This document shows, in pieces, positions 1 through 64,000 of a stretch of DNA of 64,000 bases; the first letter of the stretch is position 1, and each line of letters opens with the position of its first letter. The translations under genes and the position numbers were made by a program. Source of the stretch: Rhizophagus irregularis (taxonomy: Eukaryota; Glomeromycota; Glomeromycetes; Glomerales; Glomeraceae); the NCBI RefSeq assembly GCF_026210795.1, contig NC_089430.1:2480001-2544000 (forward strand), written 5' to 3'. The notes under the pieces were generated by a model that worked only from the letters and a program-made list of their open reading frames with translations, did no database searches and had not been told where the DNA came from.

Positions 1-1030
1 GTATATATTTTGGTTTATTCTTTCTGTCGTTATCTTTATTTTATTTTCGTTATTTTTTTTTTCCTGCGCCACCTTCCTGCGCATTTTGGAAATTTGAAAA
101 ATAAACCAAAATTGATTTACCCCCTCCAAATGATCATTATAGTCATGTGATTGATCTTCCATTTCTTATATACGTATATACATTGTTCATTTTAATTTAT
201 ATTTGATCACGTTTTCAATATTTTGGGCAAATTCCTGGACTTCGATTTGGATTATATATGAATTCTCCTTTTGGTTTTATTATCTCTGCTGCCGATATTG
301 AAATGGTTTTGTTCTTTACTAACCTTTTGTAGTCGATGCCGGGGAAGGGTTCTCCAAGTTGCGTTCTATTTTAAGCTTTGCTAAAGACCAACAGTTCTTT
401 CATACTGAAAAATCCGTCTTTGATCGCTGAGAATAACCGTGATATGGTATTGAGGGCCAAGAGCTTGTAACGGCTATTGTTTTTGTTTTTGTTTTTAAAT
501 TTTTCCATTATTTGTAGTGGTGTTTTATGGTTTTTGTTTGTTTCTTTTATAATCCGATCTATGGTTTTCTTTTTATGTGTATTGTTTTTATTTTCTTTGA
601 ATTTCATCTTTACTTAATTAGGTTTATCCTATGAGTATTCCTTTCCTTTTTACATAGTTATTCTTCATAGTTTAACTTTTGTTCTACTCCCCTTACAAAA
701 TTTTATGTAAGGATTAATGGCACGTTTAGATTTACCGGTTGTCCAATCCTGTTTAGCGTTCTTTATGAAGGTTAGGTGGGAAGTAAATCTTACGTACAGT
801 AGCATTTACTTGGTTTAAAATATAGCTTTGGGAATGATGCTTTGGGTTATTCAGTTTATAGTCTTTAGTTTTACTTTAGTTTATTCTCTGAATAGTCTGT
901 AGTGATACTGTTATGTTGCTCTTACTTTTATATCGTGCTATTTTAATGTTTGTAAGTTAATATTGAAATTCACTATTTTAAATAAAGTTTGTGGATATCA
1001 TGCCTTGTTTGCCTAGTTTTTGACCAGTAA
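1..1030 (+). repeat. 3' tail of an upstream non-LTR retrotransposon plus AT-rich sequence
   Basis: No gene is supported here. The last 24 bases (1007-1030) are identical to the last 24 bases of retrotransposon copy A (6511-6534); both contain CCTAGTTTTTGACCAGTAA and sit just downstream of an AATAAA-like signal. I infer that this stretch ends in the 3' UTR of a related element whose body lies mostly outside the window or has diverged. How far the element reaches to the left cannot be judged by eye. Confidence 0.45.
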
Positions 1031-1463
1031 GGTCCCTAAAGATTTGGAAACTTTAACCCGACATTATCGGTTTTTAAATCGCCTAATGCATTCAATACGT
1101 CTGTTGCGCAAATATCCTTCAATTTATTCTACTGTTCACGAATACAAATGGTCCATTCATTTGATTAGACTTCAAAACATTCTTCACTTATATAAGTAAG
1201 TGTTTACTTTCATTCCTACTCTACCTTCATCTCTCTCATCATGTCAACAAGATGATTTTAAATCACTTCTTGATGTTTTATCCAATATCTCCAAATCCTT
1301 ACAGGGATTTCACTTGCTTCAAGAAAAAAAATTTCAAGACTCCTCCATCCGTGCTCGTTTGGATGATAGAAATAATAACTTTGAAACTGACCTTTCTTCT
1401 TTTATCGATTCAGCGCTTTCTCGCTCTTGTCGCTGTATCACTTTGGATCATGTCTTTCTTGAC

Positions 1464-2324
1464 TAGAGCTCCGCAACCTGACCCGACAGATCAGGTGACC
1501 CGACGGGTTGACCCGAAATATTCAGGTCAGGTCATCAAATTCATGACCTGACACGGGTCGGGTCAGTGCTGGTCGGTACCCGACCTGACCCGTTGACCTG
1601 ACATATATTTGGGTCAAATAAATTAAATAACGCCAAAACTTATAATGATTCTGGCGTTTTTACATGTACAATCGAAAAAAAATGCCGAAACTATCAGTTT
1701 CAGCGTTTTTACATGTAAAATCAAAAAGAAAAACACCAGAACTAATTATTCCGGCGTTTTTACATGTAAAATCAAAAAGGAAAACACCGGAACTAATGAT
1801 TCCGGCATTTTTACATGTAAAATCAAAAAAAAATGCCGAAACTATCAGTTTCGGCATTTTTACATGTAAAATCAAAAAAAAACACCGGAACTAATGATTC
1901 CGGTGCTTTTACATGTAAAATCAAAAAAAAAAACGCTGAAACTACCAGTTTCGGCGTTTTTACATGTAAAATCAAAAAGAAGAATGCCAGAACTAATTAT
2001 TCCGGCGTTCTTACATGTAAAATCGAAAAAAAACGCCGAAACTATCAGTTTCAGCATTTTTACATGTAAAATCAAAAGGAAAAACACTGAAATAAATAGT
2101 TTTGGCGTTTTATATATAAAAACAAAAGTAAAACAAAACGTTTTTTTACAATATTTAATAATAAAACTTCGGGTAACCCGAGTTACCCGAAGTGACCCGA
2201 ATACTTTCGGGTCAAATGGGTCAGGTCGGGTCAGAACGGTTTACCTGACCCGACCTGACCTGAAAAAAAATTTCGGTTCAGGTTAACCAGGTAACCCGAC
2301 CGACCCGACCCATGCGGAGCTCTA
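1464..2324. mobile_element. hAT-like non-autonomous element inserted in copy A
   Basis: The ends are perfect 12-bp inverted repeats TAGAGCTCCGCA, flanked by the 8-bp direct repeat TTCTTGAC (1456-1463 and 2325-2332). Removing the element and one repeat restores collinearity with retrotransposon copy C. An 8-bp target duplication with TAGAG-type ends is the hallmark of hAT transposons. There is no transposase, so it must have been mobilised in trans. Subterminal regions (1475-1615 and 2165-2315) are dense in alternating ACCCGACC and GGTCAGGT motifs in both orientations, which could be transposase binding sites (inference). The centre is the hairpin minisatellite described separately. Confidence 0.85.
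1640..2115. repeat. Palindromic minisatellite inside the hAT-like element
   Basis: About nine tandem units of roughly 51 bp. Each carries the palindrome TTTTACATGTAAAA and a second hairpin of two alternating types: GAAACTATCAGTTTC, or GGAACTAATGATTCC. An A-rich stretch separates the two. Open reading frames on both strands here come from the repeat and are not genes. Confidence 0.85.
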
Positions 2325-5300
2325 TTCTTGACCACCCTACTCGGCCTCAGCTTTTAACTGATCCTAAGGACATAGATGATGCTGTTGTTAACCATTTTCA
2401 AAACTTTGTGCCTATAAAGTCCACTCCTCCTACTTCTATCGATGCATTACCTGATAGATGGTCTTCTGCCTATCAACCTATAGATGATGTATCCTCCTCC
2501 ATCTACGATTCTATAATAAATCCCCCTACCCTTGACGAATGGTTATCCACTGTATCCCCACTACTTACGAAATGCTCAAACATCTTGGATCTCATACCTC
2601 AGCTTTACTCCTTATTCTAATTCAATCATGCCTCTCCAAAGCTGATATTCCCGACTTATGGCGTCAAGCAATGGTCTTTCCCATTCCCAAACCTCACGAA
2701 TGGAAGTGTCAATTAAAAAACACTCAACCCATCACTTTACTTGAAGTGATTAGAAAATCTCTTGTCAAACTTTTCTATAATTGCCTTTCTTCTATTTTGG
2801 CTTCACATGATGTCCTTAAAGGTGGTAACTTCGCTAGTCTACCTGGTGGTTCTTGCCACGACCCTATTATTACTCTAGAATCTATTATCCATGATGCCGA
2901 TGTCAACAAAAATCCACTTTGGATTCTTTCCCAAGATATCTCTAAAGCTTTCGACTCAGTCGACCTAACAATGTTACGTTTCGCTCTTGAACGTATATGC
3001 CTTCCTGCTTCTGCAGTCAAATTTATCCTTTCACTTTCATGAAACGCACTAATAGCGTTTTCACTGCTCATGGATCTACTCCTGCTTATAGGGTTCGCAT
3101 TGGTATTGACCAAGGCGAAGTTATCTCTCCTCTTCTGTGGGTTATTTATATTGATCCTTTACTCACTGTTTTGAAGAATGAATTGAAGGACCCTTATGTT
3201 CTTTCAGCACCATCCTTAATTGCGTCTCAAGTACCCTCCCCTGATTTATGCATTAATAATTTAGTGTTTATGGATAATTTGACTCTTATTTCCTCGTCAA
3301 AAGCTGGCATGGAATTTATGTTATCCATTACAGAAGAATTTTAACACTTCTGCTAATCACAACAAATATGTATTGATTACCAATTCGTTACCTTTAACTT
3401 CCAATTCCACTCTTTCCCCAGTTATTTTTAATTTAGAATTATCCTCTTTAAATAGAGTTCCTTCTATTATTATTACTCCTATCTTTATGATGACTTCTTT
3501 TCGTTTTTTAGGTGTTTAAGTTTAACATTAAAAGTTCCAAAGATTTCGTTAGGAAACAACTCAAACGCGAATGTGATTCCTTCGCCATGACAATCTGACC
3601 TGCAAAGCTCTCTGCCAAACAAGTTGTGTATTTACACAATGCCATCCTTGAATATCGGATGCAAGTTACCCACCTGTCAGAATCTGACTGCCACCTAATA
3701 ATGAGAAGTATTCGATCTGTAGTGAAATACAAAGCTAATTTTTCCCGTTATCTTCCCAACCCTATTTCAACGACAATGTCATATTACTAATTTATTTTTA
3801 ATGGCTAATTCTTATTCTTCCTTTATGCAATTTCTTTTTATATATAGAATGCGTTTACTTCAATTTTTATTTTTGATTCCTATTTCTCCTTTTTTGATTA
3901 AGGACTGGTCTATATGGTCCTCTCTCTTCTTTCAAAAAGGATTATATTGCATGCACTATTGCTCTTTTGAATTCTACTCCCTTCCGGTTACTCCAAATTT
4001 AACTGTCAAAGCTCCCTAATTTATCTTATTCGAATGCATGTCACCTAAAGCTTTTAAGGCTTACTACTCCATCTTGCGTAAGTGACAGCTGTTCTATCTA
4101 TCTCAGCTTGTTACTCCACAAGGCACCCATTTAATTTCTTGGAAGGCCTATTATGAAAATTTGATTGGAAAACGCGGCTATGGTCACATTCCTTATTGGT
4201 ATAAAGATATCCAGCGACAAACTACCATTCCCGACTCTAATAATTGTCTAGTCGATGAATATATCCTGCCTATATCTGCGGATGATTCTTCATATTTAGA
4301 GCTTGAATCTTGTCTTTCTTCTCCTCCTACTACCATGAACTGGATTGTCACGTTGGACAATTTTGGTTCTCCCATCTTCGGTAAACAACTGTTAGTCCAA
4401 GCGGGACAGGGTACCTGCACCATTGTACATTGGATTTCTGCTAATTGCGAATCTTTGCCTGGCAATATCATTAAGCTTACTCCTTGCCCTGGATGTGCTG
4501 CTCATGTCCCTTTACCTCCTTCGAAAAAGCGGAATGCTGAATTAACTTGTTGCACACCGAACGTCTCTCTACAACATTCGCTCATCCTATTTACTATTAT
4601 TGAACGGATTAGATGCAATACTACTGCAGTGACTTCCCTTCTTACTTGGGCTGATATTGAAGATGGTGTTCGTCTTCATTATAATAGATGGGACATTGTT
4701 CCTGATTTTTCTCCTGAAGATGCCATTGTGGCTCCAATTACTTCTACCACTATTGAGTCCTCAGCTGCTGCTGTTTTTGCTAACTCCCCATTAACTCCTA
4801 CTGCGGATTCACGTTATATCTTTTTTACCGATGGGTCTCTTATCAACTTAGGAACTACTGACGTTTCTATGGGCTGGTCTTGGATGCAAATTGTACCAGA
4901 TGCTGGCTTTCCCAACTCTATTGCTACTTATGTACATGGCATTATCCAGGATAATCCTTCTTCCTCTTGAGCTGAAGCTGCTGCTATTTATGCCGTTTTA
5001 ACCATTTCTCCTTGCAACTCAGAAGTTACTATTTATACTGACTCGCAAACTGCCATTGATGGCCTTCGTGGTTGCTCTTCTTCTATTTATTCTAATAGCC
5101 GACTCTATTACAAAACTACGAACTTTGAACTCTGGGCTATTATTGAACGTACCATCTCTTCCAAAAACTTAACTGTCCTTCCCATTAAAGTGAAAGCACA
5201 CTCCGGCAATTATTTGAATGACTTTGCCGATTTCTTAGCCAATACTGCTCATACTTCCTCGTCCAGTATTTTGATTTCTGGCTCGGATCTTGCCTCCGCC

Positions 5301-6534
5301 CATGATTTTGTCTTAACCTATGATAATGATGTTGTTTGCGAGTTTAATTCATGACATCTCCTCAAGCAATACTATCAAACGCAGTTAATGTGCGATTTAT
5401 TACAATTAACGCGTTTTCAATTCACTTCTCTTTTATCTTTTAACATAGATTATATTGTTGATTGGGCTCTTACTTGGTTTACTTTGAAACTTGAGCCTTC
5501 TCATGACGCTTTTTTCACTTTTGAACATGCTTCACGGCATCGAACCTTCAAATTCAAACTTTTCCTGGATGAATTACCCACGTTGGAAAAGCTGAAAAGA
5601 GCACGTCTGGACTTATACTTGGACGAATTAACTTGCCGTTCCTGTATCGACCGCATGGAAGACTTGATGCACCTTTTTATGTGCAAAAAATGTCATTTGC
5701 ATATGCAACAAATTCTCCAATCTTATCAGAATCATTTGATTTCTAAAATTCAAGAAGCCGGAAAATTGGCTGATATTGATCCAACTCCATTTATTACTAA
5801 ACTGACCTCTCTTTCTTGTTGGTCCTTTTCTTCTACAAATTGGTCCTCCTATGCTCTTGTGCGTGGTTGTTTACCCAAACTCTTTGTTGACTTACTTGTC
5901 CATCCCAAGAAATTCTGCGTTGAAGGTTATCGCTGCTGTTCACAACAATTTTATTCGAAAATTCAGAAGACGAATTTGGAATCCACGTTCTTATGATAAA
6001 GGTAGATGGGAAAACGCGATGAACATTACTTACAAGTTGAAAACTACTCCAAGGCCATCTAATTTGCCTGTGTCAATGTACACACCTTATTCATCTTTAC
6101 CACCTCCGAGCCTACACGATTCACATGACTCCGGAACTGATTGGTTGAAGAACTCGATGAAATATGGTTTGCCTTGGTTTAATCACTTTTCAGGTTTTAT
6201 GGGTTGTCTAACGATGCTACTTAATAACAGCTTTTGCAGGATGGAGTGTCGATTTTTATAGTGGACGCGCTATTCGTTATTTTGTTAGCATAGTTGCTAC
6301 TACTTTGGTTGGAATATATCAAGGGGAAGATCTGGGAAAATTTAGTATAATGCGATTTTTCTTTTTTTTAGATTAATTTTTTACTTTATTTTTTCTTAGG
6401 AGACTATATAGCTTTGTTTTTAGTTAGTTTTATTTTTATATTTTTCTTTTTATTTTTTGTAAATTGTAAAGTTCGAATAAATTTAATAAAGATAAAGGCT
6501 ACTATGCCACGTTTGCCTAGTTTTTGACCAGTAA

Positions 6535-6690
6535 ACTCAAGCTACGTCTTCACAGAACAACTATTTTACTTCTCTAAAGTAGTACTTTAGCTGAGTTTTC
6601 AGTTAAAAAAAAGGTAAAAAAATTTCTGCCTAATTACAAGTAATTATTTAGCTACAAAATCTAAATAGAAAAGTAAAAATGTTCTCTTCA
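6535..6690 (+). repeat. Fragment of the inverted-pair repeat family
   Basis: The stretch starts exactly where retrotransposon copy A ends and matches 8450-8575, with an inverted match at about 10340-10455. Shared landmarks are ACTCAAGCTAC, ACAACTATTTTACT and ATAGAAAAGTAAAAA. Copy A therefore seems to have inserted next to, or within, a member of this family. Confidence 0.7.
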
Positions 6691-7227
6691 AAATTTAAAA
6701 TGATGGATTCTGGAATGTGCTGTTTCAGGAAATTCTCAATTTAATGTTACAGATCAACCAATAAAATATAAGAATGAGAATTATAGGTTTAACAAGGAAG
6801 TTATAAATAAAAAAAGAGATGACAAGGTATCATATTTAGCAAAAAATTTCATTTGTTTAGAAAAAAGATGTATTACATCAACAATACTACCAAAAATTTT
6901 GTAAATTTCTTAGCATTCAGTAATCTAATTTGTAACTAAAAAAGAATCATTCTTGTATTGTATATATTAAATCCTACTAAATTATTTTTTAATTACATAC
7001 AAAATTCCAACACACATAATTCCAACTATCAAAATCCTAACAGTTATTATAAAATCCTGAAATTTTTTTTTACAAAATATTTTCATATCAACTTGCAAAA
7101 TTTTGTTATTTATTTTAGTAAAAATACTAATGCTATATATTTAACTTTATACCATTTTTGTAAAATATTAGTATTTAATTGAATTATTTAATTTTATAAA
7201 ATATATTGCTATAAACTTTATTATATA
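6691..7227. other. AT-rich spacer, no gene seen
   Basis: Very AT-rich sequence without a convincing reading frame, RNA gene or terminal repeat. Confidence 0.6.
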
Positions 7228-7408
7228 TTATACATGCCACCCAAATTATTTTGGGCTGCCATAATTATAAGTAAAATCCCAAATTCAATTATGGCATCCC
7301 AAATTATTTTGGCACTTTACATAGTAAATTATATATAAACTAAATGAATTACAGCATCCCAAATTATAATTATGGCATCCCAAAATAATTTGGGCAGCAT
7401 GTATATTA
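7228..7408. repeat. Fold-back element of about 180 bp
   Basis: The two ends are inverted copies sharing ACATGC, then CCCAAATTATTTTGGG, then ATGCCATAATTATAA. CCCAAATTATTTTGGG is itself nearly self-complementary, giving nested hairpins. A shortened relative lies at 12040-12138. No coding potential is seen. Target duplications are unclear because the next element abuts directly. Confidence 0.7.
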
Positions 7409-7907
7409 CAGTCATAACTTGATATAACGATTCGGGATAAACCAATTTTGGCCCATAACGAACTTTTTTCTTAAACCAAAACCATCTATAATTAATTATA
7501 TCACTATATACCGACTTTATTATAAATTTCGCGATATTACATATAACGAAGTTAATCATAAAACCAGTCATACTTATTTATTCGCGATAAACTGATACCA
7601 TACTAATTCTGGCCGGAATTAACTTAGTCTCGGCCGGCATTATTCAACGCAGCAGACCACCGATTCTCAATTTCGGTGCATCTATTTACAAGATTCTGTA
7701 TGATAACATTGTATTGAACTATTGGTATTATAAATACATTTTAAGGTGATAAAATTTGACTTTATATTGATATACTTTTTTAGATATACCGTTTTTATAC
7801 TTTTTAATATATCAATCGGTATAATAGAAATATTTGATTTATTGAATATTTGATATAACGACCCAAGATAGCTTGAACGGAGGGTTCATTATATCGAGTT
7901 CTGACTG
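7409..7907. mobile_element. Tc1/mariner-type MITE (pogo/Fot1-like ends)
   Basis: Imperfect terminal inverted repeats begin CAGTCATAACTTGATATAA on the left and CAGTCAGAACTCGATATAA on the complement of the right end. Both ends are flanked by TA (7407-7408 and 7908-7909). The CAGTCAGA...CGATATAA pattern with TA duplication is typical of pogo/Fot1-like non-autonomous elements in fungi. The 499-bp interior has no transposase. Confidence 0.8.
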
Positions 7908-8329
7908 TATATATAAATTTAATCAAAGCAATATAAAATAAAATTAACCAATATCTAAACCTAAATCATTAGTAAGAAAATTACAATGAAAGGCTATGTG
8001 CAATTTTCTGAAGAAAATAATGAGTGGTTTTCTCTATTATTAATAATTGTCATTTTTGTTGGTAGTTTTTTTTCATCATGAATAATACAATACATTCAAT
8101 TTGTTTTTGTAATTCCTGAATTATCATATAAACACCAACATAGTTTTCACAAACTATAATATTCTAATGCCTATGCCAGGCCTCTACTATATTTTATGTC
8201 TGTGGAACTCTGGAAGGAATAAAGGAGCTTTACAAATAGTATTGCCATTTATGCACATATTCTAAAAAAAATTTTTTTTATTTAATTTTTTATTTTTATT
8301 AATAAAGTCCAATACTGGGGTCATTATAT
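7908..8329. other. AT-rich spacer, no gene seen
   Basis: AT-rich sequence between two repeats with no supported feature. Confidence 0.6.
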
Positions 8330-10565
8330 CTATAAGGAATATTTACATAAAAATATGTGTGGAATCTTAAATGAAGTAATTAACCCAACCATTTAAGAGA
8401 AGCCCGAAGTAGTCACTTGACCTTGTCTCATAAAAATGCACAGGTCTGGTCACAACTCAAGCTACATCTTCATAAAACAACTATTTTACTCCACCAAAGC
8501 AATACTTTAACTGAGTTTTTGGTCAACTAAAAGTAATTATACAGCTACAAAAATAAAATAGAAAAGTAAAAACTAAACTAAATTCTATAGTAATGCTATT
8601 CATTAGATTTCAAATTCTGGGGTGCAGGATCTTTCAATGGGTTTTTTGTAGGAATGGCTTGCTTAAAAGCATTGGGCAAGGATTTCTGATTCTTCTTCTT
8701 AGGTTTAACATTACCTAACTGTTATTCAACTGATCCAGACTTTCAGTAATGCGCTTTCTTCAAGTTAGATGAGCGTCAACACCATTTCAATTTTTTTTCT
8801 GTAGTCAGAAAAACTTGCGGTTTATCTAAGACCTTAAGTGTGACTTCCCAATTTTCAAAATAATTCACAAGTTTTCTCTTTCCTTTATTTGTATGAATTA
8901 TTTTAAACATACTAGCATCACACGTCGTTAAAAATGTAGTTAGTTTACAGAATTTCTCTCATTGTTTTCTTTTTTAGAGATTCCAATTTGCAGGAAACCA
9001 TCTCATAAATATACCTTCCAGATCAGTCGTCCTTTTACATTTTTAGCAAAAATTTTTTATAAACTTTTTACTTTATTTAAAAATTTTTTCATAAAATACA
9101 GTTGGAACAACATTTGAAAAAGACTTTTACAGTTTATTTTAAACAACAGGGAATCATTTTTAGAAAATGTTACTTTTTAGCTTAAACAATTTGTTGAAAA
9201 TGGTTTTCTAGATAAGAGTCTACAAGCTATGGACAAAGCAACACTTATAGTAGATATGTTTGGCAAGTCTACCAACCCAAATAACTTTGCTCAACAAGTG
9301 AAGGTGACAAATATACAACTTACTATCCTTTCACTTATATTTTCTATAGCTCTTTATACTTTGTCCAGATTATGGGATAATTTGCTACCTGCGTATATAT
9401 ACTATCTGATGTGGAAATGACTCCTGTTGATTAAACTGTGATGTCTGAAACTTTCCAGAAGAAAGATAAACAAAAGATGCATGTTATAGATGATAAACAA
9501 ATCAAGAGCCAATCAACAACAACAAATTCTGATGCACAAACAACAGCTCAAAAACCCTAAAAGGGGATGAAAATATCTGTACTTGAGGTTACTCACATAC
9601 TGACCAGATACAAAGAAGTTAAAGATGAGCAAGAGCAAATCAGAGATTTTATTGTATATGATATTCCATATACCTGGAACATTAAGAAAATCTTAGAAGA
9701 ATTAATGTTTTGAGGCAAAACTATTAAGTTGTCAGTAAAATAACAATACAAATATCAGACTCTTGCAATTAAAATAGTTTGACTCATTCACCCTTCCCCA
9801 GTTTGAAAGTTCTGGGAGGTACACCTGAGAGATGATTTCTCACAAGTTGAAATCTCTAAGAAAGAAAACAGTAAGAAAAATTCCTAGCCATTATTCATGA
9901 TATTCTGAAAGAAATGATGATAGTTACCTTGTGGGCAGACTGTAAACCTACAACATTTTTAATGACATGCAGTGCTAATGTGTTTAAAATCATTCAAACA
10001 AGTAAAGAAAAGAGAAAGCTTGTGGGTTATTTTGAGAATTGAAAGGTTACACTCAAGGCCTTAGATAAATCACAAGTTTTCCAGACCGTCAACACTTTAT
10101 ACCTAACTTGAAGAAAGCATTAAATAAGCTAAAGGTAAAGAACGTTCCTAACAAGAAGTCTGGAAACGCTGGACAACAATCAGGTAATGTTAAACCTAAG
10201 AAGAAGGATCACAAATCCTCACCAATACTAATGAATAAGCCACCCCTACAAAAGACCCACTGAAGGATCCCAAGCTTTAGAAATCGAAGTCCAATAAACA
10301 AAAAGGTTTTAGCAGAAATTTTAGTATTTCTTCAGAATCTAGTTCAGTTTTTACTTTTCTATAACTAGGCAGAAATTTTTTATTTTTTTTTTAACCAAAA
10401 GTGCTTTGGTGGAGTAGAATAGTAGTTCTGTAAATACATAGCTTGAGTTGCAGTCAGGCCTGCACACCTTACTTTGGACTTCTTTTGAGTGGTTAGATTA
10501 ATTACTTCATTTAGGATTCTACACATATTTTTATATAAACAGTCTTTATTTATAAAATAAAATAA
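8330..10565. repeat. Large inverted pair of a decayed repeat-encoded gene
   Basis: The left arm (about 8330-9040) and the complement of the right arm (about 9800-10565) are alignable throughout, with many substitutions and indels. Outer ends share ATATGTGT.GAATC.TAAATGAAG; inner parts share a broken coding sequence. On the plus strand the right arm reads phrases such as KVLGGTPER, TLWADCKPTTFL and KRKLVGYFEN, then a lysine-rich tail (KPKKKDHKSS near 10190). The left arm reads the same in reverse. The 760-bp centre contains a further reading, MDKATLIVDMFGKSTNP, at 9229. The family is not identified; it is probably a transposon protein. It is either a long-terminal-inverted-repeat element or two copies joined head-to-head. 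Confidence 0.65.
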
Positions 10566-10799
10566 AAATAAAATAAATAAAATAAATACATAACTTTAAA
10601 TTTTTATGGTTGAATAAAAACATGTAAAAAAAGTTTTTTCTATTAACCATTTAAGAATGAACTTTTAAAGTTTTATTAATGAAAAGTTTCTTTTTAAATT
10701 ACAAGAATATTTACATAACTTTAATTAAACTATTACATCCATCCACTAACCATTTAATCTAGGTTTTTTATTAATTTAAATTCTACAGTAATGCATAAA

Positions 10800-11660
10800 A
10801 TATATAATCCTTTATAATTCAGTTAACAAATTAATAATTTCATGACAGAAAAAAAATGAATATATAAAAAAGGGATGAAATGAATAATGAATAATGGAAA
10901 AAAACAATGTAAAAAATAAATTGAAGTGAAAAGATAATGAAAAACAAAAATGGGAGTAAAATGGAATGATGTAAAATGAAATAGAATGATGGAGATAATA
11001 AAAAATGAAATAGAATAATAGGATGATGTAAACGAAATAAGATGATAAAAATGAAATGGAATGTTGCAAAACAAAATAAAATGATGAAAGATAATATGGA
11101 GTGATATAAAGTGATAAAAAATGATTTAGAACGATATGAAATGATATGGAGTAATATGAGATGATGAAAAATGATATAGAGCAATATGAAGTGATGAAAA
11201 AAATGATATGAAGTACTAATGTTGTGCCCCAAATCTCAATATGCTCCAAATTGATGATAATCATCGATGATTACTATATGTGAAAAGTGATGTTTTGAAA
11301 ATTCTTGAGGCATTATAAAGATGGGCTGATAATTTAGGCCGATCATTGATTTGGAGCAATCGTCAACTTGGGGCACAACACTAATATGGAGTAATGAAAA
11401 ATGATATGGAATAATATAAAGTAATGAAAAATGATATGGGAATAAAAGTGACGATAATAAACAAAAAAGATAATTAAAAATAAAATGGAAGCAAAGGAAA
11501 TGATAGAAAAATAAAATGGAGGCAAAGGGAATAATGAAATAATAAAAAACAAAAGAAGCAAAAAAAATAATAGAAAATAAATGAAAAAGGTGTGAAAATG
11601 AAAAGAGAATAAAGTGATGATAAAAAATAAAAGAAACTGTTAGTATCATTTTCAATAAAG
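10800..11660. repeat. Degenerate (GATGAAAT)n-like simple repeat tract
   Basis: Imperfect repetition of short words such as AATGATATGGA and GATGAAAAATGA, interrupted by the 159-bp element at 11221-11379. The long minus-strand reading frames (Phe, Ser, His, Ile rich) are a product of the repeat, so no gene is called. Confidence 0.75.
11221..11379. mobile_element. Short terminal-inverted-repeat element (159 bp)
   Basis: The ends are GTTGTGCCCCAA and TTGGGGCACAAC, a perfect 12-bp inverted repeat, flanked on both sides by ACTAAT (11215-11220 and 11380-11385). The element sits inside a simple repeat, which makes the borders stand out. The target duplication could be read as 6 bp, or as 4 bp (CTAA) with 13-bp ends, so the superfamily is left open. 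Confidence 0.75.
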
Positions 11661-12300
11661 AAAATAATAAAATAGCAAAAATACTAGTAATAAAAATAGA
11701 TCTTACCTTGAACCTCTTAAAGTTATTTGAAGTTGTTTTCTGAAAAACAAGTTAACAAATTAATATAAGAGAAAAAAAACATCAAATTAGTGAAGTAATA
11801 AAAAAATTTTACCTTAAGAAATTCCAGCCATTTTGGAAATAATACTACAAAAAGCAAAAAAACAAAATATATGTTACAACTACTACATGTTTGTGTAATA
11901 TAAAATTACTTGATAAATTTTACCAGGGTAAAATTTAAAATTTTAATGCATTGCAGATCTATCCCAGTAAAATTCACTGAAGGTGAATGTAAATTAATCT
12001 ATAATTTATTTAAATTTTAAACTTTAGAAAAGCGTAACTAAAATTATATATATTGCCTAAATTATTTTAAGCTGCCATAATTATAAGTAAAATAAAGTAA
12101 ATTATATATAAACTGAATGAATTACAGCATCCCAAATGAAGACCCTGAAGTTTTATCAAAAAGGATATCTAATATTTAAAAAACATTGCAATCACATGGA
12201 CGTTATGTTTAGACCACCTACATAAATAACCATTTACAATTGTGTGACCACATTGTGTACAAAAATCTGATCTTGATATTTATATATATATAACACGTCA
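11661..12300. other. AT-rich spacer with a partial fold-back copy
   Basis: No gene seen. Positions 12040-12138 are a shortened relative of the 7228-7408 fold-back element (shared GCTGCCATAATTATAAGTAAA and GAATTACAGCATCCCAAAT), with one arm lost. Confidence 0.6.
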
Positions 12301-12495
12301 GCATTTGTTTTTTTTAATAATTTTTTTCATATCATTTCCTTTCTTCTTTTTTTTTGGGTATTGAAGAAAAAAAAAAGAAAAAAAAGCGCAGTGAAAAAAT
12401 GAAAAAGAGAAACAAAGGAACAAAAAAAAAACAAAAAAAAAGAAAAAAAGAAAAAGAAATTAGAAATGAATTTAGAAAATAAAAAAAGAAAAGAA

Positions 12496-13316
12496 CCCAC
12501 CTGTATGTGAAACTGAAATGCCAAAGTGCTAAAGTAGCCAAAGAAAGAACTGGAACCTAAAAGGAAATAAGTTAGAAAACAAATATAAACAAAGAGAAAA
12601 ATCCACTTTAGAACCAAAGTGCCAAAGTTTTTGAAGAAAAAACCTGGACCTAAGAAGAAAGAAGAGTTGGTTAGAATGAAAAAAATAAAAAAAAAAAAAC
12701 AAACCAAAAAAAAATAAAAAAGATATACCTTTGAACCGAAGAGCTAAAATGCTAAAGACTGGGACCTAAGAACAGAGAGAAGAGTTGATTAGAACAAAAA
12801 AACGTAAAGGTAATAAAATAAAACAAATAAAAGTGAAAAAAGACATACCTTCAAACCGAAGAGTTGAAATACTAAAGAACCAAGATCTAAAAACAAAGAA
12901 GAGTTAGTTAGAATAAAAAGAATAAAAAGAACAAAGAAACAAAATAAAAAATGAAAAAAAAGTTTTACCTTCAAACTGAAGAACCAAAATGCTAAAAAAT
13001 CGGGATCTAAGAACAGAAAAAAGTTGGTTAAAACAAAAAGAACGAAAAGAACAAAGAAATGAAATAAAAAAAAATGAGAAAAAAAGACGTACCTTTGAAC
13101 TGAAGAGCCAAAATACTAAAAAACTGGGACCTAAGAATAGAGAGAGTTGGTTAGAATGAAAAGAATAAAAAAGCAATGAAATGAAACAAAAAAAGTGAAA
13201 AAAAAAGACTTACCTTTGAACCAAAGAGCTGAAATGCAAAAGAACCAGGATCTAGAAAGAAACAAAATTAGAACAAAGTGAAAATGAAAAAAAAGAACAA
13301 AAAATAAGAACCTACC
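12496..13316 (-). repeat. Exon-like cassette array A
   Basis: Seven to eight tandem units with a period near 120 bp, read on the minus strand. Each unit has a pyrimidine-rich stretch ending in TAG (TTCTTAG, CTTTCTAG, TTTTAG), a block of 37-38 nt with the pattern (A/G)TCC.G.TTTT...TT.AAG, and then GTAAGT, GTACGT, GTAAAA, GTATGT or GTATAT. The last unit (12500-12560) has a longer block ending CAG before GTGGGT; one unit (near 12608) has a weak donor. Hand-splicing gives stops in every frame within a few blocks, so it is unlikely to code for protein. The long minus-strand reading frames here are repeat products. Confidence 0.7.
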
Positions 13317-13555
13317 TGAAAGTAAAGATGAAATGAATATATTTATCTGTGAATTAATTACAGTTTTAACATTATGTCTGTAAAAATACTGATGCAATAC
13401 CATATTGTATTTTTACAGTCGTATTGAATTTATACAGCCAAAATTGCCAAATTTATCGAATTGTCAATGATTTATGCAAATCCAGTACAGGAAAGTTAGA
13501 TTATCAGACAGATTGTATAATATGAATCATCTGATGATCTCTTTTTTCGCTGTAT
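13317..13555. promoter_or_regulatory. Candidate divergent start region between arrays A and B
   Basis: This unique 240-bp interval separates minus-strand array A from plus-strand array B. On the minus side, a short open stretch ending CTTTCAG before GTAGGT (13312-13403) could be a first exon. No diagnostic TATA or CCAAT box is convincing; the call rests on position only. Confidence 0.25.
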
Positions 13556-14170
13556 TAAAGATTTCCAGACAAAAATTATGACTGGGTTTTTGAAATTAAG
13601 GTAAAGAACTAAGGAAAAAGTTTTTTAAAAAAAAATGTTAATAGTTTATTTTTTTCATTTTGTAGGGTTGCCGGACAATAAGCATAATTGAACTCTTTGA
13701 ATTTGAAGTAAAGAAGGATTGGAGAAAGATCTATTTTAATAAATTTATTTATTTTTTCTTTATTGTAAGATTGCGGATGAAAAACATGACTGGACTTTAG
13801 GAATTTAAGTGAAAGATAAGGGGCTGAGCCACTGAGGGGAAGGTTTTTTGTTATTTTTTTATGTTAATAAATTTAACTAATTTATTTTTTATTTTTTGTA
13901 GTAATACTGAACGAAAAACATAACCAGATTTATAATTAAGGTAAAGGAGAACTGGTGAAAGTTTTTCGTTAATTTTTTCAATAAATTTAATTAATTTAAT
14001 TAATTTTTCTTTTTTGTAAGATTGTCGGATTAAAAAATATGACCAGATTTTTGTAATCAAGGTAAAGGACGTTTTGTTATTTTTTATTTGATAAATTTAA
14101 TAATTTATTTTTTTATGTAGAATTTCCAGAAAAAAAATCACGACCAGAATTTTATAATTGAGGTAAGGGA
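13556..14170 (+). repeat. Exon-like cassette array B
   Basis: Six plus-strand units at about 13566, 13667, 13771, 13899, 14020 and 14119. Each has T-rich sequence ending in TGTAG, TAAG or AAAG, a 38-42 nt block of the type ATT.CCGGA.AAAAA.ATGACCAG, and then GTAAAG, GTGAAA or GTAAGG. The A/T-rich filler between blocks is 60-85 nt. The architecture matches array A but the sequence differs and the direction is opposite. Confidence 0.7.
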
Positions 14171-14214
14171 GAATCAAAAAAATCTTATTTTCTTTTTTTC
14201 TTAATAGTTTTGAT

Positions 14215-14620
14215 ACAGACCAATTCTGTGCTAAAATACAAGTTTTTCTAATATATACAAATAAGTTGAAAGAAGTTCAAGATTTAATTGATAAACTTAA
14301 TCTTAAAAATCCTTTAACTGCTGATGAATTTATTTAATATAATGAATTTGAACTTACAGAAATAATATTTAATAAAGAAATTTTAAAAGTAGTTCTTTCC
14401 AATAATCATAAACAAGAGGTAGAAGAATTAAATTCTGATTCTTTACCATCTATTTATTACTCATAGTGAAGTCATTAAATATTATAATAAGGTAATTTTA
14501 TATTTAGAGCAACAAGAGGATAAATTCAATATGAAAAAAAAAAGAAATAAGATGCATTAAAAAACTTAAGAAGGAGATGTTAAAATAACATTTTATTTTT
14601 GCAAGACAAATGAATCTTAA
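14215..14620 (+). pseudogene. C-terminal remnant of a Tigger/pogo-like (CENP-B-type) DDE transposase
   Basis: The plus-strand reading contains KNPLTADEFI (near 14307), a stop, EEILKVVL-like sequence, and after another break KVILYLEQQEDKFN (near 14492) followed by a lysine-rich stretch. Fungal Tigger/CENP-B-type transposases end with an ADEFI helix region and a final FLEQQ...KKL segment, and I place it by that resemblance. The catalytic domain is absent and there are several stops. It lies between convergent arrays B and C. Confidence 0.5.
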
Positions 14621-14639
14621 TAATTTACTAGGAAACGGA

Positions 14640-15300
14640 AATCGTTGTAAGTCCGGAGCGAAAGATTTTGTACAAAAATCCAAATATCTTTAAAAATTCA
14701 ATTTGTACAAAAAATCTGGCGTCCCTTAAAAAAATAAAAAATGAAACGTTAGAAACATTTTTTTAAAGTTAAACAAATAAGAAAAGCCCCTCTTCACAAT
14801 TTACCTTTAAAAGTCCGGCATATACAAAAAACCCGCGTTCCTAGATAAAAAAAATAAAAATGAAATGTTAAAAACGTTTCTTTAAAGCAAACAAATAAAA
14901 AACAACTTACCAGTCAAGAAATCCAGAAACTCTAGGATAAAAGTAAAAAATGAAACGTTAGAAACGTTTCTTTAAAGTCAAACAAATAAGAAAAGCCAAT
15001 TTACCTTTAAAATCTGGCGTGTACAAAAATCCCGTGTCCCAGAAATAATAATAAGTGAAACGTTAGAAACGTTTCTTTAAAGCAAAACAAATAAAAAAAC
15101 AACTTACCAGTCCAGTATATACAAGAAATCCAGAAACCCTAGGAAAAAAGTAAGAAATGAAACGTTAGAAACGTTTCTTTAAAGCTAAACAAATAAAAAA
15201 CCCTCTACTTCCTAATTTACCTTTAAAGTCTAGTATGTACAAGAAATCCAGAAACCCTAGAAAAAGAATAAGAAATAAAACAAAAACATTCCTTTGAAGT
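14640..15300 (-). repeat. Exon-like cassette array C
   Basis: About six units of 100-115 bp, read on the minus strand: TCCTAG or TTCTAG, a block beginning GGTTTCTGGATTTCTTG and ending ACTGG or CTTTAAAG, then GTAAGTTG or GTAAATT. Four units have both splice-like boundaries intact; one has CTGG in place of the AG acceptor and the last lacks a GT. The filler contains the near-palindrome GAAACGTTAGAAACGTTTC in almost every unit, also found in array E. Confidence 0.7.
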
Positions 15301-15573
15301 CAATTAAAAAAAAATATACTCTCTAGACGAAACCAAACAAAAAAAGAGATTATCAGATAATCATGTTTATCATAAACTTATTATGATTATTACACTTGTT
15401 TATTTTTGAAGTAGTACAAAATTTCAATGACACAATCTGTGTGGACCAATCAGAAATGACGCGTGCAGACAAACGGACATCGCCACGTGATCCAATATGT
15501 CATTAAGGTTCATAAACATATATAGTCCTTCGCTTTGCTCTGGACAATAATATAATAATTGTATTATATTTAA
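15301..15573 (+). promoter_or_regulatory. Candidate promoter between arrays C and D
   Basis: The interval contains GACCAATCAG (CCAAT box core 15446-15450) and, 70 bp further, a TATATA at 15519-15524, both upstream of plus-strand array D. It is less A/T-biased than its surroundings (15430-15500). CCAAT and TATA boxes are usual in fungal promoters, but neither is proof of activity. Confidence 0.3.
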
Positions 15574-16647
15574 GGGAGAAATCGGCACTTAACGAGAGAA
15601 ATTTAATAATGCCGATTTATGCAAATTATTACTAAAAATGGCTAGTACGCAGTTTTTGTTAAGGTGACGTCTTCTTAAATGATTATTAATTAAAAATGCT
15701 GAATGCGGTAACGGATAATGTCAATCCTAGCCAAGCCACTCACGAAGTTTAGCGTCATCAAAGTTCAAACTTTTTGACTTTACTCTGGAAGAACGCGCCA
15801 TTCCAGCTATTATTTTAATAGGCTTGTACGTTAAGTAAAATATTTTAACCTATATTTTATTTTTATTTAGTTTTATTTAATTTATAAATTTTAGTTTATA
15901 ATTTATTTATTGGTAATTTTCTTGTTTCTTAATAGTGAAAATATATTTATCTTCTCCATTTATTTTAGTTATTTAGGCTTAAAATTAGGAGTCTTAGTAG
16001 TCTCAGTATGGCTTTAATAATATTCCTTTTATTTTTTTTTTTTTAGGTTTCATTTTTTTGGACTTGAGTGCTTTGGAATTCTTGGAAAGGTAAGTAAACA
16101 TACCTTTTTTAGTGAAAATTGTTATTAGTTACTAATATTCCTTTTGTTTTTTTTGTAGATTTTGTTCCTATACGTCTTAAATTTTGGATTACTTTAAAGT
16201 AACTATGCGAATAGAATTTTTTAAGGCTGTTAATAAAAATTTTTAATTACTAACATGTTTGTTTTTTTTTCAGTAGATCTCAGTTTTAGGTACCTTGGGA
16301 CTCTGACATGTGAATAGTTTTTTTATATTTAAGGATGTTAATAGATCATTTTTTTCGTTAATTTAATAGGTTTTGGTCCTTTTCTTTATAAATTATGTAA
16401 AAAATAGTGTTTTTTAAAAAATTAAATGGTTTCTAATGGTATTTATGTACATATACCATAATATTGATCTTGTAAATATCCCTCTCAGCCAGAAAAATTA
16501 TTTTATACTGTCTTTTTTTGGTTTATTGAAAAAAACTTATAATAAAGAACGCGGCATTCCAAAAAACGGTTTTTTTATTAATACAAAGCCCGTAAATTTA
16601 ATTATAGAATTTTGACGATTTTATCCTGCTGAATGGCGATCTTTCCC
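15574..16647. mobile_element. Possible TTAA-flanked element carrying array D
   Basis: The ends read GGGAGAAATCG on the left and, on the complement of the right end, GGGAAAGATCG; both abut TTAA (15570-15573 and 16648-16651). TTAA duplication with short inverted ends resembles piggyBac- or Kolobok-type transposons. No transposase is seen in the 1074 bp. The ends are short and imperfect, so chance is possible. Confidence 0.4.
15960..16330 (+). repeat. Exon-like cassette array D
   Basis: Four plus-strand units with blocks starting near 15968, 16047, 16160 and 16275. Acceptor-like ends are TTTTAG, TTTTTTAG, TTTTGTAG and TTTTTCAG; block lengths are about 37, 43, 40 and 36 nt; donor-like starts are GTATGG, GTAAGT, GTAACT and GTGAAT. 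The last three are spaced 113-115 bp apart. Confidence 0.6.
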
Positions 16648-16679
16648 TTAAATATATTATAATTTGCATTTATTTATAT

Positions 16680-17095
16680 AAATTTACTTTAAAATATTTA
16701 TTGCAATTTTCGAATTATTGAGAAAAAAAAAATGTTTTTTTTCAAAAACTCACGAAAACAGTAAATTTTATTGCATTTTTAGATAGAGAAGGTGTGATTA
16801 TAACCTGAAAATGTTAATTTTAGAGCAGAAAACTTAATTTTTCGGTAAGTTTGCATATAAGCGACTTTTGAGATTTTGTGTAACCTAAAAGTTCTCTATA
16901 AGTAAACTTACCTAAGAGTTGGATTTTTCATCCTAAAATTAAGGTTTTCATGTTATAATCGCACCTTCTCCTTCCAAAATACAATAAAATTTACTGTTTT
17001 CGTGAGTTTTTGAAAAAAATCATTATTTTATTTTCCTATTTAAACTGTTTTTAGTAATTTGAAAATTGCGATAATGAATTTTTAATAAAAATTCA
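16680..17095. repeat. Fold-back element of about 415 bp
   Basis: Inverted arms of about 180 bp share CAAAAACTCACGAAAACAGT with its complement at about 16998-17017, and GAGAAGGTG.GATTATAAC with its complement near 16950-16970. The spacer is short. The outer arms share TTGCAATTTTCGAATTA-like sequence. No coding potential or clear target duplication is seen. Confidence 0.7.
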
Positions 17096-19166
17096 TTATA
17101 TAAGTTAAAAAAATTCATTATAGTATTAGTGAATTTTTTCATAATAATGTCAAATTAGCATAGACATCAAATTTGTTATAATGTAAATTAACTGTAATAA
17201 GTTAATATTATTGAATATACTGTATATATTATATAATTTTTTTTAATCAAACTTTTGCCCTTTTTTATAATGGTCTATAATTGGCATTAATTTGCATTGT
17301 ATGGTATTAAGAAATATTTATATTTTTACAGTATAGATTAATTTACTATACTGTATAAATAAAATAACCAGAGTATAATTTTACCACTTTGGTTAAATGA
17401 AATTAACTTTCTAAATTAATTAAAAATTGCTTAACAAAATTAAAACTACTTGTATTAGTAAATTAATAGTAGGTTGTGAAGGTAGTTCTTGCAAAGTATA
17501 TATGAGCAGTAAGACTAACCCCGTCCTATTCCCATTAGAAAAAATAGTAATTGAACAATGAGTATTGGGAATAAAGCGTATCCAAATAAGTTTAGAAGAC
17601 AGTACTAATCCGTTTTCCTCTTTTTTGCCTCCTTAATTTTCATAAGTATAAGTTATAATTTTAAGATTTTTGGTTATTAAGCTAATTTTGTTATCATGAT
17701 CATAATTGGCAAAGTAAACTGATAAAAAAAATTTTGATTAAAATTTAGATTTCCCCTTTTTTACTAATATTTTTGTATAGAGAAATCACTATTTTTATAT
17801 GTACTTTTAAATTTTTTTTTTAATTTAAAGCGTATTTTACGCTTTGGTCAAATGAAATAGAATCTATATTTTTTATAATGTACTAACTTTTAAATTTTTT
17901 TTTTTATTTACTAATTTCAGAACATAATTTTACCACTTTGGTCAAATGAAATCGATTTTCTAAATTAATTGAAAATTATTCAATAAAATCAATAAATATA
18001 ATATATATAAAGAAATCTACATTTTTCATTTTTTATAAATATCAAATTATTATTTTTTTTTATTTACTAATTTTAAAGTGTAATTTTACTATTTTAGTCA
18101 AATTAAATTAACTTTCTTTATTAATTAAAAGTTGTTTAGCAGTATAAAAACTATTTAATACTTGTAAGATTTATTACATTTTTTATAATAATACTAATTT
18201 ATAAATTATTGTATAATAAATCATATGAATTTTACCTCTAATGAATATTAAAATCACTTTTTTATAAAATATGTGAAATTATATTTTTATAATAAAATAT
18301 ATATTTATATAGAATTTAAAATTTATATGCAAATATGTAGTAATATATTCTCTTATATTATATTATATGTAAAGTTAAAATTAGTATTTTAAACTCTTTA
18401 TTTTTATAAATAAATAGGTAAAATACATATAAAATATATTTTTTAAAGAATCTATAATAAATTTATAAGGTTTGCATCATGTTTATTTTTTTAAAAAAAT
18501 ATGATATATATTACATAATTATGAAATTTACTATATAATAATTTCCAAAAAAAAGGTCTTACAATGCTTTGTATAAAAATTATTATTTTCTTTTATATAA
18601 TATAATACTTTATTATATATTTAAAAGGATTAAAAATTAGTCTTTTGTATAGTATTTAATATAAGAAAAGTATTTCTTTAAAACCTAAAAAATTAAAAAA
18701 TAAAAAAAATCCAAAAATTGATAACTTTTTATTTTAGATAAAAGTAATATAAAGTATTTTTTAAAAGTTATTAATCTTTTACTACTTTAATTTTTTTTTT
18801 GATAAATTAAGAAAAATGTTATCTTGGTTTTTAAAAAAAAAATAAAAAGAAAGGAATAATTTGGTTTTATTTAAGAATAAAATTATTCAATATGTGAATT
18901 TATAATATTTCTAAATAAAAATAAAATCTGTATTTAATAAAATTTTATTATAATATAAAAGTAAACAATATTAAGCAACTTTGCATGCAATTTCTAATAT
19001 AAATTTATGATGATAATCCTTCTTTGATTAATACACTGTTGTTGTTTCTAATCGCTTCCTTATTTGAGCATGTAAGTACCTTACTAGTTATTCAATTGGT
19101 AACGTTTCACATATTTGATTTACTTTTAAGATTATTGTGATCTAATTTTCCTTCGAAGTTTTGAAC
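17096..19166. other. AT-rich gene-free region with dispersed direct repeats
   Basis: No gene is supported. Imperfect direct copies of a roughly 75-bp sequence occur near 17378, 17930 and 18070 (shared ATAATTTTACCACTTTGGT, AAATGAAAT and CTAAATTAATT), with a partial copy near 17835. From 18150 to 19000 only A/T-rich sequence is visible. Confidence 0.6.
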
Positions 19167-20126
19167 ATGGCTCCTAAATATATTATAGGTATTAATTTAA
19201 TATATTTTTCTTTTTTTTTAATTTGCAATTATTAATAATCTTTTTATTAAAAATTTTAGAACATATGGAAGATAATTTGCACGAATGGTGTCTATTGGAG
19301 TATTATCATATAGCAACCTTTATACATCCCTCCAATTTATATTTTACTAATTTATCAATGATAGCAGAGACATCATTTAAAAATTCAGAAATTCCAAAAG
19401 AAACTAATTTTATTACCGAGAATATTATAAATATGAATGTTCCAATGGATAAAATATGTCTTTTAGATCCTGCTTCTAATCAAGTATTAGAACCGACGGA
19501 TGGTGATGCTTTTGAATATTTTTTATTTGGTGGGATTCTTGGAGACGATCCTCCCAGAGGTGAATGTTTAGATGTTTTAGAATAAATGTACTTTTAATCT
19601 CTATATTTATTTTTTCTCTGATTTCATCAATGATCAGATCGTACATCTGAATTAAGGCGTCTTGGATTTACTACGAGGAATCTTGGTGCCATGCAAATGA
19701 CAACAGATACTGCTGTACACGTAACAAAGAGAATTGTAGATGATAGAGGTACTTTAGTCTTTTATTTGGAATAATATCCTTATTTTATTTGAATAATAAC
19801 AATAATGATTAAATTTAAAGTACCGATTAATCAAATTCCTTATATTGATTTTCCTGAAATAAAAATTAGTAAAACTGAATCTGTGGTAATTATTCAAAAC
19901 GTTCACAGCATTCTGTTTATTAATAATTGACAAATTTAGCTGAATTTTTTATATAATTCTTTAATACCTTTAGATTATGCCTTTTCGTTATATCGCTATA
20001 CCTGATTCTCATAAATCTACTTTACAAACCACCGACAATGAAATGAAACAAAATATCGTTCCATTATTACCCTCAGGAATGATTGATTTATTAAAAAAAG
20101 ACGGAGATATGGCATTTGAATTTTAA
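19167..20126 (+). CDS. SFM1: SFM1-like SPOUT protein arginine methyltransferase
   Basis: Hand-built model of five exons (19167-19188, 19260-19559, 19638-19748, 19821-19885, 19974-20126) giving 216 residues, close to the roughly 213 of yeast Sfm1. It opens MAPKYIIEHMEDN, continues with CLLDP and the FGGILGDDPPRDRT box, then GAMQMTTDTAV and ends LLPSGMIDLLKKD. These are the conserved blocks of the Sfm1/DUF431 SPOUT family, whose knotted C-terminal half binds S-adenosylmethionine. In yeast, Sfm1 methylates an arginine of ribosomal protein uS3; that role here is inferred from family. All introns are 70-88 nt with GT-AG ends, and frame is kept across every junction. The next gene converges from the right. 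The tiny first exon (22 nt) is easily missed by automatic prediction. Confidence 0.9.
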
Positions 20127-20637
20127 ATATCTACAAAGCATCTAAACATTATAACTTGATAAGATATTTATGTGTACGTAAAATTATTGTGAAATTCTCG
20201 AATTTAAAATTTCCATCACCTTAACAGTTAATGATTATGAATTAAGGTGATTGAGAGCCAAACCCGTACTTCATATTCTTTTTATTCTTGCATTCTTTGC
20301 ATTCCATGTGTTTTTAATCACTATTTTCATAAAATTTTCGTAAATGAATGTTTTGTAAAACAAAACGAGAAAAATTAGCTTACTCCACAATTATTTATAC
20401 AATTAACTTCTTTACAAGCTCGTTAAAAGCGCAATCTTTTAAAAGAAAACGAGTATGGCACAGCATTTTTACGTTAATACTATTTTCAACCCTTTTCGAG
20501 TAATTTCTTTTAAAGATAAGTCAGATCAATATAATAATATCCTCAACAAGAAAAAAATGGTGTTTTCAAATGTGCACGAGATCTATACGCATTCTAGAAC
20601 TTTAATATATCTCAATACAATTCCGTGCATTTACGCA
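20127..20637. other. Intergenic region between convergent genes
   Basis: Holds the 3' flanks of the SFM1-like gene and the minus-strand gene starting at 22529. A plus-strand reading frame at 20455-20664 has no family signature and is not called. Confidence 0.6.
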
Positions 20638-22529
20638 TTAAATATCGATACTTTTATTCCATGAAAAGATGTTACCAAATCCCAAAACAGAACGGAATGA
20701 TTGTATTGGAGATGAAAAGACCAACGATAATGAATTATTACCACCATTCATATTATTTATATTATTTACAATTCTTTCTTGCTCATTTTTCATTTCAATC
20801 ATACCGGAAACATCATCCTGTTGCATATAATTGTCTTCAACGAGAGTTTGGTTTAAATCTAATGAGGCAACATTTAATGCACTCTTAGTGTTATAGTTTG
20901 AGTGACTCCGTATCTTTTTTTCTTTCTTAACTTTTCTTGACTTGGCTTTTGTTTGTAATATTTGAGTAGTATTCTGAGTTTTAGGGTTCGACTTGCCTTC
21001 ATTTTTTCTTTTATAAAGTTCCATCCTTGTTGCATTAGGCTTAAGCATCGACTTTACCGTATTATTACATTCTACGATGAAATTATTTGGTTCTGACTAA
21101 AGATAAAAAAACATAATATAAATAATGTTTATTAAAATAAATAAATCATGTAAGATAATAACTGCAACATCGAATCGTGTATTCCTACATTAATTTCCAT
21201 CGGTTTATCATCAATACTATTCCCAATAAGGTCATCCTCTTTAGCTGAAGCATCTTGAATTTTTCTTCTCTTATTTTCGTTTGCTCGTAACTCAGTTTCA
21301 TCTTTGTTTACCTGATTGGGACATCTTGATTGATCAATAGGTGTTTTCTTGACGCCAATTTTCAGTTTTCTTTTTGATGCAGAATCTTTCGTTTGAACAG
21401 CATCCGCTTTTGAAATAATAAAAGAATCATCTTGTTCAAGATTTTGGGCACGACGCGATCGTTTTGACGCGCGCCACTTCCCAAATACGGATCCATTTCT
21501 GGTCCTCCTAAGTAACGATGATTCATCCTGGATGGTCAAAACTTTTGCAGGAGATTCTAATTTCGTAATAGAACTATTTGACGGTTTTCTGCTGCCTTTC
21601 TTTTTGAGTGATCCAGAAAGATTTAAATTTTCGGTAAATTCTTGTTCTTTTGTTAATACAATTGGTTGTTCATAAGGTGAAACTTGCGTTTCACCTTGTT
21701 TAACCACTTTCTCAACAATAAAAGAATTAGTATTTTCAGAATCATTCAAAGGAGTTTGGATAATATTACTATTTGAATTAGCAGAACCAATATTTGTTTG
21801 TAATTTAAAAGTCTTTTTAGTTTCACAATCTGATTCCTTTTCTTGGTCTCTGTCATGTCCTCCAAAATCAATAGAGCCCAAAAGAGTATTAGCATTTATT
21901 GAAGAAGCTATAGGTTTATAAATAGACGTTTGAGAATTTGCCGAGTCTTTGGAATTTCTATTATAAATTATCTTTAAACGAGCAGGACTGCTTGAATTAG
22001 TCTTAACGGGTTCTGCAGTTGAAGTTTCAAAATCATTATCACGTGAATCAAACGCTGGTCTAAGTTTATTCGAAACTTTTTGTACAGCTTGAACGTAAAG
22101 AACAGTGAGTTTTTCGATTGTTATGTCCGACAATGAGATATCTTGGCCAGAGAAATTATAATCGTTAATCATCATAATTTCTGGAAGCGGATTAGGGTTA
22201 AAAGAAAGCCAAGACCTGAGGCTCTTTTCATAGAAAACTTGGTTCACGTTAAGACCGATCAGTTTGACCAAATATTTTGGGGATAAAGTGTTGCCATTTT
22301 GAGGAGTGGAAGTCGGTACTATACGCGCATAAGCGACTTTTCGCAACTTTGTTGTTACGTGCCTTTCAAGTACGAAAGCTGGCCAATATCTGATAAGTTT
22401 GTTTGTTATTATTGAGCTTTCGGACTCGTTTTTAACTTTTATTGAAATAGAGTTAATAATAGTACTCCACGGCACCCAAACATAGTCCCCAACACCAAAT
22501 ATTGTTATTATTTCATCAAGCTCAGACAT
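20638..22529 (-). CDS. Uncharacterised basic nuclear-type protein, possible PWWP/Tudor-like N-terminus
   Basis: Not recognised with certainty. The start MSELDEIITIFGVGDYVWVP is followed at about residues 12-60 by GDYVWVPW...RYWPAFVLERH. This resembles the opening of PWWP or Tudor-like chromatin-reader folds (a G.YVW strand and a WPA motif), but the match is weak. The middle and C-terminus are low-complexity, Ser/Asn/Lys-rich and hold basic clusters typical of nuclear localisation signals (KWRASKRSRRAQ, SKRKLKIGVKK, NKRRKI). My model has two exons, 22529-21189 and 21096-20638, joined in frame through a GTAGGA donor and TTTAG acceptor, giving 599 residues. Without splicing the first exon would end in 18 extra hydrophobic residues at 21132. 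The gene is convergent with the SFM1-like gene. Expression and the exact donor are unproven. Confidence 0.7.
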
Positions 22530-23184
22530 TATATAAATAATTAAAATAAAAATAAAAAGGTACTTTTAGAAAGACGAGAAAAACTTTCGGGTGGCTAATT
22601 TATAGAACAGACTGTTTTGGGATATCCCGTGACAATTTACAATTTAGGTTTATTTATTTTTATTTTTTTTGTACACGAATTACACAGTTTGATTTCATAA
22701 AAGTCACATGGTATCTAAAAATTAATTGGTCCCGAAAATGTACATGATAAAAAATGTGTATTTGTACTTTGTAAATTAATATTTAATAATTTTTTTGAAA
22801 TAATATTAAAAAGATTAAATTTTTTTTTTAATTAAAGTATATACCCAAGTTGTAGAGGAAAAACTATATATCATATTAATTTGGATAAAATATTTTATAA
22901 TAGAAAAAATGAGTTTAGACAAATATAAATAATAACGATAATAAGATAGGATATAATAATTTTTTTTTTTTTTGATACTGTATAATACAAACTAGGGATT
23001 AAGCATCCATTCTAATAATATTTCTAAATTAAGTTTATAACAATAATATTTTGAATAGTATTTTTATATATATATATATATATACACATATATATATATA
23101 TGAAATTTTGAAATTTACGATTGTTTCTCTTTTTCTAAAAAAAGTAAAGAAAATTATTAAATAAAACGCCAATCGAAACTACAA
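22530..23184. other. Intergenic region, A/T runs and a (TA)n tract
   Basis: Upstream flank of the basic-protein gene and downstream flank of the kinase. A TA dinucleotide run lies at about 23065-23102 and a poly-T tract near 22961-22973. No other feature is seen. Confidence 0.6.
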
Positions 23185-25241
23185 TTATAAATATAAAAAA
23201 TTACCATCTACTCTATAAAGTTCAACTTCTCTAGGAACTTCGTTAATAATAGAAGACCATCGATAATGTGAATCTAAAGAGGAGAAAAATAAGTTTCTCT
23301 TTTTTTTAAAAAAAGAAAATTTATACATTTAAATATAACATTATACATACGTTGCCTACGATCTGCTTTTAACTTGTCAATCATTTCTTTATCAACCTTA
23401 CCTAGGGTCATACCTTTGAACAAAATAGAACCTAATTAAAATATTTTCGTGGAAAAGTCATGTGATAATATTAAAAAAAAAAATACTTACTTCTAGTAAC
23501 TTCTCTTCGGCCATTATGAGTTTGATAATCTTCTCTGGCCTTTTCTTTGCCTTTGTTATCATTAGTTGCAGACCCGGCTGGATCTCTCTTAGAACCTAAG
23601 ATAGAATAAGGCAAAAAAATTTTTAGAAGTCTTGAAGTATTTATTCATTTATAAAGTTGTAATGAAATTAATTTCATACTCGACTTTCGGATCATCGTAA
23701 GTAATTCTCCAGTTGTAGGATCAAAAAGTGTAAATGTTTCTGAATTTCTAGGTTCAGGTAAGTGTGGAAAATGTAACAATCGGCTTGTGTAGAAAGCTTG
23801 TGGGTGCACAGCGCCTGAATTGGTGATAACCGACTTCACTGATCCAGTTTTAATTTTCTTTGTTCTTGGACCTTGGAATGGAGCTTTACCATCGGAAAGA
23901 TATCGCCATTTGGCGGATACATTTAATAAATCGGCCGCGGTTGGTCGCTTTGATGGATCGGCATCCCAGCACCGAAGCATAGCGGCCACGTAACCTTTAG
24001 GAGTTCCGGAAATGATTGGAGGTCGAAGTCCATTACAAATATCATTGGCTAGCGAATAATCGTGGGCACGATCAGAAAAAGGTGGTTCATTAGAAGACAT
24101 CTCCCACATTATCATCCCCAGACTGTAAATATCTGCTTTTTGCGTGTAAGAATCTCCTCTTAACACCTCTGGAGCTACATAAGGAAGTACACCATAAACT
24201 TTTTTCGAATCCTCAGACTCATTTACTGGTCGACACATTCCTAAATCTGTGACATAGACGAGCTTTTCGTGCCGTAATATGTTCCCGCTATATATTTAAA
24301 TATGATTAATTTTTACTACAACTTGAAAGCTAACCTTCTTTTTTTTTTACATTTAGTGCTTTTTTTACCTGTGAAAATCTCTGTGTACTAAACCAGAATC
24401 ATGAATGCCTTGAAGACCTTTAGCAATACGGTCAAATAATATAATTTTCTCATCCCATGATAATTCAGCAAAATATTTTGTTAAATATTTTCGTAAACTT
24501 CCATGATCAGCAAATCGCATTACCATTACATATCGATTAGTTTCTGGATCTTTACTAACACCATAACAATCGATAATTCCCGATCCAAGACTACATCTAT
24601 GATGTGCTCGAAGCTGTTAATTTTTTATAAAACAACAAAAACAAAATTTTAATCACAACCTACAACTAATGTATCTCCAAAGACAAAAAATTGCAATTTT
24701 ACCTCGTCCAAAAAATCACTAGCTAGGCTCTCCGAATTATCAAGAAACTTGAGTGCAACTTTACCCCATGCACTAGATTTTGCTGAATAAACCAAACCGA
24801 AGCCACCTTGAGCTTCAAACTTAACATCTGAGAAACTGTCGAAATTAATCCAACGCATATAATCAAAAGGTGTATTCGCGTTTAGTTGAGTTTCTCTTAT
24901 AAACTGGTCGAGTTCTTCGTTGCCACTTGTCCAATTCTTGAAATGAGCTTTTAGTTTTGCTGTGTCGCATGGTCGACACCACCCTATCGCGGTACGTGTT
25001 CCACCGCACTTTGAACACTTACTTAGTTTACTTGATTTTTCATTTTTATTAAGAGAAGGTGAACCAGATTTAGAAAAGGAATTAGGAGGCACAACGATAC
25101 CGGCCTCCTTTGCTTTTTTGGCCAAATTATTGAAATAAGATATTTTGTTTTCAAAAGTAATAAAAAAATAAACCATAAAATAAATATTTTACAAAACATA
25201 AGAAACCTACCTAAGTGTTTAAGCATTGACGAGTAGTCCAT
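23185..25241 (-). CDS. TKL-like protein kinase with N-terminal CxxC/CxxC ribbon
   Basis: Seven-exon hand model (25241-25211, 25112-24703, 24613-24369, 24287-23680, 23595-23491, 23413-23351, 23273-23185), 516 residues. Residues 43-59 form a small ribbon (CSKCGG...WCRPC). The kinase domain runs from about 100 to 375: glycine loop GGFGLVYSA, VALKFL lysine, catalytic HRDFHSGN, DLG in place of DFG, APE as VAPEVL, and the WEMSSNEPPF...CWDADPSKRPTA C-lobe typical of tyrosine-kinase-like enzymes. Catalytic Lys, Asp and Asn are all present, so it is probably active, phosphorylating Ser/Thr. The ribbon-plus-TKL layout belongs to a family greatly expanded in Rhizophagus. The short C-terminal tail (EVELYRVDG) and the exon 1-2 junction (acceptor AAAAAAG) are the least certain parts. 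Substrate unknown. Confidence 0.85.
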
Positions 25242-26608
25242 TTTTGCTATACCGTTCCTTGTTTACAATTTTAAGTGGCGCAGTCAGATTGCAAAACTTC
25301 CTACGCTGTTCTCTCTTTTTTTTTATTATTATTAATACTATTAGCTAACCAGGCTATTGAATTTTAAAGAGAAAAAATCTAACGTGGGCTAATTCTTAGT
25401 TGAAAGAGAAATAAATTGATTTGATGGAATCGAGGATGAACGGGATGAACGGTCAAAAAGTTGCACTAGATAACTCCTTGAAGCATCCCTTCTTAAGTCT
25501 GTTTGTGGCAAAAAAATTCTTTTGTTTGGTTCACTCGTGTTCCGTTACTTTTTAAACTTCAATAGGTATGATCGTTGTCGTGCAAGTGTTTTCAATTCAT
25601 ATGAAGGCCTCGTGACACACCACTTTAACAGTAATATGAAACTATTTATTATATAACTTTAAAATCAGGTTTTGTTTTATTTATAGTTGGAAGTTAAGAA
25701 TGGCTTTGAAACTTATTCGATCTTATCATAAACATTTTAACATCATCTAGTGATTTACGCCAGATTTGGGTTTGCAAAGAAATGCTGTTGTTGCAAATAA
25801 AAATTTTTCTAATTATGCAGATAAGAACCATTATAATACGCCGAGAGTAATCAAAAAGGCATATGTAACGCCAAAATGTGCCAAACTCTGAATATTCACG
25901 AGCTTTCTAAACTTTCTTTGGTCTTCGAATTAAATAGACTACTAAACTGGCAAAATTGCAATCTTGAATAGTTATTTCTAGTGCAGGTCGGCATGTTTCG
26001 CACGGCCCACAATTATACGAAAAAATTCCTTTTGCCCATAAAATCGTATTTCCTAAAGAGGTCCAATTTAATCTAGGCCATTTTAAAACTAGTTTTTACA
26101 CAACTAATTAATTCACATAGAGACCAAAACATTTAGTTTTAAATAATTCTTACTAATTTTGGAATTCCACGTTTAATGGTTTGACCAAAGTTGTCGAACC
26201 ACAAACGTAATCAGGGGCTTCACTTTGTGTTTGAGTATATTAAAAGGTATTTCATTTTTTTTATATGCGACTATTTTGGGCTAATGAACTTATTAAAATC
26301 ACAACTTTTAAGGTGAATGAAATCCGATAACTGACCGCAGTACAAGCGCAGTAACAGGAAAAATCATTGTAATTTTTTATTTTGTTTCACGATTTTTTTT
26401 TTTTTGTATTACATTTGAAATCAGATGAAATAAAATCTTATCAAGGTTTTTTCCTATATTATACCCTTTTGCCCCAAACCCTGTTTGGCGTGATAATCCA
26501 GTAGCCGAACGATTACCTAGTGTATAAAAAAAAACCAAACATGACGTAGCATCAGCGGTTCAATAATTGCCGCAGCTACCGCAGTCAAAATTATTTGATC
26601 ACAAAAAT
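25242..26608. other. Intergenic region, nothing recognised
   Basis: Contains the upstream flank of the kinase. No second gene, RNA or repeat structure could be supported by reading either strand. Confidence 0.55.
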
Positions 26609-26617
26609 AAAAAAAAA
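26609..26617 (-). terminator. RNA polymerase III terminator of the tRNA
   Basis: A run of nine T on the minus strand, 7 nt downstream of the tRNA 3' end, fits the T-run that stops RNA polymerase III. Confidence 0.85.
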
Positions 26618-26624
26618 CCCTATT

Positions 26625-26696
26625 TTCCGCATCGGGGAATCGAACCCCGGCCGTCGCGGTGAAAGCGCGAAATCCTAACCACTGGACCAATGCGGA
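26625..26696 (-). tRNA. tRNA-Glu (anticodon UUC)
   Basis: The minus strand folds as a complete 72-nt cloverleaf with no intron. The acceptor stem TCCGCAT pairs with ATGCGGA, followed by discriminator A. The D arm reads GTCC...GGAT. The anticodon stem TCGCG/CGCGA carries loop CTTTCAC with anticodon TTC, and the T arm reads CGGGG-TTCGAAT-CCCCG. Box B (GGTTCGAATCC) is canonical. Downstream T9 completes a pol III unit. Confidence 0.97.
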
Positions 26697-27439
26697 TGAA
26701 CTTCTTACTATGAGAATTTTATTACAATTGTAATATTTTTGATTAACTTTAGTTTGTGGCGCAGTATAACACCGTGAGATTTTCGTGCACGTGAGATTTA
26801 TACAGGATGAAAAAAAAAGAGAAAGGATATGTAATTCCAATAAATTTGCAGTTTATATTTATGTTGTACTTTTATAATAAATTCTCTTTTTTCATAACTA
26901 AAATTTTACTATTTTGTTATTAATATTATAATATATTGGTATCTGGTATATCAAGACATCTAGTATGTAATGGCTGGACAGTTTCTTAAATCCGATTTTT
27001 TCTGCGCAAAGTGTTACGTAACAACGTAACGACTAATGATCACCGTATGTAATACGTAGATCAGCACTAAACCGTGATATTGCCCACATTCTGGAAGGTG
27101 AAGGAACTAAGCACAACTTTCATAATACTTTAAAAGAGAAGGAAAATCGTTTCAACTTAATTTAACGGAAAGGTAACTCCCAAACATTTTCCTACCTAAT
27201 TCAGGAGTATCAGTATTCTTCCTGGTACCCACCTTCGCGTCTCGCGTCTATTTGAACTATTGGGGTATTGTACAAAAGAAATACGGAACTTTCTAACTTC
27301 TATTCTATTTCTAACAAAGTGGATTCAGAGCATAATGACTCAATTATAGGGAAGAAGGCAAGCAAATCTGGTATGTTTCGATTTTATCAATACATCTTCC
27401 AATAAAGTTATGATTTGTCTTTATAGCTTATGTTTATAT
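26697..27439. other. Intergenic region, no gene supported
   Basis: Moderately AT-rich sequence with many stops in all frames. A less A/T-rich patch at 26990-27300 may be a decayed coding sequence but gives no recognisable domain. Confidence 0.45.
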
Positions 27440-28352
27440 ACTGAAAGTCTTGGACTATTAAGCACTGCAAACAAATTTTAATCACAAAAAGTCCGTAAAG
27501 ATTACGAAGATCTGATGACTTCACGCAATAAACGATTTCTTGACAATACTTTGGCGAATAATGAAGAAGTGTCCAAGAGGTCAGCATAGAATATAGTTTC
27601 GAATGTCTGCACAGTTAAAACTACTCCGAGTCTCTCCAGATCGACTCGAAATTAATATCACGCTATGATCTAGAAAAGTTGAAAAAGAATACTTGTCATT
27701 AGACCCTAATTGTATGTGGATGCTAAGCAAAGTGGAAGAGGTTATTTATAAATACGCGAGAAATTTACATTATTTCCTGATAATGAATGGAAAGAAAAGA
27801 AATTTTTAGTACAGAAGTTGAGAGCTCTCCAAACTTGAACGTTCTCTTATAGAATTAATGAAAATACACAATTGATGACATAACAAATCGGACTTTACTT
27901 TATAAATTACGCATACTCGGTATTTTGATTTTGTGGTAAAAACAAGAAAATCCATTTAATGATTCAAAATTAGAAGGGTAGTACGAGATGAATATTTGGG
28001 TCGTTTGATTGGTTCAGCTTTAGATAATCAGAAAAATTGATCTAGTGCGCGGAGAGGCATGAGTTACGCATCGGGAAAAACTATAAAAGGACAACAAATG
28101 ATCAAAAGAAGAATGGACGTAAAGGAGATGACTATATGGGGATCGTTTAGAATTTGGGCCGATAGAGACTGGGAAGGAAACAACGGAACAAGGTACTTGA
28201 ATGATTCTTTAAAATTAGAAGGACATGATATAACAGCTTATTATTTATTGCGTGTGATGAGAGAGATGATAAATGGCTTGATAAAGTCCTACTTATTTAT
28301 AATAAATATTACTAGCTTAAGATATATAAAAATTAAAAATGAATTTAACTAA
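27440..28352 (+). pseudogene. Decayed coding remnant of an unidentified gene family
   Basis: Plus-strand readings that look coding are scattered over several frames. One near 27700 contains SLDPNCMWMLSKVEEVIYKY, and one at 28059-28352 contains KEMTIWGSFRIWADRDWEGN and LEGHDITAYYLLRVMREM. Codon use is less A/T-skewed than the flanks. The pieces may belong to one broken gene of a lineage-specific family; I do not recognise its function. Stops and shifts separate every piece. Confidence 0.3.
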
Positions 28353-30524
28353 TAATTCTGGATTTTAATTTGATAAGATTTTCATATTATAAATATTAGG
28401 GTAAATCTAAATCTCGCCCCAATGTGTGATGCTTAAGGCTCCAAAAAGGAATTTTTATGCCGATTATTTAATTCTGGGCAGAATTAAATACGTCCCGTGA
28501 TTTAACGAAAAAAAAAAAAAGTTTTGTCAAATAAGTCAAAGTATAACATTTAAAATCATCTTTGATGTTTTAAGTAGCATTTTTTATTACAGAATATGAG
28601 ATTTAAGCATAATATAGGGAGGTAAAATACACATTTATTTTAAATATTATCATAATAGATTAAATAATAGTAAAATTATTTTTTTTATGATTATTAATTT
28701 TTATATAAATTTATTATTTAATAACTGTAGCTTACTGGGCATATCTGCAGGCCAGTTAGGATGTTTTTAGAATAGTTCTATATTTATATAAAATCAATAT
28801 TTTAAATATTTTAATAAAACACTGCTGAATATTTTCTTTATACTAGTAATAATAATTAGTGAAATAATTTTATCTTTTAATGCTTTTAATGGGTTGATAA
28901 TATCAAAAAGAAGGCCAGATGGGTAATATAATCTGTTATAAGTTTTATATTATATATAAAATTCTTCTTATTGGTTTAATTTAACTGATTTTGCTCTTTA
29001 AGATATTATTATATATCTTTGTCAGATTTTCTTTACAGTTGGTATACCATCTATTGATAAGAATCAATAGGTAAATAAGTTGAATAAAAAAAATATTTAT
29101 AATTGAGAATTGGCAACTATCATTTATTGTATTTACATAACTCAAATTTATACAATTATAGTTAAAAGTTATTAATAATTAATTTTTAACCAAATCATCA
29201 CTTAAACATTACTATTAGATGGAGATTGAAGATTTATTAAAGAACTTGGATGCATTTTGATTTCATTCACTCTTTATATATAGGTTTCATTGATAAAAAA
29301 AATTTTTGAGATATTCGCGTCAGGAAATTGAAAGAGAGAACGCAACAAGATCCGATGGATATAGACGTAGATAATAAGAATGTAACCGCGGCCTAATTCT
29401 GGGAAACTGTTAGCGTGGCCTTCAAGAGGTACATGACATCTATATTATTATGTTTGGAGCCTATAAGTATGGTTCTAATCCTGACCAAAATATTTCACAA
29501 TCACAATCCATCAACCTTTAACTGGAAATTTCGCGTAGAAAAACAGCTTATACCTAAAAAATTGATTAATAAAAAAAAAAAGATAAGAAAAGTATTTCTT
29601 TACCTACAAAAGAAAAAAAGAAATTCTAAGGATAACAGACACGCTAAAAGGTTTGTTCATCTATGTACTTGTAACATTATTGTATATGAAATTTTTTTTA
29701 TTATTTTCTTTCTTTTTTACTTATGTACCAACCAATTTCCAAATACGATGTTTAATAAAAACGTTAAGTGAAATTGGTGATACAGAGTGATGATGACTTC
29801 CTTTATTACTTTCGGAAAAAGGGTATGAATGATTTGACAAAGAAGGAGAAATTTATCCAATTTGAATACCAGCGATCCATTCAAGTTTGTCAATAAATTC
29901 ATTGATTAAATATTGAAACGTACCATTTAAGTCACGGTTGTGTTATGTCAAGCTGGTAATTAAGTAAGAAGAAATCTTCATTAGAACAAAAAAAACTTGG
30001 GAAATGAAAACTTAACCAAAAAAGATGTCCAATAATAAAATACCATATCTAAAACTCCAAAACTTCCAACTTCTAAATATTTAAAAAGAAGAATCAATCA
30101 CCAAATCCACTTTTAGCATTTTTATTACTGGTCTTGAAATAACTTTTCCAAAAAATCCTTACTACTTATAAAACCATTATATGTTAAATTCATATTAATA
30201 CTCAAATTCGGTAAAATTTTCTTTACCTTTAACATATTCCGATCAGCAATAATAGGACCTAGACTTTTCTCATTTGTCATTTCATCTCTGACATCTTTTC
30301 AAGGTGACTTATAATATAGAATTATATTTAAATCCAATTTATTTTACAAGTGATAAAAGTGCATCGTGTAAAATTTTTTGCAGAAGTATCACATATCTAA
30401 TTTGCCTGCAGTTCCGTCCAAAATTTTGCGGTGATTAACCTAAAAAATAAAAAATGCTTCAGAATAAGTGTCTTTGTTTCGTTTGAAAAAATGAAAATAA
30501 ATGTATAATTTACATTTATAATAA
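28353..30524. other. AT-rich gene-free region
   Basis: No gene, RNA or structured repeat is supported. Reading frames near 29415 (+) and 29717 (-) are lysine- or leucine-rich products of A/T-rich sequence. Confidence 0.5.
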
Positions 30525-30845
30525 ATTTAGATACACGTTTTCCACCCATCCACTGTCAAACCGTTTGATCATATATTTTTCCTTCAATAATTTTCTAACA
30601 GCATCAATGATAGCTTTCATCCAATATTCAGTTAATTCAATATATAGATCACATTTAATTTCGTGTAATAGAGGTGGTTTCCAAGCGAAGAAATGAAAAT
30701 GTTGTAGTATAAGTAAAATGAACAGCGTAATCTAACATAGCTCCTGATAGCAGGTTTAACCCTATTATAACTTTAATCATTAATTTGTCCCATTTTGAGT
30801 AAGGAAAACCATCTTGATATTTTTCTCCATACTATTTAATACATT
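30525..30845 (-). pseudogene. Decayed coding remnant, family unknown
   Basis: The minus strand reads EKYQDGFPYSKWDKLM and IGLNLLSGAMLDYAVHFTY, then after a frameshift KPPLLHEIKCDLYIELTEYW and GWVENVYLNLL. The amino-acid composition looks like real protein, unlike the flanks. I cannot name the family. There is at least one frameshift and no start or end. Confidence 0.3.
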
Positions 30846-31485
30846 AGTTACTGAATGAATTGTTAAACGTGAAATATTCGACGTGAGAATCGATAAGACT
30901 ATTTATTAATGACAATCGTTGAGGTTTATCACGCGTCGCTTTAAGGGGAATTTAGGAAAGAATATAATTACAAGAATGGAGTTTAATATGACTGAAAACT
31001 TTACTGAGTAAAAGAAAGCAAGGCGAATTATCGCTCATGTTTGGCTATTTATTGATTTTATTCACCATGCCTTCATTTTTTAAAATTTATGAGGCTGTTT
31101 TCTATAATTTATTACTCTCACTCTAAATTATCTTTAAAATCGTTTTTTTTTTTAAAATGAAATATATAAATAAACAGATAAAAGATAATGCATGAAAGCA
31201 AAAGTTCAAAGCCCTGGAAAAAACATCCGATTTTGATGCGCAACAATCAATTTTCAAATGCAATGATGAAAAGATTGAAAAGCCTCGTAATTTTATATTT
31301 AAACTATGGTCAATCATATCCATAAATAGGGTATATAGCAAAAAAATTTGAAGCCATAATATCTTTCACATGATTCTCCAAGTAAATAAACGCATTTTTT
31401 TTTTTTTGATGAATTGAATAAATATGCTAAGCCAAAAATAATTCTTTCAACCCTTTTTTCTTAACATTGATCGTCATTAAAAAAA
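30846..31485. other. Upstream flank of the NRAMP gene
   Basis: AT-rich, no gene supported. A short plus-strand T-rich stretch at 31396-31410 precedes the transporter start; no clear TATA box is chosen. Confidence 0.5.
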
Positions 31486-32977
31486 ATGAATTATGAAAAT
31501 GATAGAAAAGAGACAAGATCATTAAATTTATTAAAGAATATTAAAAAAATTTTTAGCTTCGTTGGACCAGGATATGGTAACTATTTAATAAAATAACAGA
31601 TTTTATTTATTTTTTAACATAAATTAATTTTTTTCAATACTTTCAGTTATTGCAGTTGGATATCTTGATCCAGGAAATTGGGCGACAGATTTATCAGCAG
31701 GATCACAATTTGGATATAAATTATTATTCGTATTATTTTTTTCGAATATAATGACAATTATGTTACAATTATTATCAATTAAATTGGGATTAGTAGCAGG
31801 ATTAGATTTAGCGCAAGCATGTAAAGCATTTTGGCCCAAATATATAAATTATATGCTTTACGTATTATGTGAATTAGCAATAATATCATATGATTTATCT
31901 GATGTAATCGGAAGTGCGATGGGATTAAAATTATTATTTTCTATACCATTACCATGGGGAGTAGCAATAACAACGATAAATGTAATGATTTTATTACTTT
32001 TTTATCGTAGAGAGGATATGAGAGGAGCAAGAATATTAGAATCAATGGTAATGATATTAATTGGAGTTGTAGGAATTTGTTTTATAATAGGATTGATTTA
32101 TTCAAAACCTGATGGAAAAGAAGTTTTAAAAGGATTTTTACCAAATATAGAAATTTTTACCAATTCATCAGAATTATATATTACTATTGGTATAATTGGA
32201 GCAACGATTATGCCACAAAACTTATATTTACATTCATATTTTGTAAAAGCAAGAAAAAATTTACATTCAAAAGATAAGGAAAAGGATAAAGTAAAATTGA
32301 TTAAAAATTTGATTAAATTATCGGTAAAAGATTTAATTATAGCAATAATAATAGCATTATTTATTAATGCATCGATATTAATAGTATCAGCAGCTTATAA
32401 TAATTATAAAGTAGTAGCAAATTTCTCTGATACATATGAATTATTAAAAAGTTTTTTAGGAAAAGTGGCAGCGACAATATTTGCTTTAGCATTATTATTA
32501 TCAGGACAAAGTTCAACAATGACCACTACAGTGGCAGGACAAATTATTATGGAAGGATTTATTGGAATAGGATTAACACCATGGATAAGAAGTTTAATGA
32601 CTCGCAGTTTTGCTATTTTACCAGCAATGATAATCGCCATAATTAAAGGAGATAATGGATTAAATCAACTTTTAATAGCGACTCAAGTTATTTTAAGTAT
32701 TTATTTACCTTTTGCTATTATACCTTTAACATATTTTACAAGTATAAAAAAAGTGATGAGAATTGATATTACAGATGAAGCAATTAATGAAGAAGGAGAA
32801 GGAGAAGGAGGAGAAAAAGGTGGAAAAGAAGTAGATTTTGATGAAAAATATTTTTATGATTTTTCTAATTCAATTTATTTAATAATTATATCATGTATAA
32901 TTTGTATTATACTTTTAATTTTAAATATATATTTGATTTATTATATTATAATTGATTATGGAAATGTAAGTAAATAA
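31486..32977 (+). CDS. NRAMP-family divalent metal transporter with a Gln in the TM6 motif
   Basis: Two exons (31486-31576, 31647-32977; 70-nt intron) encode 473 residues. NRAMP proteins move Mn2+, Fe2+ and other divalent metals with protons across the plasma or endomembranes. The TM1 metal-binding motif DPGN is at residues 38-41 and is cut just upstream by the intron. TM6 carries GATIMPQN (about 216-222), with Met219 in place but Gln221 where the family almost always has His (MPH). GQSSTMTTTVAGQ at TM8, the family's transport signature, is well kept. About eleven hydrophobic segments are visible, with a charged Glu/Gly-rich loop (EGEGEGGEKGG) before the last. Fungal relatives are the SMF proteins; which paralogue is not clear. 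The 3' end lies 41 bp from the convergent F-box gene. Confidence 0.9.
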
Positions 32978-33018
32978 AAAAAAAAATAGAAATTTTTAAT
33001 AAAATATAAAATACATTT

Positions 33019-34731
33019 TTAATATAAGGTAAAAGTTCTAAAATTCCTAATAACGGGAATAATTTTTTTTGCTTTTTTATATACTTTACGACTAAATTTT
33101 ATATCATTACCATCAAAATTAAAAGTATTTAAACTTTTATATCTTTCAGCATAATTAATTATAGCTTCCAAATATTTATCATCCATTCCATCAATATGTA
33201 ATACTAAAACTTTTAATCTAGAAGAACAATTTTCAAATAAAATTTTTAACATTGTAGGAGTTAAATGAAAAGTTATATCTAAATAATATAAAGATTTTGG
33301 TATAGATTTTGCTATACGAACTATTAATTCAAAAGTTAAAGAAATTTTTCTATATTCAAATAAATATAAATATTCAATATTATTTAAAATTGATAATATA
33401 GGTAAAAAATGATCTAAAGTTAAATTATCAATAGTTAAATATAAATTTGAAATTTTTGAACAATATAAATTAATTATATCAAGTAATTCAGTTGTAACAT
33501 TTTGAAATTTTAATTCTTTTAAATTTCTATTTGCCATTTTAATAATAATTCCTCTAACTAAAGTTAAAAAATGAGGATCATCACCATGATCATAACAAAT
33601 TAATCTTTTTATAAAAATTTGTTGTTTTGATGAAGTTAAATTAGCAAAATCTTCCCTATTTAATTCTCTTTCATCTTGATCTTGTTCTCTAATAGTCCAA
33701 AATTCCAAAGTTTCTAAATTTTTACATTTTGTTAATACAGGTAATAATAAATGATATTGTGTAAATCTAGTTAAACTTAAATATGTTAAAGAATTTGATT
33801 GACTTTCTAATGCATCATAAAATAAATCTGAACAACAATTACTCCAAGTATTCCAAAATTCACAAATTTTAAGATATTTTAAATTATATTGATATTTAAT
33901 TAAATCTAATATTGGTTTACAATATCTTAATTGTATTTGTTTTTTCTTTCCAATTTCAAGTAATATTGAAATATTTTGTAAATTACGATTAAATAATGAT
34001 AATTTACTTGCAAGTTGAGAAAATCTTTCTGCTCTAGAAACCCAATTTTCATGAAATATTGTATCTTTTAATTCTAATGTTTCAAGTTTTGAAAATATTT
34101 GAAAAATTTCATTATTTGAATATAAATTTAATATATTAATTAATCCTGTACTATCATGATCATATTTAAGATGTCTCAAATTTTTTGAATGTGTTAATAA
34201 ATATGGTCCTATTAATTGATTACATAATTCTGTCTTATATTTTAATTCTGCTGGACTTAATTTATCCATTAAATTTTTAGAATTTTGATGTAATCCTGTT
34301 TTTCCTACCCATTGACTTAATGCTATTTGAAAATTTAAACAATCAAATCCTTTTAAATATTTTGGATAATCAAATAATGGTTTTTTCTTTGGATCTGATA
34401 ATTTTATTCCTTTATTTGCTAATAACTGTTTCTTTTCAATTGAAAGACATGAAATATATGTCCAAAAGATATTAATATTATTCCCATACATTGGATTTTC
34501 AAAAGGTCGTGACCAAAGTATTGGTATTGCCAATTCACTCCATGAACGATTGATTAATATACATGAGAAAAGTGTTGTTTTATCATCTTTTAAATATTTA
34601 AATATTTCTTCCAAACAATAATTTGTTAATTTTGTTGCAAATTTATTTGTCGTTCTAATGTTATTAGATTTCTTTTTGAAATTGTAATAATTATATATAT
34701 TAATATTGTGTAAATTATGTGTTTCCATCAT
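33019..34731 (-). CDS. F-box protein with leucine-rich C-terminal region
   Basis: A single uninterrupted frame of 570 residues. The F-box lies at about residues 33-75 (LTNYCLEEIFKYL...LINRSWSELAIPILW), the segment that binds Skp1 in SCF ubiquitin ligases. The rest has irregular leucine-rich repeats (LKYLKICEFW, LTYLSLTRF, LETLEFW, LKELKFQNVT) expected to bind the target. Long one-exon F-box/LRR proteins of this shape form a very large family in Rhizophagus-type fungi, so the target cannot be guessed. The start MMETHN was chosen as the first Met of the frame; a second Met follows at once. No breaks are seen. Confidence 0.85.
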   Translation of the reverse strand: MMETHNLHNINIYNYYNFKKKSNNIRTTNKFATKLTNYCLEEIFKYLKDDKTTLFSCILINRSWSELAIPILWSRPFENPMYGNNINIFWTYISCLSIEKKQLLANKGIKLSDPKKKPLFDYPKYLKGFDCLNFQIALSQWVGKTGLHQNSKNLMDKLSPAELKYKTELCNQLIGPYLLTHSKNLRHLKYDHDSTGLINILNLYSNNEIFQIFSKLETLELKDTIFHENWVSRAERFSQLASKLSLFNRNLQNISILLEIGKKKQIQLRYCKPILDLIKYQYNLKYLKICEFWNTWSNCCSDLFYDALESQSNSLTYLSLTRFTQYHLLLPVLTKCKNLETLEFWTIREQDQDERELNREDFANLTSSKQQIFIKRLICYDHGDDPHFLTLVRGIIIKMANRNLKELKFQNVTTELLDIINLYCSKISNLYLTIDNLTLDHFLPILSILNNIEYLYLFEYRKISLTFELIVRIAKSIPKSLYYLDITFHLTPTMLKILFENCSSRLKVLVLHIDGMDDKYLEAIINYAERYKSLNTFNFDGNDIKFSRKVYKKAKKIIPVIRNFRTFTLY

Positions 34732-34739
34732 TGAATGAT

Positions 34740-35685
34740 ATTTATAATAAAAGTTTATACAAAGTAAGTTTATATAAAGTTTATACAGAGTTTATATAAA
34801 GTTTATACAAAGTTTGTATAAAGTTTATATAAAGTTTTAAAGGTTAAAATTTTTTTAAGCGGTTTTTTTTTTTTCTTATTCCCAACGGAATTTCTATTTC
34901 TTCATTTATATTTATGTGTCCGACGTGTTTCAAACCAGATTTAGTGAATAATCCCGATGTAACGTCTAACTAAGATTACATCACAAGATATCAAAGATAT
35001 CATTAAACACGTGTTAAAAGTTTGTGTTTCATGCTTCTTCCGCAGCTAAATCATGATACATACATTCTTTTTTTTTCATACTTTTCTATTTATGAATCTA
35101 ATATTTATTAAATTGGTTATGATTTGACGATCATCAAGATCTACTTTTAAGATGTTCCCGAATATTAACGCTATAAAGTAATTTGTATGTGGGAATTTTT
35201 TTTGTGATTCTAAAAAAAAAAAAAATTCTAAAATTTACTGTTTTACAATTCTGTATAAAGATATTCTTTAAATAACCAAATAAAGCATAAATTAAAAATA
35301 AGTTATACTATGCGTCACAAATTAAAAATGCTGCAAATTAATATTTTTTTTTTTTCATGTAACTTAGTGGCGTTACATCTTCTTCGGAAAATTTTTTTAC
35401 CGAATTGTTAGAATTTATTAGTGTAATTGTCTGGGAATTAAGAATTGAGGAGATTATGCAATGATTGTATATAGGTGTTACAGTAAATCAAAGAAAAAAG
35501 GTTTCTTTTCATAGAAATAAATATTTATCGGTTTATTCGGTTAATTTCCGGCCAATTTTCGGCGCGTACTAAAAAAATTTTGGTTAAACACGAAATAATA
35601 AAATTTGAATTCAGAATTTCTTACAAAATTCTTTTTTTTTCGATTCCTTTTCTTTCCATGAATTCATGAATTAAATTTAAATATT
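34740..35685. other. Intergenic region with a short tandem repeat
   Basis: Shared upstream region of the F-box gene (-) and the MFS gene (+). Positions 34749-34838 are a tandem of about seven imperfect 12-15 bp units (AAGTTTATACA, AAGTTTATATA), just upstream of the F-box start. The rest is AT-rich with no further feature. Confidence 0.6.
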
Positions 35686-38229
35686 ATGTCACAAGAAATA
35701 AATAATCGCGATAATATGACAGAAGGTGTTTCGAGTACGTCCGCTATAATTGAAGTTCCGGAAACTAAAACGACAACTATTTCTACAAGCAAGACCGAAA
35801 ATCCTTTAATCAATAATGATGATAATAATAATGTAAAAGATGAAAAATCAAAGGTGAATTCATCTTTGGATGATATTATTAATAATAGAGACGTTGAGGT
35901 GGCAAATATTAGAAATGAAAAATCATATCAAGGAGAATTAAATACGAATTCGCATTCAGGAGATCATTCAAGAGTTCCTTTGACGAAAGCTAGATTAGCC
36001 TTGGTGTTTACTGGGTAAATAATTTTTTTAAATTAAAATCGTTATGTTATTATTAAAACTAATTGTATTAAACTTTATAGGCTTATGTTTGGCATTTTCT
36101 TAGCCGCTTTGGATCAAACTATAGTTGCCACTACATTACATGCAATTGCTGTTGAATTCTCGTCGCTTGATCAAATAGCATGGATCGGAACTGCATACTT
36201 ACTTACTGCGGTAAGATAAAGAAATTCACGTGATTTACATTTTTTTGAAAATTTTAATAATTTTTTATTATAAAGACTGCATTTCAACCTACATATGGAA
36301 AGCTTGCGGATATTTTTGGTAGAAAAATAACATTTTTGATAGCTATTTTCTTATTTGAAATTGGATCCCTTGTTTGTGGACTATCACCAAACATGGTAAT
36401 TAGATTAATTTTACAAAAAATTAACTTGTATTTGTTAAAAAAAAAAAACTTAAATTCAACACAGGTTTGTCTAATTATCGCACGTGCAATTGCTGGGCTC
36501 GGTGGTGGAGGCATCATTGGGTAATATAAATATATATTACTGTAAATTTATTTTCATTCATGTCTTTTCATATTTTATTATCTTTGATTGTTAGATTGGT
36601 TTATATTATTATCTCGGATATTGTTTCATTACAAGATCGTGGAAAATATCAAGGAATGATTGGAGGCGTTTTTGGTATTTCTTCGGTCGTCGGACCATTG
36701 CTTGGAGGTGCATTTACTGAGTGAGGCAATTTTTTAATTTCTAAAGAATTTTTTTGTTAGTATCTGAACATAAGCTTATACTTTTTTTTTACATTTTAGC
36801 TCTGTAACATGGAGGTAGTTATTGCAGAAAACAAAAAAGATCTACTTTCTAAAAATCTGATAACTTTTTTCTTTTGATAGATGGGCATTTTATATAAATC
36901 TTCCATTCGGTGTTATAACCGTTGTTTGTGTAATTTTATTCCTTCATTTACCACATATATCAGGATCATTTCTAGAAAAATTTAAAAGAATAGATTTTCT
37001 GGGAACATTTGTTCTAGTGATTGCGACAATAGCATTATTATTGCCGCTGAACTGGGGAGGAAATAAATATAAATGGGATTCACCTATTATCATTGTTTTA
37101 TTATGTATTGGAGGTTTGGGATTTATTGTATTTGCGCTTGTAGAAAAATATGTTGCGGTTGAACCAATTGCTCCCGGTAAGTGAACGGATTATTATTATT
37201 ATCCATCACATATTAAGATTATTTTGATGGTACAATTTTTTTAATTTTTTTTTTAAAAAAAAAAATTTAGGACGATTATTTAAGAATCGGATGGTAATAG
37301 CATGTTTTGCAGTGAATTTTTTCCAAGGAATGTCTTTCTTTGCAATGGTATATTTTATTCCTCTATTTTTTCAAATTGTAAAAGGTGCCACAGGTATGCA
37401 TAATATTATTTTCATGATTTTCTTTTTCTTATATTACCTCTCTTATTTATAAATTCTATTTATCATGTATATATATAGCCACAAAAGCTGGATTAGATTT
37501 ATTGCCACTTATTTTGGCAGTAGTTTTCACAGTTATATTTACAGGGCAATTAATATCACGTACACCTATAATTACGTACAAAATGTATTGTACTCTAGGT
37601 GGTATTTTTATTATAATCGGATCTGGATTGATGAGTACTTTTTCTGAAACTAGCAAAAAAGGAGAATTGATTGGATATCTATTGATTGCAGGTATTGGTA
37701 TAGGTAAGTTTCTCGAAAGTTTAGCTGAAACACAGGGAATTAAAAATTTTTATTAACTTCAATAACATTAATGTAGGATGTATAATGCAGATTACTATAT
37801 TAGCTTCGCAGCACGTTGCGGCTCGTGAAGATCTCGCTAGTGTTACCTCTTTAATGACTTTTTTTAGAACGAGTAAGTTCATGTAAAATAGCAAAGTATA
37901 CGAAGGAATTACTAATTATTTTTTGCTTCTTTTTTTATTTTATAGTTGGAGCGGTATTTGGCGTAGCAATTCTTGGCACAGTATTCAATAATGAATTAAA
38001 AAACCATTTATCAGGTGGTGCTAGTAGTTTTAGTCAAAGTGGATTTGGAGGAGGAGAAAGAGGAGGATTAGGGAATGTACCTGATTCCATTAAGCCACTT
38101 ATTTTGAATGCTTTTATATCATCATTTAGTCTTTCATTTAAAGTAGTAACTGTGATGGGTGCATTAACCCTTATTTCTGCATTATTTATGGAGAATACCA
38201 AACCAGCCGGAAAAAGAACAAGCGAGTAA
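35686..38229 (+). CDS. DHA2-type (14-TM) MFS drug/solute:H+ antiporter
   Basis: Eleven exons (35686-36014, 36081-36210, 36276-36395, 36465-36520, 36595-36720, 36800-36814, 36881-37176, 37271-37393, 37479-37703, 37777-37872, 37946-38229) encode 599 residues; every junction is GT-AG and in frame. Residues 1-100 form a polar, Asn/Ser/Glu-rich cytosolic tail. Then come LDQTIVATTL (motif D1), YLLTATAFQPTYGKLADIFG with the GKLADIFGRK motif A, ARAIAGLGGGGIIG (motif B region) and GISSVVGPLLGGAF (antiporter motif C). This is the layout of DHA2 exporters, which extrude drugs, basic amino acids or siderophores at the plasma or vacuolar membrane; the substrate is not evident. Exon 6 is only 15 nt. A Gly-rich loop (GFGGGERGG) precedes the last membrane segment. 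Confidence 0.9.
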
Positions 38230-38847
38230 ATTGTAGAAAAAGAATCAAAATAATGAACTTGTATAGTTGTAATTTTATTGTAAATTTTATGTATATTTTT
38301 TTTGTATGATAATTATGAAACTTATAGTTATTACAATTACTAAAACTTTTTGATTTTTTTGATAATTTGGCCTGTCTTATTATTGAATATAACATTTTTT
38401 TGATAGCGGTAATAGTATGGAGTGGCCGTCGTTCTCGCCGCAGAATATAATATTTCACATTACGTGATTTTCCATCAATTTATTCATATTACATAATAAA
38501 AAATTTAGTTTCGCTTAATTTTTATATATTTCTATTACACAACAAGTGCAACGAGTGAATAAATAAAAAAATGAAATATTAAGCTATACTCAAAATATAT
38601 TTTTTGATTAAATTTCTTTAGCAACAATTTTTGCTACACAATAAAATGAATATGGTGGATAATAAGTAATATTTTTTTTTTAGCAATAAAATTTTGTTTT
38701 ATTTGATTCTTCTCGTAAAATATCTTCTATACTCGAACCTACTTGTATACCCGTTGTTTTACCATTTTTTCTACGATCTATAAACTATAAATATGGACTC
38801 TTCCCTTCTCGAGGTCGTTGAGGTCGTGCTTCTACACTTCCTACATT
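38230..38847. other. Downstream flank of the MFS gene
   Basis: No gene supported. The minus-strand frame at 38186-38458 overlaps the MFS 3' end and is not credible. Confidence 0.55.
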
Positions 38848-39135
38848 GACAACTCAAGAGGAAGAGGAACTTCAAATACTTACAATCGGAAGAGGAAATT
38901 CAAATACTTACAACACCAGGGCGACCTTTAAACGCGTATTTAATAACAACTCAAGAGGAAGAGGAACTTCAAATACTTGCAACGGAAGAGGAAATTCAAA
39001 TACTTACAACACCAGGGCGACCTTTAAACGCGTATGTTACTTTAATAACAACTCAAGAGGAAGAGGAACTTCAAATACTTACAACGGAAGAGGAAATTCA
39101 AATACTTACAACACCAGGGCGCGTATGTTACTTTA
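38848..39135 (+). repeat. Minisatellite, about three units of roughly 107 bp
   Basis: Units start near 38848, 38944 and 39046 and contain AACTCAAGAGGAAGAGGAAC, two TTCAAATACTT words and ACACCAGGGCGACCTTTAAA. Each unit has an internal near-duplication. A plus-strand frame through it reads RGRGTSNT/GRGNSNT repeats but has no start context or neighbouring exon. Confidence 0.75.
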
Positions 39136-41011
39136 ATATTTTGACCGAATTACTTTCAGATTTAATAAATTTTATTGATGATTTCAAAAGAACCAGTAAT
39201 TAAAAATAAAACTTTATTGTGATTCTGTTTTCGATTTCCGCGCTTTTCATAGGGTGTTCCAAATGATCAGGTGATGATCACCAGATGATGTGACGTAACA
39301 CTAGTACAGTAGCTCTATTAGATGAAGTGTTATCAGAATTATGTGAATAAACTTTGAGACTCATATTTATTATGATTACTTGCAGGAAAATTAACTTTAT
39401 GAACTTTACGATTCATTAAAGATGATTGTCACCGGGTAATAATAATTTTTCAACTAAGTCACCTTACTGTATTTCCGACTATAACACCTAAACTATTAAG
39501 TTATTATCTTATTTTTTCCGTTAAACTTGTTTAAAAGAAACCGATATATCACAAACATTGACGAAGAATTGTGAAGAATTGTTAAATAAGGTATGAAATG
39601 AAAATTTTTTTTTTTGTTGTGATTGTGCATTTACAAGAGAGCATGAATTCAATTTATCGCTAGTAATTTATTAGAATCAGCAAGATAAATTTTATTGCTG
39701 CGGCTATTTTATCCACAATATTGATGATTGAGACAAATGAAACCGGATAATCATATTAGTAATGAAGTTTAGACAAACGGAAAAACTGGTGGCATTAGAT
39801 AGACACTTTGCTGAGTCATGTATTAAATTTTATTTCTATTTCAATAATGGGTAAACTAGTTAAACAGAACAAATATTCGACATGTATTTTCCAGAATACG
39901 TTCTGCAATTTTAATCAAAATAAATATTTGTAGCATATCAAAAATTTCTGTATTGCGGCATTATTACGGCGTGATGTATATTAGAATGGTAAAAATGATT
40001 TTTTTTTTTTTGAGTTTATAGCACACTGGACAGTTTATATAAATTGGCTTTACTTTCTACTTCATAAAAATTTAATTTTTCCAATTGATATTACTTTACT
40101 AAATAAGATAGAAGTTAATCATACAATAATAAAAAATCTATCATAATCACTCTTGCGTACTGCTACACTATTAAGTATCCGTGCATTATCGATTGGCTCA
40201 TATGGATTTGAGCATTAGGAAACAAAGAATGCTTGTGCATACGTCATGTACGGTGTAAAGTTCATTCAATGGAAGAAGGGTCACAGCGTCACAGGGCGAA
40301 TTCTCATCTCCGTGTTTATTTTTGAGAGAGATTATCTGTCGCAAATGCGTTCATTAAGCTGCATATGTATGTTGGTTAATCCAATTTTGGTAAAATAATG
40401 AGGACAAAATTGTCTCTTTTACTAAATTGTTCATCATACTTTCCAATATCTTCATCAGAGGCTTGCGGGAGAACAGATTAAATGGCTTTGGATAAAATTA
40501 CGCATTATACTTGGTTACTTGTTCCCTATAAAAAATTTTTATCCGAATATTTCCATTATTTCTCCGTGTCTTCCGTAAAAATTCCGTTAAAATGATACAT
40601 TCACGGATATCCGTGTTAGCGAGATGAAAATTTCCATGATTTAAGGCTATATATTCCATTAAAATGATACATTCACGGAAAAAACATGGAAAGATAAAAC
40701 ACGGATCAGATTTTTTACAGGGGTTTCAAAGGTATCATTCGTGAGCATTTGTTATTTCCTTTATTGATTCTTACTGATTAGATTATCAGTTAAATCTAAA
40801 TCAGGGAACGAGAACTGGTAGAGCATCCGAAGCTTTATAATCATAAAATAATATAATCAATAACAATGTACCAAAAAATTCACCAAAAACATATATATCA
40901 TTAAAAAAAGTGGGGTCACTGCATCATTAAATTAATCATAAATATTAAATATGTTAAATTATATGTTAATAGTTAAACATAATTTTTTTTACATTATTAC
41001 ATTCAGTATCA
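39136..41011. other. Gene-free region
   Basis: No gene or RNA supported. A 23-bp direct repeat (CCGTTAAAATGATACATTCA core, with a C/A change at its start in one copy) occurs near 40587 and 40653, both followed by CGGA; copies are 66 bp apart. Confidence 0.5.
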
Positions 41012-41110
41012 GGATTAAACTCGGACGAGTCGAGTCGGGTTGAAAAATTTTAAATTTCAACTCGACTCAATTTTTCCGAGTTGAGTACGAGTTACCCTTG
41101 ACTCGAATCG
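41012..41110. repeat. GACTCGAGTC-rich palindromic fragment
   Basis: Repeated GAGTCGAGTC/GACTCGACTC words with a hairpin (GAGTCGGGTTGAAA against TTTCAACTCGACTC). The style recalls the subterminal ACCCGACC clusters of the hAT-like element at 1464-2324, so it may be a fragment of a related element. Confidence 0.45.
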
Positions 41111-41187
41111 ACTCGAGCACTAAGAAAGTCTATTTTAAAAAGAAATTATTATAAAATGGTTCATATTTGTCATGTCTCCAGTGAAAT

Positions 41188-41800
41188 TTAGGGTAGGATA
41201 ACAATAAAACAGCAACGACGAATGGTAGAGCTTGAAGAATGTGAATTAGTGGAAATGGAACAATTTAGAGAAGCGATAGAGGCCAAAAAAGTTAGCAAAA
41301 TGAGGAAATAGACCAGCCAGCTGAATAAAGAATACATTGGAAGGATCACGAAATAAGTAAACCAGGCAAACCATTCAATAGGCAATAAAAGTGACATGAA
41401 TGAACCATATTTTGGATAAATTCTTGTTAAAATCATTGTTTTGGAAACAAATTAGTAATTTTAAGAAGTAAAAATTTGAAGAGAAATCTTTATAACGAAT
41501 TAATATGATGGGTTTTAACTTGATTGGTTAATTTTACTACTAATCAATGAATTTATCAATTATGAAAATGCTGAAAGTTGGAAATTTTTAAAAGATATAT
41601 ATTAAGAAAACTGTAACTTAACGTCCTAAAGTCTCTTCGACTATAAGAAGCTCGTAGAATTGAAGCTATTGTCCACAAAATAATAATCATTAAAAATACT
41701 ATTTTGGCGTTTGCATTGTTAGCGAAAAACTGGACTGCCCAGACATTAACCACAGTTCCTTGATAAATTCAAATAAATACGTATATAGTGTATCAAGAAT
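41188..41800 (-). CDS. Possible small membrane protein gene or fragment
   Basis: Two minus-strand stretches look coding: VVNVWAVQFFANNANAKIVF...SYSRRDF (41753-41620), and YPKYGSFMSLLLPIEWFAWF followed by further hydrophobic segments (41420-41188). Together they would give four or five membrane helices. They are not joined by a clear splice pair and no upstream exon was found. I do not recognise a family. It could be an intact multi-exon gene or a remnant. Confidence 0.25.
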
Positions 41801-43573
41801 GATTTTTTATGGTCCAATTGATCCATGCTTACTATTATTTTATCTAATTGTAAATCAAAAAGCTACCACGCTCTACTTTGGTATAATAACAGTATTAATT
41901 TTTCACCTCTGTGAATTCTTTTCCCTTAACGTTGTTAAGTAATGTACTCAATAATATTGCACTACTTTTACTTCAGTAATTATTTTTTAATTTATTTAAT
42001 AAATCGTATTTCCTATGGATGTACGTTTCACTACGTTACATTATTTAAGTGTCCTCCAACAGGTACCAAGGAATAATTAATTATTTTCATTAGATTAGTC
42101 TGCTTAATTTTTTTATCAGCAAATAATATATTAATAGTATAACTTTTGATTTTTTTTTAAAAAACGGTTAATACTATACTTTATTAAAAAAAAAGAACAA
42201 TTACATATTGATAAGAATAAATGGTATAATAATGGTTTGCAGGTTTGAGGAATATAACTACAGAAAATACAAGGTAAATTCAACATCTCCTTCAGTTTGA
42301 GACCTTGCTACAGGGAATTTTTCTAAACTAAGGTATACAAAAGTAAAACTGTTAGTAAGAATATAGACCGTGACAACCCCGCCACGGGTTATATCTGCAA
42401 ATTTTCATGGATTATCAACACTCGTTCATTGCATTATAGATAAAAATATTTTCCGATTACTTTTTGCCAGCACTGTATATTGTGTCTAAAATAAAATTTT
42501 CCCATTTCAATTTATTGGTAGCATTAAATCCTTGGAATAAAGACAATAGAGAAGCATTTCGCTTACTTAGCTTGGAATTAATAATGGCTCGTCACCTTCA
42601 AATTTATCATTATACTGTAATTGTTCCCCCAGGTATTATCAATGTTAAAAGTGTTATTATATACTACTGTATATACAGTATAAAGTTTTTATTTAAAATA
42701 CCTGTCCAATTTTACAAATCTGTCCATTTTTTATTATCATCTGAAACCTAGAAAATGTAGTAAAGAACATTTTGTATATAATCCATGAGTAAAATAGAAA
42801 ATTTCACAAATCAAAAAATTAAAACTTTGATTATAATAATAATCCAATCGAAACTAATCCGTGAATAACCAATTATAGAAAATTTTGTTTCATTTCTTTA
42901 AACTGATTAAAAAAAGGTAGAAATAAGTGGATTACTACAATCGTAGAGGAGGAAGCAGATGCAACATCAAAAATCATCACGTGCACGCTTACTGCACGAT
43001 GTGCAATAAAAATAATTCTATGTAGCCACCATCCATGTCTGTAGTGCATTTACCTTTTGTACTGGCCGGAATTATGTGCAAAATTGGTGCTTAATTTCGG
43101 AAGTATACAATAACATTTTTTTATGATTATAAAAAAAAGCAAAATTTGACGAACGAGATACGGATTTCCCCATAATCTGATCAAAATAAATTCTTTTAAA
43201 AAGTTTATTAAAAAATTGAATATTCAATAGTAAACAATCGTTTACAGATAATAAAGATAAATAGTATCATTAGTACTAAGTACGAACGCGTTCTCTTATT
43301 GAATTATCTATTTTTAGATTTTTATCATTTACAGTTTTTATTAAAAAAAATATAAATATAAATAATGTGTGTATTTACATATAGAAATAAAATTTTTTTT
43401 TTTATCTAAACTTAAAAATGATCTAAATTTATATCAAATTCGAGTATAAAAAAAAAAGCAGTGTATAATAAATTAAATCAAAAAATATATTATTATTTAG
43501 TTAGCAATCGTGGACGTGACAAATATTAATAAATCTTGTGGTCTCATAGATCCGTTCATTTCAGAATAATAAA
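41801..43573. other. Gene-free region
   Basis: No gene supported. A plus-strand frame at 42464-42751 has no recognisable motif and its ends are A/T-rich. Confidence 0.5.
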
Positions 43574-44657
43574 TTAGCTGTCCTCATATTCCTCAAAATT
43601 TACTTGCCCACTTTTTTTTGCATATTCCCATAACTCAGTACACATAACTTTTTTAAATCTCTTATTAGCTTCTTGAAGATTTGCAATATCTTTGATTTTA
43701 TCTCTCTCAATATTCTCCGCCATTAGTCTTGCAAACATACAAACAAACACACCACAAGAACTTCCATCCATTTGCGGAGGCTGCTCATTTTGAAACATTA
43801 TATCTAACTCAAAATTAATTTGATTTTTCGATTCTGCTTTTCCAATTATTGTAGAACTACGGGTACTTTGATTAATTTCATTCGTATCAGGATCTCCACC
43901 CTTTATTTTATAATTTTTACACTCATCTTCCTCATATACATTATATTTACTGTGATATTCATCATTCAACCACCTAACGAGGTTTCTCCCGATAGTGATA
44001 GAGTTCTCAATTGATAATATCCCTAATGAATCCAAGATAGCAATTCTTTGATCTTTCATAAATATTGCAGCCAAGATCCAATGTGATTCATCTAAGATAA
44101 TTGGAACAAAAATAATTTCCTTCTGAAAAATTGCTGTTTTTTTTGTCCAACGTATGACAGAAGAATATTCGTATCTTCCAGTTGTTGTTAACTTTGTATA
44201 AAAAAAAGATGGAAGAGAAAATACATGAGAAAATTTCATGCTCAAGTAAGAAAGGTAGGCATTTATGTGATCAGAAGAAAGCCAAATATTTCTATCACAT
44301 AACTCATATAATTTTTTCGCTGTAATAGATTCAGGACTAACATAAATAATATTTTTATTATTAGCACTATACCATTCTCTTATTTCTATTGTACTTTCTT
44401 TGTTGTATTTAAAAATTTCAGAAAATTGAGGATATACTTCTTCTAGTCTTAATTTGCTTTTACGCTTTGAAAGTATATTTATCTTTGGGCTTGTACTAAT
44501 TTTAAAGTAAATTGTAAATAAATATTTTTTTAAAAAAACGTAACAAAAGTTCTTGAATATTATACCTTCCCCGAATATTTGATAATTTAGATCTTGTTCT
44601 ACTTGATACTTTTTCCTCAGTAGTCAGATCGTCAGCCATTATAACACTGTCAGACAT
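43574..44657 (-). CDS. Ulp1-type (C48) cysteine protease
   Basis: Two exons (44657-44566, 44495-43574; 70-nt intron) encode 337 residues. Ulp1/SENP proteases mature SUMO and remove it from targets; some relatives act on NEDD8. The triad is visible: His169 in DESHWILA, Asp186 in AILDSLG and Cys278 in PPQMDGSSCGVF, with oxyanion-hole Gln272 six residues before the Cys. The spacing fits the C48 family. The N-terminus (about 115 residues) is charged and carries no known domain; the first exon is rich in Asp, Ser and Arg. An acidic insert of about 55 residues lies between Asp and Gln (YEEDECKN...KAESKNQ). SUMO versus another modifier cannot be decided. All catalytic residues are present, so it is probably active. 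Confidence 0.85.
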
Positions 44658-46329
44658 TTTTCTCTGTTCTTAATATTAGAAAGGGATTTTTTTTCAGTTA
44701 AAAAATTTTGGGGTGATCAGAAATTATAAGTAAACTGATCATTTGCCGATCATTTTACAATAGGATAACAAAATGAAACTTACAGTAAAGTAGTAAAGTA
44801 TGTGTTATATTGAGAAATACCTGAAAATATCAAAAAAATTGCTTATAATTTGAATGAAAATAAATATAAATACTTTTTTTTTTATTAAAAAATATTGTAT
44901 TATTTAATTATTTAATATATAATATATATATAAAATTCCATTAATAATATCAGGATTCCGCTTACTTATAAGATAAGTTACTGGAAACTTAAAGTAAAAT
45001 TTATAATTAAGAATTTTTAAAGATTTTACTATATATATAAACAAATTATATCTAAAAAGAAAATATTACACTAAGTTATTGTGATTTTTTTCTTTTTAGA
45101 TCAATTAACTAATAGGATTACTGGTAAAATTACTAGTAAATTTAAAATTTTTTCTAGAGATTATTTCTATTAAAAGTAAGTAGAATTCTATAATTTAATA
45201 GTTGCAGAAAAATTTATTTAATAAAATAAATTTAATGGTATAAATTTTATAAATTTTAAATAAAAAGAATTATTCTAAATTTTATATTATACCTATTGTA
45301 ATTATATAAAATATATAAATACAGTTAAAACTTAATATAATAAACTTTCTTTCAGATGATTTTGGATTATTATACCAAATATTTGGTAAAATAAATATTT
45401 TTAATATACTGAACTTAATAATACAATTTTTAAAATATATTTATATCAAAAAAAAAATTATTAATTAAAAAAGTATATTTATATAAAGAAGTTTATAAAA
45501 CTTCTTTACTAATAATTAAAATTTATAAAAATTAATAGAATTTATCATTGTACATTTAATGCTAATTAAACTAATTTAATACTAACTAAAATTAGAATAA
45601 AATTAAATAATTATAAATAAATATGATTTTGATATATTAATATTATGAAATTTATAATAAAATCAGTATATTATAATAAAATTAAGAAAATTTCTAAGTT
45701 TACATGGGGTGTTTGTACACGGGTCATATAAATATAATTTTTAATAGACTAATTTTTTGTTTTTTAATTTGAAATTGAATGCTACTGACATTATACTCTT
45801 TTACTTTTTATTCTTATTATATTACAGATAAATATATATATTTTCACCTGCTCTGCAAGTTTACTTAAGGCATTAAAGGAGGTTTTGAATGCCGTTTTTA
45901 ATCTACTAATATGACCTGTGTTTAAACACCCTGTGTACAAATAGAAATTGCCTAAAATTAATTATAAATAAATTTTGTTTAAAAAAAGTTTATTATTAGT
46001 TTACAGTTGGCTCGCGTTATAACAAATTTCAATATAACGAATTATTTAGTACAACAAATTTTCACTGTGGTACAGATTTTGACATATAAAAAAAATCTTA
46101 TATACTGAATTTTAATAATTAAATGCTGTATACCATTTAATGAAGTAAAGTGTATAAATAGTATATACAAAATGACTCACATTGTAATGAATTTTATATT
46201 ATAATGACACACTATTTTATAAAAATTTTGAATTTTAAATGGTTACTACTTGTGGCAATAGAATATATGTAAAATTTATAAAAGAAAATATATAGAAAAG
46301 GAATTATTTTAAATTATATTTCGGATTGA
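44658..46329. other. AT-rich intergenic region with a diverged cassette copy
   Basis: No gene seen. Positions about 44950-45185 are an imperfect direct copy of 46320-46540, including TTTTTCTTTTTAGATCAATTAACTAATAGGATTACTG then GTAAAA in two overlapping words, so a single exon-like cassette is present here too. A left end resembling a pogo MITE (TACAGTTGGCTCGCGTTATAA, less one base each end) lies near 46004 without a matching right end. Confidence 0.45.
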
Positions 46330-46530
46330 AGCATACCTACTATTAAGATAGGTCACCCTGTGACCTAAGGTAAGGTTTACATATAAAACTCTTTGAAGAT
46401 TCTACTATAAAAGGAAATTTTATGTTACATTGTTAGGATTTTTTTCCTTTTTAGTTAATTAACCAATAGAATTTAAGCAAATCCTAAGGTAAGGTTTCAT
46501 ATAAAAGTAAAATTTCTACTAGTAACATAT
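46330..46530 (+). repeat. Exon-like cassette pair (array F)
   Basis: Two copies of CCTAAGGTAAGGTTT, at about 46369 and 46483, lie 114 bp apart. The second follows CCTTTTTAG and a 34-nt block (TTAATTAACC...AAATCCTAAG) before GTAAGG, repeating the acceptor-block-donor pattern on the plus strand. It points toward array E across the fold-back element. Confidence 0.4.
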
Positions 46531-46537
46531 CTTAATA

Positions 46538-47059
46538 CATCAGGAAATTTGTTTAGGCGTAATTTAGTGTAATGTTTCGAAGGTGGTGTAAAATTTCGAA
46601 ATATTACACTAAAAACGTAATATTACAAAAGTTTACGCTCTTAAATTTGAATAATTATAGTAATTTAAGAATATCTCGCTATCTACTGATCCAATCAAGA
46701 CGATCTATAGCTCATTGGAATCAGCTCATCAAGACGGATCGAATGGTAGTAAAATCGTATCTTTACGTTCGATAGATGATTTTCTATTAATTTAAAACTT
46801 TACTGCATACTATAGAGCGTTCTATCAACTGTAGAAATGCGATTTTACTACCATTCGATCCGTCTTGATGAGCTGATTCCAATGAGCTATAGATCGTCTT
46901 GATTGGATCAGTAGATAGCGAGATATTCTTAAATTACTATAATTATTCAAATTTAAGAGCGTAAACTTTTGTAATATTACGTTTTTAGTGTAATATTTCG
47001 AAATTTTACACCACCTTCGAAATATTACACTAAATTATGCCTAAACAAATTTCCTGATG
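46538..47059. mobile_element. Near-perfect fold-back element with TA target site
   Basis: Inverted arms of about 215 bp are almost identical (for example TACTACCATTCGATCCGTC and its complement) around an asymmetric spacer of about 85 bp. The ends read CATCAGGAAATTTGTTTAGG on both sides and abut TA (46536-46537 and 47060-47061), as expected for a Tc1/mariner-mobilised element. A 67-residue reading frame in the left arm has no homology I recognise. Confidence 0.85.
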
Positions 47060-47061
47060 TA

Positions 47062-47530
47062 GAAGTCTGGTAACTAAAAAAATGAAAAAAAGAAACGTTA
47101 GTACGTTCCTTTAATACAATTAGACACCAATACCCTCTCCCATATACCTAAATCTGGTTCTTCCAAGTTCATAGGAGTCCGGTAACTAAAAAAATGAAAA
47201 AAAGAAATGTTAGTACGTTTCTTTAACACAATTAGACACCAATACCCTCTCCCAATATACTTTACCGGGTTCTTTCAAGTTCCTAGAAGTCTGGTAACTA
47301 AAAAAATGAAAAAAAGAAACGTTAGTACGTTTCTTTAACGCAAAATAGACACCAATCTTTCTCACTATACTAAATCTGGTTCTTCCAAGTGTTCCTAGGA
47401 GTCCGGTAACTAAAAAAATGAAAAAAAGAAACGTTAATACGTTTCTTTAATATAATTAAACGTCTACCCTCCCCAATATACTTTACCGGATTCTTCAAAA
47501 TTCCTAGGAGTCCGGAGAAATAAAAAAAAA
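47062..47530 (-). repeat. Exon-like cassette array E
   Basis: Four to five units of about 115-120 bp. On the minus strand they read TTTTTTTAG, a 37-39 nt block beginning TTACCGGACTCCTAGGAAC and ending CCAGATTTA or CCCGGTAAA, then GTATATTGG or GTATAGTG. The filler holds AAAGAAACGTTAGTACGTTT, a near-palindrome shared with array C 32 kb away. The fold-back element abuts the first unit. Confidence 0.7.
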
Positions 47531-48375
47531 TTTTTTTTTTAAAAAAAAATGTGTATTTTAGATTATCAACAATTAGTTAAAAAACTGATCAGAGCTTAAC
47601 TGAATAAGGAAATTGCGAAACTATATCATAATATCATATGATATACTGTGCAGTTTCAGCTTACCGAAGCAAAAATATCATTCATGATATGAATAATCAT
47701 ATCTATTAAGAATGATGCCTTACCGAAACCTAGTTTTAGCAGTTTTGGCAAGCATCCGGCGTCCTAAAATAATTTTTTTAAAAAAAATTAATTATCTGAT
47801 CTCCATAAATATATTTATATTAAATATAAAATATCTAAAATTATTAGAGCTAAAAAAATATAAATAGAAGGTTATTATATTCCTATACGCCTTCTATTTA
47901 AAAATCTTTTTTCCTAAGCTTACCAGTCTGAAATGGCAATCCGGAAGCTAAATATACCTTTTATTTTGTATTTTGTACATGTTTGTTAAACTCTTGTAAA
48001 AGAAAAAAAGAAAAAGACTAGTAGACTTAAAAAAACAATGATTGTTTATTTTATAGTTTAAATAGTTTAATTTATTAAATCCACAGCATCGTCATTAATA
48101 ATAAAAATGATCTATATATGAAAATACCAATATCTCTTATATTTTACTGATATTTCTAATATAAATATCAATGACCTATCAGGTTACTGATAGGTTTACC
48201 GATACCTTTATAACATTTCTTTAGAAATGATGGTTGATATCAATAAAAAATCATTGTCATATCTAAGTTAATGATACGTATATTGATTTTTAATATGTTT
48301 CTATCGCGCATATCAGGTTTATAATATCTGACCAATATGCCATAATAGCTTATGACCCGATATGCCATCATTCGA
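47531..48375. other. AT-rich spacer, no gene seen
   Basis: No coding or RNA signal. Small inverted words such as ATATCATATGATAT are present near 47628, without a clear element border. Confidence 0.55.
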
Positions 48376-49295
48376 CCAATGTATACCAATAAGGAGTACG
48401 GCCAGGGCCACGTCGTCCAACCAAATTATCATAGTAAGCCTTCCAAGAAATTAAATGAGTTCCTTGAGGAGTAATAAGCTGAGATAAATAAAACAGTTGT
48501 CGTTTACGCAGGATGGGAAAATAGGCTTTGAAGGCTTTAGGCGTCATGCATTCAAATAGGGGAACGCGTCCGTTTAACAGAGATAAATTCGGAAGTTTCG
48601 AAAGTTGAGTATGAAGCAAACGAAAAGGAGTAGAAGTTAAGAGAACAATAGTGCATGCGATATAATCTTTTTTAAAAGAAAAAAGAGAAAACCATATAGA
48701 CCAGTCCTTAATTAAAAGGGGAGAAATAGGAATCAAAAAGTTATATTGAATTAAACACAATCTATAAATAAAAAGAGATTGGATAAAAGAAGAAGAAGAA
48801 TTAGCCATTAAAAATAAATTAGTAATATGACATTGTCGTTGATGAGCAAACAAATTAATCAAGCCCGAGGCGAGATAAAAATAGAATAGGATTGGGTAAA
48901 GAACGAGAAAAATTTGCTTTGTGCTTTACAACAGATCGTATACTTCTCGTTATTAGGTGGCAGTCAGATTCGGACAAGTGTGTAACTTGCATCCGGTATT
49001 CAAGTTTTGGTATAAGAATAGCATTATGTAAATACACGACTTGTTTGGGAGAGAGCTTTGCTGGTCGGATAGTCGCAGCAAAGGAGCAGCATTTGCGTTT
49101 GAGTTGCTTTTTGACAAAATCACGGGAGCTCTTAATGTTAAACCAGACACCTAAAAAACGAAAAGAAGTTGTCATGAAAATTGGGGTAATAGTAATGGAG
49201 GGAATACTATTTAAAGAGGATAAATCCAAAGTAAAAGTAATAGGGGATAAAGTGGAATTCGAAGTCAAAGGTAACGAATTGGTAATTAACACATA

Positions 49296-50621
49296 CAGAG
49301 GGCGATCAAAATTATCCGGCCACTTTGTTTTGGCAAATTTATGCCGATCATGACGTAATAACATGATGTAATCAATACATTATTTTGTATTTATAATCAT
49401 GATAAACATACCTCTTACTTAACTTCTAGAACTAGAACATAAAAATATGAAGCCACTTACTCAAAAACGCGTGGCGCAATTGTTTATGGACGTAATTGTG
49501 GACAATCAAGTCGTACAATTGCTAAACAGTTGGGATGTGGGAAAACAACTGTTAATGATATCTTAAGCGCTTTCATGAAACACACTTCCTTAACGCCAAA
49601 AAAACAAACTGGTCGTCCACCCCGCCTTGGCAATTCACCAAAGGCTCAACAAGAAAGCAAAGAATTTGTTCAAGAAAATGGTGAAAACTGCCGACTTTGC
49701 ACGAAAAAGCTTGCTACAGTATGGACAGCACGTACAGAACAACCTGTTTCTGCTATTACTATACGCCGTAAGCCCGTAACCTTAAGAAAGTTGGGTTAAC
49801 AGCTTGTATACCTCGTAAAAAACCTGCACTGTCAGAAGCACATTGTCAGGCTCGTCTTGAATGGGCCCATGCGCATGAAAATTGGAGTGCAAGAAAATGG
49901 AGACGTGTGCTTTTTTCTGATGAAAGCACTTTTACACAGTTTCAACAAGGACGTCGGGGAAAGGTATGGCGTGAACCTGGGGAAGAATTAAATCCTGACT
50001 GTATTTCAGTTACTGTAAAGCATAGTCCTAGCAAAATGTTTTGGGGGTGTTTTTGTTTTTCCTGAATGGACTTGGACCAATTGTTCCATTAAATGGTTCA
50101 GTTACTGGTCAAACACACGCTATAACCATTAAGGATTATGTTGTACCTACTTTACAAAGGCATTTTCCACAAGGTAATGGGATTTTCCAAGAAGATAATG
50201 CCCCACCACATCGTTCAAAGGTTGCTACGGCTGCACGCGAAAACGCTGGAATTGTGGGGTGCTTGATGGCCTGCCCAAAGTCCTGATCTCAATCCAATTG
50301 AGAACCTTTGGGCAGAAATGAAAATGATGGTTCGCCGTCGTACACCACCACCATCTAATATTAAAGTGCTTGAAAAATATGTTAAAGATGCGTGGAAAGA
50401 TATTCCTCCGGAATATTATAAAAAATTGGTTAATAGTATGCCTAAGAGAATTGAGGCAGTTATTGCCGCAAATGGCAATAGAATTAATTATTAATTTTTA
50501 CATAATTTAATAAATTAAATCATAAATAAAAACATTGATTTTAAATTTTTATTTTTTTTTCATATTTTTATATAAAAATTTTTTATTTTTAAAGTGGCCG
50601 GATAATTTTGATCGCCCTCTG
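49296..50621 (+). mobile_element. Tc1/mariner transposon in copy B
   Basis: A 1326-bp element with perfect 31-bp terminal inverted repeats beginning CAGAGGGCGATCAAAATTAT, flanked by TA (49294-49295 and 50622-50623). The matching site in copy C (about 62350) is uninterrupted with a single TA, an exact empty site. Size, ends and TA duplication are standard for Tc1. Confidence 0.95.
49448..50494 (+). pseudogene. Tc1-type DD34E transposase, frameshifted
   Basis: The transposase would cut the element ends and paste it at TA. The reading is broken at least four times: near 49480 (between the start region and the helix-turn-helix TIAKQLGCGKTTVNDIL), 49795, 50055 and 50265. Catalytic residues survive in separate frames: Asp in VLFSDEST (near 49918), Asp in FQEDNAPPH (near 50197) and Glu in DLNPIENLW (near 50298). 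Spacing between the last two is 34 once the one-base shift is allowed for, so the type is DD34E. The C-terminus ends at TAA 50492-50494. The near-perfect terminal repeats despite a dead gene suggest it moved with help from an intact relative. Confidence 0.9.
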
Positions 50622-53598
50622 TATTTGTTATGATTGGCAGAAGTGTTATTGATTTGGTAAAATTCTTCTGTAATGGATAACATAAATTCCATGCCAGCTT
50701 TTGACAAGGAAATAAGAGTAGAGTCATCCATAAATACTAGATTATTAATCTTCAAATCAGGAAAAGGATTTGAAGAATCAATTAAAGACGGTGTAGAAAG
50801 AACATAAGGGTCCATCATTTCTTTCTTCAAAACAGTAAGTAAGGGATCAATATAAATAACCCATGAGGAGATATAACTTCGCCTTGGTCATACCAATGCG
50901 AACCCTATAAGCAGGCGTAAATCCATGAGCAGTGAAAACGCGATTCATGGTATTTCGCGAAAAGAAAGGATAAACTTAACAGCGAGGCCTGAAGACATAT
51001 ACGTTCTAAGGCGAAACGTAACATTGTTAGATCAACTGAGTCAAAAGCTTTAGAGATATCTTGGGAAAGAATCCAAAGTGGGTTTTTGTTGACATCAGCG
51101 TCATAGATAATAGATTCTAGAGTAATAATAGGGTTACGGCAAGAACTACCAGGAAGACCAGCGAAGTTACCCCCTTTAAGGACATCATGTGAGGCCATAA
51201 TAGTAGAAAGGCAATTATAAAAAAGTTTGACAAGAGATTTTCTAATCACTTCAAGTAAAGTAATAGGACGAGTATTTTTTAATTGACATTTCCATTCGTG
51301 AGGCTTGGGAATGGGAAAAACCATTGCCTGTCACCATAAGTCGGGGATATCAGCTTTGGAAAGGCATGCTTGAATTAAAATGAGGAGCAAAGCCGAGGTA
51401 CGAGATCCGAGATGTTTGAGCATTTCATAGGTAATCATGGAAGGACCAGAGGCTTTACCGTTAGGAGTGGAAGAAACGGTGGATAACCATTCATCAAGGG
51501 TAGGGAATTCATTAAAGAATCATAGATGGAGGAGGACACATCATCCATAGGCTGATAGGCGGAAAACCATCTATCAGGTAATGTATCGATAGATACAGGG
51601 GGAGTGGATTTTATAGGTACAAAGTTTTGGAAATGGTTAACAACAGCATCATCTACGTCCTTAGGATCAGTTAACAACTGGGGTTGAGTAGGATGGTCGA
51701 TGAAGACACGGTCCAAGGTGATACGGCGACGGGTACGTGAGAGCGCTGAATCGATAAAGGAAGAAAGGTCAGTTTCAAAATTATTATTTCTATCGTCCAA
51801 GTGAGCACGGATGGAGGAGTCATGGAATTCTTTTTCTTGGAGTAAATGAAATCCCCGTAAGGATTTTGAAAGATTGGATAAATCATCAAGAAGTGACTTG
51901 AAATTGTCTTGTCAACATGATGAAAAAGAAAAGGGTAAAATAGGAATGAAAGTAAAAACTTTCTTGTATAATTGAAGGATGTTTTGAAGTCTATGCAAAT
52001 GTATAGACCACTTATGTTCATGAGCAACAGAATAAGTTGAAGGGTATTTGCGCAATAAACGTATCGAATGCATTAGACGATTTAAAAACCGATAATGTTG
52101 AGTTAAAATTTCCAGATCTTTAGGGACCTTAGAAGTATAATTGTTGCCAACAATAGAAGAAGGTAAAGTAGCGTTGGCAGCTTTGAGGATTCGTGATTGA
52201 AGATATTTGCACATTTGATTGATATGCCAGGAGGAAAAGGTTGAAGGCAGGACGTCACATAAAGCATCAGCTTTGTCAGCGAATTCCGTCCATTGAATAT
52301 CAGTAACAGAATCAAATTTGAAGACGCAACGGGTTTGGCGCTTAAGTTGTCGAGCACGAGCCAATTTGGTAGAGCATAAAGTAAAGACATATCATAGTAT
52401 GTGATGACAGGGTTATGATCAGATGTGCAAATATCTTGAGCATTAAAAATACAAGCAGTAAGAGCAAATCCTTTGAGAAGAGGGCGAGGACCATATAATC
52501 AACACGAGTAATGTGATCATTGCGATGAAAGGTACCTAAAGAGTCGGAAAGATTAATAGGTGTAAAGTCTTCATAGCCGTGAGAAAGGAGATGAAAAAGT
52601 AATCGGTGTATATGTTTTGAAGCAATTTGGGGTTGATTAAAATAAATAGGATAATATTTATCTAAATGCATATTGAAATCGCCACAAACAGCGTGATAAA
52701 AACCAGCTTGTTTAGTAAGGGTGAGTTGTTGAATAAGCAAATCAATAGTGTCGGAGCGCAAAACACTTTCAGCAGGAGGAGGGATATAAATAACAAAAAT
52801 ACGCAATTTAACATTGCCTTTGAAATATAAATCAACAGAAAGCAATCGTGAAGAATGGGATTTAAAATCTTGTACATGTGAAGCAAGAGAATTTTCTATA
52901 AAAAGGGAAACACCACCAGAAGAAAGAATTTGTTTAGAAGTATCCAAATTCGAAGAAAACACAGTATAATTAGAAAGACGTTTGGATAAAAACTTCATTT
53001 GTTTAGGGTGGAGATGAGTATCAACGATACCACCAAAGGAAATATGTTTTAAGGAAAAGAAAGAGGAAATTTCATCTAATTTGGTCTGACCATGCATTTT
53101 AAGGCCATTAACATTAAAAGAAGAAATATTAAATGAATTGGGGATAGGAGAAGTGTTACTAGAAGAAGAAAATAAGGATTCATGTGAAAAAATTTCAGTA
53201 ACATTATCAGGGTTGGGAGGGTTTCGTACAAAGGTGTCATAATTAAAATTATTGTCTGACATTAAAACACAATGATAAATACAGTCGGGAAGATAAAATT
53301 TGAAGAAGAAATTTAAACAGAAAAAGCTGAATCAGCTTGTTCCAGGGGAGCACCACCAATGGAGCTAATGAATTGTTTGATATGACCAGTGAGTTGGTCC
53401 AATTTACTTTCAATAACGACTCTACTATTTTTGAGATCGTTAATTTCTTCTTGCGTGGAGGAGACAGGGGTAAAAGAAGGAGCATTTGGGGAAGGTGAGA
53501 AGGAGGAAGCGACGTGTTAGGAACAAGAATAGTAGGAGGCGGAGGTCGCGTTAAAATACTTCTGGGGGGTAAAGGAAATTTAGCGGAAGGACTGAATA

Positions 53599-56500
53599 TT
53601 AAAAAGCGAACGTGGATACAGGGGCATCTTCTTGCATGAGATCCAAGTCAGGCTCATTAGGTGTAGGAAGCGGATCAAGGCCAAGGTGTGATTCGATGCG
53701 GGTCATCCGATGGTCAGCAAGTTCAAGAGCGGAAATGCGTTTGTGGAAATTAGCAACTTCGCATTGCAGTTCGCGCAAGAGGTTTAAAATATTATTAGCA
53801 TCATCAGGAGATAATGCAGAATTGGGAGTTTGTCGGGGCAAAGGACGTGCTGTAGAACGGGAGGAGGAAGAAAAGGAGACTGATCGTTCTTTGCTATTAC
53901 GCCAAGCACGTTGGGAAGCGTTAAAATTTGGTATGTTATGATTTTTATCATGATTAGTGCGGTCATGGGAAATATTATTATCACGTCCAGAATTGGAAGC
54001 AGATCGATCTTTAGATTTAGAGCGAGATCGGGAGCGAGATCGTGCATTGGCAGTATTAGAATTGGAGCGGCGAGGTTGATTGACATTAAATCGTTCTTTG
54101 AGTTTTGCAACAGGGTCGCGAGTGCGACTTCTACCTCTGGTTTGTTTGAGTAATCAAAAATTCGGAGCGCAACCTAATTTGCCAGCATCTGTGACAAAGT
54201 TTATTAGTATTATCTGAGGAGGACCAGAAAAGTACCTTGCTTTGGAAGCTGACAGTTTGTTCCATAGCAGCATCCATGGTCTCTTGGGAATTGAAAGTGA
54301 CATAAGCCCATCTTTTGGGTTTGTAAGAATTTAGAAAGTGGCACATTAACAGCTTTAGTGCCGAGGTTACGAGTAAGAGGAGCCAAGTTGATATCCTTAA
54401 CATTAGGAGGAAGCTGAGTGAGAGTGGCGACGTATTGACGGCACGCAGCCTTTTGATCCACAGTATAAAAACATGGAGTAATTCTGAGGCAGGTGGAGAA
54501 ACAGTACACAGCCAGGACTCCGGATATCTCCAAAACAGGTCATAAGTCACACTTTCGGGTAAACATAGCTTGAGCTTGAATTTTATTAATTAATGCCGAA
54601 GTGACTTTAGAGAAACACAGAGTGATCTAAAAAGCACCACAACAAGTGCAGAACTAATAGAAAAACAAAGAACAAATAATCTTCCAAAATTACATATAAG
54701 AAAAGCTAAGATTAAAAACCCCACTCTCTCTATATAAATAACTACGGCTACTCCCCCCAAATATATTTCAAAATGAGTAAAGTCGACTATACTATACGTA
54801 ACCCATCCAGCGCCATACCCACTCCTAGAATCGGTAAAGAACCTCCAAGCTACCATTAGCACTAGCAAAAACGCATAAAATTCAACTTCCCCTATTTGAC
54901 TACATACTATGGATAACAAACCTATTTCACAAAGACCTCTGGGAACTTTTTAGTATCGTGCAGTCCAGCCGATGGGGAACTTTTTAGTGTCGTGCAATCC
55001 CCGAAGGGACACTCACCTCATTGCGAACAATCCCAAACGGAGGACACCCACCTCATTGCGAACGATCCTTCGACCTAAGATCTACCTAGATAAGTCAATC
55101 CAATGATAGTCCAACATGTGACCACCATGATCAGCATACTATAAAAACTGCGGTACCCAACCTGTCACCCTCCTTATCACCCGAATGATGATCGATTTTG
55201 AAAATTGTAACACCAAGCCACCATGACGATCAAATTTTCCAGTATCCCCCCACCCCCCAAAGAAAATAAGGTTACACAGAAAAAAGCGACCAAGAAAAAC
55301 AAAAAGCAAAAAATAAAGACATAAACCTCAGGAAAACTCGAAGTGCAATGAGAAAAACCTGAGTAAAATTCACCAAACATACACCTCAACTCCGTCTCCT
55401 TATTTTAGAAGACTAACTCCCCAGTTAACAACATCAACTAGTAAGAAATACGTTGGTCAGGAGCTCCTTCCAAGAAATACCAGTCCGGCCTGCGAACCAC
55501 TTGGCCAGTTAGACTTTAAAGGCGTAGGAACCAAGACGCACTACTTTTCAACCTTTCAGAAAGCCCAGGGAAACATTCGTATGGAACTGCCATCTTACAG
55601 TATTATTGGTAACTCCAAGACTCATGATAACGGTCCTAACTCAATATAAGCTGTAAGGAGTTCGGGCGAAACTAAAGACCACTTTATATAATGTCAAAAA
55701 GTCCTTTTACTATCACTCAAGGCAAAAAATCCTCATATTTTTCATCCATAACTTCATGGGAAAAAATGGGCAGAGCCCAACGGGGGAGAAAGTACGATCA
55801 TCATCAAGTCACACTTTCGGCAGATTGGCCCATTTTCGGGGGAACAAAAATCGTTTTTTGTAAATATCTCGGCATCCAGTGATCCAATTTTGATGAACGT
55901 TTTTTTAAATTGTAGAGCTAAATGAGGGCTACAAAATAAAAAAAAGTTCATTAAAATTGAATTACTGGATGCTGAGATATTTACAAAAAACGATTTTTTC
56001 AGGCAAAGGGGTGTTTTTGGCCAAAAGTCCATTATGACCTTTATATTAGATATCCGGGGTCCTACACAGCCCATTGGTCGGTAAAACAAGCAATTGAATC
56101 GGCGTGATCATACACAATACGGGCTTGCTGGACTTTGGCATTAGGCCTGGAGAAGAGGCGGCAAGAGGTGATATTACCAAATTTTTTAAAATAAGCCATG
56201 AGGTTGTCTTTTTTAATGAAGAAAGGGATATCGGTAACTTGGATAGCCTGGAGATCTTCATTGGATCAGAGTTGGCGAGGGTCATGTGCATAAAAGATTA
56301 AGTCAGGGAACTCAGAATGAGTGGAACCAACGCACAAATCGCGTGCTTCAGCGGTATGGAAGTGGATAATGAGGCGTTTGGCTTCACCAGAGTCAGTCAT
56401 ACGCGCTTTTCCAGTAAATGACTCGTAAGTTTCTAAAAAAAGGTTATTAACAGCCTCAATAAGGGCTTTATTGGTAGGGAATTTCTTAAGAGATTCAGGG

Positions 56501-57000
56501 GCGGCATTCGGCGCAGCTGCAGCCTGAAAATTGTCTCTGGAGGTCGTAGGCGGGTCGCCGCTGGATCTGGAGTTTGATCGTCATCTGGAGCACCATTGGT
56601 ATCCAAATTGGGTGACGCGTTAGGGGGTTGTTGCAAGTCTTTGTTTGAAGGTGCATGCATGGACGCGTCCACATTTCTAGAAGACGCGACGTGACTGGGC
56701 GCAGTTGGCGCAGCAGATTTGTTCGGGGAGGAGGTCAAAGTATTTTCGCCAGAGATATTTTGTTGAGGAGAAGAGGAAGGTCCATCTACTCCAACGTCAG
56801 CCGTCTGGTCGTCGGCAACGTAGTCTTCTTCCATAGAATTTTCGGTAATCGTATGATTACGTTTCTGCTGGACAGTGTTTTCACCATCAGAGCTTGAATT
56901 ATCAGAGTTGTTATTTAATTTTCGTTCTTGATGGGAAGTTTCCTACTGTTAGGGTTATGACTTCCACAGCCTCTCTTGGCATAGTTACCAGACATAGTAG
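53599..57000 (-). pseudogene. Retrotransposon ORF1 of copy B, broken and interrupted
   Basis: ORF1 proteins of this transposon type bind the element RNA. It starts at about 57000 (MSGNYAKRGCGSHNPN) and soon meets a stop. Segment 56834-56433 is Pro/Ser/Thr-rich (VDGPSSSPQQN, DDDQTPDPAA). The next segment (56291-56072) is cut by the 1.55 kb insertion and resumes at 54505. The zinc knuckle survives only as LCHRC before a shift near 54190. The C-terminal part (54110-53599) encodes an Arg/Ser/Asp-rich stretch and a helix-forming NILNLLRELQCEVANFHKRI segment. Plus-strand frames across this interval are antisense artefacts. Confidence 0.75.
54514..56063. mobile_element. 1.55 kb non-autonomous DNA transposon with 8-bp target duplication
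   Basis: The ends read AGGACTCCGGATATCT (left) and AGGACCCCGGATATCT (complement of right), then imperfectly to GGTCATAA. The duplication ACACAGCC flanks both sides (54506-54513 and 56064-56071), and copy C has the uninterrupted site near 58460. An internal inverted repeat (about 55845-55905 against 55945-56000, sharing TTTTTTGTAAATATCTC) lies close to the right end. No transposase is seen; the leucine/valine-rich minus-strand frames at 54590-54919 and 55177-55389 have no known domain. An 8-bp duplication suits hAT or P-type transposons, but the AGGAC ends do not settle it. Confidence 0.85.
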
Positions 57001-57017
57001 AGGGCTTTGAGTTGGGA

Positions 57018-57541
57018 ATATATAAAATATAAATTTTTATTAGTAGTTTGTATTATTTTTTAAAAATAATAAAAAATTATTTTCGTCGGAAATTTTCGTT
57101 TTTGAAAAATTCAGGAGAGAGTTACTACTGGTCAAAAACTAATATATCGGGTAGCAGATATGTATTAGATATGTACCTGATATGTGTAGTATTAATGCTG
57201 AAAATCGGGTACCCGTTATGTGTAAGATATGTGTAAATATATATATCGTTTACATATTATTTACATATCATATACATATCGGTACCTGATATGTATATGA
57301 TATATATATTTACACATATCTTACACATATCGGGTACCCGATTTTCAGCATTAATACTACATATATCAGGTACATATCTGATACATATCTGCTACCCGAT
57401 ATATTAGTTTTTGACCGATAAAAAACTCTCTCCTGAATTTTTCAAAAACAAAAATTTCGACGAAAATAATTTTTTATTATTTTTAAAAATAATACAAAGA
57501 AATTTTACCAATAAAAATTTTATATTTTATATATTGCCCAA
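57018..57541. repeat. Central palindrome joining retrotransposon copies B and C head-to-head
   Basis: Two arms of about 230-250 bp are reverse complements with few mismatches. They share TTTTGAAAAATTCAGGAGAG, TCAAAAACTAATATATCGGG, GCAGATATGTAT and AATGCTGAAAATCGGGTACC. The centre, near 57280, has a smaller hairpin (ATATCATATACATATC-GGTACCT-GATATGTATATGATAT). Each arm leads directly into ORF1 of its copy, so the arms are the shared 5' UTR. GATATGT is iterated about four times per arm. Confidence 0.85.
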
Positions 57542-57562
57542 ATACTATAATGATGCAGTAAT

Positions 57563-59637
57563 ATGCCAGAGAAGGCCGTGAGCGCAACCCTGAATAGTAG
57601 GAAAGCTTCCCGACGAAACCGAAAAATAATAACTCTGATAGCTCGGGACTCGATGGGTGGAAAACGCTGTCCCGTAAACGCTAAAAATCAATCGTATATG
57701 ATTACCGAAAATTATGGAATGGAAGAGACTACGTTGCCGATGATCAGACGGCTGGACGTTAGAGCAGATGGACTCTCTTCCACCCTCATAACAAGGCTCT
57801 CTGGCGAATGCTGACCTCCTCCCGAGGGTCTGCTGCTTGACTGCGCCCCGTGGCGTCCGCGTGCTGGAAAATGTGGACGCGTCCCGCATGTCGTCACGCC
57901 TTTAAACAAGGCTTGCAACAGCTTTTCGCAGCAATGGTCTTCCAGATGGCAATTACGAACTCAGATCCAGGTGGTGACCCTCGCCGCCCCATAGCCAGAG
58001 ATGATTTTCAGGCTGCGGCTGCGCCGAATACTGCCCTAGAATCCGCCCTTAGAAATTTCCTACGATAAAGGCACTTATTGAAGCTGTTAATAACCTTTTT
58101 TTAGAAACTTACGAGTCCTTTACTGGAAAGCACGTATGACTGGCTCTGGAAAAGCCAAACGCCTCGTTATCACTTCCATACCGCTGAAGCACGCGATTTG
58201 TGCATTGGTTACTCGCGCAGTTACGGCTGTCTTTCGTCTGCACATGACTCCGCCAACTCCGATCCAATAAAGATCTCCGGGCTATCCAAGTTACCGATAT
58301 CCCTTTCTTCATTAAAAAAGACAACCTCATGGCTTATTTTAAAAAATTTGGTAATATCACCTCTTGCCGCCTTTCTTTTCCAAGGCCTAATGCCAAAGTT
58401 CAGCAAGCCCGCATTGTGTATGATCACGCCGATTCAATCGCTCGTTTTACCGACCAATGGGCTGTGTACTGTTTTTCCACCTGCCTCAGAATCACTCCAT
58501 GTTCTTATACTGTGGATCAAAAGGCTGCGCGCCGTCAATACGTTGCCACCCTTACCCAACTTCCCCCCAATGTTAAGGATATCAATTTGGCTCCCCTTAC
58601 TCGTAGCTCGGCGCTAAAGCTGTCAATGTACCGCTTTCTCAAGCTCTTACAAGCCCAAAAGATGGGCTTATGTCACTTTCATTAAGAAATGGACGCCTTT
58701 GCTATGGAGCAGCTATCGGCTCAAGGAAAGGTACTTTTCTGGTCCTCCCCAGATAATACCAATAAACTTTGTCACAGATGTGGCAAATTAGGTTGCGCTC
58801 CAAATTTTTGCCCACTAAAACAAACCAGAGGTAGAAGTCGCACTCGTGACCCCGTAGCAAAACTCAAAGAACGATTTAATGTCAATCAACCTCGCCGCCC
58901 CGATTCTAATGCTGCTAGTACACGTTCTCGCTCCCGATCTCACTCAAAATCCAAAGATCGATCTACTCATGATTCTGGACGTGCTAATAATAATAACAGT
59001 TCTCATGACCGCAATAATAATGTTAATAATCATAACATACATAATCCCAATACCTCCCAACGTGCCCGGCATAATAGTAAAGAACGATCGGTCTCTTTTT
59101 CTTCCTCTTCTCGTTCTACCGCTCGTCCCTTGCCCCGACAAACTCCTAATTCTGCATTATCTTCTGATGATGCTAACAATATTTTAAACCTCTTACGCGA
59201 ATTGCAATGTGAAGTTGCTAATTTTCGCAAACGCATTTCCGCTCTTGAACTTGCTGACCAACGGATGACTCGTATTGAATCACACCTTGGCCTTGATCCG
59301 CTTTCTAGTCCTAATGAATCTGACTTGGATCTCATGCAAGAGGATGCCCCTGTATCCCATGTTCCGCTTAACATTCAGCCTTCCACTACATCTCCCTTAC
59401 CTCCCAGAAGTATTTTATCGCGACCTCCGCCTCCTACTATTCTTGTTCCCAACACGTCGCTTCCCCCTTCTCACCTCTCCCCCAACGCTCCTCCTTTTAC
59501 CCCTATCTCCTCCACGCAAGAAGAAATTAACGATCTCAAAAATAGTAGAGTCGTTATTGAAAGTAAATTGGACCAACTTACTGGTCATATCAAACAATTC
59601 ATTAGCTCCATTGGTGGTGCTCCCTGGAACAAGCTGA
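57563..59637 (+). pseudogene. Retrotransposon ORF1 of copy C (zinc knuckle, RS-rich, coiled-coil)
   Basis: Starts near ATG 57563 and is broken several times before about 58690. The last part (58689-59637) is open. A zinc knuckle LCHRCGKLGCAPNFCP (58767-58811) has CX2CX4CX4C spacing, with Cys where CCHC knuckles have His. A basic Arg/Ser/Asp/Asn-rich stretch (RSRSRSHSKSKDRS) follows, then a likely coiled coil (NILNLLRELQCEVANFRKRI) and a Pro-rich tail. The layout suits an RNA-binding nucleocapsid-like protein. The region before the knuckle may hold an RRM-like fold (MAYFKKFGNITSCRLSFPRP at 58329 looks like an RRM start). Confidence 0.8.
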
Positions 59638-59704
59638 TTCAGCTTCTGTTTAATATTTCTTCTTCAAATCTTATCTCCCCGACTATTTTTATCATTGTGT
59701 TTTA

Positions 59705-62700
59705 ATGTCGACAATAATTTTAATTATGACACCTTTGTACGAAACCCTCCCAACCCCGATAACGTTACTGAACTTTTTGCTACATGAATCATTATTTTCT
59801 TCTCCTAGTAACACTTCTCCTATCCCCAATTCATTTAATATTTCCTATTTTAATGTCAATGGCCTTAAAATGTATGGTCAGACTAAATTAGAAGAGATTT
59901 CTACCTTCTTTTCTCTAAAACATATTTCCTTTGGCGGTATTGTTGATACTCATATCCACCCTAAACAAATGAAGTTTTTATCCAAACGACTTTCTAATTA
60001 TACTGTGTTTTCTTCGAATTTGGATACTTCTAAACAAATTCTTTCTTCTGGTGGTGTTTCCCTATTTATAGAAAATTCTCTTGCATCACATGTACAAGAT
60101 TTTAAATCCCATTCTTCACGACTGCTTTCTGTTGATTTATATTTCAAAGGCAATGTTAAATTGCGTATATTTGTTATTTACATCCCTCCCCCTGCTGAAA
60201 GTGTTCTGCGCACTGACACTATTGATTTGCTTATTCAACAACTTATCCTTACTAAACAAGCTGGTTTTTATCATGCTGTTTGTGGCGATTTTAACATGCA
60301 TTTAGATAAATATTATCCTATTTATTTTAATCAACCCCAAATTGCTTCAAAACATATACACCGATTACTTTTTCATCTCCTTTCTCATGGTTATGAAGAT
60401 TTTACACCTATTAATCTTTCCGACTCTTTAGGTACCTTTCAACGCAATGACTACATTACTCGTGTTGATTATGTATGGTCCTGCCCTCTCCTCAAAGGAT
60501 TTGCTCTTACTGCTTGTATTTTTAATGCTCAAGACATCTGCACATCTGATCACAACCCTGTCATCACATATTATGATATGTCTTTACTTTTTGCCTCTAC
60601 CAAATTGGCTCGCGCTCGTCAACTTAAGCGCCAAACCCGCCGCGTTTTCAAATTTGATTCTGTAACTGATACTCAATGGACGGAATTTGCTGACAAAGCT
60701 GATGCCTTATGTGATGTTTCACCATCAACCTTTTCCTCCTGGCATATCAATCAGATGTGCGAATATCTTCAATCGCGAATCCTTAAATCCGCCAACGCTA
60801 CTTTACTTTCTTCTACTGTTGGCAATACTTATACTCCTAAGGTTCCTAAAGAACTGGAAACTTTAACTCAAAATTATCGGTTTTTAAATCGCCTAATGCA
60901 TTCGATACGTCTATTGCGCAAATATCCTTTAACTTATTCTGCTGCTCATGAACATAAGTGGTCTATGCATTTGCATCGACTTCAAAACATTCTTTTATTA
61001 TATAAGAAAGTTTTTACTTTCATTCCTATTCTGCCCTTTTCTCTTTCATCATGTCGACAAGATAATTTCAAGTCACTTCTTGATGATTTATCCAATATTT
61101 CAAAATCCTTACGGGGATTTCATTTACTTCAAGAAAAAGAATTCCAAGACTCCTCCATCCGTGCTCACTTGGACGATAGAAATAATAATTTTGAAACTGA
61201 CCTTTCATTCTTTATTGATTCAGCGCTTTCTCGCACCCGTCGCCGTATCACTTTGGACCGTGTCTTCATTGATCATCCTTCTCAGCCTCAGTTGTTAACT
61301 GCTCCTAAGGACATAGATGATGCTGTTGTTAACCATTTCCAAAACTTTGTACCTATAAAGTCCACTCCTCCTGTATCTATTGATACACTACCTGATAGAT
61401 GGTCTTCTGCCTATCAACCTATGGATGATGTGTCCTCCTCCATCTATGATTCTTTAATGAATCCCCTACCCTTGATGAATGGTTATCCACCGTTTCTTCT
61501 ACTCCTAACGGCAAAGCCTCTGGTCCTTCCATGATTACCTATGAAATGCTCAAACATCTCGGATCTCGTACCTCGGCTTTACTCCTCATTTTGATTCAAT
61601 CATGCCTTTCCAAAGCTGATATTCCTGACTTATGGCGACAAGCAATGGTTTTTCCCATTCCCAAGCCTCACGAATGGAAGTGTCAATTAAAAAATACTCG
61701 CCCTATTACCCTACTCGAAGTGATTAGGAAATCTCTTGTCAAACTTTTTTATAATCGCCTTTCTACCATCATGGCTTCACATGATGTCCTTAAAGGTGGT
61801 AACTTCGCTGGTCTTCCTGGAGGTTCTTGCCGCGACCCTATTATTACTTTAGAATCTATTATCCATGATGCTGATATCAACAAAAACCCGCTTTGGATTC
61901 TTTCCCAAGATATTTTTAAAGCTTTTGATTCAGTTGATCTAACGATGTTACGTTTCGCTTTAGAACGTATACGTCTTCCAGCCTCCGCTGTTAAGTTCAT
62001 CCTTTCACTTTTTATGAAACGCACTAATCGCGTTCTCACTGCTCATGGATCTACGCCTGCCTATAGGGTTCGCATTGGTATTGACCAAGGCGAAGTTATC
62101 TCTCCTCTTTTATGGGTTATTTATATTGATCCCTTACTTACTGTTTTAAAGAATGAGATGATGGACCCTTATGTTCTTTCTACACCGTCTTTAATTGATT
62201 CTTCAAGTCCTTCTCTTGATTTGAAGATTAATAATTTAGTATTTATGGATGATTCTACTCTTATTTCCTCGTCAAAAGCTGGCATGGAATTTATGCTATC
62301 CATTACTGAAGAATTTTATCAGATCAATAACACTTCCGCCAATCATAACAAATATGTGTTAATTACTAATTCGTTGCCTTTGACTTCGAATTCCGTTATA
62401 TCCCCTATTACTTTTAATTTGGATTTATCCTCTTTAAATAGTGTTCCTTCCATTATTATTACCCCAATTTCCATGACAACTTCTTTTCGATTTTTAGGTG
62501 TCTGGTTCAACATTAAAAGCTCCTGGGATTTTGTCAAAAAGCAACTCAAACGTGAATGCTGCTTTTTCGCTGCGACTATTCGCCCCGCAAAGCTCTCTTC
62601 CAAACAAGTTGTGTATTTACACAATGCCGTTCTTATACCGAAACTTGAATACCGGATGCAAGTTACTCACTTATCTGAATCTGACTGTCACCTAATAACG

Positions 62701-64000
62701 AGAAGTATACGATCTGTTGTAAAACATAAAGCAAACTTTTCTCGTTCTTTACCCAATTCCATTTTATTTTTGTCTCATGCCTTGGGCTTGATTAATTTGT
62801 TTGCTCATCAACGACAATGTCATATTACTAATTTATTTTTAATGGCTAATTCTTCTTCTGTTTTTATTCAATCTCTTTTTATTTATAGATTGAGTTTAAT
62901 TCAATATAATTTTTTGATTCCTATTTCTCCCCTTTTAATTAAAGACTGGTCTATATGGTCTTCTCTATTTTCTTTTAAGAAAGATTATATCGCATGCACT
63001 ATTGCTCTCTTGTCTTCTACTCCTTTTCGTTTGCTTCACACTCAACTATTGAAGCTTCCGAATTTGTCCTTGTTAGAAGGACGCGTTCCTTTATTTGAAT
63101 GCATGACGCCTAAAGCCTTTAAAGCCTATTTTTCCATCCTGCGTAAACGACAACTGTTTTATTTATCTCAGCTTGTTACTCCCCAAGGAACTCATTTAAT
63201 TTCCTGGAAGGCTTACTATGACAATTTGGTTGGACGACGTGGCCCTGGCCGTATCCCTTATTGGTACAAAGATATTCAACAAGCTACCACTATTCCTGAC
63301 TCTAATAATCGTTTGCTGGATCAGTTTAATTTTACGCCTACGATTGACTCTTCCTGTTATGATTTGACTCCTTGTTTATTTTCTCCTCCTACTACAAAAA
63401 ATTGGATTGTCACGTTGGACGTTTATGGTTCTCCCTTTTTTGGCAAACAACTTCTAGTCCAAGCTAGTCGTGGTACTTGTTCTATTGTTCACTGGGTTTC
63501 TCCTGATTGTGAATCCTCACCTGGTGATCTCATCAGACTTTCTTCTTGTCCTGGTTGTGCTGCTCACATTCCTCTGCCTCCTTCCAAAAAACGGAATGCT
63601 GATTTAACCCTTTGTACACCTACGGTTTCTCTACAACATTCGCTTATTCTGCCCACCACCAACGAGCGGATTAAACGTACTACTTCTGAAGTGATTTCCC
63701 CTTTTACTTGGGCTGATATAGAAGATGGTGTCCGTCTTTATTATAGTAGATCGGATTTTGATTCTGATTCTTCTTCTGCTGATACTGTTGTAGCTCCTAC
63801 TACTCCCTGTCACTATTGAATCCTCAGCTGCTGCTGTTTTTGCTAACTTCCCGTTGGTCATTTCTTCAGACTCGCGTTACATCTTTTTCACTGATGGGTC
63901 TCTTATTAATTTAGGCACTCCCGATGTTTCTATGGGCTGGTCTTGGATGCAAATAGTCCCCGATGCAGGCTTTCCCAACTCCATCGCCACTTATGCTCAC
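59705..64000 (+). pseudogene. Retrotransposon ORF2 of copy C (AP endonuclease, RT, start of RNase H)
   Basis: From 59705 one frame of 609 codons carries the endonuclease: FNVNGLK (59848), VDTHIHPKQ, GDFNMH (60283), YVWS and SDHNPVI (60545), so all AP-endonuclease boxes are present. A one-base loss in a C-run at about 61462-61465 shifts frame; the RT then runs from about 61470 to 63819. It includes LLEVIRKSLVKLFYNRLS, QDIFKAFDSVD (61906), GIDQGEVISPLL, FMDDS (62242) and the FRFLGVWFN thumb region. Another shift near 63805 precedes RNase H, whose first motif FTDGSLI is at about 63890; the rest is beyond the window. The true start resembles copy B (MSDNNFNY), altered here by one lost base. Confidence 0.9.

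What the first reader, a model, noticed from the sequence alone, without database searches (positions are those of the whole stretch)
12496..16330. Divergent pairs of tandem exon-like cassette arrays
Four neighbouring arrays (A minus, B plus, C minus, D plus) are built from units of about 105-125 bp. Each unit has a pyrimidine/T-rich run ending in AG, a block of about 36-43 nt, then GTAAGT-, GTAAAG- or GTATGT-type sequence. Block sequences differ between arrays, but the acceptor-block-donor architecture and near-38-nt length recur in about 20 units. The order A<- ->B, C<- ->D gives two divergent pairs around unique 240-bp and 650-bp regions. Blocks are not multiples of three and spliced frames hit stops, which argues against a protein. 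Possible meanings are multi-exon non-coding transcripts, a splicing-dependent repeat, or expansion of an exon-intron unit by recombination.
Basis: partly seen in the sequence, partly recalled or inferred. Interest (0 to 1): 0.72.

Follow-up and report, generated by a model that had tools for sequence, protein, structure and literature searches.

The report
Tandem non-coding microexon arrays
A stretch of AT-rich, probably fungal, DNA holds rows of tiny repeated exons and introns whose splicing signals have been kept while the rest decayed, which suggests spliced RNAs that do not encode protein.

Summary
Arrays A(-), B(+), C(-), D(+) contain 22 exon-like blocks (21-56 nt) separated by intron-like stretches of about 50-93 nt; 13 protein-read introns of other genes in the window are 65-94 nt. 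Splice models from those introns recover B and A and an unreported fifth array, E(-), 47060-47528. The pattern beats column-permuted copies of the same repeats (Fisher P 1.6e-6; C alone 0.055). AG/GT survive in 48 of 50 cases against 31.6 expected from copy-to-copy decay. Branch-site-like CTRAY motifs precede 16 of 25 acceptors. Exons sort into families X (A, D) and Y (B, C, E), so the 'two divergent pairs' look like one bidirectional module X<- ->Y plus an inverted copy. Exon lengths ignore the codon frame, and stops interrupt four of five spliced arrays; C is open for 63 of 65 codons. Part of the copy variation is CG to TG/CA. Best reading: tandemly expanded, spliced, largely non-coding transcription units in once-methylated repeat DNA. 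Decayed coding microexon genes or foldback-type transposon arms are not excluded. No RNA data, own genome or relatives were available, so splicing itself is inferred.

The parts
12501..13251 (-). Array A (family X): 7 exons at 13214-13251, 13093-13130, 12969-13006, 12849-12886, 12729-12765, 12607-12649, 12501-12556; a possible leader exon at 13316-13346
13561..14162 (+). Array B (family Y): 6 exons at 13561-13600, 13666-13707, 13770-13808, 13902-13940, 14021-14061, 14121-14162
   Evidence: (top chain in window, score 39.1)
14688..15256 (-). Array C (family Y): 6 exons at 15221-15256, 15108-15138, 15005-15039 (acceptor lost), 14911-14931, 14805-14840, 14688-14724 (donor lost); introns with a GAAACGTT-TCT-AACGTTTC hairpin at the branch-site motif
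16047..16309 (+). Array D (family X): 3 exons at 16047-16089, 16159-16198, 16274-16309
47060..47528 (-).
   Evidence: C profile hits it, best E 2.8e-7
47724..47763 (-). Y-like exon upstream of E, donor GTAAGG
   Evidence: one of 29 motif-bearing candidates in the window, so weak alone
47924..47947 (-). Y-like exon upstream of E, donor GTAAGC; resembles C4
   Evidence: 5 of 1000 shuffles reach its score against C4
11707..11844 (-). Chain F of two exons (11813-11844, 11707-11739), the first Y-like
   Evidence: score 12.2; B profile hit 11864-11808 at E 0.56
13252..13560 (.). Spacer between first exons of A and B, inferred bidirectional start region
   Evidence: position between divergent arrays; promoter activity not tested
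15257..16046 (.). Spacer between first exons of C and D, inferred bidirectional start region
   Evidence: position between divergent arrays; promoter activity not tested
13519..13550 (+). Palindromic element (ATCATCTGATGAT) plus CTCTTTTTT before B, shared with C
   Evidence: score 49; 0 of 2000 shuffles
15350..15380 (-). Matching element (ATTATCTGATAAT) before C; differs from the B copy at symmetrical positions that keep the palindrome
14194..14640 (+). Broken reading frame between the 3' ends of B and C; resembles a pogo/Tigger-type transposase C-terminus from memory only
   Evidence: no Pfam match for three pieces

Best explanation
The arrays are tandemly expanded exon-plus-intron units of spliced, largely non-coding transcription units. 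Step 1 (shown by alignment): a unit of about 38 nt exon and about 75 nt intron was duplicated repeatedly; unequal exchange as the cause is inferred. Step 2 (shown by sequence): units carry a donor, in most cases a CTRAY branch-site-like motif, a T-rich tract and an acceptor, and the splice dinucleotides outlive other positions. Step 3 (inferred): two divergent transcripts start in each spacer, one through an X array and one through a Y array, and a microexon chain is spliced from each. Step 4 (supported by similarity): the A-B module also exists as an inverted copy, C-D. Step 5 (inferred): the units lie, or lay, in CpG-methylated repeat DNA, which would explain the CG/TG/CA variation. The role I think most likely is a source of spliced repeat RNA handled by the fungal RNA-silencing machinery, with selection acting on splicing rather than on a peptide; this last step has no direct evidence.
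For: Splice models from 13 unrelated introns put B, E and A as the three top chains in the window. Column-permutation P values combine to 1.6e-6. AG/GT kept in 48 of 50 versus 31.6 expected, Fisher P 1.5e-5. CTRAY in 16 of 25 array acceptor regions (A 6/7, B 2/6, C 4/6, D 2/3, E 2/3) versus 29 of 267 background AG sites and 3 of 13 reference introns. Intron lengths resemble reference introns. B has fewer gaps in exons than in introns, 0.05 versus 0.36 per aligned site. Exon lengths modulo 3 are 9/7/9 for 0/1/2. No excess of variable sites at one codon position in the three exon sets tested. Families X and Y; inverted collinearity. CpG-type variable columns and more transitions in exon than intron columns, P 0.0026.
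Against: No transcript evidence at all. Boundaries were drawn by eye, and copies are related, so they are not independent. C and E alone are not significant for AG/GT conservation (0.19 and 0.30); with the two E copies left out of that count E gives P 0.50. Array C reads open for 63 of 65 codons, although C3 lacks its acceptor. Exon identity exceeds intron identity only in A and E. The reference introns themselves rarely carry CTRAY (3 of 13). Direct-orientation scores were comparable to inverted ones in many tiles. Nothing here tests silencing.
Confidence: 0.45

Rival explanations
1. Decayed members of a coding, many-microexon gene family (orphan or effector-like): each exon once encoded a short repeated peptide, expanded in tandem, then lost frame and gained stops after CpG methylation.
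For: Array C is open for 63 of 65 codons as a repetitive FLDFLYILDFK-like chain (shuffle fraction 0.04). By eye, the two CCGGA-like motifs of C and some B exons lie 18 nt apart, in one frame. AG/GT are conserved.
Against: Exon lengths modulo 3 are random, 9/7/9; codon positions vary about equally; A, B, D and E have stops in all three spliced frames, with longest open stretches no longer than shuffles (0.24, 0.31, 0.75, 0.64).
Confidence: 0.25
2. Foldback-type DNA transposon: A-B and C-D are long inverted arms made of tandem repeats around a broken transposase; splice-like signals are a by-product or serve the transposon transcript.
For: Inverted arrangement X-Y...Y-X with a broken transposase-like frame in the middle.
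Against: No Pfam support for the transposase pieces; no clear termini or target-site duplication recognised; arms differ greatly in unit number (7 versus 3); no reason for AG/GT to be kept; E stands without an opposite array that I could detect.
Confidence: 0.2
3. Ordinary T-rich minisatellites in which splice-like words arise by composition.
For: Long T-tracts favour acceptor scores; C alone is not significant; 15 of 300 shuffled windows reach A's chain score.
Against: Column permutation keeps composition and copy relatedness, and still P 1.6e-6; eight other tandem repeats score at most 3.5; AG/GT conservation.
Confidence: 0.08

Closest known systems
Bicycle genes of aphids (many-microexon effector genes; Stern and Han 2022, PMC9168663, abstract and outline seen)
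   Same: Gene families better recognised by exon-intron structure than by sequence; the microexon character is recalled and from search listings
   Different: Bicycle genes encode proteins; here lengths ignore the frame and stops interrupt four of five arrays
SP7-like effectors of arbuscular mycorrhizal fungi (PMC11333574, section 6 and passages seen)
   Same: Probably the same fungal group; tandem imperfect repeats
   Different: SP7-like genes encode a signal peptide and hydrophilic repeats, with one conserved intron before the first repeat; no such peptide was seen here by eye and no signal-peptide program was run
Unclassified repeats and methylated orphan genes of Rhizophagus irregularis (PMC8647823, passages seen)
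   Same: That paper reports unclassified repeats over 24% of the genome left to be characterised, highly methylated orphan genes, and small RNA loci
   Different: The passages seen do not describe exon-intron tandem arrays; 'splic' and 'intron' have 0 occurrences in its main text
Foldback transposons with tandem-repeat inverted arms (recalled)
   Same: Inverted arms built of tandem units
   Different: No defined termini; the units here carry conserved splice signals
Stalled-spliceosome signal for RNAi in Cryptococcus (Dumesic et al. 2013; seen only as a reference entry in PMC7082362)
   Same: Would link intron-bearing repeat RNA to silencing
   Different: A mechanism in another fungus; untested here

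Membership tests
Spliceosomal exon-intron units | GT donor and AG acceptor at unit boundaries, better kept than other sites | tested here: met
   48 of 50 versus 31.6 expected; C and E alone not significant
Spliceosomal exon-intron units | Branch-site motif at a suitable distance | tested here: met
   CTRAY in 16 of 25 versus 29 of 267 background sites; weak in B (2 of 6)
Spliceosomal exon-intron units | Spliced transcripts | not testable with these tools
   no RNA reads available
Coding microexon gene family (bicycle-like or MEG-like) | Exon lengths or phases that keep one reading frame | tested here: not met
   lengths modulo 3 are 9/7/9
Coding microexon gene family (bicycle-like or MEG-like) | Open frame through the spliced exons | tested here: inconclusive
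   interrupted in A, B, D, E; open for 63 of 65 codons in C
SP7-like effectors | Signal peptide and hydrophilic repeats | not tested
   no signal-peptide program; no full-length frame in A, B, D, E
Foldback-type transposon | Long inverted arms with tandem repeats | tested here: inconclusive
   inverted homology of modules, weak and without defined ends
Foldback-type transposon | Transposase between the arms | tested here: inconclusive
   broken frame 14194-14640; no Pfam match
Known structured RNA family | Rfam match over the arrays | tested here: not met
   only one Rfam match in the window, the tRNA at 26625-26696

The most novel reading that the evidence does not exclude
A class of 'spliced satellites': tandem repeats whose selected unit is a working microexon plus intron, kept by selection on splicing itself and arranged as divergent X/Y modules that are copied and inverted around the genome. 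Their RNAs would feed silencing or other RNA-level functions instead of encoding protein.
Probability: 0.2. Interest if true: 0.8.

Novelty: new variant of a known kind. Interest (0 to 1): 0.52.

Why it matters
If confirmed, satellite-like repeats can be held together by splicing rather than by coding or by DNA binding, and part of the uncharacterised repeat fraction of such genomes would be multi-exon RNA genes that annotation pipelines miss. It would also be a natural test bed for how exon-intron units multiply and for whether intron-rich repeat RNA is routed into RNA silencing.

Tried and rejected
Tried without result: own-genome search (no genome held). Intron-motif and exon-motif scans of viral contigs (12, 46 and 0 stretches, one match each, as expected by chance; the loci were not read) and of genome contigs (6 bacterial contigs, one match each, not read). 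A reverse-transcriptase query to find contigs of the same organism in viral contigs (no relative). Rfam at gathering thresholds (only a tRNA). Pfam for the transposase-like pieces (nothing). Similarity of E's upstream region to the other spacers (not significant).

Considered and rejected or left open: intron-hosted snoRNA arrays (introns of 50-93 nt with no Rfam match). Homology of X and Y exons to each other: A-B is borderline at 12 of 500, A-C, B-D, C-D, D-E and A-E are not significant. Antisense likeness of E to A and D (14 and 6 of 500) is unexplained. A branch-site hairpin as a general feature: strong in E1, E2 and C2-C4 (z -2.8 to -5.5), absent in A, not better than shuffles in B, D, C5, C6 or E3. 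A-D homology from the D profile alone: it hits six of seven A units but also E units, so it is not specific. In one search direct-orientation scores equal or exceed inverted ones in many tiles.

Literature: ten searches. In the listings I saw no paper describing non-coding tandem exon-intron arrays in this kind of fungus; most hits were seen as listing only.

Full report
Setting. The window is AT-rich. It carries a kinase, an Nramp transporter and a Ulp1-type peptidase by Pfam, and an F-box-like protein just below its curated cut-off. It also holds a many-exon transporter gene (read by eye as MFS) and several reverse-transcriptase copies. From memory this looks like an arbuscular mycorrhizal fungus; no call named the organism and no whole genome was held.

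The arrays are real. Read on their sense strands, A, B, C and D give 7, 6, 6 and 3 exon-like blocks, each following a T-rich tract that in 21 of 22 cases ends in AG (C3 does not), and followed in 21 of 22 cases by GT (C6 is not). A fifth array, E, was found by Tandem Repeats Finder, by reading, and independently by the splice-chain scan. Two further Y-like exons lie upstream of E, and a short chain F lies beyond A.

More than chance. I took 13 introns of unrelated genes in the window whose boundaries follow from protein reading, built donor and acceptor models, and chained exons of 20-60 nt with introns of 45-110 nt. B, E and A came out as the three best chains of the window (39.1, 27.3, 27.2). 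In 300 locally shuffled windows the best chain averaged 19.5 and peaked at 33.1; none reached 39.1 and 15 reached 27.2. Because repeats inflate such scores, I also permuted aligned columns within each array, which keeps copy relatedness and composition: P was 0.009, 0.002, 0.055, 0.012 and 0.010 for A-E, Fisher 1.6e-6. Eight other tandem repeats scored at most 3.5, though several are much shorter.

Splice signals are kept. Within the arrays a typical dinucleotide is kept in 52-82% of copies, allowing a one-base shift. AG and GT at the boundaries are kept in 48 of 50 cases against 31.6 expected; Fisher over arrays gives 1.5e-5, carried by A, B and D. Two E copies, one with a lost acceptor and one cut by an insertion, were left out; with them E gives P 0.50. 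CTRAY motifs lie 10-50 nt before 16 of 25 array acceptors, against 29 of 267 comparable AG sites and 3 of 13 reference introns. In five introns (C2-C4, E1, E2) that motif sits in a strong hairpin.

Layout. Exon-only comparison with 500 permutations groups A with D (0 reach the score) and B, C, E with each other (4, 6 and 3 reach it). A-B is borderline (12) and the other five pairs are not significant. Profile search confirms C-E (best E 2.8e-7). The B and C ends of the spacers share an element (0 of 2000 shuffles reach its score) that keeps a palindrome by symmetrical changes. Tiles of A match D, and the B start matches the C start, in inverted order, although many tiles are weak and direct scores are often as high. 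I read this as one bidirectional module X<- ->Y and an inverted copy, with a broken transposase-like frame between them (no Pfam match).

Coding or not. Exon lengths modulo 3 are 9, 7 and 9 for remainders 0, 1, 2. Variable sites show no excess at one codon position in the sets tested: A exons 1-4, B, and five of six C exons. A, B, D and E have stops in all three spliced frames and open stretches no longer than in shuffles. C is the exception, open for 63 of 65 codons, a length reached by 0.04 of shuffles, although its third exon lacks an acceptor. A decayed coding origin therefore stays possible.

Decay. Thirteen column pairs alternate mainly between CG, TG and CA, 8 in exons and 5 in introns (no formal expectation was computed). 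Exon columns vary by transitions more than intron columns (67:39 versus 89:110, P 0.0026, columns treated as independent). This fits deamination of methylated CpG. In Rhizophagus irregularis, CpG methylation of transposons and of orphan genes is reported (PMC8647823, passages).

Mechanism. Shown: tandem exon-intron units, kept splice dinucleotides, two exon families. Supported: inverted duplication. Inferred: transcription from the spacers, splicing, methylation, and a role in RNA silencing. The silencing link rests on established work in other fungi (seen only as a reference entry) and not on data here.

Comparison. Coding microexon families share the structure but keep a frame, a feature tested and not met. 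SP7-like effectors have coding repeats and one conserved intron (PMC11333574, section 6). I rate this a new variant of a known kind: tandem exon duplication, but apparently non-coding and in paired modules.

Noticed in passing
46536-47061: Foldback element with 241-nt arms (97% complementary), bounded by TA on both sides, inserted at the end of array E.
   Followed up: partly
11220-11386: Small element with terminal inverted repeats GTTGTGCCCC and flanking ACTAAT on both sides, inside a pyrimidine/purine-biased repeat region.
   Followed up: partly
16720-17035: Foldback-like inverted repeat (60-nt arms, 92% complementary, with a further inner pair) just beyond array D.
   Followed up: no
57130-57416: Tight inverted repeat, arms 135 nt, 94% complementary, 17 nt apart.
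   Followed up: no
1625-2083: Tandem array of about 50/100 bp units, each with a GC-rich hairpin (CGCCGAAACT..AGTTTCGGCG) and no splice-like chain (score at most 0.7).
   Followed up: partly
38849-39121: Nested minisatellite (102-nt units holding 27-28-nt repeats) open in more than one frame.
   Followed up: no
15557-15601 and 16620-16664: 45-nt inverted repeat (76%) with ATATTTAAGGGA core on both sides of array D; may bound an element or mark start regions.
   Followed up: no
arrays A, D versus E: Exons of E resemble A and D exons in antisense (14 and 6 of 500 permutations); unexplained.
   Followed up: partly
1-5000, 48000-53600, 58100-63900: Several copies of one reverse-transcriptase element in direct and inverted orientation, 75-98% alike over the repeat pairs listed.
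   Followed up: no
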